Origin: Candidatus Roizmanbacteria bacterium RIFCSPLOWO2_01_FULL_41_22
Lineage (GTDB): Bacteria > Patescibacteriota > Microgenomatia > UBA1406 > GWC2-37-13
Reading direction: 5' to 3'
DNA length: 44,028 nt
Assembly (NCBI GenBank): GCA_001789805.1
Contig: MGAR01000011.1
Span: 1 to 44,028 of the forward strand
Shown: piece after piece, positions 1-44,028 of the stretch
Position numbering within the stretch: position 1 is the first letter of the stretch
How the letters are laid out: each line of letters begins with the position of its first letter
The notes under the pieces: generated by a model
What the model was told of the DNA's origin: nothing
The model's input: the letters and a program-made list of their open reading frames with translations, nothing else
The model's database searches: none
Made by a program: the position numbers and the translations under genes

Positions 1-180
1 AAGGCTTTTGCCGTGTTGTTTGCTTTCATTTATTTGGTTTTCGCTATTGCCGTAACCCGTCAGACTCAAGTGATGCTCAAAACCGTAACAAATAATCATA
101 GTAGGCTGCTGATGATTATTTCATCCTTACAAATTATTTTTGCGGTAATTTTGATCTTTTTCTCGATTACTATTATTTGA
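1..180 (+). CDS. C-terminal end of a small membrane protein (partial)
   Basis: An open frame runs from the window edge to a TGA at 178-180 and gives 59 residues. They form two strongly hydrophobic helices (about residues 3-18 and 39-57) joined by a short polar stretch. The start codon lies upstream of the window. The next gene begins 6 nt after the stop, so the two are probably co-transcribed. Short two-helix membrane proteins like this are common in Patescibacteria, but I cannot assign a function. Confidence 0.6.
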   Translation, partial: KAFAVLFAFIYLVFAIAVTRQTQVMLKTVTNNHSRLLMIISSLQIIFAVILIFFSITII

Positions 181-186
181 ACCGTA

Positions 187-1980
187 ATGCAAATCAATCA
201 GGGACTATACATCGGTCAAGATAATGAAGAAAGTTATATCGGCTATATTGCCACTGACAATATTTTCCTTATTATTGCTGTTGAGGATGGTTTTACCAAA
301 GAGAACGGAGAAAAGCTGATTGACACTTTAAAAATTCGGCTGGCTGAGTTGTCGCCTGTTAATCTGTCGTCTTTTGAAGGAGTGATCGGTGAAACGATCC
401 TCAAGTTTAATATTCCCTTAAGTTTTTCTTTGGCTGCCGGTTATGTCTCTCAAGACATATTGTATCTCAAAACCGCTGGTGAGGGGGAAATCTTTTTACG
501 AAGAGGTAAGGATTTTGTTCGTTTGCTTTCTGGCGATAATCGGGCCTCTGGATATGTCCGCGAGTATGACTGTATAATTTTTTCCACCAAAAAAATCCGC
601 GCACTACTTGGCGAGGTAGAAGAAATTAAAAAACTAATAGGCTATAAAAGGCCAAGCGATATCGCCAACGACCTCTATTCTCAGGAATTGGAAGAGACTA
701 ACGGAAGCATTGCCTTATTTATTGAATTTACTAAAAAACCGGCAGATAGAGAGATAACTGCTATGGAGACGCCGCTTCCTGAAGGACAGATTTCCATGTC
801 TGCCCCGGTTATTTCCTCCCCATTGGGTGAAGGTGCACCTTATCGAGCTAACTGGATAAAAAATGTTTTTGCCAAACTGCCATTTTCTGGAAGAGGTAGC
901 AAAAATCCTTTGCTACTGGGAGGGGTGGTAATAGTCTTTATTATTTTGGTCTGGAGCGTAGTGTTTGGTCATAAACGGCGGGTCGAGGCGCAACTGCAGG
1001 CCAAGATCGCTCATAGCCGGGAAATTATTGATAAGAAATTAGGCGAAGCCGATCAGGAGGCGATATTAAATGTCAGTAAAGCCGAAGGTCTGATAGCTGA
1101 TGCTAAAAATGAGGCGCAAAAACTCCAACGAGAGATTGGCAAGCAAAAGCCGCAGGAAGTAAAGATCATCATGCAGGTGATCCAGGATCAGGAAGATAAG
1201 ATCATGAAAAAAGAAGAGAAAAATTACTCTGAGTTTTATGATCTGGCTTTGGAAAATAAAGACGCTCAAGGAAATAAAATGTTCTTAGACCAAGACGTGG
1301 TGGCTATTTTGGACAGAAAAAATACCCAAGTCTACGTCTTGTCTTTGGCAAAAAAGTCAATTATCTCCTACAAAGCCGGAGAGCTAAAAGAAGCGACGAT
1401 CGTTCTTTTAAGCAAAGACAAAGTTTATTTTTATGTTCCGAGTAAAGGTGTCTATGAGTTTACCGATATTGCTAAAGTTACCAAAATTATTGACCAAGAT
1501 AGCGACTGGGGCAAGATCATTGATGGGGCGATGTATGGAAGTAATTTTTATTTCTTGGATCAGGGAAAAGACGAGATCTATAAATATGTACCGGTTGAGA
1601 AAGGGTATTCTTCCAAGACGTCATATTTTCAGACAGGCCAGGCGATCAACCTGGCTGGCGCCACTTCTTTGGCAATTGACTCAGCAATTTATGTCTCTTT
1701 GGGCGATCAGATTTACAGGTTCACGCGGGGAGTAGATGATCGGATTACTACCGCTTTTCCGGACAAAGACGCAGTAATAACTAAAGTTTATACTAATGCC
1801 GACTTTGAAAAGCTCGCAGCTTGGGATAAGAAAAAAGGTACGGTCTATATTTTAAGTAAAGACGGTGTCTACGAACGGCAGATCAAATCGGGCATTTTCA
1901 CTCAAGCTGATGATATCACCATATTTGAAGGCGCAATCTATATTTTAGTTGGTCAAAAAATCAACAAGATCGATCTTTAA
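187..1980 (+). CDS. Membrane-anchored PP2C-like protein with coiled coil and propeller-like C-terminus
   Basis: The 597-residue protein has three parts. Residues 1-182 resemble a degenerate PPM/PP2C phosphatase fold: an acidic DG pair at 34-35 sits where the metal-binding DG motif is expected, and a terminal strand pair ends near 173-181. The usual C-terminal D-N metal motif reads T-N-G here, so catalysis is doubtful. One membrane helix spans about 242-261. A charged coiled coil follows (about 264-345). Residues 350-597 contain repeated short beta-rich units (VYVLSL, VYFYVP, FYFLDQ, VYILSK, IYILVG), which suggests a beta-propeller outside the membrane. A sigma factor gene follows 52 nt downstream, so a signalling role is possible. 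The domain calls are inferences from pattern; no exact family is recognised. Confidence 0.6.
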   Translation: MQINQGLYIGQDNEESYIGYIATDNIFLIIAVEDGFTKENGEKLIDTLKIRLAELSPVNLSSFEGVIGETILKFNIPLSFSLAAGYVSQDILYLKTAGEGEIFLRRGKDFVRLLSGDNRASGYVREYDCIIFSTKKIRALLGEVEEIKKLIGYKRPSDIANDLYSQELEETNGSIALFIEFTKKPADREITAMETPLPEGQISMSAPVISSPLGEGAPYRANWIKNVFAKLPFSGRGSKNPLLLGGVVIVFIILVWSVVFGHKRRVEAQLQAKIAHSREIIDKKLGEADQEAILNVSKAEGLIADAKNEAQKLQREIGKQKPQEVKIIMQVIQDQEDKIMKKEEKNYSEFYDLALENKDAQGNKMFLDQDVVAILDRKNTQVYVLSLAKKSIISYKAGELKEATIVLLSKDKVYFYVPSKGVYEFTDIAKVTKIIDQDSDWGKIIDGAMYGSNFYFLDQGKDEIYKYVPVEKGYSSKTSYFQTGQAINLAGATSLAIDSAIYVSLGDQIYRFTRGVDDRITTAFPDKDAVITKVYTNADFEKLAAWDKKKGTVYILSKDGVYERQIKSGIFTQADDITIFEGAIYILVGQKINKIDL

Positions 1981-2032
1981 TTAACTGAGGACTATTAGAT
2001 CGTAGAGTTTCATAATATTATTAAATTACTAC

Positions 2033-2587
2033 ATGACTATAGAGCAATCTGAAAAACAACTAATTGAGCGTTTACTTGAGAAAGATGAAAAAGCACTGCG
2101 TATAGTGTATAAACGTTATTACTCTCTTTTGCTGCGTTTTATTACTAAACAGATTAACGATATCCATGAAGCTGAGGAGTTGACTCAAGATATTTTTCTT
2201 GATTTCTTGGAAAGTTTACGGGATTTTCGTTTCCAATCGTCTCTGAAAACCTATCTCTTTTCCATTGCCCGCCATAAAATCATTGACCTTATCCGTAAAA
2301 AAAAGGTAAAAAAGATCTTGTTTTCGGCTTTGCCGGAATACGTGGTCGAGGGATTGGTTAAGATTTTTATCGAAGATGACCTTGAGAAAAAAGAGATCGA
2401 GCAAAAGATAAAAAAGACTTTTTCCAAACTGCCGCATGAATACGAGTTGATACTGCGACTGAAGTATATAGAAGAGCGGCCGGTTAAAAAAATCGCCGAG
2501 ATCATGTCAATGACTTTTAAAGCCACCGAAAGCCTTTTATTTAGGGCGAGAAAGACATTTGTCCGGATTTTTAACAGTACGCCATAA
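2033..2587 (+). CDS. RNA polymerase sigma factor, sigma-70 family (ECF-like)
   Basis: The 184-residue protein has the compact two-domain layout of ECF sigma factors. Region 2 spans about residues 15-92, with the acidic helix AEELTQDIFLDFLE (47-60) and a SIARHKIIDLIRKK helix that would contact the -10 element. Region 4 spans about 125-180, a helix-turn-helix with the family-like LPHEYELILRLKYIE and KIAEIM stretches. Sigma 1.1 and region 3 are absent, as expected for ECF types. A small membrane protein starts 3 nt downstream, the position often taken by an anti-sigma factor, and a Yip1-like membrane protein follows. Target promoters are unknown. Confidence 0.88.
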   Translation: MTIEQSEKQLIERLLEKDEKALRIVYKRYYSLLLRFITKQINDIHEAEELTQDIFLDFLESLRDFRFQSSLKTYLFSIARHKIIDLIRKKKVKKILFSALPEYVVEGLVKIFIEDDLEKKEIEQKIKKTFSKLPHEYELILRLKYIEERPVKKIAEIMSMTFKATESLLFRARKTFVRIFNSTP

Positions 2588-2590
2588 CTT

Positions 2591-2842
2591 ATGTCTATCA
2601 GTTCAAGAAAAATATTCTATCAGAGACAGTTATCACCCAAGTTTCAGGAGATTTATGATCTGAAAACCAGCAATCTTGGACATTGGTGGCTGACTCTGGT
2701 ATATAAATATATCGTTTCTCATCTTAAGGCGATGCCGTTTATCTATATTCTTCCTTTATCGGGCGTAGCGGCTTTTCTTTTATATCTAATCTTGGGTCAG
2801 TTAGTGGTTAAACTCGTTACACTACTCCAGCATGGATTTTGA
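2591..2842 (+). CDS. Small single-helix membrane protein next to the sigma factor gene
   Basis: This 83-residue protein has a basic, soluble N-terminus (1-45) and one long hydrophobic segment (about 49-78). It starts 3 nt after the sigma factor stop and overlaps the next gene by 11 nt, which indicates translational coupling. No known motif is visible. Its position and cytosolic-tail-plus-helix topology would suit an anti-sigma factor or a membrane tether for the sigma factor. That is inference from context only; it lacks a recognisable zinc anti-sigma (HxxxCxxC) motif. Confidence 0.6.
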   Translation: MSISSRKIFYQRQLSPKFQEIYDLKTSNLGHWWLTLVYKYIVSHLKAMPFIYILPLSGVAAFLLYLILGQLVVKLVTLLQHGF

Positions 2843-3443
2843 AAAGAAAAGTTTTGGATTCTTGGCGTCACTAATTCTCTTCTTGAAGCGGGCATTATTA
2901 TTGGTTTTATATCCTTACAAAACCATGCGACGAATCAGCCGGGAACGTGACACTGCTCAGCTGTGGATAATCTTTTTTTTTGTTTTTAGTTATTTTTTAA
3001 TTGCTGATAAAGTGCGATTGTCAGCCGATCTTTTTCCACTTCATTTTATCGTAACAATGATTAACTTCATTTTCACTGTCTATTTTTTCTATTTTCTTGC
3101 CCGTTTATTTTCCCGTGAGACCTCACTTATGCCGTTTATTTTTACCCTGGGTTATTCTCTGATCCCTACTTTGATATGGTTTTTCGCTAATTTAATCTTA
3201 TTTGTTATTTTGCCGCCGCCTCGTACCTGGTCGCTGCCGGGCACGCTATTTAGCGTCATTTATATAATATTTTCCATAAGTCTGCTGTTTTGGAAGCTGA
3301 TATTGGTCTATTTGGGAATCCGTTTTTCCTCGAAGCTCAGCGCATTGCGGATTGTATATTACTTAGCGCTCTATCTTTGTATATTTTTACCATATTCCTT
3401 CTTTTTATATCTGATGGCCCTTTTTCGGATACCTTTCATCTGA
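2832..3443 (+). CDS. Five-helix integral membrane protein, Yip1-like
   Basis: The 203-residue protein has a basic N-terminus with a short hydrophobic stretch, then about five hydrophobic spans, including LWIIFFFVFSYFLIA, a TLGYSLIPTLIWFFANL helix and a C-terminal pair. A helix with a GYSLIP-type core is reminiscent of the Yip1 family, whose bacterial members are of unknown function. It overlaps the previous gene by 11 nt and seems to belong to the sigma factor operon. A membrane-sensing role is only a guess. Confidence 0.6.
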   Translation: MDFEKKSFGFLASLILFLKRALLLVLYPYKTMRRISRERDTAQLWIIFFFVFSYFLIADKVRLSADLFPLHFIVTMINFIFTVYFFYFLARLFSRETSLMPFIFTLGYSLIPTLIWFFANLILFVILPPPRTWSLPGTLFSVIYIIFSISLLFWKLILVYLGIRFSSKLSALRIVYYLALYLCIFLPYSFFLYLMALFRIPFI

Positions 3444-3503
3444 ATTGTTTAAAAAAAAGGCTTTTAACTACATGATTCGATTGATCTTCGCGACTGAATA
3501 CTT

Positions 3504-4622
3504 ATGGACTTGAAAAAATTAACCCGCCTCAAGCGAATAAAAACGCTAGAAAAAAATAGACACATTAGCTTAAATAATATTGCTCAAGTGCTAGTTGATG
3601 AGGAAGAGAATATTCATTGTGAAAATTTAGTCGGCGGCATTGTTTTGCCTTTGGGCGTGGCCGGTCCATTAACCCTTAATGGTAAAAAGGTAAAGGGTGA
3701 GTTTTACCTGCCCTTGGCCACTACCGAGGGTGCTTTAGTCGCTTCCGTCAATCGTGGCTGCAAGGCTGTTGGATTATCAGGAGGCGTTAATGTGTCAGTT
3801 TATCGGGCCGGCGTGACCCGCGGTCCGGTTTTTTACACCGGTTCGCTAAAAAAAAGTCAAACCCTTACTCAGTGGATTATGAAAAACACCCTGCCACTGC
3901 AACATATCGCCAAAAAAACATCCGGCCATCTGATTCTGAAAAAAATCGAGGTGAAATCTTTAGCTGATTATGTCTTTGTCCGGTTTTATTTTGACTCTCA
4001 GGATGCGATGGGAATGAATATGGCCACCATTGCTACAAACCGTATTACAGAGGAGATAGAAACAAAAACCGGCATAAAATGCCTGTCGCTGGCTGGCAAT
4101 TTTGATATCGATAAAAAACCGGCTTGGCTGAATTTTATTAATAACCGTGGATTTATCGGCTGGGGAGAAGCGATTATCCCCGGGTCAGTCATGCAAAAGA
4201 TTTTAAAAACTACAGCAATAAAACTATTTGACGTCTGGCTTGGTAAGTGTATGCTGGGGAGTGCGATGAGTGGTTCTTTGGGATTTAATGCCCATTTTGC
4301 CAATATTATCGCTGCTTTTTTTGCCGCCACCGGTCAGGATCTGGCCCATGTAGTTGAGGGTAGTCAGGGCTTGACTACGGCCAAAGTATTATCCAATAAC
4401 AGTCTGTATTTTTCCGTGTATTTGCCGGCGATCATGTTGGGCACAGTTGGTGGCGGGACAAAATTGATTACCCAGACTGAGGCAAGAAGCATCGTCGGAG
4501 TTACCCGATCAGAGGAGCTGGCCGAAGTATTAGTTGGCGCGGTTTTGGCAGGCGAACTTTCTTTAATGGCGTCATTGGCGGAAAATTCTTTGGCTCAGGC
4601 TCATCAAAAGTTAGGTAGATAA
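3504..4622 (+). CDS. hmgA: 3-hydroxy-3-methylglutaryl-CoA reductase (short, class I-like)
   Basis: Catalyses the NADPH-dependent reduction of HMG-CoA to mevalonate, the committed step of the mevalonate route. The 372 residues lack the sterol-sensing membrane region of eukaryotic enzymes, as in archaeal forms. All expected landmarks are visible: ENLVGGIVLPLGVAGPL near residue 40, the catalytic Glu in TTEGALVAS (E75), DAMGMNM (168-173), the Lys pair in DKKPA (204-205), the catalytic Asp in GQDLAH (D279), GTVGGGT (313-319) and the terminal His in AQAHQKL (H367). It begins 60 nt after the Yip1-like gene and heads a tightly packed operon; HMG-CoA synthase follows after 4 nt. No clear -35/-10 pair was found directly in front, so its promoter is uncertain. 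Confidence 0.95.
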   Translation: MDLKKLTRLKRIKTLEKNRHISLNNIAQVLVDEEENIHCENLVGGIVLPLGVAGPLTLNGKKVKGEFYLPLATTEGALVASVNRGCKAVGLSGGVNVSVYRAGVTRGPVFYTGSLKKSQTLTQWIMKNTLPLQHIAKKTSGHLILKKIEVKSLADYVFVRFYFDSQDAMGMNMATIATNRITEEIETKTGIKCLSLAGNFDIDKKPAWLNFINNRGFIGWGEAIIPGSVMQKILKTTAIKLFDVWLGKCMLGSAMSGSLGFNAHFANIIAAFFAATGQDLAHVVEGSQGLTTAKVLSNNSLYFSVYLPAIMLGTVGGGTKLITQTEARSIVGVTRSEELAEVLVGAVLAGELSLMASLAENSLAQAHQKLGR

Positions 4623-4626
4623 ATCT

Positions 4627-5664
4627 ATGATTGGAATTGTATCGTACGGTTTCTATGTTCCCCACTATCGAATCAAGGTTGAGGAGATAGCCCAGATGTG
4701 GGGAAGGGACCCACAAGAAATCAAAAAGTCTCTTCATATCACGGAGAAAGCGGTGGCGGCTGCTGATGAAGATGCGGTAACCATGGCCTACCAATCGGCA
4801 GCAATGGCTTTGGATGGTACATCGATCAATAAGGAAGAAATTGGTTGCATGTTTTTTGGTTCGGAGTCATTTCCCTATGCGGTCAAGCCGGCAGCAACCA
4901 TTGTGGCGGAATGGCTGGGGATAGGCCACCATTATTTAGCTTATGACACTCAGTTTGCCTGCAAAGCAGGCACTGGGGCGCTGATCTCAGCTTTGGCTAT
5001 GGTTGGCGCTGGAAAAATCACCTACGGCCTGGTCTGCGCCGGTGATAAGGGCACGGCGCGTCCGCAAGATTTACTTGAATATACCGCCGGATCAGGCGCC
5101 AATGCCTGGCTGGTTGGCGACAAAGAAGTGATTTTAGAGGTAATTGCTACATATTCTTTTTCTTCAGACACGCCTGATTTTTGGCGGGGGATCAAATCTG
5201 ATTATCCTTCTTATACCGGACGGTTTACCGGCCAGCCGGCCTATTTTCACCATGTGGGTACGGCTGCCAAAAATTTAATGGCAAAACAGGCTTTGACACC
5301 CAATGATTTTGCCTACGCAGTGTTTCATATGCCAAACGGCAAGTTCCCTTTGCAGGTTGGACTGTCTTTGGGCTTTTCCGAAAAGCAAGTAACACCGTCT
5401 TTAGTCGTAAATCAGTTGGGCAATTCCTATTCGGCCTCATCTCTAATGGGGTTGGCGGCGGTGCTTGACGAAGCAAAAGCCGGAGACAAGATTCTATTTG
5501 TTTCCTACGGTTCAGGCGCCGGATCTGATGCCTTTATTTTCCAAGTAACCAGACATCTAAAAAAACAGCGAAAATCATTAAAAAAACAGATACAACAGAA
5601 AAAATACATTAATTATCCGACGTATCTAAAATATATGGACATTATTCATGAGGGAAGCTTATGA
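4627..5664 (+). CDS. mvaS: Hydroxymethylglutaryl-CoA synthase (archaeal type)
   Basis: Condenses acetyl-CoA with acetoacetyl-CoA to HMG-CoA. At 345 residues it has the short archaeal form. The catalytic triad can be placed: E80 in FFGSESF, C112 in DTQFACKAGTG and H234 in AVFHMPNGK. A C-terminal LGNSYSASSLMGL stretch also matches the thiolase-fold family. In archaea this enzyme forms a channelling complex with the thiolase and a DUF35 protein, and those two genes follow directly here. The stop overlaps the thiolase start by 4 nt (ATGA), and the GAGGGA at 5649-5654 inside this gene can serve as a ribosome binding site for the thiolase. Confidence 0.95.
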   Translation: MIGIVSYGFYVPHYRIKVEEIAQMWGRDPQEIKKSLHITEKAVAAADEDAVTMAYQSAAMALDGTSINKEEIGCMFFGSESFPYAVKPAATIVAEWLGIGHHYLAYDTQFACKAGTGALISALAMVGAGKITYGLVCAGDKGTARPQDLLEYTAGSGANAWLVGDKEVILEVIATYSFSSDTPDFWRGIKSDYPSYTGRFTGQPAYFHHVGTAAKNLMAKQALTPNDFAYAVFHMPNGKFPLQVGLSLGFSEKQVTPSLVVNQLGNSYSASSLMGLAAVLDEAKAGDKILFVSYGSGAGSDAFIFQVTRHLKKQRKSLKKQIQQKKYINYPTYLKYMDIIHEGSL

Positions 5665-6815
5665 GAACAAAAGTAATTGGCTATTACAACAGTAAATTCG
5701 GCGAGCTATGGAATAAGTCGCTGGCTGATCTCATTGATGAGGCGATAGCTGGGGTATTGCAGTCTGTCCGTTTAGCACGCGCAGATATTGACGCTGTCTT
5801 TTTTGGGAATATGCTGGGGGGCATATTGGAAAATAGTTTGTTTAATTCGGCATTGATCGCCCAGATCATGGAAACAACGGTGCCGGTGTATCGGTTAGAA
5901 GCGGCGTGTGCCTCGGGCGGTTTGGCTTTTCAAACTGCTACAAATTACTTAAAAAGCAACAAAAATAAAACAGTATTGGTACTTGGCGCAGAAAAGATGA
6001 CCGACGTCTCAGTTGAGAGAGCGACAGAGGCGTTGACGGCCGCCTCAGCAGCAGAAGAACAGATCGCCGGTCTGACTTTCCCCGGTCTTTATGCGATGAT
6101 GGCGCAGGTTTATTTGCATCAGTATCGCTATGACGAGGAGCATTTGGCCTACATCTCGGTCAAGAATCATTATCACGGCAGTTTAAATGAAAAAGCTCAA
6201 TTTAGAAAAACGATCACCGTGGATAAAGTTTTAGCTAGTCCTTATGTTGCTTATCCGTTAAAGATACTCAGCAGTTCAGCAATCTCAGACGGAGCAGCCG
6301 CGCTCATTTTAACCAACGATCCAGTTCGGGTGAAGTCATCACGGTCGGCCGTTGACGTATTGTCATCAGAGGTGGCCACTGACTGCTTAGCCATTAAAAA
6401 TAGAGACAGTTTGACCGAACTTTATGCCACACAAGTGGCCGCGGAAAAAGCTTTTTGTGAGGCAAAGATCAAGCGAAATAGGATTGATGTGGCAGAAGTT
6501 CACGACTGTTTTTCGATTGCCGAGATACTGGCAATGGAAGATATCGGCTTTTGGAAAAGGGGAGAAGGAGGAAAAAAAGCCAAAGAAATGTCCACCCAAC
6601 TGGGCACGAATCAGCGACTGGTTGTCAACACATCAGGCGGGCTTAAGGCCGCCGGCCATCCGGTGGGGGCGACTGGCGTCAAACAGATCGGTGAATTATT
6701 TTTGCAGCTTACCAAACAAGCCAAATCAAGGTTAGTTAAAAATGCCCATTTTGCCTTGGCGCACAATGTCGGAGGCGCCGGCGGGATGGCGGTGGTTAGC
6801 ATATTGGCCGTGTAA
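5661..6815 (+). CDS. Acetyl-CoA C-acetyltransferase (archaeal/SCP2-type thiolase)
   Basis: Makes acetoacetyl-CoA from two acetyl-CoA, the first step of the mevalonate pathway. The protein has 384 residues. The nucleophile is C83 in EAACASGGLAF. HDCFSIAEI begins at 281, and GGLKAAGHPVGATG carries H333. The C-terminal motif is AHNVGGAGG (367-375), where classical biosynthetic thiolases have CxGxG; this His form is typical of archaeal and SCP2-type thiolases found in the thiolase/HMGCS/DUF35 complex. It overlaps mvaS by 4 nt and is followed by the DUF35 gene after 3 nt. Confidence 0.93.
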   Translation: MRTKVIGYYNSKFGELWNKSLADLIDEAIAGVLQSVRLARADIDAVFFGNMLGGILENSLFNSALIAQIMETTVPVYRLEAACASGGLAFQTATNYLKSNKNKTVLVLGAEKMTDVSVERATEALTAASAAEEQIAGLTFPGLYAMMAQVYLHQYRYDEEHLAYISVKNHYHGSLNEKAQFRKTITVDKVLASPYVAYPLKILSSSAISDGAAALILTNDPVRVKSSRSAVDVLSSEVATDCLAIKNRDSLTELYATQVAAEKAFCEAKIKRNRIDVAEVHDCFSIAEILAMEDIGFWKRGEGGKKAKEMSTQLGTNQRLVVNTSGGLKAAGHPVGATGVKQIGELFLQLTKQAKSRLVKNAHFALAHNVGGAGGMAVVSILAV

Positions 6816-6818
6816 ATT

Positions 6819-7121
6819 ATGATCAATCCAATTCGCGCCTGGCGAACGCAAAAACAAATTAAACACTTACTTGGTAAGTCGGGCAAAATCATCACTTGGA
6901 CCACTATTTATGTGACCACTCCTGATTTCAAAAAACAGGCGCCTTACCCGGTGGTGTTAGTTGAGTATATAGATGGTGAGAGAGCCTATGGGCCATTGGT
7001 TAATTATGGCGATTGCGACTTAAGTATCGGAAAAGAAGTGTTTGGTGTGCTGCGGATTGTCCGTAAGGGTAACAGTGATGAGATAATCGAATACGGAATA
7101 AAATTTAAGCCGAAAGCCTAA
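6819..7121 (+). CDS. DUF35 OB-fold protein lacking its zinc ribbon
   Basis: The 100-residue protein sits between the thiolase and mevalonate kinase genes, where archaea encode the DUF35 scaffold that bridges thiolase and HMG-CoA synthase. The OB-fold half is clear: the GKIITWTTIYV strand, the hydrophobic YPVVLVEY strand with EYIDGERAYGPLV, and an RIVRKG/IIEYGIKF ending. Members usually begin with a rubredoxin-like ribbon holding two CxxC pairs. Here the N-terminal helix (IRAWRTQKQIKHLLGKS) runs straight into the OB-fold and the only Cys is in GDCDLS. The ribbon therefore seems to be lost, not just mutated. The scaffold role is inferred from operon context and family knowledge. Confidence 0.85.
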   Translation: MINPIRAWRTQKQIKHLLGKSGKIITWTTIYVTTPDFKKQAPYPVVLVEYIDGERAYGPLVNYGDCDLSIGKEVFGVLRIVRKGNSDEIIEYGIKFKPKA

Positions 7122-7123
7122 CA

Positions 7124-8068
7124 ATGAAAATCGCTTATCAGGCTCCGGCCAAAGTCATTCTCTCGGGCGAACATGCGGCTGTTTACGGCAAACCGGCTCT
7201 AGCTTCAGCTGTCAGTTTTTATCTGACATTTACCATGGAAGATAATAAAAACACGACTGTCAGCCACCAAAAAGATAAAGCGATCCAATATATCGAGGAG
7301 GAAGTAAAAAAATATCTGCAGAAAAACAATCTTGCATTTATTGATAAGCCGTATCAATTTTTTATCAAATCGACAGTCCCCATTGGACGGGGTCTGGGGT
7401 CATCGGGCGCTTTGTGTACGTCAGCGGTTGCCTGTTTTTGGGAGTTTTACACCGGTCAAAAACCGGAAAAATCAGTCGTGAACTCCGTCGCCTATCACTG
7501 CGAAAAATATTTTCACTCTCGCCCTTCGGGTTTGGATGTGAGCACTTCCTGCTTTGGCGGCCTCATCTATTATCGGAAGGAGTTTGAGTTTTTGAAAACA
7601 GTCTCGGCCTTAAATTGCAAATTTTCTGAAAAAATCCAAAGTCGCTTATTTCTGATTGACAGCGGCAAGCCAAAAGAGACTACCGCCGAGATGGTGCAAC
7701 AGGTCGGCCGAGCATATAACCAAAAACCAAGAAAGTTCGAGGAGTATTTTAATGCTATAGAAAAGCTTACCCGCCAGATGGTGGTGGCGATAATGAGAGA
7801 AGACGTCGCCATGTTTGAAAACTGTCTTAAAAAAAATGAAGCGCTTTTAGAGCAGATTGGCGTAGTATCTTTGCCAACTCAAAAGTTGATTGATTGTCTG
7901 TCAAAGATTGGTGCAGCTAAGGTCACCGGTGCCGGCGGCCGAAAAAAAGGCTCGGGTTTTATCTTATGTTTTACCCAAAAAGAAAAGAAGCTGGCAGAAT
8001 ACTGCGCTAAAAATAACCTAAAGTATTTTCGTTTTCAGCAGGCGCTTGATGGTCTGAAGCGGGTTTAG
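7124..8068 (+). CDS. mvk: Mevalonate kinase (GHMP family)
   Basis: Phosphorylates mevalonate to 5-phosphomevalonate. The 314 residues show the three GHMP motifs: the substrate-loop start APAKVILSGEHAAVYGKPAL (8-27), the ATP-binding PIGRGLGSSGAL (86-97), and the C-terminal KVTGAGGRKKGSGF (266-279). HSRPSGLDVSTSCFGG (131-146) matches the mevalonate kinase HGTPSGID block and supplies the catalytic Asp (D138). It is the last gene of the operon, starting 2 nt after the DUF35 stop and overlapping a converging pilin-like gene by 4 nt. No phosphomevalonate kinase, decarboxylase or IPP isomerase gene is present in this window. Confidence 0.93.
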   Translation: MKIAYQAPAKVILSGEHAAVYGKPALASAVSFYLTFTMEDNKNTTVSHQKDKAIQYIEEEVKKYLQKNNLAFIDKPYQFFIKSTVPIGRGLGSSGALCTSAVACFWEFYTGQKPEKSVVNSVAYHCEKYFHSRPSGLDVSTSCFGGLIYYRKEFEFLKTVSALNCKFSEKIQSRLFLIDSGKPKETTAEMVQQVGRAYNQKPRKFEEYFNAIEKLTRQMVVAIMREDVAMFENCLKKNEALLEQIGVVSLPTQKLIDCLSKIGAAKVTGAGGRKKGSGFILCFTQKEKKLAEYCAKNNLKYFRFQQALDGLKRV

Positions 8069-8589
8069 CGTTGACAGATGTTACCGCCAGTTACGGGTTT
8101 ACAAAGATATCCTTCACAGCAGTCTGGTTTAGCAGCAGCCGGATCACAAACCTCGCCGCCGCCGATGCACTTATTGACCGTTGGAATGGTAAAGATCCAG
8201 TTGCCGTTTTGTTTTTTGATTATGCCCAGCATATCGCCGGTAACTACGCCAAAAGCGACAAATCCCACCACGATGAGCAGCATCCCGATCACCGCATTGG
8301 TGATTTTCAGGCGGGCTTTTTCCACTGATTCTTTGTCGCCGCCGGCGACCAGCCAGTCAAATGCCCCCCAAAAAAGGTAAATCATCGCCATCAGCGCTCC
8401 GCCAAGAAATACCAGACGGATAAAGTTGGCAAACAGCGAGCCCAAGGTTTTTAACGGATCGGCAAAAGTCCCCGGCCCGGAAGGCGACTCTACCCGGCCA
8501 AAAATTGTAGGTACGGGATTGGCCGCAATTATCAGCAGTTTTTTGTTTAATAAAAAGGTGGTTTTTTTAATCAATTTTTTGATACTCAT
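8065..8589 (-). CDS. TrbC/VirB2-like two-helix pilin-like protein with Cys-rich tail
   Basis: The 174-residue protein has a hydrophobic N-terminal segment followed by two membrane helices (about 54-77 and 98-118). They are joined by a charged loop, VAGGDKESVEKARLKITNAV. Three other proteins in this window carry the same loop pattern (8586-8879, 24854-26764, 35811-36158). This is the TrbC/VirB2 pilin-like arrangement that is abundant in Patescibacteria. The C-terminal about 35 residues hold six cysteines, suggesting a small disulphide-bonded extracellular knob. It overlaps the upstream gene by 4 nt and converges on mvk. The role in a pilus or secretion machine is inferred. Confidence 0.75.
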   Translation of the reverse strand: MSIKKLIKKTTFLLNKKLLIIAANPVPTIFGRVESPSGPGTFADPLKTLGSLFANFIRLVFLGGALMAMIYLFWGAFDWLVAGGDKESVEKARLKITNAVIGMLLIVVGFVAFGVVTGDMLGIIKKQNGNWIFTIPTVNKCIGGGEVCDPAAAKPDCCEGYLCKPVTGGNICQR

Positions 8590-8879
8590 AGAGTAATTTT
8601 ATCCTGGACATTTAAGATAATTGCTAATACTTTGACAATCAGATAGCCAAACATGATAACCAGTAGGCCGATTACCGCATAAGTGGCGATGTTGCGGGCT
8701 TTTTCCAGATTCTCAGTTTTTCCGCCAGCGGTCAGCACCGTAAAACCGGCATAAAAAAGCATCACTAAAAAAATTATGCCGCCGCCAATAGATAGAAGTG
8801 GGGTGATAAGGTTGGTGATTGATCCAAGATCAGCAAATCTAGAAGAGGGAAAGTTGGTCGGATTAACAAAATCATTCAT
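8586..8879 (-). CDS. TrbC/VirB2-like two-helix pilin-like protein
   Basis: The 97-residue protein has two membrane helices (about 28-50 and 68-90) linked by TAGGKTENLEKARNIATYAV, the same loop signature as the neighbour at 8065-8589. The N-terminus is short and lacks a clear signal peptide cleavage site. It is the first gene of a two-gene minus-strand unit with a 4-nt overlap and diverges from uppS. A TAATAT box on the minus strand (8895-8900) might be its -10, but the -35 is weak. Role by family: pilin-like subunit or small membrane component of a type IV secretion-like machine. Confidence 0.75.
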   Translation of the reverse strand: MNDFVNPTNFPSSRFADLGSITNLITPLLSIGGGIIFLVMLFYAGFTVLTAGGKTENLEKARNIATYAVIGLLVIMFGYLIVKVLAIILNVQDKITL

Positions 8880-8968
8880 AGCAAAAACGGTAAAATATTA
8901 CCTTGAGTGTATAATAAATGATTTATTGAGTCAATAAGGACTAAATAACTACTAAAGCGATTTGATTA

Positions 8969-9658
8969 ATGAATAACCAAAATTTACCACTCCATGTAGC
9001 CATTATCCCAGACGGCAACCGCCGGTGGGCAGTCAACCGCGGTTTGCCAACAGCGGAAGGCCACCGAAGGGGTTTTAACAACACCGTTAAGCTTATCAAA
9101 AAAGCCAGAGAACTTGGCATCAAAGTCCTCACGCTGTGGGCATTTTCTACTGAAAATTGGATCAGAAAAAAAGAGGAGGTTAATCATTTGATGGACATTT
9201 TTGTAAGAATGATTGATAAATTTACGCGCGAAGCGGTGAAAAACAATACTCGCATTATACATCTTGGCCGAAAAGACAGGATCCCCAAAAACTTGAAAGA
9301 AAAAATCGACTACGCAGAAACCACCACCAAAGACTTCAATAAAAATATTTTGGCAATTGCCCTTGATTATGGCGGTCGGGATGAGATTGTCCGCGGAGTG
9401 GCAAAAGCAATCAAAGAGGGTAAAAATTTACCGGTAAGCGAAGGCAGCTTTCGTCATTATTTAGACAGCTCCCAACTTCCGGATGTTGATTTAATTATTC
9501 GCACAAGCGGCGAGCGGCGGCTGTCGGGATTTTTGTTATGGGAGGCGCCATATGCGGAATTGACCTTTGTTGATCAACATTTTCCTGATTTTTCACCCGG
9601 TGACTTTGCTTCCTGCATCAACGATTACACTACCAGACAGAGACGGTTTGGTAAATGA
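8969..9658 (+). CDS. uppS: Isoprenyl transferase (undecaprenyl diphosphate synthase family)
   Basis: A cis-prenyltransferase that builds the long polyprenyl diphosphate carrier lipid from isopentenyl diphosphate. The protein has 229 residues. The N-terminal signature HVAIIPDGNRRWA contains the catalytic Asp (D15), followed by GLPTAEGHRRGF. TLWAFSTENW and DLIIRTSGERRLSGF plus the WEAPYAELTF block complete the family pattern. The gene stands beside the mevalonate operon, which makes functional sense because that pathway supplies its substrate. A TATAAT lies at 8910-8915 but 53 nt from the start, so the 5' end is less clear than for other genes here. Confidence 0.94.
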   Translation: MNNQNLPLHVAIIPDGNRRWAVNRGLPTAEGHRRGFNNTVKLIKKARELGIKVLTLWAFSTENWIRKKEEVNHLMDIFVRMIDKFTREAVKNNTRIIHLGRKDRIPKNLKEKIDYAETTTKDFNKNILAIALDYGGRDEIVRGVAKAIKEGKNLPVSEGSFRHYLDSSQLPDVDLIIRTSGERRLSGFLLWEAPYAELTFVDQHFPDFSPGDFASCINDYTTRQRRFGK

Positions 9659-9849
9659 AGCTTCACGTTCCACTTCGTGTGAAATGTTATCTTTAACGTG
9701 AAGCGAAATCCCTCCGAAGCGGGAGAAAAAACACATTACTCCACGGGTCAGAGATTATTTAGTCTCCTGCGAAGGGGGATAAAATCAGTTAAAACTTTTC
9801 CGATTATTCCCGCATAATTCACTCAGCTTGTGTATAATTTTAATTAAAT
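9659..9849. other. Structured intergenic region after uppS
   Basis: This 191-nt gap holds a perfect 10-bp inverted repeat, GCTTCACGTT at 9660-9669 and AACGTGAAGC at 9695-9704, with a smaller CAC-TTC-GTG hairpin inside its loop. Two short GC hairpins follow around 9711-9724 (CTCC/GGAG) and 9753-9769. No T-tract follows the stems, so they are not ordinary intrinsic terminators. A dispersed palindromic repeat or a structured RNA are both possible. The right end contains the Fic promoter. Confidence 0.4.
9833..9838 (+). promoter_or_regulatory. -10 box (TATAAT) of the Fic gene
   Basis: A consensus TATAAT ends 11 nt before the ATG at 9850, so the leader would be about 5 nt. No convincing -35 is seen. 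The preceding TGTG resembles the bases before the uppS and ligase TATAAT boxes. Confidence 0.5.
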
Positions 9850-10893
9850 ATGTTTAACCCCTCCTATAGCATCAGTAATAAGATCTTGACTAATATTGCC
9901 AAAATTGAAGCGGCAGAAGAGGTGATCAGGCACGCGCCGGTTTTGCCGCTTTGGGAAAAAGAGTTTAGAGAGGATGCGGTGATCCGTTCAGTCTTTCACG
10001 GCACCCATCTTGAGGGCAACCTGCTTCACAAAGACGAAGCAAAAGACGTACTCATGGGCCGTGAGGTGATTGGCCGGCCTCGCGATATTCAGGAGATCAT
10101 CAACTATCGGCGGGTGATTGAGTTTATTGAGGAGGAGGCTAAAAAAAAGATTGAAAAGATCACCGAGCAGTTGATTAAAAAAATGCACCGCCTGATTGTC
10201 CAAAAAATTATGTCAGATAAAGAGGCCGGTGAGTATCGTTTGAAGCAGGTGATAATCCGCAACTCAGAAAACAATGAAGTGACTTTCCGTCCGCCCCCGC
10301 CGCTTGAGGTACCTTTTTTGATGAGGGAGTTTTGTTACTGGCTTAATTATGTGGAAAAAGAGGAACTGCACCCGGTGTTAAAAGCCGGTATTGCCCACCA
10401 CGAGCTGGTGCGGATTCATCCGTTTATCGATGGCAACGGCCGGATCGCCCGAGTGATTGCCACCCTGATTTTATTTCTTGGCGGCTACGACATCCGCCGC
10501 TTTTTTTCGCTTGAGGAGTATTATGACCGAGACGCCGTGACCTATTACACTAATCTCCAAAAAGCTTCAGCCGGCGACATGACAGCCTGGCTTGAGTATT
10601 TTACCTTTGGGGCCTCGGTGGAATTTGATAAAATTAAAAACAAAGTATTGAGGCTGTCCAAAGACGCCAAATTAAAAGAACGTTTTGGCGGTCAGCAGAT
10701 CTATCTTACCGAACGGCAGATAAAGTTATTGGAATATATTCAAGAAATCGGCTATCTGCAAAATCAGGCATTTTCCAGTGTGTTTCCCCAAGTCTCCGAA
10801 GACACGGTACTTCGCGATGTGCAGGAGCTTATCATAAAAAAACTGATCAAAAAAATCGGGAGCACCAAAGGCGCCCGTTATGTGAGTGTATAA
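9850..10893 (+). CDS. Fic family protein (probable AMPylator) with C-terminal winged helix
   Basis: The 347-residue protein carries the Fic core motif HPFIDGNGRIAR at 190-201, with all catalytic residues in place (H190, D193, N195, R198). An N-terminal GTHLEGN (51-57) matches the class II inhibitory helix (S/T)xxxE(G/N), with E55 as the likely autoinhibitory Glu, although the usual first Ser is Gly. The last 70 residues (YLTERQIKLLEYIQ onward) look like a winged-helix DNA-binding domain, as in many Fic/DUF4172-type proteins. By family it would transfer AMP from ATP to a hydroxyl of a target protein; the target is unknown. The DNA ligase gene starts 8 nt downstream. Confidence 0.9.
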   Translation: MFNPSYSISNKILTNIAKIEAAEEVIRHAPVLPLWEKEFREDAVIRSVFHGTHLEGNLLHKDEAKDVLMGREVIGRPRDIQEIINYRRVIEFIEEEAKKKIEKITEQLIKKMHRLIVQKIMSDKEAGEYRLKQVIIRNSENNEVTFRPPPPLEVPFLMREFCYWLNYVEKEELHPVLKAGIAHHELVRIHPFIDGNGRIARVIATLILFLGGYDIRRFFSLEEYYDRDAVTYYTNLQKASAGDMTAWLEYFTFGASVEFDKIKNKVLRLSKDAKLKERFGGQQIYLTERQIKLLEYIQEIGYLQNQAFSSVFPQVSEDTVLRDVQELIIKKLIKKIGSTKGARYVSV

Positions 10894-10894
10894 T
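10889..10894 (+). promoter_or_regulatory. -10 box (TATAAT) of the DNA ligase gene, inside the Fic stop
   Basis: A TATAAT overlaps the last codon and stop codon of the Fic gene. It lies 7 nt from the ligase ATG, so a ligase transcript from here would be leaderless. The -35 region is poor, so this may only supplement read-through from the Fic promoter. Confidence 0.5.
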
Positions 10895-10901
10895 TGACTC
10901 T

Positions 10902-12692
10902 ATGAAATTTTCCCAGCTGGCCCAATACTTTCATAAAATAGAGGCGACTTCTTCGCGGCTAACCATGACCAAGATACTAGCCGAACTTTTCAACAAACTT
11001 AGTGCTGATGAGATACATTTGACAGCCTATTTGCTGCAAGGCCGAGTAAAACCGCTATATGAAAAAGTGGAGTTTGGTATGGCGGAAAAGATGATCATGC
11101 GGGCAGTGGCCAGCGCTCTTCAGATTGGCAAAGGCGAGCTGGAGCGTAAGTATAAACAAACAGGCGATGTCGGGGAAACAACGGAATATTTCCGTAAACC
11201 AATCACCACTCTGGAAAGCAAAGACCTGACAATTACCGAAGTTTATCGGGAATTGTTGCGGATGGCCAATGAGTCGGGAAGCGGTTCGCAGGATTTAAAG
11301 ATTAGGATTTTATCCAGTTTGATTCGGCAGCTTGACGCCCTGTCAGCCAGGTATATTACCCGGATTCCGCTGGCAGTACTTCGTCTGGGATTTTCCGATA
11401 TGACTGTGCTTGACGCCTATTCCTGGATGCAGACCGGGGATAAAAGTTTTCGCGAAAAAATCCAACAGGCTTATCATGTTCGTCCTGATCTGGGGTTTAT
11501 AGGTCAGCAATTAAAGCAAAAAGGGATGAAGGGTATCGGGAAAATTCAACCACAGATTTTTACGCCCATCTTGATGATGCGCGCGGAAAGACTGTCATCG
11601 GCCGAAAAGATCATCAAAACAATCGGTAGTTGTGCGGTGGAGTCAAAGTATGACGGCTTTCGTCTACAGGTGCATTATAAAAAAAGTACCGGCGAAGTTC
11701 GCCTTTATACGCGGGGTCTTGAGAACGCTTCCCTTATGTATCCGGATATTATTGCCGGGATCAAGAAAGATGTTGACGCTTGCGAGTTGATTATTGAGGG
11801 AGAAGCAATCGGTTTTGACCCGGAGACTGGTAGTTTTTTACCTTTCCAGGAGACGGTCCAGCGAAAACGTAAGTACGATATTGCCAAAAAAGCAAGCGAA
11901 ATCCCACTTAAACTATTTGCGTTTGAACTTTTATACTGTGACGGAAAAAATTACGTTCAGGAACAGTTTGCTAAAAGACGGCAGAGATTAACTCAAGTTA
12001 TTAAAAAGCATAAAAGTGATTCTGACAATACGATTATTCTTTCGCCCCAGGAGATTACCGCCGACCCCAAAAGGCTGGAGCTCATTTTTGATGACGCCAT
12101 CACCCACGGTCTAGAAGGAATTGTTGCCAAAAAATTGGACGGGACTTATCAGCCGGGTGCCCGCGGCTGGAACTGGATTAAGTTTAAAAGAAGCTATTCA
12201 TCCAAGATTGAAGATACGATCGACTGTTTGGTCATGGGGTTTGATAAAGGCAAAGGTAAGCGGGTGGGTTTTGGTATCGGAGCATTTTTGGTAGGAATTT
12301 ACGATAAAAAACAGGATAAATTCGTGACAATGGCCAAAATCGGCACCGGGCTGACTGATGTGGAATGGCGAGAGTTAAAGAAAAAAACCAGCCCGCTTGT
12401 TGTCCAAAAACAGCCTAAAATGTATGTGGTTGATAAAATGATGGACTGTGACGTCTGGGTTGAACCTTCCATTGTTGTTGAGATAAGGGCTGATGAGATC
12501 ACCCGATCGCCCGTGCACACGGCCGGAAGAATACTTAAACCTTCAAAAAGCGGTGATGCCCTTATGGTTGATGTGGCCGGCTATGCTCTCCGTTTTCCGC
12601 GTTTAGAGCGCTTTCGGGCCGATAAGACTCCGGCGGAAGCCACCAGTTTGCCGGAAGTTGAGAAGCTGTATCAAGCTGTAAATAAAAAATAA
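10902..12692 (+). CDS. lig: ATP-dependent DNA ligase (archaeal/eukaryal LigI type)
   Basis: Seals nicks in DNA using ATP. The 596 residues show a DNA-binding N-terminal domain (1-215) followed by the adenylation domain. The nucleotidyl-accepting Lys is K249 in VESKYDGFRLQVH (motif I). Later motifs are visible: LYTRGLEN, LIIEGEAIGFD (III), GLEGIVAKK (IV) and WNWIKFKR (V), then an OB-fold with VVEIRADEI. Length and domain order match archaeal replicative ligases and not the short LigD/LigB types. Most bacteria replicate with NAD-dependent LigA, so this is a notable lineage trait or a transfer. It ends 1 nt before a converging glycosyltransferase gene. Confidence 0.94.
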   Translation: MKFSQLAQYFHKIEATSSRLTMTKILAELFNKLSADEIHLTAYLLQGRVKPLYEKVEFGMAEKMIMRAVASALQIGKGELERKYKQTGDVGETTEYFRKPITTLESKDLTITEVYRELLRMANESGSGSQDLKIRILSSLIRQLDALSARYITRIPLAVLRLGFSDMTVLDAYSWMQTGDKSFREKIQQAYHVRPDLGFIGQQLKQKGMKGIGKIQPQIFTPILMMRAERLSSAEKIIKTIGSCAVESKYDGFRLQVHYKKSTGEVRLYTRGLENASLMYPDIIAGIKKDVDACELIIEGEAIGFDPETGSFLPFQETVQRKRKYDIAKKASEIPLKLFAFELLYCDGKNYVQEQFAKRRQRLTQVIKKHKSDSDNTIILSPQEITADPKRLELIFDDAITHGLEGIVAKKLDGTYQPGARGWNWIKFKRSYSSKIEDTIDCLVMGFDKGKGKRVGFGIGAFLVGIYDKKQDKFVTMAKIGTGLTDVEWRELKKKTSPLVVQKQPKMYVVDKMMDCDVWVEPSIVVEIRADEITRSPVHTAGRILKPSKSGDALMVDVAGYALRFPRLERFRADKTPAEATSLPEVEKLYQAVNKK

Positions 12693-13367
12693 TCACCTGG
12701 GTTGATGCATGCGCTGGGTGCTTCGCAGGCGGATCGGATATTCTACGAAAAAGGAGAGGGGATTGTGCTTGATACGTCGAGCGGAAATCTGAATAATAAG
12801 CGAGTAATCCATTTTTGTTATGCCGCCTGCTTGATGTACATGCCAAGCTAGATCTATATCTTCATGCACCAGGCGCTCATCCTGGCAACAGGTATTTTTG
12901 ATTTTATTCCACATTTTTTTAGTAATTGCCAAGTTGGGACCGGCTAAAGTATCAAAGCCCTGAGTTTTGTTCAGATAACGGAAGAAGATATTAGCAAAAA
13001 GGGTTGTTGGGAAAAGGAGATCGTAATACAAAAGAGTGCCAGACAAAGCATCAATTGACTGATTAAGGAAATGAGATTTAATCTGTTTAATCCAAGTACG
13101 TGGCAGCCGGCTGTCGGCATCGGTACGGGCGATTATTTCGTATTTAGCCAGATTGAAGCCGTGGTTACGGGCGGGAATCATGCCTTGTTTTTTTTCATGG
13201 GTCAGAATGACCGGATATTTTTTGACTATCCAAGCTGTGCGGTCGGTGCTGTTATTATCCACAATAATTATTTCATCAGCCGGCTCCTCCTGATTTACAA
13301 GCGTATCAAGACAATTGGCAATATATTTTTCTTCGTTAAAAACCGGAATGACAACTGAGATTTTCAT
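12693..13367 (-). CDS. Glycosyltransferase family 2
   Basis: The 224-residue enzyme has a GT-A fold start MKISVVIPVFNEEKYI, the UDP-sugar-binding IIIVDNNSTDRT and the metal-binding DxD in ARTDADS (D83, D85). The HEDIDLAWHVHQAGG block matches the acceptor-side ED motif of GT2 enzymes. A weakly hydrophobic segment near 112-130 might associate with the membrane. It overlaps the upstream EEP gene by 4 nt (ATGA), so the two are translated together. Donor and acceptor cannot be told from sequence; cell-envelope glycan or lipid glycosylation is likely. Confidence 0.9.
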   Translation of the reverse strand: MKISVVIPVFNEEKYIANCLDTLVNQEEPADEIIIVDNNSTDRTAWIVKKYPVILTHEKKQGMIPARNHGFNLAKYEIIARTDADSRLPRTWIKQIKSHFLNQSIDALSGTLLYYDLLFPTTLFANIFFRYLNKTQGFDTLAGPNLAITKKMWNKIKNTCCQDERLVHEDIDLAWHVHQAGGITKMDYSLIIQISARRIKHNPLSFFVEYPIRLRSTQRMHQPR

Positions 13368-14077
13368 ATGGTAAACTCACAGAAAATTGGGTAATGATCA
13401 GAGCCCTCGACCGGCAGCCGGCGGTTTTGGACACAGGTTAAGCCCTTATAAAGTATATAGTCAAGCTTGAGTTTAAAAAATCTAAAATACGAGGAAGTAA
13501 ATGTCAGGTTGTTGGTGGCTTCTTTTAGTCCATACTGCTGGATCAGACTCTCAAATTTTTTCCGTCTAAAAGAGTAATTGAAGTCGCCGGTAATAATGGC
13601 TTTTTCATGTTTGGTGATTTTTAGGTCGGCTAAAGTTTCTTCAATCTGTTGATATCTCTTTCCGTTTGACGCCATTAATAAAGCGGAAAGATGGACATTA
13701 TAAACGGTAATTTTTTGATTTGATTTTAAGTGTAAAAAGGTATTTTTCAGGATCGTTCGTGGATTGTTAAAGCCGCGGATTATAATTAACAGCGTTTCAT
13801 AAAAACTACGCGGTAGATCAAAATTAGATGAATCAATTAGTCTAAACTTCTCAGGATTAAAGAAGGTTGTTTGACCGAATATCCTCCCCAATGTCCAAAA
13901 AGAGTTGGTATAGTCGGCCAGTAAAAGATTATCTAGCTTAAAATTGTCCAAAAAACCGTTGGTGGTATCCACTTCTTGTAAACAAACAATATCAGGTCTC
14001 TGGATTTGTAAAATTCTGTTTAACCCGGTTAAGGCTTTATTAAAGCAGATATTGTACGTTAAAACTGATATTTTCAT
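13364..14077 (-). CDS. Endonuclease/exonuclease/phosphatase (EEP) family protein
   Basis: The roughly 237-residue protein has the EEP metal-dependent phosphodiesterase pattern: KISVLTYNICF at the start, the metal-binding Glu in DIVCLQEVD, YNVHLSAL, ITGDFNYSF and the terminal catalytic EGSDHYPIFCEF. The start is placed at the Met directly before the first strand. An upstream in-frame ATG at 14089 would add four residues. A minus-strand TATAAT lies at 14118-14123. Members cleave nucleic acids, phosphoinositides or other phosphodiesters, and the substrate here is unknown. It lies upstream of and overlaps a GT2 gene. Confidence 0.85.
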   Translation of the reverse strand: MKISVLTYNICFNKALTGLNRILQIQRPDIVCLQEVDTTNGFLDNFKLDNLLLADYTNSFWTLGRIFGQTTFFNPEKFRLIDSSNFDLPRSFYETLLIIIRGFNNPRTILKNTFLHLKSNQKITVYNVHLSALLMASNGKRYQQIEETLADLKITKHEKAIITGDFNYSFRRKKFESLIQQYGLKEATNNLTFTSSYFRFFKLKLDYILYKGLTCVQNRRLPVEGSDHYPIFCEFTI

Positions 14078-14230
14078 GTCTGCGGGCAAAATAAAGTGTA
14101 AATATAAATCATATTACATTATACCTCACGGTCTGCCTAAGGTTTTAGATGATTTATCCACTTATTGTGTATAGGTATTTTTAGGTTGGTATAATAGGAT
14201 AATCGGCACTCTTTTAACTATAGGGTATCT

Positions 14231-14250
14231 TATAAATAAGTATATTTATA
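14231..14250. promoter_or_regulatory. Perfect palindrome upstream of the 48-codon ORF (possible operator)
   Basis: TATAAATA-AGTA-TATTTATA is an 8-bp inverted repeat with a 4-nt spacer. It lies 9 nt upstream of the -35 box. A direct repeat ACTATAGG (14217-14224 and 14250-14257) flanks it. The symmetry and position suggest a regulator-binding site, but AT-rich palindromes also arise by chance. Confidence 0.4.
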
Positions 14251-14259
14251 CTATAGGAC

Positions 14260-14288
14260 TTGACATTGTAATTAATTCTGGCTATCAT
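14260..14288 (+). promoter_or_regulatory. Strong sigma-70 promoter, TTGACA-N17-TATCAT
   Basis: The -35 is a perfect TTGACA (14260-14265), the spacer is 17 nt and the -10 is TATCAT (14283-14288). The ATG of the 48-codon ORF is 6 nt after the -10, so transcription should begin at the start codon. Confidence 0.75.
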
Positions 14289-14294
14289 CGAAAT

Positions 14295-14441
14295 ATGAAA
14301 GTAAAAAGATTGCTGACAAAGGAAGAAAGTATAAGGATAAAGGTGACGCTAGGTTCAAGAAAGTCAGATTCGATTCCAAACCCTTTTAAAGACCTAATAA
14401 AACGGGGGTTGTCAATACCTGTGACATTGTATCAACTATAA
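14295..14441 (+). CDS. Small ORF of 48 codons with its own promoter and terminator
   Basis: An ATG at 14295 opens a 48-residue, basic ORF (starting MKVKRLLTKEESIRIKVTLG and ending IPVTLYQL) closed by TAA at 14439-14441. It has no membrane helix and no motif I recognise. A near-consensus promoter ends 6 nt before the ATG and a strong hairpin terminator follows within 25 nt, so this 0.25-kb unit is a complete transcription unit. It could encode a small basic protein or be a small RNA in which the ORF is incidental. It lies between divergent genes in the longest intergenic gap of this half of the window. Confidence 0.5.
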   Translation: MKVKRLLTKEESIRIKVTLGSRKSDSIPNPFKDLIKRGLSIPVTLYQL

Positions 14442-14442
14442 T

Positions 14443-14504
14443 CACCGCTCATATTGGGGGACAAAAAAAGAGCATCACTACCGCTCGTATATTGGGGACG
14501 ACGT
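14443..14504 (+). repeat. Short imperfect direct repeat around the terminator
   Basis: ACCGCTCATATTGGGGGAC (about 14444-14462) recurs as ACCGCTCGTATATTGGGGAC (about 14480-14499), the second copy mostly in the terminator loop. The duplication may be a remnant of a tandem element or part of an alternative fold of the transcript end. Confidence 0.4.
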
Positions 14505-14522
14505 GTAGTAATGCTCTTTTTT
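14464..14522. terminator. Bidirectional intrinsic terminator with 18-bp stem
   Basis: Arms 14464-14481 and 14505-14522 pair over 18 positions with one mismatch (core GAGCAT/ATGCTC). The stem is flanked by A7 on one side and T6 on the other, so it works in both directions. It can end the 48-codon ORF transcript (plus) and the DUF2298 gene transcript (minus). Confidence 0.8.
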
Positions 14523-14589
14523 GTTTCGTTAGCTAACAACGAATGTAAATAAAATTATCACAGTATTATTTCTTTGTCAATATATCGTA

Positions 14590-16941
14590 TTAATTTACTC
14601 TATAGATGGCTCCATTTCCATTAGTGGAAATAAAAACCCTTGATCCAATCTGTTTGAATTTATTTTCATTAAGATTTGGATATTTGCTTTTCTCTTGCTC
14701 TGAAATTACGACGTAATTTACGTGATATTTTTTAAGCAATTCTTTTGTTAACTGGTAATCATTAGATTCATACATATTTACTACGTCTGGTATTCTATTT
14801 CCTATTACATTGGGCGATCCTCTCCAAAGCCACTCATGTACCCACCACCCAGCAACAGTCGGCAGACCGGTATATGCGGATATTCTCTCAAAATCGGTAT
14901 AAGAATCTCCTTGCGCTTCAAGAATAACCGGCTGTCCCGGCACGTGTTTATTGAAGTAATCAATAATTTCTTTATCCGGCGAGTACTGCAGCTCAAGCCA
15001 TCGGGAACCATCAAGTTGTGTATTATTAGAACCATGGAGCGTTTTTAAGCCGGGATAGTATGAAGGAAAAGCAAAAAACGGGTAAAGAAAAATTAGAAAA
15101 AAGGAAAAGATAAAAATGCCGGCCAGCAGGTAGCGGATTTTATACGCGATCGTTTTGATGCGATAAAAAGCATATCCTGAGGCAATACCCATTGTCATAA
15201 AAGCTTGATAACCTAACTTAAACATAGTATTGGCTCTAAAATGCGCCGGATAGATATCTTTGATGTAAAAAAATTCCGGTATTAGGGTTAAAAAAGTACC
15301 AAAAGCAAAGATTATTAAAAAAAAGACGTCAATGTCGGAAATGGTCGCGTTATTTTTATTACGTTTTTTAACTGCGATGTATAAAGACGTGAGAAAAAGG
15401 ATGGCGGAGATCCAGAAAAAGCCCCATAGCACCCCCAGCATCCAAGGTTCAGAAATTTGACAGTTGCCTTTTTCAAAAAGAAAAGGGCCAAATTTATGAA
15501 TATCAACTAAAAACTGCGGGCTGCAGTTGACACCAATTCCGGAAACAAACGGACTGAAAAAAAGGCTGAATGGCTTTGAAAAAAGATAAAATGAGGCAGT
15601 CAGCAGAAATGAGGACAGCAGAAAATTCACCGAAAGTTGATACAAAATAAAAAAAACAGTGACTGTTAGCAACAGATAAATCGGGCCGTCAAAAGCATTG
15701 GTCATATAATGGACAGCTGCCAAAAAACCCAAGATAAGAGGTGTTGTGACCGAATACCGATCAAGTGTCAGATTGAGTTTGACTAGCTTATCGACTTGTA
15801 GATTGATAAGCACATTTTTAATTTTAGCAATGTGTGGAAAAAGGTGAGGAACGTATTTTTTAATATTTACAGGCGATGTTTCTTGCTTGAGGGTTTTTTT
15901 GATGAAAAAAATAAATAAAATTGCAAAACTTAAAAGCACAAAAGGGATGTCAAATACATGGCCGTGCAGATCGGCTACCACATAAGAGTAGGCGGGAAAT
16001 TCGTGAATTGTAAAGGGGATAAAGCGGGTGGCATTGGGATACCAATATTTTGAGTTGTAAAAGATGCTGCTTAGCAAGTCTTGTTGGGTTGACTTCATTG
16101 TGTTGGTAATTTCAGACCAAGACTGAAAAATAGACCAAAATGGCAGCGGCGGATTTTCGTTGGGATAACCCTTGGTAAAAAGATATATCGGATGTAAATT
16201 GCCGCCCAGGTTGACAATAAAACAACCAAGCAGGCCAAAAAATATAAGTGCGAAAATATTAACCGCTGTTTTTTTTAAAACGTGTTTTTGAAATAAATAG
16301 ACGATATTTGCGGAAAGCGAGAAAGCCAGGGTAATACCTTGGGCAAAGATGGTGGCGAGAATCAGGTTGTAGCCGACGCTGGGCAGAGTATTGGTAAGCC
16401 TGATCAGCATGGCGCCGGTCAAATGACCAAAATAGTAATAATTTATAGCGTAACCTAAAGGATGTAGAGCGTCTGCTGAAAGCCAGATATCCAAGGGCGG
16501 GAAATAGGCAGAGCGCAAAATCGACTGGATAAAGCCAAAGTCCATAAATTTTTCCAGTCCATGGATAGAGGGTTCTTGTCCTCGAACATATGAAAGCCAG
16601 AATAGAGCTGCAACAAAAAGCGCTTCCTCAAAAATGAGAAAAAGGACAGTGGAAAGCGGTCTTTGAAAAAAATGTCGTAACGACTTTAAAGAAAATCGGC
16701 GGTAAATAAGAAAAGCGGCAACTGCAATAAGTAGCAGCAGGCTTTCGCGAGTAAAAGGGACAAGATGGAGTAAACCCAGGATATAGATAGCATAACTGAG
16801 TATGAGGATGGCGATGGTTTTGGCAAACGGATAGCCGCGGTCATAAAAAGGAAAAAGCAGTTTTTTAGCTAAGGGGGCAAAAATTAATCCTAAAACCAGT
16901 AAGTAAAGATACCAGATAAAAGTGCTTTGGACCCAGTTCAT
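14590..16941 (-). CDS. DUF2298 (Chlor_Arch_YYY) polytopic membrane protein, GT-C-like
   Basis: The roughly 783-residue protein has a dozen or more membrane spans and the conserved family blocks. An acidic first-loop region ends in MDFGFIQSI and is followed by ALHPLGYAINYYYFGHLTG; PAYSYVVADLHGHVFDIPF comes next, then FYIKDIYPAHFRANTMFKLGYQ, and a C-terminal soluble region with LEAQGDSYTDFERISAYTGL and AGWWVHEWLWRG. These match DUF2298, found in archaea, Chloroflexi and Patescibacteria and thought to be a GT-C-type glycosyltransferase using polyprenyl-linked sugars. The extreme 5' codon is TTG at 16947; I prefer the ATG at 16941. The terminator at 14464-14522 ends it. Confidence 0.88.
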   Translation of the reverse strand: MNWVQSTFIWYLYLLVLGLIFAPLAKKLLFPFYDRGYPFAKTIAILILSYAIYILGLLHLVPFTRESLLLLIAVAAFLIYRRFSLKSLRHFFQRPLSTVLFLIFEEALFVAALFWLSYVRGQEPSIHGLEKFMDFGFIQSILRSAYFPPLDIWLSADALHPLGYAINYYYFGHLTGAMLIRLTNTLPSVGYNLILATIFAQGITLAFSLSANIVYLFQKHVLKKTAVNIFALIFFGLLGCFIVNLGGNLHPIYLFTKGYPNENPPLPFWSIFQSWSEITNTMKSTQQDLLSSIFYNSKYWYPNATRFIPFTIHEFPAYSYVVADLHGHVFDIPFVLLSFAILFIFFIKKTLKQETSPVNIKKYVPHLFPHIAKIKNVLINLQVDKLVKLNLTLDRYSVTTPLILGFLAAVHYMTNAFDGPIYLLLTVTVFFILYQLSVNFLLSSFLLTASFYLFSKPFSLFFSPFVSGIGVNCSPQFLVDIHKFGPFLFEKGNCQISEPWMLGVLWGFFWISAILFLTSLYIAVKKRNKNNATISDIDVFFLIIFAFGTFLTLIPEFFYIKDIYPAHFRANTMFKLGYQAFMTMGIASGYAFYRIKTIAYKIRYLLAGIFIFSFFLIFLYPFFAFPSYYPGLKTLHGSNNTQLDGSRWLELQYSPDKEIIDYFNKHVPGQPVILEAQGDSYTDFERISAYTGLPTVAGWWVHEWLWRGSPNVIGNRIPDVVNMYESNDYQLTKELLKKYHVNYVVISEQEKSKYPNLNENKFKQIGSRVFISTNGNGAIYRVN

Positions 16942-16967
16942 ATTCAATAAAACATACTACGATTAGG

Positions 16968-16996
16968 TTGCAATTTCAAGCCATTTTTGATATAAA
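16968..16996 (+). promoter_or_regulatory. valS promoter, TTGCAA-N17-TATAAA
   Basis: -35 at 16968-16973, 17-nt spacer, -10 at 16991-16996. The valS ATG is 11 nt after the -10, giving a leader of about 5 nt. An out-of-frame ATG sits exactly at the predicted +1 (17003). Confidence 0.65.
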
Positions 16997-17007
16997 ACAG
17001 CAATGAT

Positions 17008-19107
17008 ATGGAAAAAAAGTATACTCCGTTAGAGATAGAAAAACGGTTATCGACATTTTGGGAAAAAAAAGGTTTTTTCCACGCTTCGGTAGACCGTGAA
17101 AAACAGCCGTTTTCCATTATTCTGCCCCCGCCCAATGCCAATGGCGCCATGCATCTGGGGCACGCCATGTTTGTTTATGAGGACATCATGATCAGATATC
17201 AGAAAATGCAGGGTAAACAGGTTTTTTGGCTTTTGGGGCTTGATCACGCCGGTATTGAAACCCAATTTGTGTTTGAAAAACATCTTAAAAAGCAAGGTAA
17301 AAGTCGGTTTGACTATGATCGCGATACGCTCTACCAGATGATCTGGGATTTTGTCATGCAAAATAAACATGTCATCCGTGGCCAGATGCGCCAGCTGGGC
17401 TTTAGTCTAGACTGGACCAAAGAGAAATTTACTCTTGATGAAAACGTAGTGGCTGTTGTTTATCAAACCTTTCAGGACTTATTTGATCGCCAGCTGGTTT
17501 ATCGGGCTCACCGGTTAGTAAATTACTGCACGCACTGCGGGACTTCTTTTTCTGATATTGAGGTAGCCGATAAAGAAAATGAAGGATTATTGTATTATCT
17601 GAAATATCCGTTAAAAACCGGTGGTTTTATTACGGTTGCGACCACCCGTCCTGAGACACTTTATGGCGATGTGGCAGTAATGGTTCATCCTCAGGATAAG
17701 CGCTATCTTCATCTGATTGGTGAGAGGGTGATTTTGCCGTTAATCCATAAAGAAATCCCAATTATCGCCAACGAGCACGTTGACCGGAAATTTGGCACCG
17801 GTGCAGTCAAGGCGACTCCGGCTCATGATTTTGAAGATTTTGCTGTGGCGCAAACGCACAAATTAAGTTATCCGGTGATAATCGGTTTTGACGGCAAGAT
17901 GCAAAACACGGGTGTGGTAGATGGCTTGAGGGTGAATGCGGCACGTGAGGAGACACTAAAAAAGCTTGACGCACTGCACCTGGTAGATAAAATTCAACCG
18001 CATAAATTGGTAATCAAAGTTTGTTATCGTTGCGGCCGGACTTTGGAACCCTTACCCAAAGAACAGTGGTATATTAAGATTCGCCCCTTAGCCGACCAAG
18101 CCAAACGCCTGATAACTGCAGGGCAAATCAGCGTTTATCCAAAACGTTTTACAAAACAATTAATCCGAATTTTTGATGATTTCATTGACTGGAATATTTC
18201 CCGACAGGTGGTCTGGGGAATCCGGATTCCGGCTTATTTTTGCGCTTCACAAAAAAAATGGTTTGTGTCTCAAAAACCACCCAGTAAATGCCAAATCTGC
18301 GCGGGTCAAGATGCAAAGCAAGACGAGGACACTTTTGATACTTGGTTTTCCTCGGCCCAGTGGCCTTTTGCTACGCTGCAGACGATCTCTCCCGAATTTT
18401 ATCAATATTATTATCCTACTTCAGTCATGGAAACCGGCTATGAGATTTTGCGGCCGTGGGTAGCGCGGATGATCATGATTGGCTATTTTTCCACCAAGCA
18501 AGTACCTTTCCGGAAGGTGTTTTTACACGGAATGGTGAGAGATAAACAAGGCGTTAAAATGAGCAAGAGCAAAGGTAATGTGATTGATCCGCTAAAAATG
18601 GTCGCCTTATACGGGGCAGATGCGCTGCGGGCAGCGCTGATTTTTGGGACAAAAGAAGGCAATGACACGGTACTTCCGGAAGATAAAATTGTCGGGATGC
18701 GTAACTTTGCTAATAAAATTTGGAACATTGGAAGATACATCAAATCAAGTCAAAAATCAAAAATCAAAAGTCAAAAGTTAGATTCAACTAACTTGAAAAT
18801 ATTGCAGCAGCTGCAGAAAGAACAAAAGCAGTTGGAAAAGAAATATCATACGGAGATGGGAAAATATCATTTTGCCAAGGCGCTGGAACTGATATATCAA
18901 TTTCTCTGGCATCAATTAGCTGATTATTATATTGAGCAGTTGAAAGAAGCGATCCGCAGTGGTAAGATAGAAGCTTTGAGTGCTTTAAAAAAAGCTTATT
19001 TGGAAAATCTTAAGATGCTCCATCCCTATATGCCGTTTGTCACTGAAGCAGTCTGGCAAGTATTTCACGGAGAAGATAAGTCAATTATAGAAAATAGCAT
19101 CAGCTGA
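17008..19107 (+). CDS. valS: Valyl-tRNA synthetase, short form
   Basis: Charges tRNA-Val. Class I signatures are present: PPPNANGAMHLGHAM with HLGH at 49-52 and VKMSKSKGN with KMSKS at 517-521. The CP1 editing insertion carries the TTRPETLYGD block. Three zinc-binding-like Cys clusters are visible (CTHCG, CYRCG, CQICAGQ). At 699 residues it is about 150-250 shorter than typical bacterial ValRS; the C-terminal anticodon-binding part is brief and the coiled-coil tRNA-binding arm is missing. Inside the linker after the catalytic domain, a heptamer DNA repeat (18750-18777) encodes SSQKSKIKSQK. Gene order valS-rpmH-yidC-jag follows. Confidence 0.95.
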   Translation: MEKKYTPLEIEKRLSTFWEKKGFFHASVDREKQPFSIILPPPNANGAMHLGHAMFVYEDIMIRYQKMQGKQVFWLLGLDHAGIETQFVFEKHLKKQGKSRFDYDRDTLYQMIWDFVMQNKHVIRGQMRQLGFSLDWTKEKFTLDENVVAVVYQTFQDLFDRQLVYRAHRLVNYCTHCGTSFSDIEVADKENEGLLYYLKYPLKTGGFITVATTRPETLYGDVAVMVHPQDKRYLHLIGERVILPLIHKEIPIIANEHVDRKFGTGAVKATPAHDFEDFAVAQTHKLSYPVIIGFDGKMQNTGVVDGLRVNAAREETLKKLDALHLVDKIQPHKLVIKVCYRCGRTLEPLPKEQWYIKIRPLADQAKRLITAGQISVYPKRFTKQLIRIFDDFIDWNISRQVVWGIRIPAYFCASQKKWFVSQKPPSKCQICAGQDAKQDEDTFDTWFSSAQWPFATLQTISPEFYQYYYPTSVMETGYEILRPWVARMIMIGYFSTKQVPFRKVFLHGMVRDKQGVKMSKSKGNVIDPLKMVALYGADALRAALIFGTKEGNDTVLPEDKIVGMRNFANKIWNIGRYIKSSQKSKIKSQKLDSTNLKILQQLQKEQKQLEKKYHTEMGKYHFAKALELIYQFLWHQLADYYIEQLKEAIRSGKIEALSALKKAYLENLKMLHPYMPFVTEAVWQVFHGEDKSIIENSIS
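18750..18777 (+). repeat. Tandem heptamer repeat inside valS
   Basis: Four consecutive 7-bp units (TCAAAAA, TCAAAAA, TCAAAAG, TCAAAAG) lie in frame after the class I core. They encode a Ser/Lys/Gln-rich stretch that looks like an unstructured linker insertion. Confidence 0.7.
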
Positions 19108-19124
19108 TTTTATTACGAATTGTT

Positions 19125-19152
19125 TTGCAATAGCGTTAAATGTTAATATATA
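19125..19152 (+). promoter_or_regulatory. rpmH promoter, TTGCAA-N16-TATATA
   Basis: -35 TTGCAA at 19125-19130 and -10 TATATA at 19147-19152. The rpmH ATG follows 6 nt later, so the message would be leaderless. Confidence 0.6.
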
Positions 19153-19158
19153 TTGAAT

Positions 19159-19299
19159 ATGAAAAGGACAAACCAACCTAAAAAAATAAAACGGTTACGC
19201 AAGCACGGTTTTCGTAAACGGATGTCGACTAAAAAAGGCAGGCTGGTCATCAAGAGAAGAATAGCAAAAGGTCGGAAAAAACTCACCGTTTCCCATTGA
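19159..19299 (+). CDS. rpmH: 50S ribosomal protein L34
   Basis: A 46-residue, strongly basic protein beginning [20 protein letters not shown] with the L34 core [21 protein letters not shown]. Length and sequence match the family. In most bacteria rpmH is followed by rnpA, then yidD/yidC. Here yidC starts 43 nt later and no rnpA-like frame fits between them. Confidence 0.95.
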
Positions 19300-19342
19300 G
19301 GCTCCAATTTGAACACTTTACAGTTATATTTTATTTTTTCCT

Positions 19343-20185
19343 ATGTCGATGCTTGGCACTTTATTTAATACCGCCATTATCCAGCCGATTTTAAATATTT
19401 TAGTAGCATTTTATAAACTGTTTCTGGTGGTGCATCTGCCAGGGGCGTTTGGGTTTGCCATCATCGCACTCACGGTCTGCGTTCGCCTGTTAATGCACCC
19501 GTTTTTTAAACAACAGATCCACACCAGTAAAAAAATGCAGGATTTAAAGCCTCATCTTGACCGTCTTTCGGATAAACATAAAAAAGACCCCAAAAAACTA
19601 CAGCAGGAACAGATGCGATTGTATAAGGAGGCTGGTATCAATCCGGCCTCCGGTTGTTTGTTTGCAATTGTTCAGATACCATTGTTTCTTGGTCTTTATC
19701 AAACCCTGCAACGGTTCCTTTTAAATGGCACAACCACCAAAGTGATAACTGGAATTAATAAGGAGCTTTATGCCGCGTTTTTGAAAATCAGCTCGATTGA
19801 TCCATGGTTTTTTGGGTTTAATCTGGCCTTATCACCGGCCAAAGCCCATGTTTGGTATTATTTGTCCGTACCGATAATAACTGCTGTTTTACAGTTTTTT
19901 CAGGCCCAGACCACCCTGCTACCCACCTCAAAACCAGATGAAAAAAAGAAGCTATCTTTAGAGAAAGACTCAAAAAACAAAGATAAAAAAGAGTCAAGCA
20001 CCGGCGAAGATTTTCAAAAGGCAATGAATACCCAGATGAAATATTTTTTTCCTTTGATGATTGGCTATTTTTCATACACTTTACCAATCGGTCTTTCACT
20101 GTATTGGAATATTTTTTCGATCTTTAGTATAATCCAGCATGCGACAATGAAAAAACCAGATGGGCAGTCAGCAGTTAAAAAATAA
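19343..20185 (+). CDS. yidC: Membrane protein insertase YidC (Oxa1 family)
   Basis: Inserts and folds membrane proteins with or without SecYEG. The 280 residues begin near the first conserved helix, with a helix-1 region GFAIIALTVCVRLLMHPFF that holds the conserved Arg (R48) of the hydrophilic groove. A charged cytoplasmic coiled hairpin follows (KKMQDLKPHLDRLSDKHKKD), then the IPLFLGLYQTL helix and a C-terminal pair ending SYTLPIGLSLYWNIFSIFS. There is no large periplasmic domain, as in Gram-positive YidC1/Oxa1 forms. A Lys/Glu-rich insertion lies at about 195-222 in the last cytoplasmic loop. It shares the gene neighbourhood with rpmH and jag, as in most bacteria. Confidence 0.95.
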   Translation: MSMLGTLFNTAIIQPILNILVAFYKLFLVVHLPGAFGFAIIALTVCVRLLMHPFFKQQIHTSKKMQDLKPHLDRLSDKHKKDPKKLQQEQMRLYKEAGINPASGCLFAIVQIPLFLGLYQTLQRFLLNGTTTKVITGINKELYAAFLKISSIDPWFFGFNLALSPAKAHVWYYLSVPIITAVLQFFQAQTTLLPTSKPDEKKKLSLEKDSKNKDKKESSTGEDFQKAMNTQMKYFFPLMIGYFSYTLPIGLSLYWNIFSIFSIIQHATMKKPDGQSAVKK

Positions 20186-20208
20186 ACATTATCAATTTAT
20201 AGTTTTTT

Positions 20209-20694
20209 ATGGATAAACAAGAAATAATTAAAACCCAGGCCACTGAATTACTAAAAAAAATGATCGATTCTTATGAGATGGAGGTGGTTGAGCAAGAAGG
20301 CATCTACAACATCAATGTCAAAACCGAAGATGAGGCGCCGGCGGTCATTGGCCGTCACGGCGAAACAATCCGCGCCATGCAAAAAATCTTGGAAGTAATA
20401 CTTTATAAACAGACCGGGGAAAACTGTGATATTTTAGTAAACGTCAACGATTACCGGGAAAAGCAGAAAGAACGACTCAATCATATCACCGCCGAGGCAG
20501 CGGCAAAAGTCCAGGCCACGCAGGCGCCGTCGTACTTACGGGGTTTTTCCTCTTATGAGAGGCGGATCATGCATGAGTATATTACCGGCAATTATTCTGA
20601 GCTGACGACCTACTCGGTGGGTGAAGGGCGGGACCGCCGGCTGGTCATTGACCGGAAATCAGCCCAGGCAAAGCCGGAAGAGGCCGAAGAATAA
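20209..20694 (+). CDS. jag: KhpB/Jag-type RNA-binding protein (KH + R3H)
   Basis: The 161-residue protein has a KH-II domain (about 5-90) with the RNA-binding loop VIGRHGETIRAMQ, then an R3H domain (about 100-155) with the signature SSYERRIMHEYI (R and H spaced by three residues) and GEGRDRRLVIDRK. The Jag_N domain found in many Firmicute versions is absent. Jag/KhpB binds RNA and links to cell-division and envelope control. The position right after yidC is conserved in bacteria, and the intergenic gap is 23 nt. Confidence 0.93.
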   Translation: MDKQEIIKTQATELLKKMIDSYEMEVVEQEGIYNINVKTEDEAPAVIGRHGETIRAMQKILEVILYKQTGENCDILVNVNDYREKQKERLNHITAEAAAKVQATQAPSYLRGFSSYERRIMHEYITGNYSELTTYSVGEGRDRRLVIDRKSAQAKPEEAEE

Positions 20695-20713
20695 ACCTTG
20701 ACTATAAAAAGGT

Positions 20714-20917
20714 ATGGTCAAAAAAATAGTTTATTTATCAACTCTTCTTTTATTGCCACTGATTTTTGTCTTTGATCTGCTGATCTTTTTAACCACCAAA
20801 GTGACCTGTTTAAGTTGCCAGATGGGCGAGTACTTTCGTAACTCTTCTTTAACAATCACATTAGTCAATCAAGTCTGGCAAACGATCTATCAGCCGTCGA
20901 AAAAATCCGCGAGATAG
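20714..20917 (+). CDS. Small single-helix membrane protein
   Basis: A 67-residue protein with a hydrophobic N-terminal helix (about 5-28), two Cys in the middle (TCLSCQMG) and a polar C-terminus. It follows jag after 19 nt and is probably in the same transcript. No family recognised. The CxxC pair just outside the membrane might bind metal or form a disulphide, which is a guess. Confidence 0.5.
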   Translation: MVKKIVYLSTLLLLPLIFVFDLLIFLTTKVTCLSCQMGEYFRNSSLTITLVNQVWQTIYQPSKKSAR

Positions 20918-20938
20918 TTGTGTATTAAAGAAAGATGG

Positions 20939-21005
20939 TATACCGCTTTCTGCGGTATAACCCTCCGTACGTTCATTTTTTGTTGCAAAATGAACTACGA
21001 TGGGT
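20939..21005 (+). repeat. Structured intergenic repeat, copy A (carries a promoter)
   Basis: Two adjacent hairpins. The first is a perfect 8-bp stem TATACCGC/GCGGTATA (20939-20959). The second is long: ACCC (20960-20963), CGTA and GTTCATTTT (20971-20979) pair with AAAATGAAC (20987-20995), TACG and GGGT (21002-21005), with one small internal loop and one bulge. A related element with the same order and identical outer bases is at 28457-28574. The loop contains TTGCAA, which doubles as the -35 of the next gene. Confidence 0.7.
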
Positions 21006-21012
21006 ATATAAT
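20983..21012 (+). promoter_or_regulatory. Promoter inside the structured repeat, TTGCAA-N18-TATAAT
   Basis: -35 at 20983-20988 in the hairpin loop, -10 at 21007-21012 just past the hairpin, ATG 6 nt later at 21019. Transcripts should start at the ATG and exclude the hairpin. Confidence 0.65.
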
Positions 21013-21018
21013 TTTTAA

Positions 21019-24000
21019 ATGACTCCTCCCAATCAACCGGAAAACGGCCCACCGGCACAACGTCTGCCGCCAGATGATGGTGCACCACCACCCAATCAAG
21101 AAGTTTTTACTTCCCAACCTGAGGAGCCGCTGACTCGCGATGAAGAGCAGTATATTGACCAGAAAAGGGCAGAGACCGCCGCCAAAGCCAACCAAAAAAA
21201 AGATCCGGCGGCAGCCGAGGGTAGCAAACTGGTTTCTGATTTTAAAGATCTTGCCCAACAGGCGGTCCAGGCAGAACAGGTCACCAATCAGAAAGTCGAC
21301 CAAAATCAGCCACGCACTTATGAGGGAAATATTCAAGATGAGAACGCTCCAAAACACAAAGTGCAGACAACTAAAGTTTGGGTTCAGGAAATTCTTAAAG
21401 CTTTTAAACATAAACCTCAGCTGATTGCCCAATCAGCGCCACAATCTCCAAACAACAGAAACGCTAGGATCTTAGAGGAGTTGACTGACCGAATTGAAGA
21501 TCCAGACAGCATCAGTGCGACGGCTTCACCATATATTTATAAATTGATTAATCGGGCGCTGACCGGCTCATACCGCCCCCTGCAGATTTTGGAAAAATTA
21601 GATTTAATTCGACTTCGTGCAATTGATCCACAACTGTTTAACCGCGTTGTTGGTGCAATGGCAAAGGTAGCGGAGACCACCGACTCCAAAGAAGAGATCG
21701 CCCAGTTTATGAGAGAGTTTCAGATAAACCCAGATTTATTACAAGGTAGAATGTCTCAAGGAGAAAGCCAACTATTGGAAAAATTTTCTACTGGTAGTCC
21801 GGATGATATTAATGCGCGTGAATTTTATAAAGCTCTACAATCAGGCGAATCCTTAAGGAAATATTACATAGACGAGATGCGTAAGATGAGACAGAATCCT
21901 GATATTGCTAATGATGAACAAGCAGCTAAAGCAGTAACTAAAAAAATTCATCAGACTATTGAATACGTCATCTATCGAATTTATGACACCACACTAAGGA
22001 ATCAGAAAGATAAAGATTTTGATGCTACGGCCCGCGATATTGGTGGTTTTTTTGAGAATCCGCAAATGCAGTACGATGCATTTTATAAAAAATTAACAAC
22101 TCTAGCTACTGATGTTGCCCAAGTGGAGACTGTTGATGATACTCCATATCAGGTTTTTCGCCATGAGACTAAAACAATATTTGACAGAAAAAAAGGACTG
22201 ATGGAAGTCAATGTAGAAACCAATAAACTGGAGAGCGCGCCGATTACCCGGTTTGTCTCCTCGTTGGGTGAGATTGCCAAGACCGAGCGCGGGATGTATC
22301 GCTATGGATTTAACTTCCGCTATCTTATCCAAAAGCCAACTGACCCTCGACAAGGCAGTTTGTTTGGAACCATCAAAAATTATGCCGAACAGGACATCGA
22401 CATGGAAACTTTTGACCGATTATACTCGCTTCCTTTTAACGATATGGTACAAGCAGCCAGACTGAGCCTGGAGCCGATGTACAAACGCTTTTTTGCCAAA
22501 TATGGCTGGCAGAAAGCAGCTGAGCTGATGAAAGACCCAAAAGACCCATTAAGTCCGTTTAACGCTCCGGAAAGCCGAGCGCGCGAACAACTGCTGGCCT
22601 ATTATAAAGGCCGGGCACCGGAGTGGGCAATCAGCCGGGCTTTTTATCATGCGCGGATGGAGTCATTTGGCAAAGAGTTTATGTTTCAGCTGTATTCCAG
22701 TTATGCCGATCCGATTCTTACCGATACCGGTCAACCTACTTATCTGAGCGAGTCGCCGTTTGCCCACAATTCAGTTTATGACTATGTGATGGAAGCCAAA
22801 CGCTGGGGCGGTGATTTTCGGATGAAAGGGATGATCTGGCTGCCGCGAAATCGGGTCTTTAAAAATTTTGATCATGAAAGTCTGATTGAGCGGGGAAAAA
22901 AACATTGGGAAAATTCTTTTAGATACGGCAATCTGGCCTATTTTGGCGATGAGGACTTTGAAGATGCGGAACAGATTATCGCCATGACCAATATCACCAA
23001 ACAAGGTGGCGTGGATATGGTTGGCGGCTGGCGGTTGATGCCCTCAATGGTGCACTGGATTGAGGATTATTTTGATAAGGGAGCTGATAAGATAAAAGCA
23101 GTGGACGGCGTATTTGTCAAAACATGGAAGTCGCTGGAAAATATCGGCATTAACGCCGTGAAAGTCTATTCGGAAAACTATCTGTTTGGCAAACTGGATG
23201 CTAAAGAGCTTACTGCCCGCGCGCCGGAGTGGGAAAAGTTTTATAAATTCTTATACCGGCGCTATTTTAGCGACGGCGTTGGCAGAAGTTTTGCCGGAGG
23301 TTTTACCAATGAAAACGAATATTGGAACCGGATAAAATCGCGGATTTTGGAAAGCTCGCTATCAGGCGTTGACAAAAAGGCAATGCTGATGGAGCATGTC
23401 TATAACGCCATGACGGTGATGCTGCATGAACGGACACCGCTGGAGTTTGTTTTTTCGGAAAGAGCCCGCTCTTCCCAAAATGGCATCACCCTGCAAAAAG
23501 AGCTGTATGACTGTTTTTTTGATCCGGAAAAAGGAGCGATCTGGGGCAGTACGCAAGCTGATTATGCCAAATGGGATGAGGCGCTTGATGACCTGATCTT
23601 TGTCCAGCAGCGCGCCCGGATGGACTCACTGGTAAAGATTGATGAACTGCGAGCTACTAATTCGACTAATATCTATGGAGACATCAATCAAGACAGAAGC
23701 AGTATCACTATCGGTGCAGGTAAAACCGGTTATGTTATTGACAGACAATATATAAGGCAGGTATTACAAGCCAGATATACTCAGGCGGGTGATGCGGATC
23801 GTGTCGATAGGGCAGTTAAGCTATATGAAGAGTTAACTAACCGACTGCAGGCCAAGCCGGAAGAAAGCGAACTGGAAAATAATTGGAGCCAGGGAAAAGA
23901 TCTTGAAGGAAACGCTGATCCAAAAAAAGCAGCTGAATATCGAGCGCTTCATGATCGGGCAAGAAACCGGAAGATCCAAGAGAGAAACGTCTGGTTTGCC

Positions 24001-24795
24001 AAAGCATGGCAAGACGGGAAGTTTGGGATGACTTTCTTATCCGATACCGCTGGTAAACTGCTTTACCGGGCCGCTACCGGTGAGGAAACCGTGGCCCGTA
24101 CTGCCGGCCGGATGGTGGTGACTGCTGAGGAGGTGCATAACTACTTTATGAATCTGGGTGAGGGCGGGTTTTTACCTCTAATCAAACCGGCGGCTCGTGA
24201 AGGGGAGGAGAAATGGAAACCGATTTATGATCGGATCAGCGAAATGAAAACTAAATTCAAATCAGAAGATGAAGATATGGCGCTGACAATGACTAAAGAA
24301 TTCGCTCAGTACGCGGTACTGATGTTAAGGCGCGACGATCGCTTTCGGGAGCTGGTTGACCGGACCGCCGCCCATTTTGCCAGAAAAAAAACTGCGATTG
24401 GTCATGCGTTTGTTGATGAAGGCTGGGCGCACGATATGGGACGGGAAGAGATATATAAATTTCTTTCCGTGTTCTCAACAGGGTATCTTATGCCTCAGTA
24501 TACGCCAAAAGACCAAAGACGCTACAAAGAAATAAAATACGATGAATTGCCAGTTGGCGCCAAGTTAAAAGAACAGCGCTGGTTGAAAAAATTATTAGGA
24601 CAGATAGAAAAAGATACCACTTTTTACGAGCGGGATTTTCTGGCCGAAGACTCTTCAGAAGGGGTGCGCAAAGCCGCCGGCGCTGGGAAAAAGGAGGTAT
24701 GGTTAAAGAATGGTATTTTATTAGCTGTAATAGTGGCGGGATTAATCCTTGCTTTAGCCGCCAAACAAGGTTTCAAAGAAATCAAGCTTTCGTAA
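21019..24795 (+). CDS. Giant uncharacterised tail-anchored protein (1258 aa)
   Basis: The N-terminal 115 residues are Pro/Gln/Ala-rich and probably disordered. From about 140 to 1200 the protein is a long, soluble, charged and mostly helical body with many Trp/Tyr/Phe-rich blocks (such as WGGDFRMKGMIWLPRNR) and no nucleotide-binding or catalytic motif I can name. One membrane helix (about 1230-1248, with LLAVIVAGLILALAA) lies 8-10 residues from the C-terminus, which makes it tail-anchored and almost wholly cytoplasmic. It has its own promoter and starts a locus of TrbC/VirB2-like, VirB6-like and cell-wall hydrolase genes. A structural or scaffolding role in that machine is inference only. Confidence 0.75.
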   Translation: MTPPNQPENGPPAQRLPPDDGAPPPNQEVFTSQPEEPLTRDEEQYIDQKRAETAAKANQKKDPAAAEGSKLVSDFKDLAQQAVQAEQVTNQKVDQNQPRTYEGNIQDENAPKHKVQTTKVWVQEILKAFKHKPQLIAQSAPQSPNNRNARILEELTDRIEDPDSISATASPYIYKLINRALTGSYRPLQILEKLDLIRLRAIDPQLFNRVVGAMAKVAETTDSKEEIAQFMREFQINPDLLQGRMSQGESQLLEKFSTGSPDDINAREFYKALQSGESLRKYYIDEMRKMRQNPDIANDEQAAKAVTKKIHQTIEYVIYRIYDTTLRNQKDKDFDATARDIGGFFENPQMQYDAFYKKLTTLATDVAQVETVDDTPYQVFRHETKTIFDRKKGLMEVNVETNKLESAPITRFVSSLGEIAKTERGMYRYGFNFRYLIQKPTDPRQGSLFGTIKNYAEQDIDMETFDRLYSLPFNDMVQAARLSLEPMYKRFFAKYGWQKAAELMKDPKDPLSPFNAPESRAREQLLAYYKGRAPEWAISRAFYHARMESFGKEFMFQLYSSYADPILTDTGQPTYLSESPFAHNSVYDYVMEAKRWGGDFRMKGMIWLPRNRVFKNFDHESLIERGKKHWENSFRYGNLAYFGDEDFEDAEQIIAMTNITKQGGVDMVGGWRLMPSMVHWIEDYFDKGADKIKAVDGVFVKTWKSLENIGINAVKVYSENYLFGKLDAKELTARAPEWEKFYKFLYRRYFSDGVGRSFAGGFTNENEYWNRIKSRILESSLSGVDKKAMLMEHVYNAMTVMLHERTPLEFVFSERARSSQNGITLQKELYDCFFDPEKGAIWGSTQADYAKWDEALDDLIFVQQRARMDSLVKIDELRATNSTNIYGDINQDRSSITIGAGKTGYVIDRQYIRQVLQARYTQAGDADRVDRAVKLYEELTNRLQAKPEESELENNWSQGKDLEGNADPKKAAEYRALHDRARNRKIQERNVWFAKAWQDGKFGMTFLSDTAGKLLYRAATGEETVARTAGRMVVTAEEVHNYFMNLGEGGFLPLIKPAAREGEEKWKPIYDRISEMKTKFKSEDEDMALTMTKEFAQYAVLMLRRDDRFRELVDRTAAHFARKKTAIGHAFVDEGWAHDMGREEIYKFLSVFSTGYLMPQYTPKDQRRYKEIKYDELPVGAKLKEQRWLKKLLGQIEKDTTFYERDFLAEDSSEGVRKAAGAGKKEVWLKNGILLAVIVAGLILALAAKQGFKEIKLS

Positions 24796-24818
24796 AAAAC
24801 ATTTTTAAAGAAATCTCC

Positions 24819-24847
24819 TTGCAATTTCCCCTTTTTTTCAGTGTAAT
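24819..24847 (+). promoter_or_regulatory. Promoter TTGCAA-N17-TGTAAT
   Basis: -35 at 24819-24824, -10 at 24842-24847 with exact 17-nt spacing, and the ATG at 24854 is 6 nt after the -10. Confidence 0.7.
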
Positions 24848-24853
24848 GACAGT

Positions 24854-26764
24854 ATGCGTTTATTTAAAAATCTCCACATTCAAATAGTCATAATTTTATT
24901 TTTTGCCTTGATAGTTATTGCGGTAAAAAGTTATGCACAGCAGCAAGAGCCAAATACTTCGACAACAAAACTAAAATTTTGTGCAGTTGGCGGTAAAGAT
25001 ACACTCTGTTGTTCACCGGAGGGGTTACAGGTATATAAAGACATTTATGATAAGATGCCAGTATATCAATTTATCACACGATATGGGAAAATAGGTTTAG
25101 AGACTTTTCTTGATTGGTTACATCAAGACTTACAAGGAGGGCAAGACAGTAGCGATCTAAAAAAATATTGTCCGAATTTTGATGTTAAAGTTTTTGACTC
25201 TGAACTAACGAAAACATATGACACTAAAACGTTAGGAAAGATTGAAGGAAAAGACTGTTTAAATGCGGCTAAGTTTATCTACGAACAATTTGAAAAGGAC
25301 CCTTCGACGATGTACGCTTACAAATGCGACCCAAAGAAAACGGGTATAGAAAATTGCGCAATACTTTTTGTTAATGGGGAAAGTTCAAGGTTTTATAGCA
25401 ATTATCCAGTTTGTAAGGAGTCATTCAACGAGCTAACTATATTAGATTATTTTCCTGGGCACGAATATAGTGCTAGTCAAGGAGGGTTTCTTAGCGATCA
25501 TCAAGCTTATCTTTATAAACTTTACTTAAATAAGTTTGCTGAATTTAATGCCGATATAGTCGCTCCCTCAATTTCTCCCCCTACTGGTGAAGGTTGTGCA
25601 CCTGAGTATGCCAAAGCATTATTTATCAATAAGTATGACAACACCGCATGTACCTCAGACATTTGGAAATATCAGAGCAATAACACGACTCTTGTAACAG
25701 AGTTTATTGCCAATCAGATATTGGGTGATAATTTTTATCAGAGAAAGAGCTGTCTTAATGATCTAACGGTCGCTTTTTTAAGCGATACAAAAATTGTCAA
25801 TATGTTTAGTTATAAGACGTCGGGTAATCGGGCTAGAGATTGCTATGATGTACCTTTATCCAGTACCATAGACGATACAGGCAACTTAATCCCACAAGCA
25901 GTAGCTCCTTTAAGTTTACAAGCAATATCTTGCGGTTTACCAATGGAAAAAGATACTTATATGGTATCAAACCCTCTATCTGACCCCCAATTATCAGCGC
26001 AAACAAGCTGTTGTCCTCCGGTTAGTATGAGTTTAATTGATACAAATCCATATTTATCAAATATCGATCCAAAATTTTCCATCGGAATTAACTTAATAAA
26101 GTCATTAGTAGGAGTAGGCTTGCCTTTACTGGATAGTGTTTTAGCTCCTCTTAATAATCAGTGTCCTTTTGGCGGTGAACCATCTGACTCAAATCCGGAT
26201 CTGTGTCATTGTTTATTACCTTCCCAGTATTCAGAAGAACAGGCATCGGTACAAAGTAATGTCGCTGGAGCTAGTGATGTAAAAAGTGCAGCGACTGATA
26301 TCATCTATGACAAATACTGTAAAGTATTTCCACTAGCGCCAAATGGACAAACTGTGCAGCAAAGCTTAACAAGAGTTGGCTCAGAAAATAAACGGATGGA
26401 GGATTTATGCTGTAATATATTTACTGGTAATAATCTCAAAGAAGATGAGCTAAAAGCTTGTATTGATTGTGCTCATGATGATGGTGGCGTTTTTACAGCA
26501 ATGGGGTGTATACCGGTTGATTTTACAAAATTTGTCACTAAATATGTCCTAGGTGTAGGAGTTGGTTTGGCCGGTTTGATTGCGTTTTTATGCGTCATAT
26601 ATTCGGCGATTATTTTGCAAACTTCTTCCGGTAATGCCGAGCGTCTGAAAGCTACTCAAGAGCAGTTGACGTCATGTATCGTGGGCTTGATGCTGATAAT
26701 ATTCTCAGTTTTTATCTTGCGCTTAATTGGAGTTAATATCCTTAGAATACCCGGACTATCATAA
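24854..26764 (+). CDS. Secreted Cys-rich protein with C-terminal TrbC/VirB2-like helices
   Basis: The 636-residue protein starts with a signal peptide or anchor (hydrophobic core 10-24, then SYAQQQ, a plausible cleavage site). The following about 530 residues hold 24 cysteines, several as CC or CxC/CxxC pairs (TLCCSPE, TSCCPP, LCHCLL, DLCCNIF, KACIDCAHD), pointing to a disulphide-rich extracellular domain. The last about 85 residues form two membrane helices joined by TSSGNAERLKATQEQLTSCI, the same loop as the small TrbC/VirB2-like proteins at 8065-8879 and 35811-36158. So this looks like a pilin-like core with a large N-terminal ectodomain. Role inferred: surface adhesin or machine component. 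Confidence 0.7.
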   Translation: MRLFKNLHIQIVIILFFALIVIAVKSYAQQQEPNTSTTKLKFCAVGGKDTLCCSPEGLQVYKDIYDKMPVYQFITRYGKIGLETFLDWLHQDLQGGQDSSDLKKYCPNFDVKVFDSELTKTYDTKTLGKIEGKDCLNAAKFIYEQFEKDPSTMYAYKCDPKKTGIENCAILFVNGESSRFYSNYPVCKESFNELTILDYFPGHEYSASQGGFLSDHQAYLYKLYLNKFAEFNADIVAPSISPPTGEGCAPEYAKALFINKYDNTACTSDIWKYQSNNTTLVTEFIANQILGDNFYQRKSCLNDLTVAFLSDTKIVNMFSYKTSGNRARDCYDVPLSSTIDDTGNLIPQAVAPLSLQAISCGLPMEKDTYMVSNPLSDPQLSAQTSCCPPVSMSLIDTNPYLSNIDPKFSIGINLIKSLVGVGLPLLDSVLAPLNNQCPFGGEPSDSNPDLCHCLLPSQYSEEQASVQSNVAGASDVKSAATDIIYDKYCKVFPLAPNGQTVQQSLTRVGSENKRMEDLCCNIFTGNNLKEDELKACIDCAHDDGGVFTAMGCIPVDFTKFVTKYVLGVGVGLAGLIAFLCVIYSAIILQTSSGNAERLKATQEQLTSCIVGLMLIIFSVFILRLIGVNILRIPGLS

Positions 26765-26796
26765 ATGATTTTTAAAAAGAAGTGTAATTTTTTACA

Positions 26797-28410
26797 TTAA
26801 CCTTTACCTGTTAGTCGGTTTGCATATCCCTGGAGTTTTTCCTTAGCCCCGCCAAATATTCCCTTTAAATGAGGTTGAATTATTGCAAACTGGTAGAAAT
26901 TATGAAAGATTGATCCGCCGGCCGCGCCAACTCCGGCAAATAAGGCACCGGCTCCCAGCTGTATTCCTTCACCAATTAGCGGTTTGATGGCGGTTTTAAC
27001 CAGATCAGGAATCATCACCAGCATAATGGCGGCAATGATCGCTATGAAAGCATTGGTGTGCAGGCCGGTAAGAAGCGGCATGGAAAAGCTATAATCAGGT
27101 ACGGCTATACTTAAACTAAAGATCACCTTGATAAGAAGTAGAAAAAAGATTACCAAAGGAAAGACTAACAGATAGCCAAACAGTCTTTTCAGCCATGTCC
27201 AAAAACTATTTTGTCCGGGTAGCGCGTTGGGTAAGATCAGTAGCGGCGCCAGAATGACCTGCAAGGTGATCTGAATATAAGCGCCGATCAAAAGAAAAAA
27301 TATTCGGAAATATAAAAAAAGCAGGCCGATTATTACTAATAAGATCGTTAAAATAGTGAGTAAAAGAGGGGCTAGGATTCCGCCTAAGAACAGAGTTAAA
27401 ATAATAGAAATTATTGCGGCAAAATTCAACGTAGCTACTAAAGGAGTAGCCGTTAGACGGCCTAATAATTTTTCGATAGGTTCCGATAGTCCTCTCATCA
27501 CAGCCAGGGCAAAGTAAATAATCAGTCCATCGTTGGCAAGATGTAATACTCCTTTGGCCATGTCGGGAAGAACGTTGTATAAATTATTTAGACCCGAGAT
27601 ATAGATCCAGAAACCTTCGGCCATTGATTTAAAAAGACCAACGCCGCCGATACTGACCAGATATGAATTAGCAAGAGAGTCCATGGAAGCCGGCGCAACA
27701 CCAAACTTGACACCGGATGAGACAAAAACTCCAAACATTAAAAAAATCAGTATATACATTAGATCCACCAGAAAGCCGGCAATGGCATAGGAAAAAGTAA
27801 TAAAAATCAGAGTCAGGACGATGTTGGGCAGGGCATTCTCAATCCCAATCACGGTCTGCGGATTGATTTTTGTGCGAAACATGATCAGAAACCCAATTGT
27901 GACAATTACCAGCACTAAGATCGTATAGGCGACATTGCGAAAAGCCTGCCAGATTGGCTGGAAAGTATGAAAAGAATAAAAACCGATGCCGGCCGCTTGC
28001 GTTTTTGGTATAAAGCCGACATTTTCCAGGCCCTTATAAGCCCACATCGAACCTGAGGCGGGCGGATAACCAAGCGGCATTGTTATCAGATTTGTCATCA
28101 TCCCAAAAACGCTACCATCATGATTTTTATCACCGTCTTTGGCGTTTTTAGTACAGGCTTCACCAATGGTATTACAGAGGATTGCTTGAAAGATCTTAAC
28201 TTGAGTTCGGCCGGCTTTGGTACTAGTCAGTTTTTTATCGTTGATATAGCCATAGACCATCTTCCTTAAGGATTGCAGGGAATCTTTATCCGAGGTTTTT
28301 TGTAACCCCGGCATAAACATCAAAAATGCATTGATGATCACTAGATAAATTAATGACATGAAAATTGTCCGTTTGATGTAAGTGAGGATTTTCCGGTAGA
28401 CCTTGGTCAT
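26797..28410 (-). CDS. VirB6/TrbL-like polytopic membrane protein
   Basis: The roughly 537-residue protein has about 8-10 membrane spans with long hydrophobic runs (AYTILVLVIVTIGFLIMF, IISIILTLFLGGILAPLLL) and a glycine-rich C-terminal amphipathic region (LGAGALFAGVGAAGG). This layout resembles VirB6/TrbL-type channel subunits of type IV secretion systems. The open frame extends to 28455, but a TTGACA-N18-TACAAT promoter ends 6 nt before the ATG at 28410 and would begin inside the longer frame, so I place the start at 28410 (MTKVYRKIL). It is transcribed away from the hydrolase genes, separated from them by a structured repeat. Confidence 0.75.
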   Translation of the reverse strand: MTKVYRKILTYIKRTIFMSLIYLVIINAFLMFMPGLQKTSDKDSLQSLRKMVYGYINDKKLTSTKAGRTQVKIFQAILCNTIGEACTKNAKDGDKNHDGSVFGMMTNLITMPLGYPPASGSMWAYKGLENVGFIPKTQAAGIGFYSFHTFQPIWQAFRNVAYTILVLVIVTIGFLIMFRTKINPQTVIGIENALPNIVLTLIFITFSYAIAGFLVDLMYILIFLMFGVFVSSGVKFGVAPASMDSLANSYLVSIGGVGLFKSMAEGFWIYISGLNNLYNVLPDMAKGVLHLANDGLIIYFALAVMRGLSEPIEKLLGRLTATPLVATLNFAAIISIILTLFLGGILAPLLLTILTILLVIIGLLFLYFRIFFLLIGAYIQITLQVILAPLLILPNALPGQNSFWTWLKRLFGYLLVFPLVIFFLLLIKVIFSLSIAVPDYSFSMPLLTGLHTNAFIAIIAAIMLVMIPDLVKTAIKPLIGEGIQLGAGALFAGVGAAGGSIFHNFYQFAIIQPHLKGIFGGAKEKLQGYANRLTGKG

Positions 28411-28416
28411 AAATTC

Positions 28417-28446
28417 ATTGTAGATTATCTTTAACTCAGTTGTCAA
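28417..28446 (-). promoter_or_regulatory. Promoter TTGACA-N18-TACAAT (minus strand)
   Basis: -35 at 28441-28446 and -10 at 28417-28422 on the minus strand. The ATG at 28410 is 6 nt downstream. It decides the start of the VirB6-like gene. Confidence 0.7.
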
Positions 28447-28456
28447 TGAAAGCAAC

Positions 28457-28574
28457 TATACCGCTTTCAGATGAAATTGCAAAATATATTCAATCTTTCA
28501 GCGGCATAACCAAGTCTGACTTGGCATAACCCTCCGTACGTCCACTTGCTTTCGCAAATTGAACTACGATGGGT
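28457..28574 (+). repeat. Structured intergenic repeat, copy B
   Basis: Same plan as copy A at 20939-21005: TATACCGC (28457-28464), here separated by a 36-nt loop from the partner GCGGCATA (28501-28508), then a unit ending ACCCTCCGTACGT and closing with GAACTACGATGGGTATAT. An extra hairpin CCAAGT/ACTTGG (28510-28524) lies in a duplicated GGCATAACC unit. The outer stem bases are identical to copy A while the inner stem differs, but no -10 follows this copy. Confidence 0.65.
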
Positions 28575-28578
28575 ATAT

Positions 28579-28989
28579 TTACTCATACCGTAAGTCAAGG
28601 GACTGAATTTGCTGGTCGGTCAAGCCTTGACCTTTTATCCATTGGAGCACTGACTGTTGAGCCGCGACTTTGTCGGAACTTAAGAAACGAATAGTAAAAT
28701 AAAAATGTTCGGTCGGAGTCGAGGTAAAATCGGACGTGATGGAAAAAAAATTATTTTGATAGGGGGTAATATTTGCCAGAAAAGCATCAGGATACTCGGT
28801 TTTTTGAAACTGTTCTTGTTTTTCCGCAGTGCCCGGTGGCGGCGCATTATAATTAATAGGTTCCGTAGTGGGTGTAGCGTTAGGTTGTCTTTTTTCTGGG
28901 AGCGATCTTCTTGATAAAAAATAGATTAACAAGAAGAGAATAAATGCAATAATAATTAAGATGACGATGATTATGGTTGTTTTTTTCAT
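28579..28989 (-). CDS. Signal-anchored protein related to the hydrolase N-terminal repeats
   Basis: The 136-residue protein (start placed at the ATG overlapping the upstream TGA by 4 nt) has an N-terminal membrane anchor (about 5-24), a Pro/Thr-rich linker (QPNATPTTEP) and a C-terminal domain of about 90 residues. The segment FTIRFLSSDKVAAQQSVLQW with the following IKGQGL resembles the two repeats in the N-terminal part of the neighbouring hydrolase (units containing AATDLQQWAKDNNL and NAAVTQWAKDNQL). The two genes are translationally coupled, and their products may interact through this shared domain. The domain itself is unnamed to my knowledge. Confidence 0.65.
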   Translation of the reverse strand: MKKTTIIIVILIIIAFILFLLIYFLSRRSLPEKRQPNATPTTEPINYNAPPPGTAEKQEQFQKTEYPDAFLANITPYQNNFFSITSDFTSTPTEHFYFTIRFLSSDKVAAQQSVLQWIKGQGLTDQQIQSLDLRYE

Positions 28990-31043
28990 TGGAAATTTTT
29001 TACTAGCCAATCTTTAATATTATTATCAGGGTTATCAGGATTATTATCAAGAACGACGATACGGGTTTGCACTAAGCCCCGTTTTCCCCAGTTAGCTTCG
29101 GCAACTTTAAATCTGGTGGGACTATAAACTTCCATTACATAAGCAACATGGCCGTAACGTCCAAAACTCCAGCGTGGTAAATAACCTACTTGAACAGTAT
29201 CAACATCGGTTCGTGTTACTGGTCGATAATCGGGCAGGCTTAAATCTTTTGCATTACCGTATGACCCACACAGTTTATCAGGAGAAGTTTTATAAAGTTC
29301 AACATCCGTTCCTTTAACAAAACCGACACACTGAAAATTACTTTCTTTATTATTCATCATTTTTGTCAATTCACAGTTGATATACTTACGCGTATCGTTA
29401 TTGATTACCCCTTGATTTAAACAGGAACGGTTGTAATATGTTACCCTCCCAATAGCACCAGCATAAGTACAGTTAGCTCTGATATTATCAACTAATTGTT
29501 GGATAGAGTTAGAAGCTAAGATAGGAATAGGAGACAGATTGTTAGCAATATATCCTTGATTGTTTAAGCTATTTTGATAATGGTCCCAGACAAAACCAAC
29601 ATAGGTTTTATTGTTAATATGAGCATATCGTGTTGTAGTACATTTATAATTTCCATTTCCATCTTTTCCCCAGCCATAGTAATTACATACGGCATTTTTT
29701 ACCTGATCATATGTCCAGGTATTTGGATCGGTAGCCCCACTACTATTTTTTAAATGGGCAGCTGTGGCAAAGATAATATCACGATAATTGCACGGATTAG
29801 GTTCTGCCGTAGATCCACCATAAATTTTGACCGAGTCTTTTAATTTGATTCCTAATCTTGGTAGTTGGCCATTCCAAACATCCAGATTATTACCTGGACA
29901 TCGGTTGACTCCGGGATTACATTTCAAACAGTTATAATCACGATTCGTTGATATATCTTCTTGCGAAGTATCGTTAAGCCGATAACCTCGCAATATCTGA
30001 ACGATTCCCCAAGCTCCACATGAATTGATGTAACATTGAGAATAAGGCGCATGATTTCCTGGTTGAGAATATTCCAGTATTTTATCATCGGGTAATGAAT
30101 TGGTAGCAGTTTCCGTCCGAATAAAGGCTTCCAGAATTCTCCAAGGCACTTCTACTTTCTCACCCGCCTCTTGGATAATCGCTTTAAGGGCTAAGCCAGT
30201 GTTAAAAGGATTATAAGTAGCATCATCAGTTGTGGGAGGTGGCGGTAAAGAGCTAGGACCGATATCAGGTGGAAGAGAAGGGCTGGTTTCTGATGAGCCA
30301 TTTATTCGGGCAAACAGGTCAAGCGCGGTATGGAAATAATCAACGTACTTCTGGTTTAGCTTTTTATAAGTTTCGCTGGTAGTGTCAGTTATGCGTGGTA
30401 TGGAAGTGGGGAGGGGGATGCGGGTGGGAGTGGGTACAGCCGGATCGATCTGGTGTTGCACAAAAATATTAGGATCTTTGATCAGTTCGTCAAGTTGGTT
30501 ATCTTTAGCCCATTGAGTTACCGCCGCGTTAGAATTGGCCTTTTTTTTATCGACCACAAACGTCTGCAGATTTTCATTGTAATAAATGGCAATATTATTG
30601 TCTTCATAACCGGTAGATCTTAGTTTAGCAAGGATCGCTTTTTCTTGGTCGGAGAGCGTTTTTTTTGTCGCCAGATCGATGGTGGTAAAATAATCGGGAT
30701 TTTTGATAAGGGTCAGTAAATTATTGTCTTTTGCCCATTGTTGCAGATCAGTCGCCGCCTGATCGGTTTTTAAAAGTATTACCATTTTTTGCAGTTCCGG
30801 CGAATAAAACACCGCCACATTAGCCGTAGATAGCGGGGGGAGGGTCTGCAGTTTTTTTAGGGTACTTTGTTTTAATAAAGTATTAAAAGAACCACCAGAT
30901 GGGTAGGGAGTGGCGGTGGTATTAATTTCTGGTTTAGGGTTTTCTGTTTTTTGGGTGAAGATTTTTTCCCGGCTGAAATATATAAGAAGGAACGTCAGAA
31001 TTAAAAAAAAGATCAACAAAAAAACGATGAGATATTTTTTCAT
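28986..31043 (-). CDS. Bifunctional cell-wall hydrolase: lytic transglycosylase-like + CHAP
   Basis: The 685-residue protein has a membrane anchor (4-22), two repeats of about 40 residues (about 76-119 and 150-194) and Pro/Thr-rich linkers. A lysozyme-like domain follows (about 295-500): VPWRILEAFIRTETA gives the catalytic Glu (E311), followed by GAWGIVQI, as in SLT/VirB1-type transglycosylases. The C-terminal CHAP peptidase (about 560-665) has the nucleophile C572 in FQCVGFVKG, H632 in GHVAYVMEV and an EANWG block. Such dual enzymes (compare VirB1 or CwlT of conjugation systems) open the wall for a secretion machine. The middle region is Cys-rich. It diverges from clpC, with 51 nt between the starts. 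Confidence 0.88.
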   Translation of the reverse strand: MKKYLIVFLLIFFLILTFLLIYFSREKIFTQKTENPKPEINTTATPYPSGGSFNTLLKQSTLKKLQTLPPLSTANVAVFYSPELQKMVILLKTDQAATDLQQWAKDNNLLTLIKNPDYFTTIDLATKKTLSDQEKAILAKLRSTGYEDNNIAIYYNENLQTFVVDKKKANSNAAVTQWAKDNQLDELIKDPNIFVQHQIDPAVPTPTRIPLPTSIPRITDTTSETYKKLNQKYVDYFHTALDLFARINGSSETSPSLPPDIGPSSLPPPPTTDDATYNPFNTGLALKAIIQEAGEKVEVPWRILEAFIRTETATNSLPDDKILEYSQPGNHAPYSQCYINSCGAWGIVQILRGYRLNDTSQEDISTNRDYNCLKCNPGVNRCPGNNLDVWNGQLPRLGIKLKDSVKIYGGSTAEPNPCNYRDIIFATAAHLKNSSGATDPNTWTYDQVKNAVCNYYGWGKDGNGNYKCTTTRYAHINNKTYVGFVWDHYQNSLNNQGYIANNLSPIPILASNSIQQLVDNIRANCTYAGAIGRVTYYNRSCLNQGVINNDTRKYINCELTKMMNNKESNFQCVGFVKGTDVELYKTSPDKLCGSYGNAKDLSLPDYRPVTRTDVDTVQVGYLPRWSFGRYGHVAYVMEVYSPTRFKVAEANWGKRGLVQTRIVVLDNNPDNPDNNIKDWLVKNFQ

Positions 31044-31059
31044 GCGGTAAGTAACGCCA

Positions 31060-31088
31060 TTGACAAGTTATAATTTTTTCTTCATAAT
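31060..31088 (+). promoter_or_regulatory. clpC promoter, TTGACA-N17-CATAAT
   Basis: Perfect -35 at 31060-31065, -10 at 31083-31088, ATG 6 nt later. No CtsR-like or CIRCE-like inverted repeat is seen here. It lies inside the divergent 51-nt gap to the hydrolase gene. Confidence 0.7.
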
Positions 31089-31094
31089 AAAACT

Positions 31095-34000
31095 ATGTCC
31101 GGTATTTTTGATTTTATAAAAAAACAGCCTGCAGATGCAAGCCAAGATGGAAAAAGCGATCCAGCACCAAGCGCCGCTTATCAGTCTGGTTTGGCAAGTC
31201 AAACTGTCAGTGAAACGACTACCACAGCTCAATCCTATAATGGCGTAGGTAATCCGCCGAGCGGTCGAGCTTACAATGGTGTCGGCAGACCGCCGCCGCC
31301 CGTCAATCCTCCTAAAATGGGCGCTTCTTTGGACTCCAATATCAATCAGCAAAAACGCAATGATCTTGATGTGATGACTCATCTGACTCAACGTTCCAAC
31401 CGGGTATTTATGGCCGCTACCAACAAAGCCAAAGAGTTGCAAAATGCGATCGTGGACACGGAACATCTGCTGTTTGGACTCTTAACTGATGGCGAGATTT
31501 TCAAGATGCTCACCGATTTAAAGATCGCGCCACAGCTGGTGGAACAGGAATTGACTAAAGTATATAAAAGGGAAAACAGCAAATTCCCGCCGCAGCCATC
31601 CCCAAGAGTGAAAAGAATAATCGGGAACTCTTTGATTTTTGCCCGTAAACTGGGCTATGAATTTATCTCGCCGGAACATATCCTCTTGGCTTTATTTGAC
31701 GAGGGAGAAGGCGCGGCCGCCAGGATACTGGTGAAGCTCGGTCTTAAAAAAGAAGATTTGAATAAGAAAGTGACCGGCAAAAAAGAGGGCGTGACTGACC
31801 AGACGGGTCAACAGAAAGTACCGGAAAAGAAAAAAAGTGCGCTTGAACAATACTCCATTGATCTGACAGCCAAAGCCGCCGCCGGTGAACTTGACCCGGT
31901 GGTAGAGATATCAGACATCATCGAAAGAGTAGTGCATGTACTGTCGCGAAGATTGAAAAATAATCCGGTTCTGATTGGTGAGCCGGGAGTGGGAAAAACA
32001 GCAGTAGTTGAGGGCTTGGCCGAGCGCATTGTGGCAAAACAGGTGCCTGAGACATTATTAAACAAAAGGATTTTACAGTTTGATCTTACCGGTGTGATTG
32101 CCGGCGCTTCCCACCGGGGTGAGTTTGAGGAGCGGATGAAAAATGTGGTGGAAGAGCTTAAGGCCAGCAAAGGCCAGGTAATTCTGTTTATCGACGAGCT
32201 GCATACCTTAGTCGGAGCAGGAACTGGTAATGAGACCGCTCTTGATGCCTCAAATTTCCTCAAGCCCGCTCTTTCTCGGGGAGAGGTGCAGTTAATTGGT
32301 GCCACCACCATCACCGAGTACCGTAAGTATATCGAAAAAGATGGAGCATTAGAAAGACGTTTTCAAACTGTTCTTGTTCCTGAACCTACTACCGAAAAAA
32401 CAATAAAGATGCTCAAGGCGGTACGCGATCGTTTCGAGGCCTTTCACCGAGTCAAAATACCCGATGAATCAATTGATGCGGCAGTTAGGTTATCCAAGCG
32501 TTATATCGGCGACCGATTTTTACCCGATAAGGCTTTTGATTTGATGGACGAGGCAGGAGCCGCAGTCAGACTGCCCTTGATATCTCTTCCCGAGGAGATT
32601 AATTCAATGGACGTACGCATAAAACAACTTGAACAAGAGATTGGGGAAGATGAGAAAAGAGGGGAGAAGGTCAAAGCCAGAATTAGTCGCTCGAAGCTGA
32701 GCGACATTCAGGCCACACTTAACGCCAAAAAAGACGAATACAACATGAAAAAAGCGCAAACTACCAATTATGTGACAGTAAACATCATCAAAGAAGCGGT
32801 ATCCAAAAGAACCGGTGTACCGGTTTCCAAAATGACTGGTTCGGAGTTAGACAAACTGGCCAAATTGGAAGATATCATGCATAAGCGGCTGATTGATCAG
32901 GAAAGAGCGGTAGCTTCGGTGGCACAGGCTGTTAGACGGGGCCGCGCCGGCTTAAAATCCAATGCTCGGCCCATCGGCAGTTTTATCTTCTTGGGGCCAA
33001 CGGGCGTTGGTAAAACAGAACTGGCTAAGACGCTGGCGGAGATCTTATTTGATCAGGAGGAAGCGATTATCCGTTTTGACATGACCGAGTATATGGAGCG
33101 GCACGAAGTCGCCAAACTTCTGGGTTCGCCGCCCGGTTATGTAGGATTTGAAGATGGGGGTAAGTTAACCGAGTCAGTCCGTCGTAAGCCTTATTCTTTG
33201 GTGTTGTTTGATGAGGTAGAAAAAGCGCACCCCGATATCTTCAATATTCTGTTGCAGATTCTTGACGACGGTCGGCTGACTGACAATAAAGGTCGGACTA
33301 TTTCTTTCAAAAACACAGTTGTTATCTGTACTTCAAACCTGGGCACCAAGATGATTCAGGACGAAATGGTTAAAAGCAATACAGGTCAGGTAGAGGAGCC
33401 GCCGATTCTTTCCACCTATACTTTTTCTCCGCGCGGCCGCGAAATTCTCACTATCGGCACTAAATTTTTTGAAAGAGACAATGTTGTTTCGATGCAAAAT
33501 ATTGGGCAACCCGTTGCCAAACAGTCAACTCCGGCCACCTGGCAATCATCTGGTCTACATGAGTATTTTGCCGGCCAGGAGATGAAAGCAAAAATGGAAG
33601 CTCAAAAACCGGAATTGGTCGCGACTGAAGCTCAAGATGTCAATCAAGATCAGGAACCAGCAGAGGTTAATCCACAGGCGGAAAAAGTGCGCTACGAGTT
33701 TCCGATTTTAGGTTATGATACACACGCCATTTCCCAAAAAGGGACGGAAGTCATCACCAAAGACACACAGGTATTTTTGCGAAGTGCCACCACTGCCAAA
33801 GTTTGGGAAGGTACCAATCTTATCGATTATTTTAAGGATCAGATAGTGGTCAATGCCCTGCCGGATGCGCCTGATGAACAGTTGCCTACCGCCAAACTGA
33901 AAACTCACGCCTTTACACCCGACGAAAAAGAGATCGTCACTTACAAAGATCGCTACTGGATAAGGAAAGAAGGTTCCGCCGACTGGCAAACAGGCTCTCT

Positions 34001-34937
34001 TAAGGATTATTTCATTGGCCAGAAATCAGATACTGGGAGCCTGCCCACTTCTCATTGGGATATCCATACTTTTTCCCCGTCAGGACACGAAGTGATCATT
34101 GTTGGTAACAATATCTGGCATCGTGAACAAAACAACCCGGTCTGGAAATCACAGACACTAGCCGATTATTTCGGCACCGATTTTCCGCTGGAAAAAGAAC
34201 TTGGTGAAAAAAAACGAATAGAGTCTGCCTCAGACGTCAAAAAATATCAGAAGATAAAAGACAAAGTCATGGTTGAGTTGGTGAAGTTTTTCCGACCGGA
34301 ACTGATTAACCGTTTTGACGAAGTTATCGTATTTGAGCCTTTGAAATTTGAGCACATGATTGAGATAGTTAAATTACAGTTAAAGGATTTGTCAAAACTG
34401 CTTGAGGAGCAGGAGTTGGGATTTTCCTACACCGATTCAGCTATCAAAGAGATTGTCCGGTCGGGGTTTGACCCAATCTATGGCGCCAGACCCTTAAGAA
34501 GAGCTATTCAAAGATTGGTCGAAAATCCGATCTCTGAATTGATTATTGCCCAAAAAGTAAAAGCCGGAGACACGATTATTCTTGATTTTAACGGTGAAGA
34601 GTTTACTTTTAACGTGGAAAGAGTGGAGATGGTTCCCTCAGATTCTTTAAATCAAGCAGTCGGCGGAAAAAAGAAATTTGTTTGCGAATCATGTGCTAAG
34701 CAGTTTGAGACGGAAGTGGTACCAAACTCTACCGCTATCTGCGCCAACTGCGCCTCGCCAAAAGTACAGGAAATTGCCGCGGCCAAAGAAGAAAAATGGG
34801 ACGGGTTAAGCAAGCAAACGCAAGACAACAATATACCAAAATCAGCAGAAAGTGCCGATGAATCTCCTCCAAAAAGCGCTGAGTCAGAGCAAGACACAAC
34901 TGACGCTCAACACGCTCAAGGGCCGTCTGCAATTTAA
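31095..34937 (+). CDS. clpC: ClpC-like AAA+ unfoldase with a four-repeat insertion in NBD2
   Basis: An ATP-driven unfoldase of 1280 residues, against about 810-860 for normal ClpC. Order: disordered Pro-rich head (1-85), Clp_N double repeat (90-225), NBD1 with Walker A GEPGVGKT (295-302) and FIDE (365-368), a short coiled M region (500-555), then NBD2 with GPTGVGKT (634-641), pore loop GYVG (681-684) and LFDEVEKAH (704-712). Straight after the sensor-1 strand [10 protein letters not shown], about 280 residues (766-1046) are inserted before [19 protein letters not shown] resumes the fold. The insert holds four degenerate repeats ending in a Y-F block. In ClpC this is where the ClpP-docking (V/L/I)GF loop sits, and no such tripeptide is found in the insert. 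A C-terminal CxxC-x15-CxxC zinc ribbon (1197-1219) and an acidic tail are further additions. Confidence 0.92.
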
Positions 34938-34953
34938 CGTTACCTAATGTTTT

Positions 34954-35124
34954 ATGGAAAGTAACTTTACGCCGCTGAATATCGATGAGTTTTTTGACAA
35001 GCGATCATCTCACAAGACGATATCTGATATCGTTCTTTTTTTAATGGGTGTTGTTACAGCGTCCGTACTTCTTTTATTGTTATATGGGCTCCTTCGTAAT
35101 CAATCTATTAATTCAATTCCTTAA
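34954..35124 (+). CDS. Small single-helix membrane protein (56 aa)
   Basis: An ATG 16 nt after the clpC stop opens a 56-residue frame with an N-terminal soluble part (NFTPLNIDEFFDKRSSHK) and one membrane helix (about 24-46, rich in Leu/Val). It ends 3 nt before the next gene. Position in a tight run of plus-strand genes supports it as real. A membrane adaptor for ClpC is conceivable but not shown. Confidence 0.55.
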   Translation: MESNFTPLNIDEFFDKRSSHKTISDIVLFLMGVVTASVLLLLLYGLLRNQSINSIP

Positions 35125-35127
35125 AAA

Positions 35128-35811
35128 GTGTACGATTGGAATATCTTCATTATTGTCATCTTAGAACTCATCTTTCTGCATTTGATTTCCAGGCGATCAA
35201 TCACCATGCTGTTTCATTTCTTTCATCATTACCTTCGTAACAAACGAGTGGTTTATAGTCTGATTGCTTTACTGTTTATGCCCGGGACCATAATTCATGA
35301 ATTAAGCCATTTTTTTGTAGCAATAGTGCTTTTTTTAAGAGTAAGAGAGATCTCAATTTTTCCGGATTGGCAAGGGAATCAGATTAAGCTGGGAAGTGTG
35401 CTTTATGAAAAAAAAGACCCTCTCCGCGGTATATTGGTGGGCATAGCGCCGCTTTTTATTGGTTTATTTTGTCTTTATTGGCTTAGTTTTTTTTTGGTGC
35501 AACAAAATGAGGTTACTTTTGGGGTCAGGCTGTTATTTCTTTATCTGATTTTTGTCATCTCAACTACGATGTTTTCATCCAAACAGGACCTGGTGGACGG
35601 CGTGTATGTCTTACCGATTTTGCTGATTTTAGCGATTTTGTCTTATGTCCTGCAAATAGATTACCGCTTGATATTTGCCTTAAGCCGCGATCTGGTTGTA
35701 ATTGCGCAGAATATTTTATATGCTTTAGTAAAATATTTAGCGCTGTCTTTAGGCGTTCATTTATTTATTATTGGCAGTTTTGAGCTCTGGAAGCGGATAA
35801 TTAAAAAGTAA
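35128..35811 (+). CDS. HExxH membrane protein, possible M50-like metalloprotease
   Basis: The 227-residue protein starts at a GTG 3 nt after the previous stop. It is polytopic, with about 5-6 helices. The third hydrophobic segment contains HELSH at 57-61 (TIIHELSHFFVAIVL), the zinc-binding HExxH pattern of intramembrane proteases. A later SKQDLVDG (151-158) may supply the third ligand, like the LDG motif of the S2P/M50 family. Between them is a short beta-like cytoplasmic segment (REISIFPDWQGNQIKLGSVL). The TAATG junction with the downstream pilin-like gene indicates coupling. The substrate is unknown, and proteolytic activity is inferred. Confidence 0.6.
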   Translation: MYDWNIFIIVILELIFLHLISRRSITMLFHFFHHYLRNKRVVYSLIALLFMPGTIIHELSHFFVAIVLFLRVREISIFPDWQGNQIKLGSVLYEKKDPLRGILVGIAPLFIGLFCLYWLSFFLVQQNEVTFGVRLLFLYLIFVISTTMFSSKQDLVDGVYVLPILLILAILSYVLQIDYRLIFALSRDLVVIAQNILYALVKYLALSLGVHLFIIGSFELWKRIIKK

Positions 35812-36158
35812 TGGAAAAACTACTCGCTCAAGGACTGATTATTCAGCCGACCTCGCTACCGGGCCAACCCACGGTGCCGCCGGTTAATATCCAGGGGCCG
35901 TTAGTTGGAATAAATAATCTTGGTGACATTATTAATCTTTCGCTGAAATTCTTGCTGCCCTTGGCGGCGGTTGTTCTATTTTTTGTTATTGTCTATGGCG
36001 GGTATGATCTGTTGATGTCGCAGGGGAATCCGGAAAAAATTAGTGCCGGCCGCAATAAAATTACAACCGGCATCATCGGCTTTGTACTTTTGGTTTTATC
36101 CTACGTGATAGTCAAGTTGATTGCTTGGATTTTTGGCTTGGGTGGCGGGATTATCTGA
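35811..36158 (+). CDS. TrbC/VirB2-like two-helix pilin-like protein
   Basis: The 115-residue protein has a Pro-rich N-terminus and two membrane helices (about 44-66 and 86-108) linked by MSQGNPEKISAGRNKITTGI, the same loop plan as the other pilin-like proteins here. It overlaps the stop of the HExxH gene by one base and ends 3 nt from a converging gene. It is the fourth member of this family in the window. Confidence 0.72.
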   Translation: MEKLLAQGLIIQPTSLPGQPTVPPVNIQGPLVGINNLGDIINLSLKFLLPLAAVVLFFVIVYGGYDLLMSQGNPEKISAGRNKITTGIIGFVLLVLSYVIVKLIAWIFGLGGGII

Positions 36159-36161
36159 GTT

Positions 36162-36998
36162 TCATGGGGTATATTCCTTGATCGCTTTTTCGTAGCTTTC
36201 GGCACTGCCAAGTTCAAACCACTGACCTTCAAACACAAAGCCGTTTACCTTGTGGTCACTTATCAGTTTTTCAATCACGTCTTCCAAAGAGAAGCTGGAT
36301 TTGTTTTTGGGAAAATACTGAAAAATTTCCGGTTCAAACAAATAAATTCCACCGTGGATCAGGTGGCTTTTAATGGTTTTTTGTTTGGCTTTTTGATAAA
36401 AATGAACCAGTTTTGTACCCTGGAGCGTGAGCTGACCAAACATGTCGGGTTTATCGACTGTGGTTAAAGCCACGGTGGCAATCTGGTTTTGTTCCTGATG
36501 GAAGGCGATAAAATCATTATAAGAGAGGTTCGTCAAGATGTCGCCATGAATCACTAAAAAGGTACAGGTTGTCAGTTGTTTTTTGTTTTTTAACAATGCC
36601 CCGCCGGTCTGGAGCGGTTCTTTTTCTTCAGAGTAACTGATTTTTACGCCAAATTTGCTGCCGTCGCCGAAATACTTTTTGATTTTATCTCCCAAATAGC
36701 CGATACAAAGAATTATCTCGGTGATATCGCTGGCTTTTAGCTTAGCGATGAGTCTTTCCAAAACCGCTTTACCTTTTACCGGGAGGAGCGTTTTGGGGAT
36801 TTCATAGGTATAAGGACGCAAGCTGCTGCCTGTTCCGCCGGCTAACACCACTGCTTTGGTGACCGTTGATTTGAGAAACTGATTGAGGGCATATTCTATG
36901 GCGTGTGATCGATTGCGGATGCGGTTTTTATCAACCAGTTTATCGACCTTCATTAATGTGTTAGTATCAACTGTGATAGTAATTCGCGATCTACGCAT
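36162..36998 (-). CDS. RHH DNA-binding domain fused to a sugar-phosphate nucleotidyltransferase
   Basis: The 278-residue protein joins two domains. Residues 1-43 (RITITVDTNTLMKVDKLV, then RNRSHAIEYALNQFL) read as a ribbon-helix-helix CopG/Arc-type DNA-binding fold. From 47 onward is a GT-A nucleotidyltransferase: VLAGGTGSSLRPYTYEIPKT with the signature Lys (K69), the metal-binding HGDILTN (D153), and a C-terminal half without a hexapeptide repeat. The usual GxGTR loop reads GTGSS, so the Arg is missing. Such enzymes make NDP-sugars from sugar 1-phosphates. An RHH head suggests DNA binding and perhaps autoregulation of the divergent promoter region; that is inference. Confidence 0.85.
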   Translation of the reverse strand: MRRSRITITVDTNTLMKVDKLVDKNRIRNRSHAIEYALNQFLKSTVTKAVVLAGGTGSSLRPYTYEIPKTLLPVKGKAVLERLIAKLKASDITEIILCIGYLGDKIKKYFGDGSKFGVKISYSEEKEPLQTGGALLKNKKQLTTCTFLVIHGDILTNLSYNDFIAFHQEQNQIATVALTTVDKPDMFGQLTLQGTKLVHFYQKAKQKTIKSHLIHGGIYLFEPEIFQYFPKNKSSFSLEDVIEKLISDHKVNGFVFEGQWFELGSAESYEKAIKEYTP

Positions 36999-37009
36999 AT
37001 TCTTTATGC

Positions 37010-37038
37010 ATTGTATCTCAGTAGTTGATTTTTGTCAA
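37010..37038 (-). promoter_or_regulatory. Promoter of the RHH-nucleotidyltransferase gene, TTGACA-N17-TACAAT
   Basis: Minus-strand -35 at 37033-37038 and -10 at 37010-37015. The ATG at 36998 is 11 nt downstream. It overlaps the plus-strand promoter at 37025-37053, so the two divergent promoters compete for the same DNA. Confidence 0.65.
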
Positions 37039-37053
37039 AAGCCTAACTATAAT
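37025..37053 (+). promoter_or_regulatory. Promoter TTGATT-N17-TATAAT for the leader and UMP kinase fusion
   Basis: -35 at 37025-37030 and -10 at 37048-37053 with 17-nt spacing. Predicted start near 37060 gives a leader of roughly 108 nt before the kinase ATG. Confidence 0.65.
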
Positions 37054-37065
37054 ACATGACAATAT

Positions 37066-37119
37066 ATGCTTCAAAAAAATGCTGTTGTTTTTACTCTCAT
37101 TTGTCAAAAATACGGGTAA
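37066..37119 (+). CDS. Putative 17-residue leader peptide
   Basis: MLQKNAVVFTLICQKYG lies between the promoter and an intrinsic terminator, its ATG about 6 nt after the predicted transcription start. Its codons cover a T-rich tract (14 of 25 bases at 37081-37105), and its stop is 5 nt from the terminator stem. The arrangement recalls the leader of E. coli pyrBI. Another ATG at 37056 would read through the terminator to 37163 in a different frame. Confidence 0.4.
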   Translation: MLQKNAVVFTLICQKYG

Positions 37120-37124
37120 ACTTT

Positions 37125-37156
37125 ATCCCGCTTGAGCAAAAAGCGGGATTTTTTTT
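37125..37156 (+). terminator. Intrinsic terminator in the leader of the UMP kinase fusion (attenuator)
   Basis: A perfect 9-bp stem ATCCCGCTT/AAGCGGGAT (37125-37133, 37141-37149) with a 7-nt loop runs into eight T. It stands between the promoter and the gene start, 11 nt before the ATG, as expected of an attenuator. Confidence 0.8.
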
Positions 37157-37167
37157 GGGCTAAAATT

Positions 37168-38496
37168 ATGAATCAAGACTATAAAGAACCACCGATAATT
37201 ATTTCAATCGGCGGCTCACTACTGGTACCCAACGGCGGAATTGATACCCATTTTTTAAGCCAGCTCAACATTTTTATCCGAAATTACGTCAAAAAAGGCA
37301 AGCGCTTTTTTTTGGTCGCCGGCGGCGGGACCACGGCCAGGCATTATCTTGATGCAGGCAAGGCAGTGATTGGCGATATGTCGCAGGAAGATTTAGATTG
37401 GCTGGGGATACATGCTACTCGCCTAAACGCCCATCTTTTAAGAACGATCTTTGAGGATATTGCCCATCCGCGCATCATTGAAAATTACGAAAAAAAATTA
37501 CACAACTGGAAAGAACCGATTGTCATTGGCGCCGGCTGGAAACCGGGTTGGTCCACCGATTACGATGCGGTATATCTAGCCCGTGATTACAAAGCTAATT
37601 TGATTATTAACTTATCAAATATAGATTGGGTTTATGATAAAGATCCCAAACTTCATCCCGACGCCCGAGCAATCGAAAAATTAACCTGGGTTGAGCTTAA
37701 TGACCTAATCCCTAAAGAATGGAAACCCGGCATCAATGCCCCTTTTGATCCGGTGGCAGCCAATCTGGCCAGTGAGCTGAAATTGACGGTAATTGTTGCC
37801 AACGGCTCAGATTTTCAAAATCTGGAAAGTATCATTGAGGGCGATGAGTTTAAGGGGACAGTGATTATGCCGTATCGGGTGGATGCCAGTTTTTATGACA
37901 GAGAATACTTTGCCGGTAAAAAGGCCAGCTATAAATTCACTCGTGCTGACTCGCTTGTCAGCCGTTTTTTTCGCGGCATAGCTTATTTTTACCGAGCCCT
38001 TCTTATTAAATTATTTTTGAATCCCGCCAACTGTCTTGATGTGGGGTGCGGCACTGGAGGTTTGGTAAAAATGATGCGGCGGTTTGGAATCGATGCTTGG
38101 GGGATTGAGCTTTCCCAAGACGCTCTTGATCTGGCCGTACCCTCGGTGAAGCCTTTCTTAAAAAGAGGCGAAATAGTGGATCTGCCCTATAAAGAAGATC
38201 AGTTTGAACTGGTGGTGACTTTTGATGTGTTAGAACATCTGGAAAGGTCAAAAATCAAAAAATCTGTCAATCAGACTGTCCGCGTTTCCAAAAAATACAT
38301 CCTTCATAAAATCTATACGCGGGAAAACAGCTGGATCAGCTGGTTTCACAGTAAAGATTATTCACATATCAATGTGCTGACTGCCAGATTTTGGAAGAAG
38401 TTTTTTCTTCAGCACGAACAGGTTGTGTTACAGCGCAATTCGTTTTTTAAGCTACCTTTATTTTTTGAGTCGGTTTTTCTTCTGAAAAAAAAATAG
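37168..38496 (+). CDS. UMP kinase (archaeal-like) fused to a SAM-dependent methyltransferase
   Basis: The 442-residue protein has two enzymes in one frame. Residues 8-236 are an amino-acid-kinase-fold UMP kinase: SIGGSLL, the VAGGGTTARHYL nucleotide loop, LGIHATRLNAHLL, a glycine-rich IVIGAGWKPGWSTDYDAV and the WVYDKDPKLHPDA motif, all as in archaeal-type PyrH. The usual Lys before GGS is Ser. Residues 240-442 are a class I methyltransferase: motif I CLDVGCGTGG (289-298), GIELS, and the post-II stretch VVTFDVLEHLE. The frame opens at a TTG at 37132, but that lies inside the terminator, so the ATG at 37168 is chosen. The methyl acceptor is unknown. Confidence 0.88.
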   Translation: MNQDYKEPPIIISIGGSLLVPNGGIDTHFLSQLNIFIRNYVKKGKRFFLVAGGGTTARHYLDAGKAVIGDMSQEDLDWLGIHATRLNAHLLRTIFEDIAHPRIIENYEKKLHNWKEPIVIGAGWKPGWSTDYDAVYLARDYKANLIINLSNIDWVYDKDPKLHPDARAIEKLTWVELNDLIPKEWKPGINAPFDPVAANLASELKLTVIVANGSDFQNLESIIEGDEFKGTVIMPYRVDASFYDREYFAGKKASYKFTRADSLVSRFFRGIAYFYRALLIKLFLNPANCLDVGCGTGGLVKMMRRFGIDAWGIELSQDALDLAVPSVKPFLKRGEIVDLPYKEDQFELVVTFDVLEHLERSKIKKSVNQTVRVSKKYILHKIYTRENSWISWFHSKDYSHINVLTARFWKKFFLQHEQVVLQRNSFFKLPLFFESVFLLKKK

Positions 38497-38537
38497 TAGG
38501 CCTGATTGCTAAAATATCATTATTCATATCAAATACT

Positions 38538-39584
38538 ATGACCTTAGATAGCTTGAATATCCAAAATTTTCGTAATCTTAATAAAGAGCAGTTTTATTTT
38601 CATCCACAGCTTACTCTGATTGTTGGGGAAAACGCCAAGGGTAAAACCAGCATCTTGGAAGCAATTTATTTTGTTGTCTACGGCAACGGATTTCGGGAAA
38701 CGCGCGAGGAGGAGCTATTACTTTGGGAGGAAACTCAAAGTCTGGTCGAGGGGACGTTTCAAACTAAAGGTCAGTCACAGCTGTTTCAGGTTACCCTTCA
38801 CAATCGTGACAGTTACATCGAAAAAAAATATTACGTTAACAAAGCTGCCAAAAGCCATTATCTATACTTAAATCACCAGACAAGGGCAGTGCTTTTTTCT
38901 CCCGAGCATATCCTCATCATCATCGGCTCGCCCGACCGGAGGCGCGACTATCTAAACCGTGTTATCTGCGCTTATGATGTGGAGTATCAAAAGAGGCTGC
39001 GAAACTACGATAACGCTCTTCGCAAACGTAATAAGATTCTGGAAACTCATTATCACAGCCCCAATCTGGATGAGGAGCTGGTTTTTTGGAACGAATACTT
39101 GGAGGAGCAGGCGGCGTATATTACCAAAAAAAGAGAGGAATATATCAATGCTTTAAATAAACACCCAAACATCGACTCCAAGAAGTTCAGGATAGAATAC
39201 CGGAAAAACGAGTTTAACCGGATTGCGCTTTTGTCGGTGGAAGAAAAAGAGAAGCGTTATCGTAAGACGCTGATTGGGCCACAGAAAGATGATTTTGTCG
39301 TTTATCTTAAAGAGGGGAGCAAAGAGGAGAACGTTCATCTGTATGGCTCGCGAAGCGAGCAGAGATTAGCGGTTTTTTGGCTTAAAATAAACGAGATTGA
39401 TTATCTTGAGGAGAAATTTCATATTAAGCCACTGCTTTTACTTGACGACATTTTTTCCGAGCTTGACCAAAAAAATAAAAAGATGGTTTTGGGGGTGATT
39501 GAGCGTTATCAAACAATCGCCACCACCACCGAAGCTGACCTGCCTGAGCTTACCCATCTCCCCAAGTCAGTTATCAAGTTGTAA
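38538..39584 (+). CDS. recF: DNA replication/repair protein RecF
   Basis: An ABC-type ATPase that loads RecA at gaps. The 348 residues carry Walker A GENAKGKTS (30-38), the RecF-typical LFSPEHILII and GSPDRRRDYLNR blocks, the signature YGSRSEQRL and Walker B LLLLDDIFSELD. The size is normal for RecF (about 350-370), and the long coiled coil of SMC or RecN is absent. It follows the kinase-methyltransferase fusion by 41 nt, and its 3' end overlaps the converging minus-strand gene by 11 nt. Confidence 0.93.
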   Translation: MTLDSLNIQNFRNLNKEQFYFHPQLTLIVGENAKGKTSILEAIYFVVYGNGFRETREEELLLWEETQSLVEGTFQTKGQSQLFQVTLHNRDSYIEKKYYVNKAAKSHYLYLNHQTRAVLFSPEHILIIIGSPDRRRDYLNRVICAYDVEYQKRLRNYDNALRKRNKILETHYHSPNLDEELVFWNEYLEEQAAYITKKREEYINALNKHPNIDSKKFRIEYRKNEFNRIALLSVEEKEKRYRKTLIGPQKDDFVVYLKEGSKEENVHLYGSRSEQRLAVFWLKINEIDYLEEKFHIKPLLLLDDIFSELDQKNKKMVLGVIERYQTIATTTEADLPELTHLPKSVIKL

Positions 39585-40077
39585 ATGATTGCTTGAGAAA
39601 GGCACCTTCAACAAATCGCCTTATTTGATTAATTGCTCTATAAATAAAATAGCTTAAAATAGAGGAAAAATAAAAGAAACAAATAATTAAGAAAAAACTA
39701 CCGGTAGCCTGCAATCGATACAAAGCCAGTAAATGAAGAGCAGTGAAAAATAGGAAGAAAAGATGTCTTTTAATTTGAAATTTAATAATTTTTTGCAATC
39801 CGGTTTGGATTATCATTAAAATAAACGACCAAAAAAAGAAAAAAGTGACAATCTCATCTTTCCCGACTTGAAAACTGCTTTTCCCCCATAAATTGAGAGT
39901 GGGTGTAGAGCTTAGTAAAAGGAAGAATATTTTTTCTAACCTGGTTTGAATTATTACCGTCATAATAACGATCACTAATTCGCAGGCAAAATAAGTTAGA
40001 AAAAAATAGGAAAAGTAGTTTAGAAGATACGAATAAAACTTGATAAATATTAATAAAATTTGCGGTTTATTTGTCAT
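39574..40077 (-). CDS. Polytopic membrane protein, unknown
   Basis: The roughly 167-residue protein has four hydrophobic segments (for example FFLTYFACELVIVIMTVII, FFFFWSFILMIIQ, LFFLFFTALHLLALY and LIICFFYFSSILSYFIY) separated by basic loops. The start is placed at the ATG that overlaps the upstream stop by 11 nt; the open frame extends further but would overlap the neighbour more. No motif recognised. It is last in a four-gene minus-strand unit beginning with the cupin gene. Confidence 0.6.
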   Translation of the reverse strand: MTNKPQILLIFIKFYSYLLNYFSYFFLTYFACELVIVIMTVIIQTRLEKIFFLLLSSTPTLNLWGKSSFQVGKDEIVTFFFFWSFILMIIQTGLQKIIKFQIKRHLFFLFFTALHLLALYRLQATGSFFLIICFFYFSSILSYFIYRAINQIRRFVEGAFLKQSFTT

Positions 40078-40444
40078 TGGTTGTATTTGTACTTTCTTTG
40101 TACCAGCCGGCAACAAGCGGTAAAATAAAAGTCAGCGCATAATACAGATAGACATCCGGTTTATAATATCCGTCTGTGGGTTTAAACGCTTTCACCAGGA
40201 AAAAGTAATCAAAAATAATTACAATCAGCGCCCAGATAACTGCTAAAAACCAATAGTGCCGAAACGTCAGACTTTTTATTTTATTAAACAAAACCCAAAG
40301 CGTGACAATTGTCCCAATCGGCATTATGATCCAGCCGATCAAAGAAGCGGGTACAATAGCAAAAAGCATTATACCAAGAGCATAGCCCACCAGCCAAAGA
40401 ACAAATCCCCATACCAAAGCGTCTTTCAACAGTTGTTTATTCAT
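40067..40444 (-). CDS. Small four-helix membrane protein, unknown
   Basis: A 125-residue protein with four membrane spans (about 10-32, 36-50, 63-84 and 100-116) and a polar tail (ESTNTTNDK). Its start overlaps the stop of the truncated tRNA-binding-domain gene by 8 nt, and its stop overlaps the next gene. Such overlaps suggest a coupled operon. No family recognised. Confidence 0.65.
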   Translation of the reverse strand: MNKQLLKDALVWGFVLWLVGYALGIMLFAIVPASLIGWIIMPIGTIVTLWVLFNKIKSLTFRHYWFLAVIWALIVIIFDYFFLVKAFKPTDGYYKPDVYLYYALTFILPLVAGWYKESTNTTNDK

Positions 40445-40619
40445 ATCTACCTACCAAAATAGTTCTGGTAAACTCACCGAAATTGACCATCAGGCGGACT
40501 AGTTTATCGGATTTCTCAACATCTTTCACTTTTTCAATAGTGCCAACCCTGATATCCAGTTTTTCCAGATCGGAAAATTTAATGACCGGTTTAACCGGAA
40601 GAGTTTTAAAATTATCCAT
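40437..40619 (-). CDS. Truncated tRNA-binding (EMAP/CsaA-like OB-fold) domain
   Basis: A 60-residue frame (start at the ATG at 40619) that matches the first half of the tRNA-binding OB-fold found in CsaA, Trbp111 and the C-terminus of MetRS: KFSDLEKLDIRVGTIEKVKD, then SDKLVRLMVNFGE and RTILVG. The domain is normally about 110 residues; here it stops at RYE, before the conserved second half. The frame-2 and frame-3 continuation is occupied by the next gene, so this is a truncation and not an obvious frameshift. It may be a decaying gene or a minimal half-domain. Confidence 0.65.
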   Translation of the reverse strand: MDNFKTLPVKPVIKFSDLEKLDIRVGTIEKVKDVEKSDKLVRLMVNFGEFTRTILVGRYE

Positions 40620-40632
40620 TTTGCTTTTAAGT

Positions 40633-40983
40633 TTATACTTTAATACGAACGAAATAAAATTCACTATCTATGTCGCCTTCAGCCTCAAACTTATGGGTTG
40701 TATTTGCTGGAATAACTATTACATCTTCCTCTTTGTACTCTGTAACTTCATTCATCCAATAAAACTTGCCCTTTCCTTTTAAAACAATTCCTAATTCATC
40801 ATACTGATCGTGCTTATGCCAGTCCCATTTACTCCCGGGTTTAAGAGTGCCTTTTGTGAGTGCATCTATATTGTTAGTAACAAGATCATCTTTTGTTGCC
40901 AAAGTTTGTCTTGAATTGGGCATATCATGAATACCTTCAAATGGCACTTGCGAGATATTAAATATTTTGTATTTTTTTATCAT
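40633..40983 (-). CDS. Cupin-domain protein
   Basis: The 116-residue protein has a single cupin barrel. Motif 1 is DWHKHDQYDELGIVLKGKG, giving H56, H58 and E63; motif 2 is VIPANTTHKFEAEG with H97. These four residues form the standard metal site. Single-domain cupins can be isomerases, dioxygenases or ligand sensors, and the substrate is unknown. A minus-strand TATAAT ends 6 nt before the ATG. It heads a unit with the truncated tRNA-binding domain and two membrane proteins. Confidence 0.85.
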   Translation of the reverse strand: MIKKYKIFNISQVPFEGIHDMPNSRQTLATKDDLVTNNIDALTKGTLKPGSKWDWHKHDQYDELGIVLKGKGKFYWMNEVTEYKEEDVIVIPANTTHKFEAEGDIDSEFYFVRIKV

Positions 40984-40989
40984 AGAACA

Positions 40990-40995
40990 ATTATA
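40990..40995 (-). promoter_or_regulatory. -10 box (TATAAT) of the cupin gene
   Basis: Minus-strand consensus TATAAT, 6 nt before the ATG at 40983. The -35 (about 41013-41018) is poor. Confidence 0.55.
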
Positions 40996-41015
40996 CTATC
41001 GATTTAAACGCGACA

Positions 41016-41049
41016 GCAGCGTTGCCCCGCTTACCGGGACTTACGCTGC
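41016..41049. repeat. Two-level palindrome next to the tRNA-Ser 3' remnant
   Basis: Outer 7-bp arms GCAGCGT (41016-41022) and ACGCTGC (41043-41049) enclose an inner CCCG-CTTAC-CGGG hairpin (41026-41038). No T-tract follows, so it is not a standard terminator. Its last base is the discriminator position of the tRNA remnant. Confidence 0.6.
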
Positions 41050-41066
41050 GGAGAGGGTGGGATTCG
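41049..41066 (-). pseudogene. 3' end of a tRNA-Ser (T-loop end, T-stem and acceptor strand)
   Basis: On the minus strand CGAATCCCACCCTCTCCG reads as the end of a T-loop, the T-stem 3' strand CCCAC, an acceptor strand CCTCTCC and discriminator G. The acceptor strand pairs perfectly (7 of 7) with GGAGAGG at 41510-41516. The T-stem 5' strand is missing in front of it. Confidence 0.55.
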
Positions 41067-41080
41067 CCGATAATAAATTG

Positions 41081-41164
41081 CGGAAGGTACAGGATTCGAA
41101 CCTGTGAGGGCTTGCGCCCACGAGTTTTCGAAACTCGCGCCTTAAACCGCTCGGCCAACCTTCC
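41081..41164 (-). tRNA. tRNA-Ser (anticodon CGA)
   Basis: A complete class II tRNA of 84 nt on the minus strand: acceptor GGAAGGT/ACCTTCC, D-arm GCC/GGC, anticodon stem CGAGT/ACTCG with loop TTCGAAA (anticodon CGA, reads UCG), a long variable arm with GGGC-GCAA-GCCC, and T-arm ACAGG-TTCGAAT-CCTGT. The discriminator is G (41081), as usual for serine. CCA is not encoded. It lies 3 nt after the GIY-YIG gene and between the two halves of another tRNA-Ser. Confidence 0.93.
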
Positions 41165-41167
41165 AAA

Positions 41168-41431
41168 TTATCGGTATTTATGTAAAAGAACAGACAATTG
41201 TTGCTTCAGCAACTTCTTCCCGTCACTTGACTTTAAAAATTTTTCTCTTCGCTGCGCATCTTCCTTCTCTAAGTATGCTTCGTAATGAACCAATTTCACA
41301 GGTCTTTGATATTTCGTTGATACTACACCACCACTCTCATGATGTTTTAATCTCCTTTTTAAATCGGACGTAAAACCAGTATAAATATCTCCAGTTTTTA
41401 GTAAAAGTAAATAAACATAATAAAACTTCAT
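41168..41431 (-). CDS. GIY-YIG (URI) domain endonuclease-like protein
   Basis: An 87-residue single-domain protein. The GIY-YIG pair reads VYL (6-8) and IYTGFTSDLKRRLKHH (16-31), with the conserved Arg in the following helix. LVHYEAYLEKEDAQRREKFLKS supplies the downstream helix. This is the small UvrC/Slx1-like type found free-standing in many Patescibacteria and also as the catalytic part of homing endonucleases. It starts right at the end of a palindromic element and ends 3 nt before a tRNA-Ser. It sits between two pieces of a tRNA-Ser gene, which would fit a mobile element. Confidence 0.9.
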   Translation of the reverse strand: MKFYYVYLLLLKTGDIYTGFTSDLKRRLKHHESGGVVSTKYQRPVKLVHYEAYLEKEDAQRREKFLKSSDGKKLLKQQLSVLLHKYR

Positions 41432-41488
41432 AGTTTTCGTCCCGGGATAAACCCGGGACAGCCCCGAGTCTATCTCGGGGCGAAACTA
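41431..41488. repeat. Cloverleaf-like palindromic element in a tRNA anticodon loop
   Basis: Two perfect 8-bp hairpins, GTCCCGGG/CCCGGGAC (41439-41459) and GCCCCGAG/CTCGGGGC (41461-41481), each with a 5-nt AT-rich loop, are enclosed by complementary ends TAGTTT(T)CG (41431-41439) and CGAAACTA (41481-41488). This gives a three-way junction. The right end coincides with the anticodon stem-loop of the interrupted tRNA-Ser, and the left end overlaps the ATG of the GIY-YIG gene. It looks like a non-autonomous (MITE or REP-like) element. Confidence 0.65.
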
Positions 41489-41516
41489 GCCCATTCAACC
41501 GCTCTGCCACCTCTCC
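41481..41516 (-). pseudogene. 5' half of a tRNA-Ser, broken in the anticodon loop
   Basis: On the minus strand GGAGAGG-TG-GCAGAGCGGTTGAAT, then GGGC-TAGTTTCG, reads as acceptor 5' strand, positions 8-9, a serine-type D-arm and the anticodon stem and loop up to the second anticodon base. Homology then stops at the palindromic element. A minus-strand TATAAT at 41549-41554 would start transcription about 25 nt upstream. The D-stem has one mismatch. Confidence 0.65.
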
Positions 41517-41548
41517 TTGTTTCCATCTTTCCCAGTTGAATAATTAAG

Positions 41549-41554
41549 ATTATA
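41549..41554 (-). promoter_or_regulatory. -10 box (TATAAT) upstream of the split tRNA-Ser unit
   Basis: Minus-strand consensus TATAAT about 33 nt from the tRNA-Ser 5' half. The -35 is weak. Transcription would run through the tRNA half, the palindrome, the GIY-YIG gene, the intact tRNA-Ser and the 3' remnant. Confidence 0.45.
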
Positions 41555-41654
41555 CCATTTATTGAGCCTTAAGAAGCTTTGGCATGAAAATCCCTACTAA
41601 GAAACACGATAAAGCATTTTTTAGTAGTAAACAGCTTGAAGATAAGATAACTAT

Positions 41655-41900
41655 TTATCTTTTACGATATAGATGCTGATATTTTTGTTTGAAAAAATCA
41701 CCGATGTTTACTACTAGTTCAATTTTAGATATATTAGGTTGCTGTGCCAGTTGCCTTAATATCGCTATCCCAAATAAACCAGATGCCATACTGTCATCTC
41801 CAAGAAAGTATGAAGTTTTCTGACCATCAAGATTAGCTTCAATTCTAAAAGTACGAGTTGGGACTTCTCTTCTTGTGATTAGTCGCAGATTATTTTCCAT
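41655..41900 (-). CDS. Small hypothetical protein (81 aa)
   Basis: Start placed at the Met of MENNLRLITRREVPTR; an upstream in-frame ATG at 41933 lies on the far side of a minus-strand TATAAT (41914-41919), so the shorter form is preferred. The protein is soluble and has an alternating beta-like N-terminal half (TRTFRIEANLDGQKTSYFLG), then a helix (GLFGIAILRQLAQQ) and a basic end. No family recognised. It diverges from the signal-anchored gene at 42004. Confidence 0.55.
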   Translation of the reverse strand: MENNLRLITRREVPTRTFRIEANLDGQKTSYFLGDDSMASGLFGIAILRQLAQQPNISKIELVVNIGDFFKQKYQHLYRKR

Positions 41901-42003
41901 ATTTTGAACTAATATTATATACCATTCTCTCATATCAAACAGTACCCGGCTGGTGCCGTACTTGATTTTTGCAAATATGATAGACTTCTACTTAGAGGTA
42001 AAA

Positions 42004-42873
42004 ATGGAAAGTCAAATAAACATGGGTGACCAAAATACCCAGCAAATCGGGGAAAATCCCGTAAATCAGCCTGTGCCAATTCCAGAAAAACCAAGAATAA
42101 ACTATTTAATGATAGGCTTGGTTGTTTTAATTTGTTTCGTAATTTTTGGAGTGGGTGGCTACTATCTTGGTAAACAAAATCAAAATAAAACTCCAGACAA
42201 TGGTAATATTTTACCCACTCCAATTGTGACCAGCCCTCCAAAAGCGACAGTTTCTCCAACAAACATTCCAACAACACAACCAACCACAGTTAAATCTGTT
42301 TCACAATCAATCACATTGAATGTAGCTGCTATAGGAGGCGGAATAAAAATAGATGGCTATGATTTTACCTTTACTTTTAATAAAGAGCCAAGCGACAGTG
42401 TAACTATACTTAAAAGAGACGAAAATGAATATAAAAATTACCAGGGTTTTCCCCAAGGCGCGCTGGATAAGGGTTTGATTATAAAACATGGAGATATTGA
42501 GCTAGAGATATCACCCACATTTGAGGGTGTCGGAACGGCAATAATAAATAGATTGAATACTGTAATTATTAACAATAATAAACTTACTGATAGTTCTATT
42601 TTTCGACTGAAGGAGAAAGAAGTTATGGGTTCTCAAAATAGTCAGGGAGGTTCCGATTATACTACACAATATTCCGAAAACCCTGAGGTTTGTAAAGCAT
42701 TTAATCCTGACAATGGTCCAACAGTACCTGCCTGTATATCAAGTGGATTGCAGGTATTCCTTAGAGGAGATCACGCTTTATGGATACACTGTTCGGCAGA
42801 AGATGACAGAGCAATCTGGTGCGATAACATCGTCAAAAATTTAAGCGTGTCAGCAAGCAAGTATACGAATTGA
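42004..42873 (+). CDS. Membrane-anchored protein with extracellular C-terminal domain
   Basis: The 289-residue protein has a short Asn/Gln/Pro-rich cytosolic head (1-30), one membrane helix (about 33-55), a Pro/Thr-rich linker (PTPIVTSPPKATVSPTNIPT) and an extracellular domain with three Cys late in the sequence (EVCKAF, PACISS, IHCSAEDD, plus WCDN). The open frame extends upstream to a GTG at 41953, but AGAGGT at 41994-41999 is a well-placed ribosome binding site for the ATG at 42004, so that start is chosen. No known fold is evident from sequence alone. The anchor-linker-domain plan is common for Patescibacteria surface proteins. Confidence 0.65.
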   Translation: MESQINMGDQNTQQIGENPVNQPVPIPEKPRINYLMIGLVVLICFVIFGVGGYYLGKQNQNKTPDNGNILPTPIVTSPPKATVSPTNIPTTQPTTVKSVSQSITLNVAAIGGGIKIDGYDFTFTFNKEPSDSVTILKRDENEYKNYQGFPQGALDKGLIIKHGDIELEISPTFEGVGTAIINRLNTVIINNNKLTDSSIFRLKEKEVMGSQNSQGGSDYTTQYSENPEVCKAFNPDNGPTVPACISSGLQVFLRGDHALWIHCSAEDDRAIWCDNIVKNLSVSASKYTN

Positions 42874-42925
42874 GTCTTTTCCAATAAATTTATTCACTCG
42901 TTTGAAGGGCGAGAAAATTGCGCGT

Positions 42926-42952
42926 CTGCCCTGAGCGGTTCGAAGGGCTACC
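42926..42952. repeat. REP-like palindrome (CCCTGAGC-TCGAAGGG type)
   Basis: GCCCTGAGCGGTTCGAAGGGC around 42930-42950 has complementary ends GCCCT/AGGGC and a Ser-codon-free GC core. Very similar CCCTGAGC...TCGAAGGG palindromes are scattered through many bacterial genomes. It lies in the 148-nt gap between the convergent surface-protein and recombinase genes. Confidence 0.5.
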
Positions 42953-43021
42953 TTTGAAATATAGTTCGAATTTTTTCGTAAAGAGACCGCCAGTTGGGAA
43001 ATGTCTTTTTGGAATTTTTTA

Positions 43022-43834
43022 TCATAAGGGACTTTTAATGTTTTTAAGTTTCGGATTGGCCACATGTGTATATATTTGAGTTGATCTAATATTTTGATGA
43101 CCAAGCAACTCTTGGACATACCGTACGTCAACTCCGTTTTCCAAAAGATGCGTGGCAAAGCTATGGCGCAAACTATGAAAGGTTGCGGACTTGCTCACCA
43201 GTGCTTTTTCTAAACTCTTGCGGAACATCTTTTGCAAAGATGTGGTTGTCAACTTGCCCCCGCGATTTGAGCTAAAGACAAAGTCATCCGCACACTTTCC
43301 AGCAATCAAATTTCGTAAATCATTTTGTAATTTTTCTGGTAAAACGCTGATACGATCTTTTTTGCCTTTCGCTCCTTTGAGGTGCACAACAAGCTCATCA
43401 ATATCTAAATCAGCAACTTTTAACGCAACCGCCTCGCTTACGCGCAAACCGCAACCGTAACCAAGTGCAATCATTAGGCGATATTTTGCATTTTCAGTAG
43501 CATTGATGATTCTCTCAATTTCAGCGTGCGATAGTACAATTGGCAGTTTCTTGTTTCTTTTTGCAAATTTTAGATCAATTTTTTGCGGATCTTTTAAAAC
43601 TTCCGCATAGAGAAATCTCACGGCGTTCAGTGCCAGATTGATCGTTTGTGGAGATTGCTTTCTCTTGTGTTTTTCCAGCAAAAAATCTTCAGTCGCTTTT
43701 TGTTTATCCTTCAATCCTTTTTCTTTTGAAAAAGTGATATACTTCTTTATGTAGAGCAAGTACGCCTTGCACGTCTTGGGGCTGTAGTTCCTTAAGCGCA
43801 ATGTTCGCTTGGTTTTGTCTAAAACATTTTCCAT
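43022..43834 (-). CDS. Tyrosine recombinase/integrase (XerC/XerD-like)
   Basis: The 270-residue protein has an N-terminal SAM-like core-binding domain (about 1-85) and a catalytic domain with every active-site residue: R131 in GCGLRVSE, a Lys in the KGAKGKKDR beta-hairpin, H220 and R223 in HSLRHSFATH, H246 in LLGHQNIRSTQIYTHV, and the nucleophile Y255. Length fits XerC/D or a small phage-type integrase. It may resolve chromosome dimers or move a mobile element; no dif-like site was confirmed. It has its own promoter (TTGTAT-N17-TATGCT) and a tRNA-Ser remnant lies 2 kb away. Confidence 0.92.
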   Translation of the reverse strand: MENVLDKTKRTLRLRNYSPKTCKAYLLYIKKYITFSKEKGLKDKQKATEDFLLEKHKRKQSPQTINLALNAVRFLYAEVLKDPQKIDLKFAKRNKKLPIVLSHAEIERIINATENAKYRLMIALGYGCGLRVSEAVALKVADLDIDELVVHLKGAKGKKDRISVLPEKLQNDLRNLIAGKCADDFVFSSNRGGKLTTTSLQKMFRKSLEKALVSKSATFHSLRHSFATHLLENGVDVRYVQELLGHQNIRSTQIYTHVANPKLKNIKSPL

Positions 43835-43840
43835 AACTCA

Positions 43841-43869
43841 AGCATACCAAAAGTTTGCATAACATACAA
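43841..43869 (-). promoter_or_regulatory. Recombinase promoter, TTGTAT-N17-TATGCT (minus strand)
   Basis: -35 at 43864-43869, -10 at 43841-43846 preceded by TGG (extended -10). The ATG at 43834 is 6 nt downstream, so the message would be leaderless. Confidence 0.6.
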
Positions 43870-43957
43870 CTTTTTGCTAAAATTGTAGTATATAGTTTGG
43901 ATAAAAACCAGTTATACGAAATGCCACTTACACTTTACCTAAAATCAACGTTACTCT

Positions 43958-44028
43958 ATGGAAAACTCAAAACTTTCACTACTAATATTGCCAAATAAAT
44001 TAGCTGTTTGCCGTTTAGAGAACGACGC
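43958..44028 (+). CDS. Start of an ACT-domain protein (partial)
   Basis: An ATG at 43958 opens a frame that runs off the window: LSLLILPNKLAVCRLENDA resembles the first strand-helix of small ACT-domain proteins that begin with an LLPGxxAVCRLxPDA-like block. Only 23 residues are visible, so the call is provisional. Such proteins are usually stand-alone amino-acid-binding regulators. Confidence 0.45.
   Translation, partial: MENSKLSLLILPNKLAVCRLEND

Follow-up and report, generated by a model that had tools for sequence, protein, structure and literature searches.

The window analysed here, a stretch of 44,028 nt, corresponds to positions 1–44,028 of contig MGAR01000011.1 (assembly GCA_001789805.1) from Candidatus Roizmanbacteria bacterium RIFCSPLOWO2_01_FULL_41_22. 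It carries a clpC gene whose product contains a large insert in its second AAA domain (D2). The genes around clpC and the elements of ClpC outside the insert are as follows.

24854–26764, upstream and divergent, protein with a weak T4SS-pilin match (Pfam)
26797–28455, upstream and divergent, multi-TM protein (no Pfam match)
28986–31043, upstream and divergent, CHAP-domain protein with a lytic-transglycosylase-like part (read from the sequence; Pfam CHAP just under the cut-off)
31095–34937, forward strand, clpC, 1280 aa, Hsp100/ClpC type with two AAA domains (ORF, Pfam, PDB match)
31095–31379, forward strand, N-terminal head, residues 1–95, with the motif IFDFIKKQ at 4–11 followed by Pro-rich low-complexity sequence (sequence)
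31977–32000, forward strand, D1 Walker A motif GEPGVGKT, residues 295–302 (motif search)
32994–33017, forward strand, D2 Walker A motif GPTGVGKT, residues 634–641, invariant in the alignment (motif and alignment)
33138–33149, forward strand, D2 pore loop, GYVGF region (YVGF, residues 682–685), intact (motif and alignment)
33312–33344, forward strand, sensor-1 strand, 11 residues (740–750) ending in TSNLG, the final canonical element of D2 ahead of the insert
34287–34313, forward strand, arginine-finger motif FFRPELINR, residues 1065–1073, intact (motif and alignment)
34683–34751, forward strand, zinc-ribbon-like C-terminal tail CxxC-x(17)-CxxC, residues 1197–1219 (sequence comparison)
Downstream of clpC, M50-like membrane protein (weak match)
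35811–36158, downstream of clpC, T4SS-pilin-type protein (Pfam, above the cut-off)

The Pfam domains of the protein occurred in the ClpC order (Clp_N, AAA, AAA_lid_9, AAA_2 and ClpB_D2-small), and its top PDB match, over the whole length, was B. subtilis ClpC (E 2e-228). The features of class I ClpC, namely two Clp_N repeats, two AAA domains with Walker motifs and a D2-small domain, were all observed by Pfam, motif searches and the PDB alignment. The middle domain is of the short ClpC type and not of the long ClpB type, with residues 500–560 aligning gap-free to B. subtilis ClpC, and the protein reached neither the NCBIfam cut-off for ClpB (924.9 vs. 1232.1) nor those for ClpK and ClpG (734.9 and 724.7, respectively, vs. 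1900). Judging from its sequence, the two ATPase sites are retained, as are the pore loop of D2 and the arginine finger. It shares two Clp_N repeats, D1, a short M-domain, D2 and D2-small with the ClpC proteins of B. subtilis and S. aureus, but differs from them in its additional N-terminal head and zinc ribbon, in having a predicted propeller segment of ~295 residues instead of the VGF loop, and in the lack of ClpP in its genome.

The zinc ribbon and the Pro-rich head had been listed in the original prediction as further additions to this ClpC. Both are present, but neither counts towards what is novel here, since orthologs without the insert carry them as well: of 50 insert-bearing rows 38 had the zinc ribbon, as did 16 of 18 insert-less ones, and insert-less orthologs shared the FDFIKK motif of the head. 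The two elements belong to the whole subfamily.

The gene order around clpC was common to insert-bearing and insert-less loci, so that the association with envelope genes is one of clpC and not of its insert. The original prediction offered, as an alternative, that the repeats may dock another partner, perhaps a neighbouring envelope or secretion component. Since insert-less orthologs share this neighbourhood, the neighbours point to no partner of the insert, and none specific to it stood out when 35 insert-bearing and 17 insert-less loci were compared. A ribbon-helix-helix domain fused to a nucleotidyltransferase domain is encoded at 36162–36998 of the window. This family was represented at 15 of the 35 insert-bearing loci and 1 of the 17 insert-less loci, and a LexA-like gene at 0 and 9 of them, respectively; both biases probably follow clades. 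Also within the window were a 454-aa ORF with an amino-acid-kinase and then a methyltransferase domain (37132–38496), which is conserved beside clpC, a 1258-aa ORF with a Pro-rich start, a C-terminal TM-like segment and no notable Pfam match (21019–24795), and a row of HMG-CoA reductase, HMG-CoA synthase-like, thiolase-like and GHMP kinase genes resembling a mevalonate-pathway cluster (3504–8068).

The insert and its predicted fold

In a phmmer comparison with B. subtilis ClpC, residues 96–754 aligned with residues 5–665 of the B. subtilis protein, and residues 1047–1172 with residues 678–803. B. subtilis residues 666–677, the VGF loop region, fell in the alignment gap, where the insert begins. 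D2 is normal up to sensor-1 and again from the helix preceding FFRPELINR, and the ~295 residues between sensor-1 and the arginine-finger helix contain four homologous repeats. All six pairs of these repeats, termed blades below, were homologous in a profile–profile comparison of blade alignments (E 1e-9 to 5e-17). The four degenerate repeats described in the original prediction are therefore real, and the coordinates that it gave for the insert were right to within a few residues. The insert comprises the following features.

33390–34232, forward strand, insert, residues 766–1046, at the position of the D2 ClpP-docking loop or P-loop (alignment; predicted fold)
33411–33581, forward strand, predicted propeller blade 1, residues 773–829 (four strands and a short helix in the AlphaFold2 model; blade homology)
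33714–33845, forward strand, predicted propeller blade 2, residues 874–917 (AlphaFold2 model; blade homology)
33846–33890, forward strand, inter-blade loop of 15 residues (918–932) between blades 2 and 3 (conservation scan)
33897–34025, forward strand, predicted propeller blade 3, residues 935–977 (AlphaFold2 model; blade homology)
34056–34181, forward strand, predicted propeller blade 4, residues 988–1029 (AlphaFold2 model; blade homology)
34188–34289, forward strand, long predicted helix from the propeller to the arginine-finger segment, residues 1032–1065 (AlphaFold2 model of D2 plus insert)

VGF P-loops insert into the H-sites of ClpP in ClpC and ClpE complexes (PMC13125188). As had been predicted, no (V/L/I)GF tripeptide was found in the insert of the window. 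Across 50 insert-bearing loops it occurred three times, compared with 6.4 occurrences expected by shuffling, and was thus not enriched; all three occupied a single position, immediately ahead of the FP conserved in blade 2. None of 17 insert-less Roizmanbacteria loops contained the tripeptide, and a GF docking loop was present in ClpC of Clostridia and of those members of the class that have ClpP. An intact ClpP loop elsewhere in D2 was looked for by alignment and not found, the remainder of D2 being collinear with B. subtilis ClpC. The insert had been proposed to replace the docking loop. The site is exact, but a direct replacement did not take place in this lineage to judge from the insert-less orthologs, because these lack the GF loop as well.

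An AlphaFold2 model of the insert, based on 32 aligned inserts, had a mean pLDDT of 81, with values mostly above 90 in blades 2–4; confidence was low for blade 1 and for the linkers joining it to blade 2, and the N-side linker was partly disordered. The strand order, EEEE-helix four times, is that of a four-bladed beta-propeller with adjacent N and C ends. When the model was searched with Foldseek, hemopexin-fold proteins (seed albumins, vitronectin, hemopexin and MMPs) occupied the first 17 places, with 3oyo as the best match (E 4.7e-8) and a TM-score by target of up to 0.73 (MMP9, 1itv). A second model, of D2 plus insert, kept the propeller and placed a 34-residue helix (model residues 468–501) between it and the arginine-finger segment, and D2 of this model matched the D2 structures of ClpC and ClpB best. 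By sequence, no match of the insert to hemopexin was found in Pfam at E up to 1, and no relative of the propeller in the PDB at E up to 10, where the Clp flanks alone were matched; the best Pfam family for the repeats, DUF1570 (E 0.029), was under the cut-off and was rejected. Since no sequence match to hemopexin families was obtained, the term hemopexin-like refers to a predicted fold and not to proven descent. On the strength of the two models, the insert is in all likelihood a four-bladed hemopexin-like propeller on a long helix. This predicted fold is a point beyond the original prediction, whose author saw the repeats but not the fold.

The hemopexin-like domains of vitronectin, MMPs, hemopexin and plant seed albumins likewise have four blades of four strands and a short helix, as modelled for the insert, but they occur in secreted proteins, whereas the insert has a cytoplasmic AAA+ setting, and they show no detectable sequence similarity to it. 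The best conserved 15-residue stretch of the insert, above the blades themselves, was the inter-blade loop 918–932, which is kept in family f24 too and is the most promising candidate functional site.

A search of Patescibacteria with the repeat profile, as suggested with the original prediction, was run. The insert profile had matches in just 4 of 381 genomes of the phylum, so the propeller domain is rare. At the class level, the insert profile also matched a secreted protein of 790 residues in genome G125 (L123:3–2372, forward strand; E 1.3e-11), with four recognisable blades, DUF2961, dockerin-like ends and a signal peptide. The adjoining ORF of L123 (from ~4490, 503 residues) encodes a secreted protein in which four blades were discerned by eye. 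These secreted propeller proteins have four blades of the same motif as the ClpC insert, but, unlike ClpC, they combine them with a signal peptide and, in the 790-residue protein, with DUF2961 and dockerin-like ends, and have no AAA domain. Genome G534 encodes a 250-residue membrane-anchored protein with partial blades. A phage or viral origin of the insert was rejected, as no match was found in annotated phages or viral contigs. It is reasonable to suppose that the propeller of ClpC may have been recruited from that of a secreted protein.

ClpP and the history of the insert

ClpP (PF00574) was not found in the genome of the window, which is 93% complete; 12 of 14 control genomes were positive. 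The 72 genomes of its family yielded two weak, divergent full-domain ClpP-like matches and five marginal ones. Strong ClpP (E <1e-70) was detected in 9 of the 233 genomes of the class, all in families f19 and f31, and none of the nine had the insert. A separate ClpC with an LGF or IGF loop was present in five of the seven ClpP-bearing class members checked (G150, G087, G142, G106 and G176), and a GF-loop copy was not recovered in the other two (G121 and G133). On this five-in-seven basis, ClpP and the GF loop appear to go together in the class, and the window's ClpC has neither. To the question, raised with the original prediction, of whether genomes with the insert keep clpP, the answer for strong ClpP was negative. 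Its proposal that this ClpC does not use ClpP agrees with the lack of ClpP in its own genome and nearly all of the family, with the absence of the docking tripeptide, and with the separate GF-loop ClpC of most strong-ClpP genomes; on these sequence comparisons, ClpC of the window is very probably independent of ClpP. The absence of the protease clearly accounts for the missing docking loop.

The same genome (G000) encodes two other Clp proteins. One is a degenerate, apparently membrane-anchored double-AAA protein of 749 aa (C10, L009:2441–4690, forward strand), which paired with a relative from G220 (L118) at 100, on long branches, in the core tree. The other is a second Clp ATPase, of 715 aa and without Clp_N (C20, L008:3257–5404, reverse strand), which grouped in the tree with ClpB-like copies across the class and has no docking loop.

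A contig scan recovered ~60 relatives of the window's ClpC from Ca. Roizmanbacteria, Woesebacteria and other Microgenomates-type assemblies; most of the complete ones bear the insert, and the rest hold a charged linker at the site. Within the family, by our tally from the profile-search table, the insert profile was strong in 38 of 72 genomes; in another 27 it matched at the flanks only, meaning that these possess an insert-less ClpC. At the class level, full or nearly full inserts occurred in families f1, f2, f3, f20 and f24. An assembly error, the possibility raised against the insert in the original prediction, was rejected, because dozens of independent assemblies carry it, at 46–64% identity. 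The linker of insert-less lineages measures ~31–62 residues (139 in one case) and never contains (V/L/I)GF. Insert-less ClpC of Ca. Roizmanbacteria share the neighbourhood, N-terminal motif and zinc ribbon of the window's ClpC, but differ from it in this linker, which is neither a GF loop nor a propeller.

In a tree of the D1–D2 core, with the loop left out, a clade of 69 rows united all propeller-bearing and charged-linker ClpC and left outside it both GF-bearing ClpC and the ClpB-like copies. A single clade of all insert-bearing ClpC was rejected by the AU test (p ~1e-47), and the starred branches of the tree force at least three changes. The propeller tree split f20/f24 from the Roizmanbacteria group (99), as did the core tree, an agreement that fits vertical inheritance. 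The simplest account would be one gain after the loss of the GF loop, followed by several losses; this order, based on one basal insert-less sequence (L096), is likely. Having been lost several times, the propeller does not appear essential to the machine. In genome G272, a 353-aa ORF (L124, from ~2164, forward strand) encodes a ClpC D2 that has decayed as an ATPase (Walker A GPTGPAKT) while keeping the propeller; it lies upstream of an amino-acid-kinase gene, the usual position of clpC.

A proposed role for the propeller

Usually, Hsp100 unfoldases are classed by whether they deliver substrates to ClpP or act by themselves. A domain with a predicted fold at the site that would normally grip ClpP, in a lineage without ClpP, suggests that the motor has been refitted for something other than a protease. 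In our opinion, the best explanation overall, with a probability of about 0.65, is that the window encodes a stand-alone ClpC-type Hsp100 unfoldase with an exit-side propeller as a binding module. In the hexamer, six propellers would stand around the pore exit on the former ClpP-facing surface of D2, because the docking loop sits on that surface in ClpC/ClpE–ClpP complexes. A substrate would enter at the Clp_N side, be threaded through D1 and then D2, and leave on the propeller side, where the propeller, less certainly, may dock an exit-side partner or capture the emerging chain. The product would be refolded, remodelled or handed off instead of being degraded.

Hemopexin domains mediate protein interactions, and the predicted fold makes a binding role of the insert plausible. 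The propeller is rather likely to be a binding module on the exit face. The docking of a separate partner is favoured over the holding of an emerging chain by about two to one, because the propeller is rigid, its fold is a protein-binding one, and conservation is strongest in a surface-type loop. ClpL, ClpG and ClpB are stand-alone disaggregases that act without ClpP and have no IGL/F motif (PMC11006417), a motif that the window's ClpC lacks too.

Several other explanations were weighed. The place of the docking loop is on the D2 face opposite the N-domains, and the Clp_N repeats, which are kept, are able to target substrates themselves; both points make it unlikely that the propeller reaches round the ring on its helix as a substrate-side, aggregate-targeting domain and binds misfolded proteins. 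Such a role would fit the length of the connecting helix (34 residues), the partial disorder of the N-side linker and the way in which stand-alone disaggregases recruit aggregates through accessory domains, as with the NTD of ClpL (PMC11006417) and likewise the N-domain of ClpG.

The insert could also be neutral, tolerated on a surface freed from the ClpP constraint and repeatedly lost as it did little. By the simplest reading of the tree ClpP was lost first, there were several independent losses of the insert, and the insert evolves faster than D1/D2: in the two close pairs with dS <1, from which dN/dS was taken, its values were 0.017 (L022/L029) and 0.087 (L057/L064), compared with 0.006 and 0.007 for the D1–D2 stretch. 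However, the dN/dS values of the insert are far below 1, the fold and the four blades are kept across distant families, and the 15-residue inter-blade loop is better conserved than the blades. The dN/dS values indicate purifying selection on the insert, albeit with faster evolution than in D1/D2, and neutrality is improbable.

The insert occupies a peptidase-docking site, and a few relatives (the insert-bearing G069 and G220, and G025) have a divergent ClpP-like singleton, which might suggest that the insert docks a different, unrecognised peptidase and that the complex remains a protease. This is very unlikely, since these ClpP-like genes turn up sporadically without following the insert, no fused or constantly adjacent peptidase family was seen, and the window's genome yielded neither ClpP nor a member of the HslV/proteasome family (PF00227); the latter gave four matches, three above the cut-off, in the 72 family genomes. 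FtsH was present in the window's genome. Equally improbable is another beta fold for the repeats (a different propeller or a non-closed array), with the hemopexin match as a side effect of AlphaFold and Foldseek: the lack of a hemopexin sequence match in Pfam or solved structures and a TM-score by query of just ~0.4–0.5 would agree with it, but the query includes helices and disordered linkers, which accounts for the low score, and the high confidence in blades 2–4, the four strands and short helix of each of four blades, and the 17 leading Foldseek places, all hemopexin folds, argue against it.

For the stand-alone unfoldase with an exit-side binding module, a fuller account can be offered tentatively, as one possibility. 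After the loss of ClpP in this lineage of Microgenomates-type bacteria, the docking face may have become a platform on which six propellers around the exit pore, recruited and related to those of secreted proteins, receive the unfolded chain or pass it on to a non-protease partner.

We know of no stand-alone Hsp100 disaggregase with a folded domain at the docking-loop site, and to our knowledge an Hsp100 with a dedicated exit-side accessory domain of this kind has not been described. Literature searches returned nothing joining ClpC and a hemopexin-like domain, the single match concerning haem tolerance in a streptococcus, and nothing joining Roizmanbacteria and Clp; the matches joining Patescibacteria, ClpP and ClpC appear to concern other matters. 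ClpC with its insert is a genuine and conserved, if unusual, version of a machine already known. If the model is right, it adds a cytoplasmic, intramolecular use of the four-bladed hemopexin-like propeller. The lineage consists of tiny, mostly uncultured bacteria, and protein quality control is, as far as we know, almost unstudied in this large bacterial group. It seems to show a passage between the types of Hsp100, in which ClpP and the GF loop were lost, a domain was gained in the vacated site, and this domain was later lost several times. As such, it can serve as a natural experiment, open to testing, on the fate of an unfoldase's product once the protease is gone.
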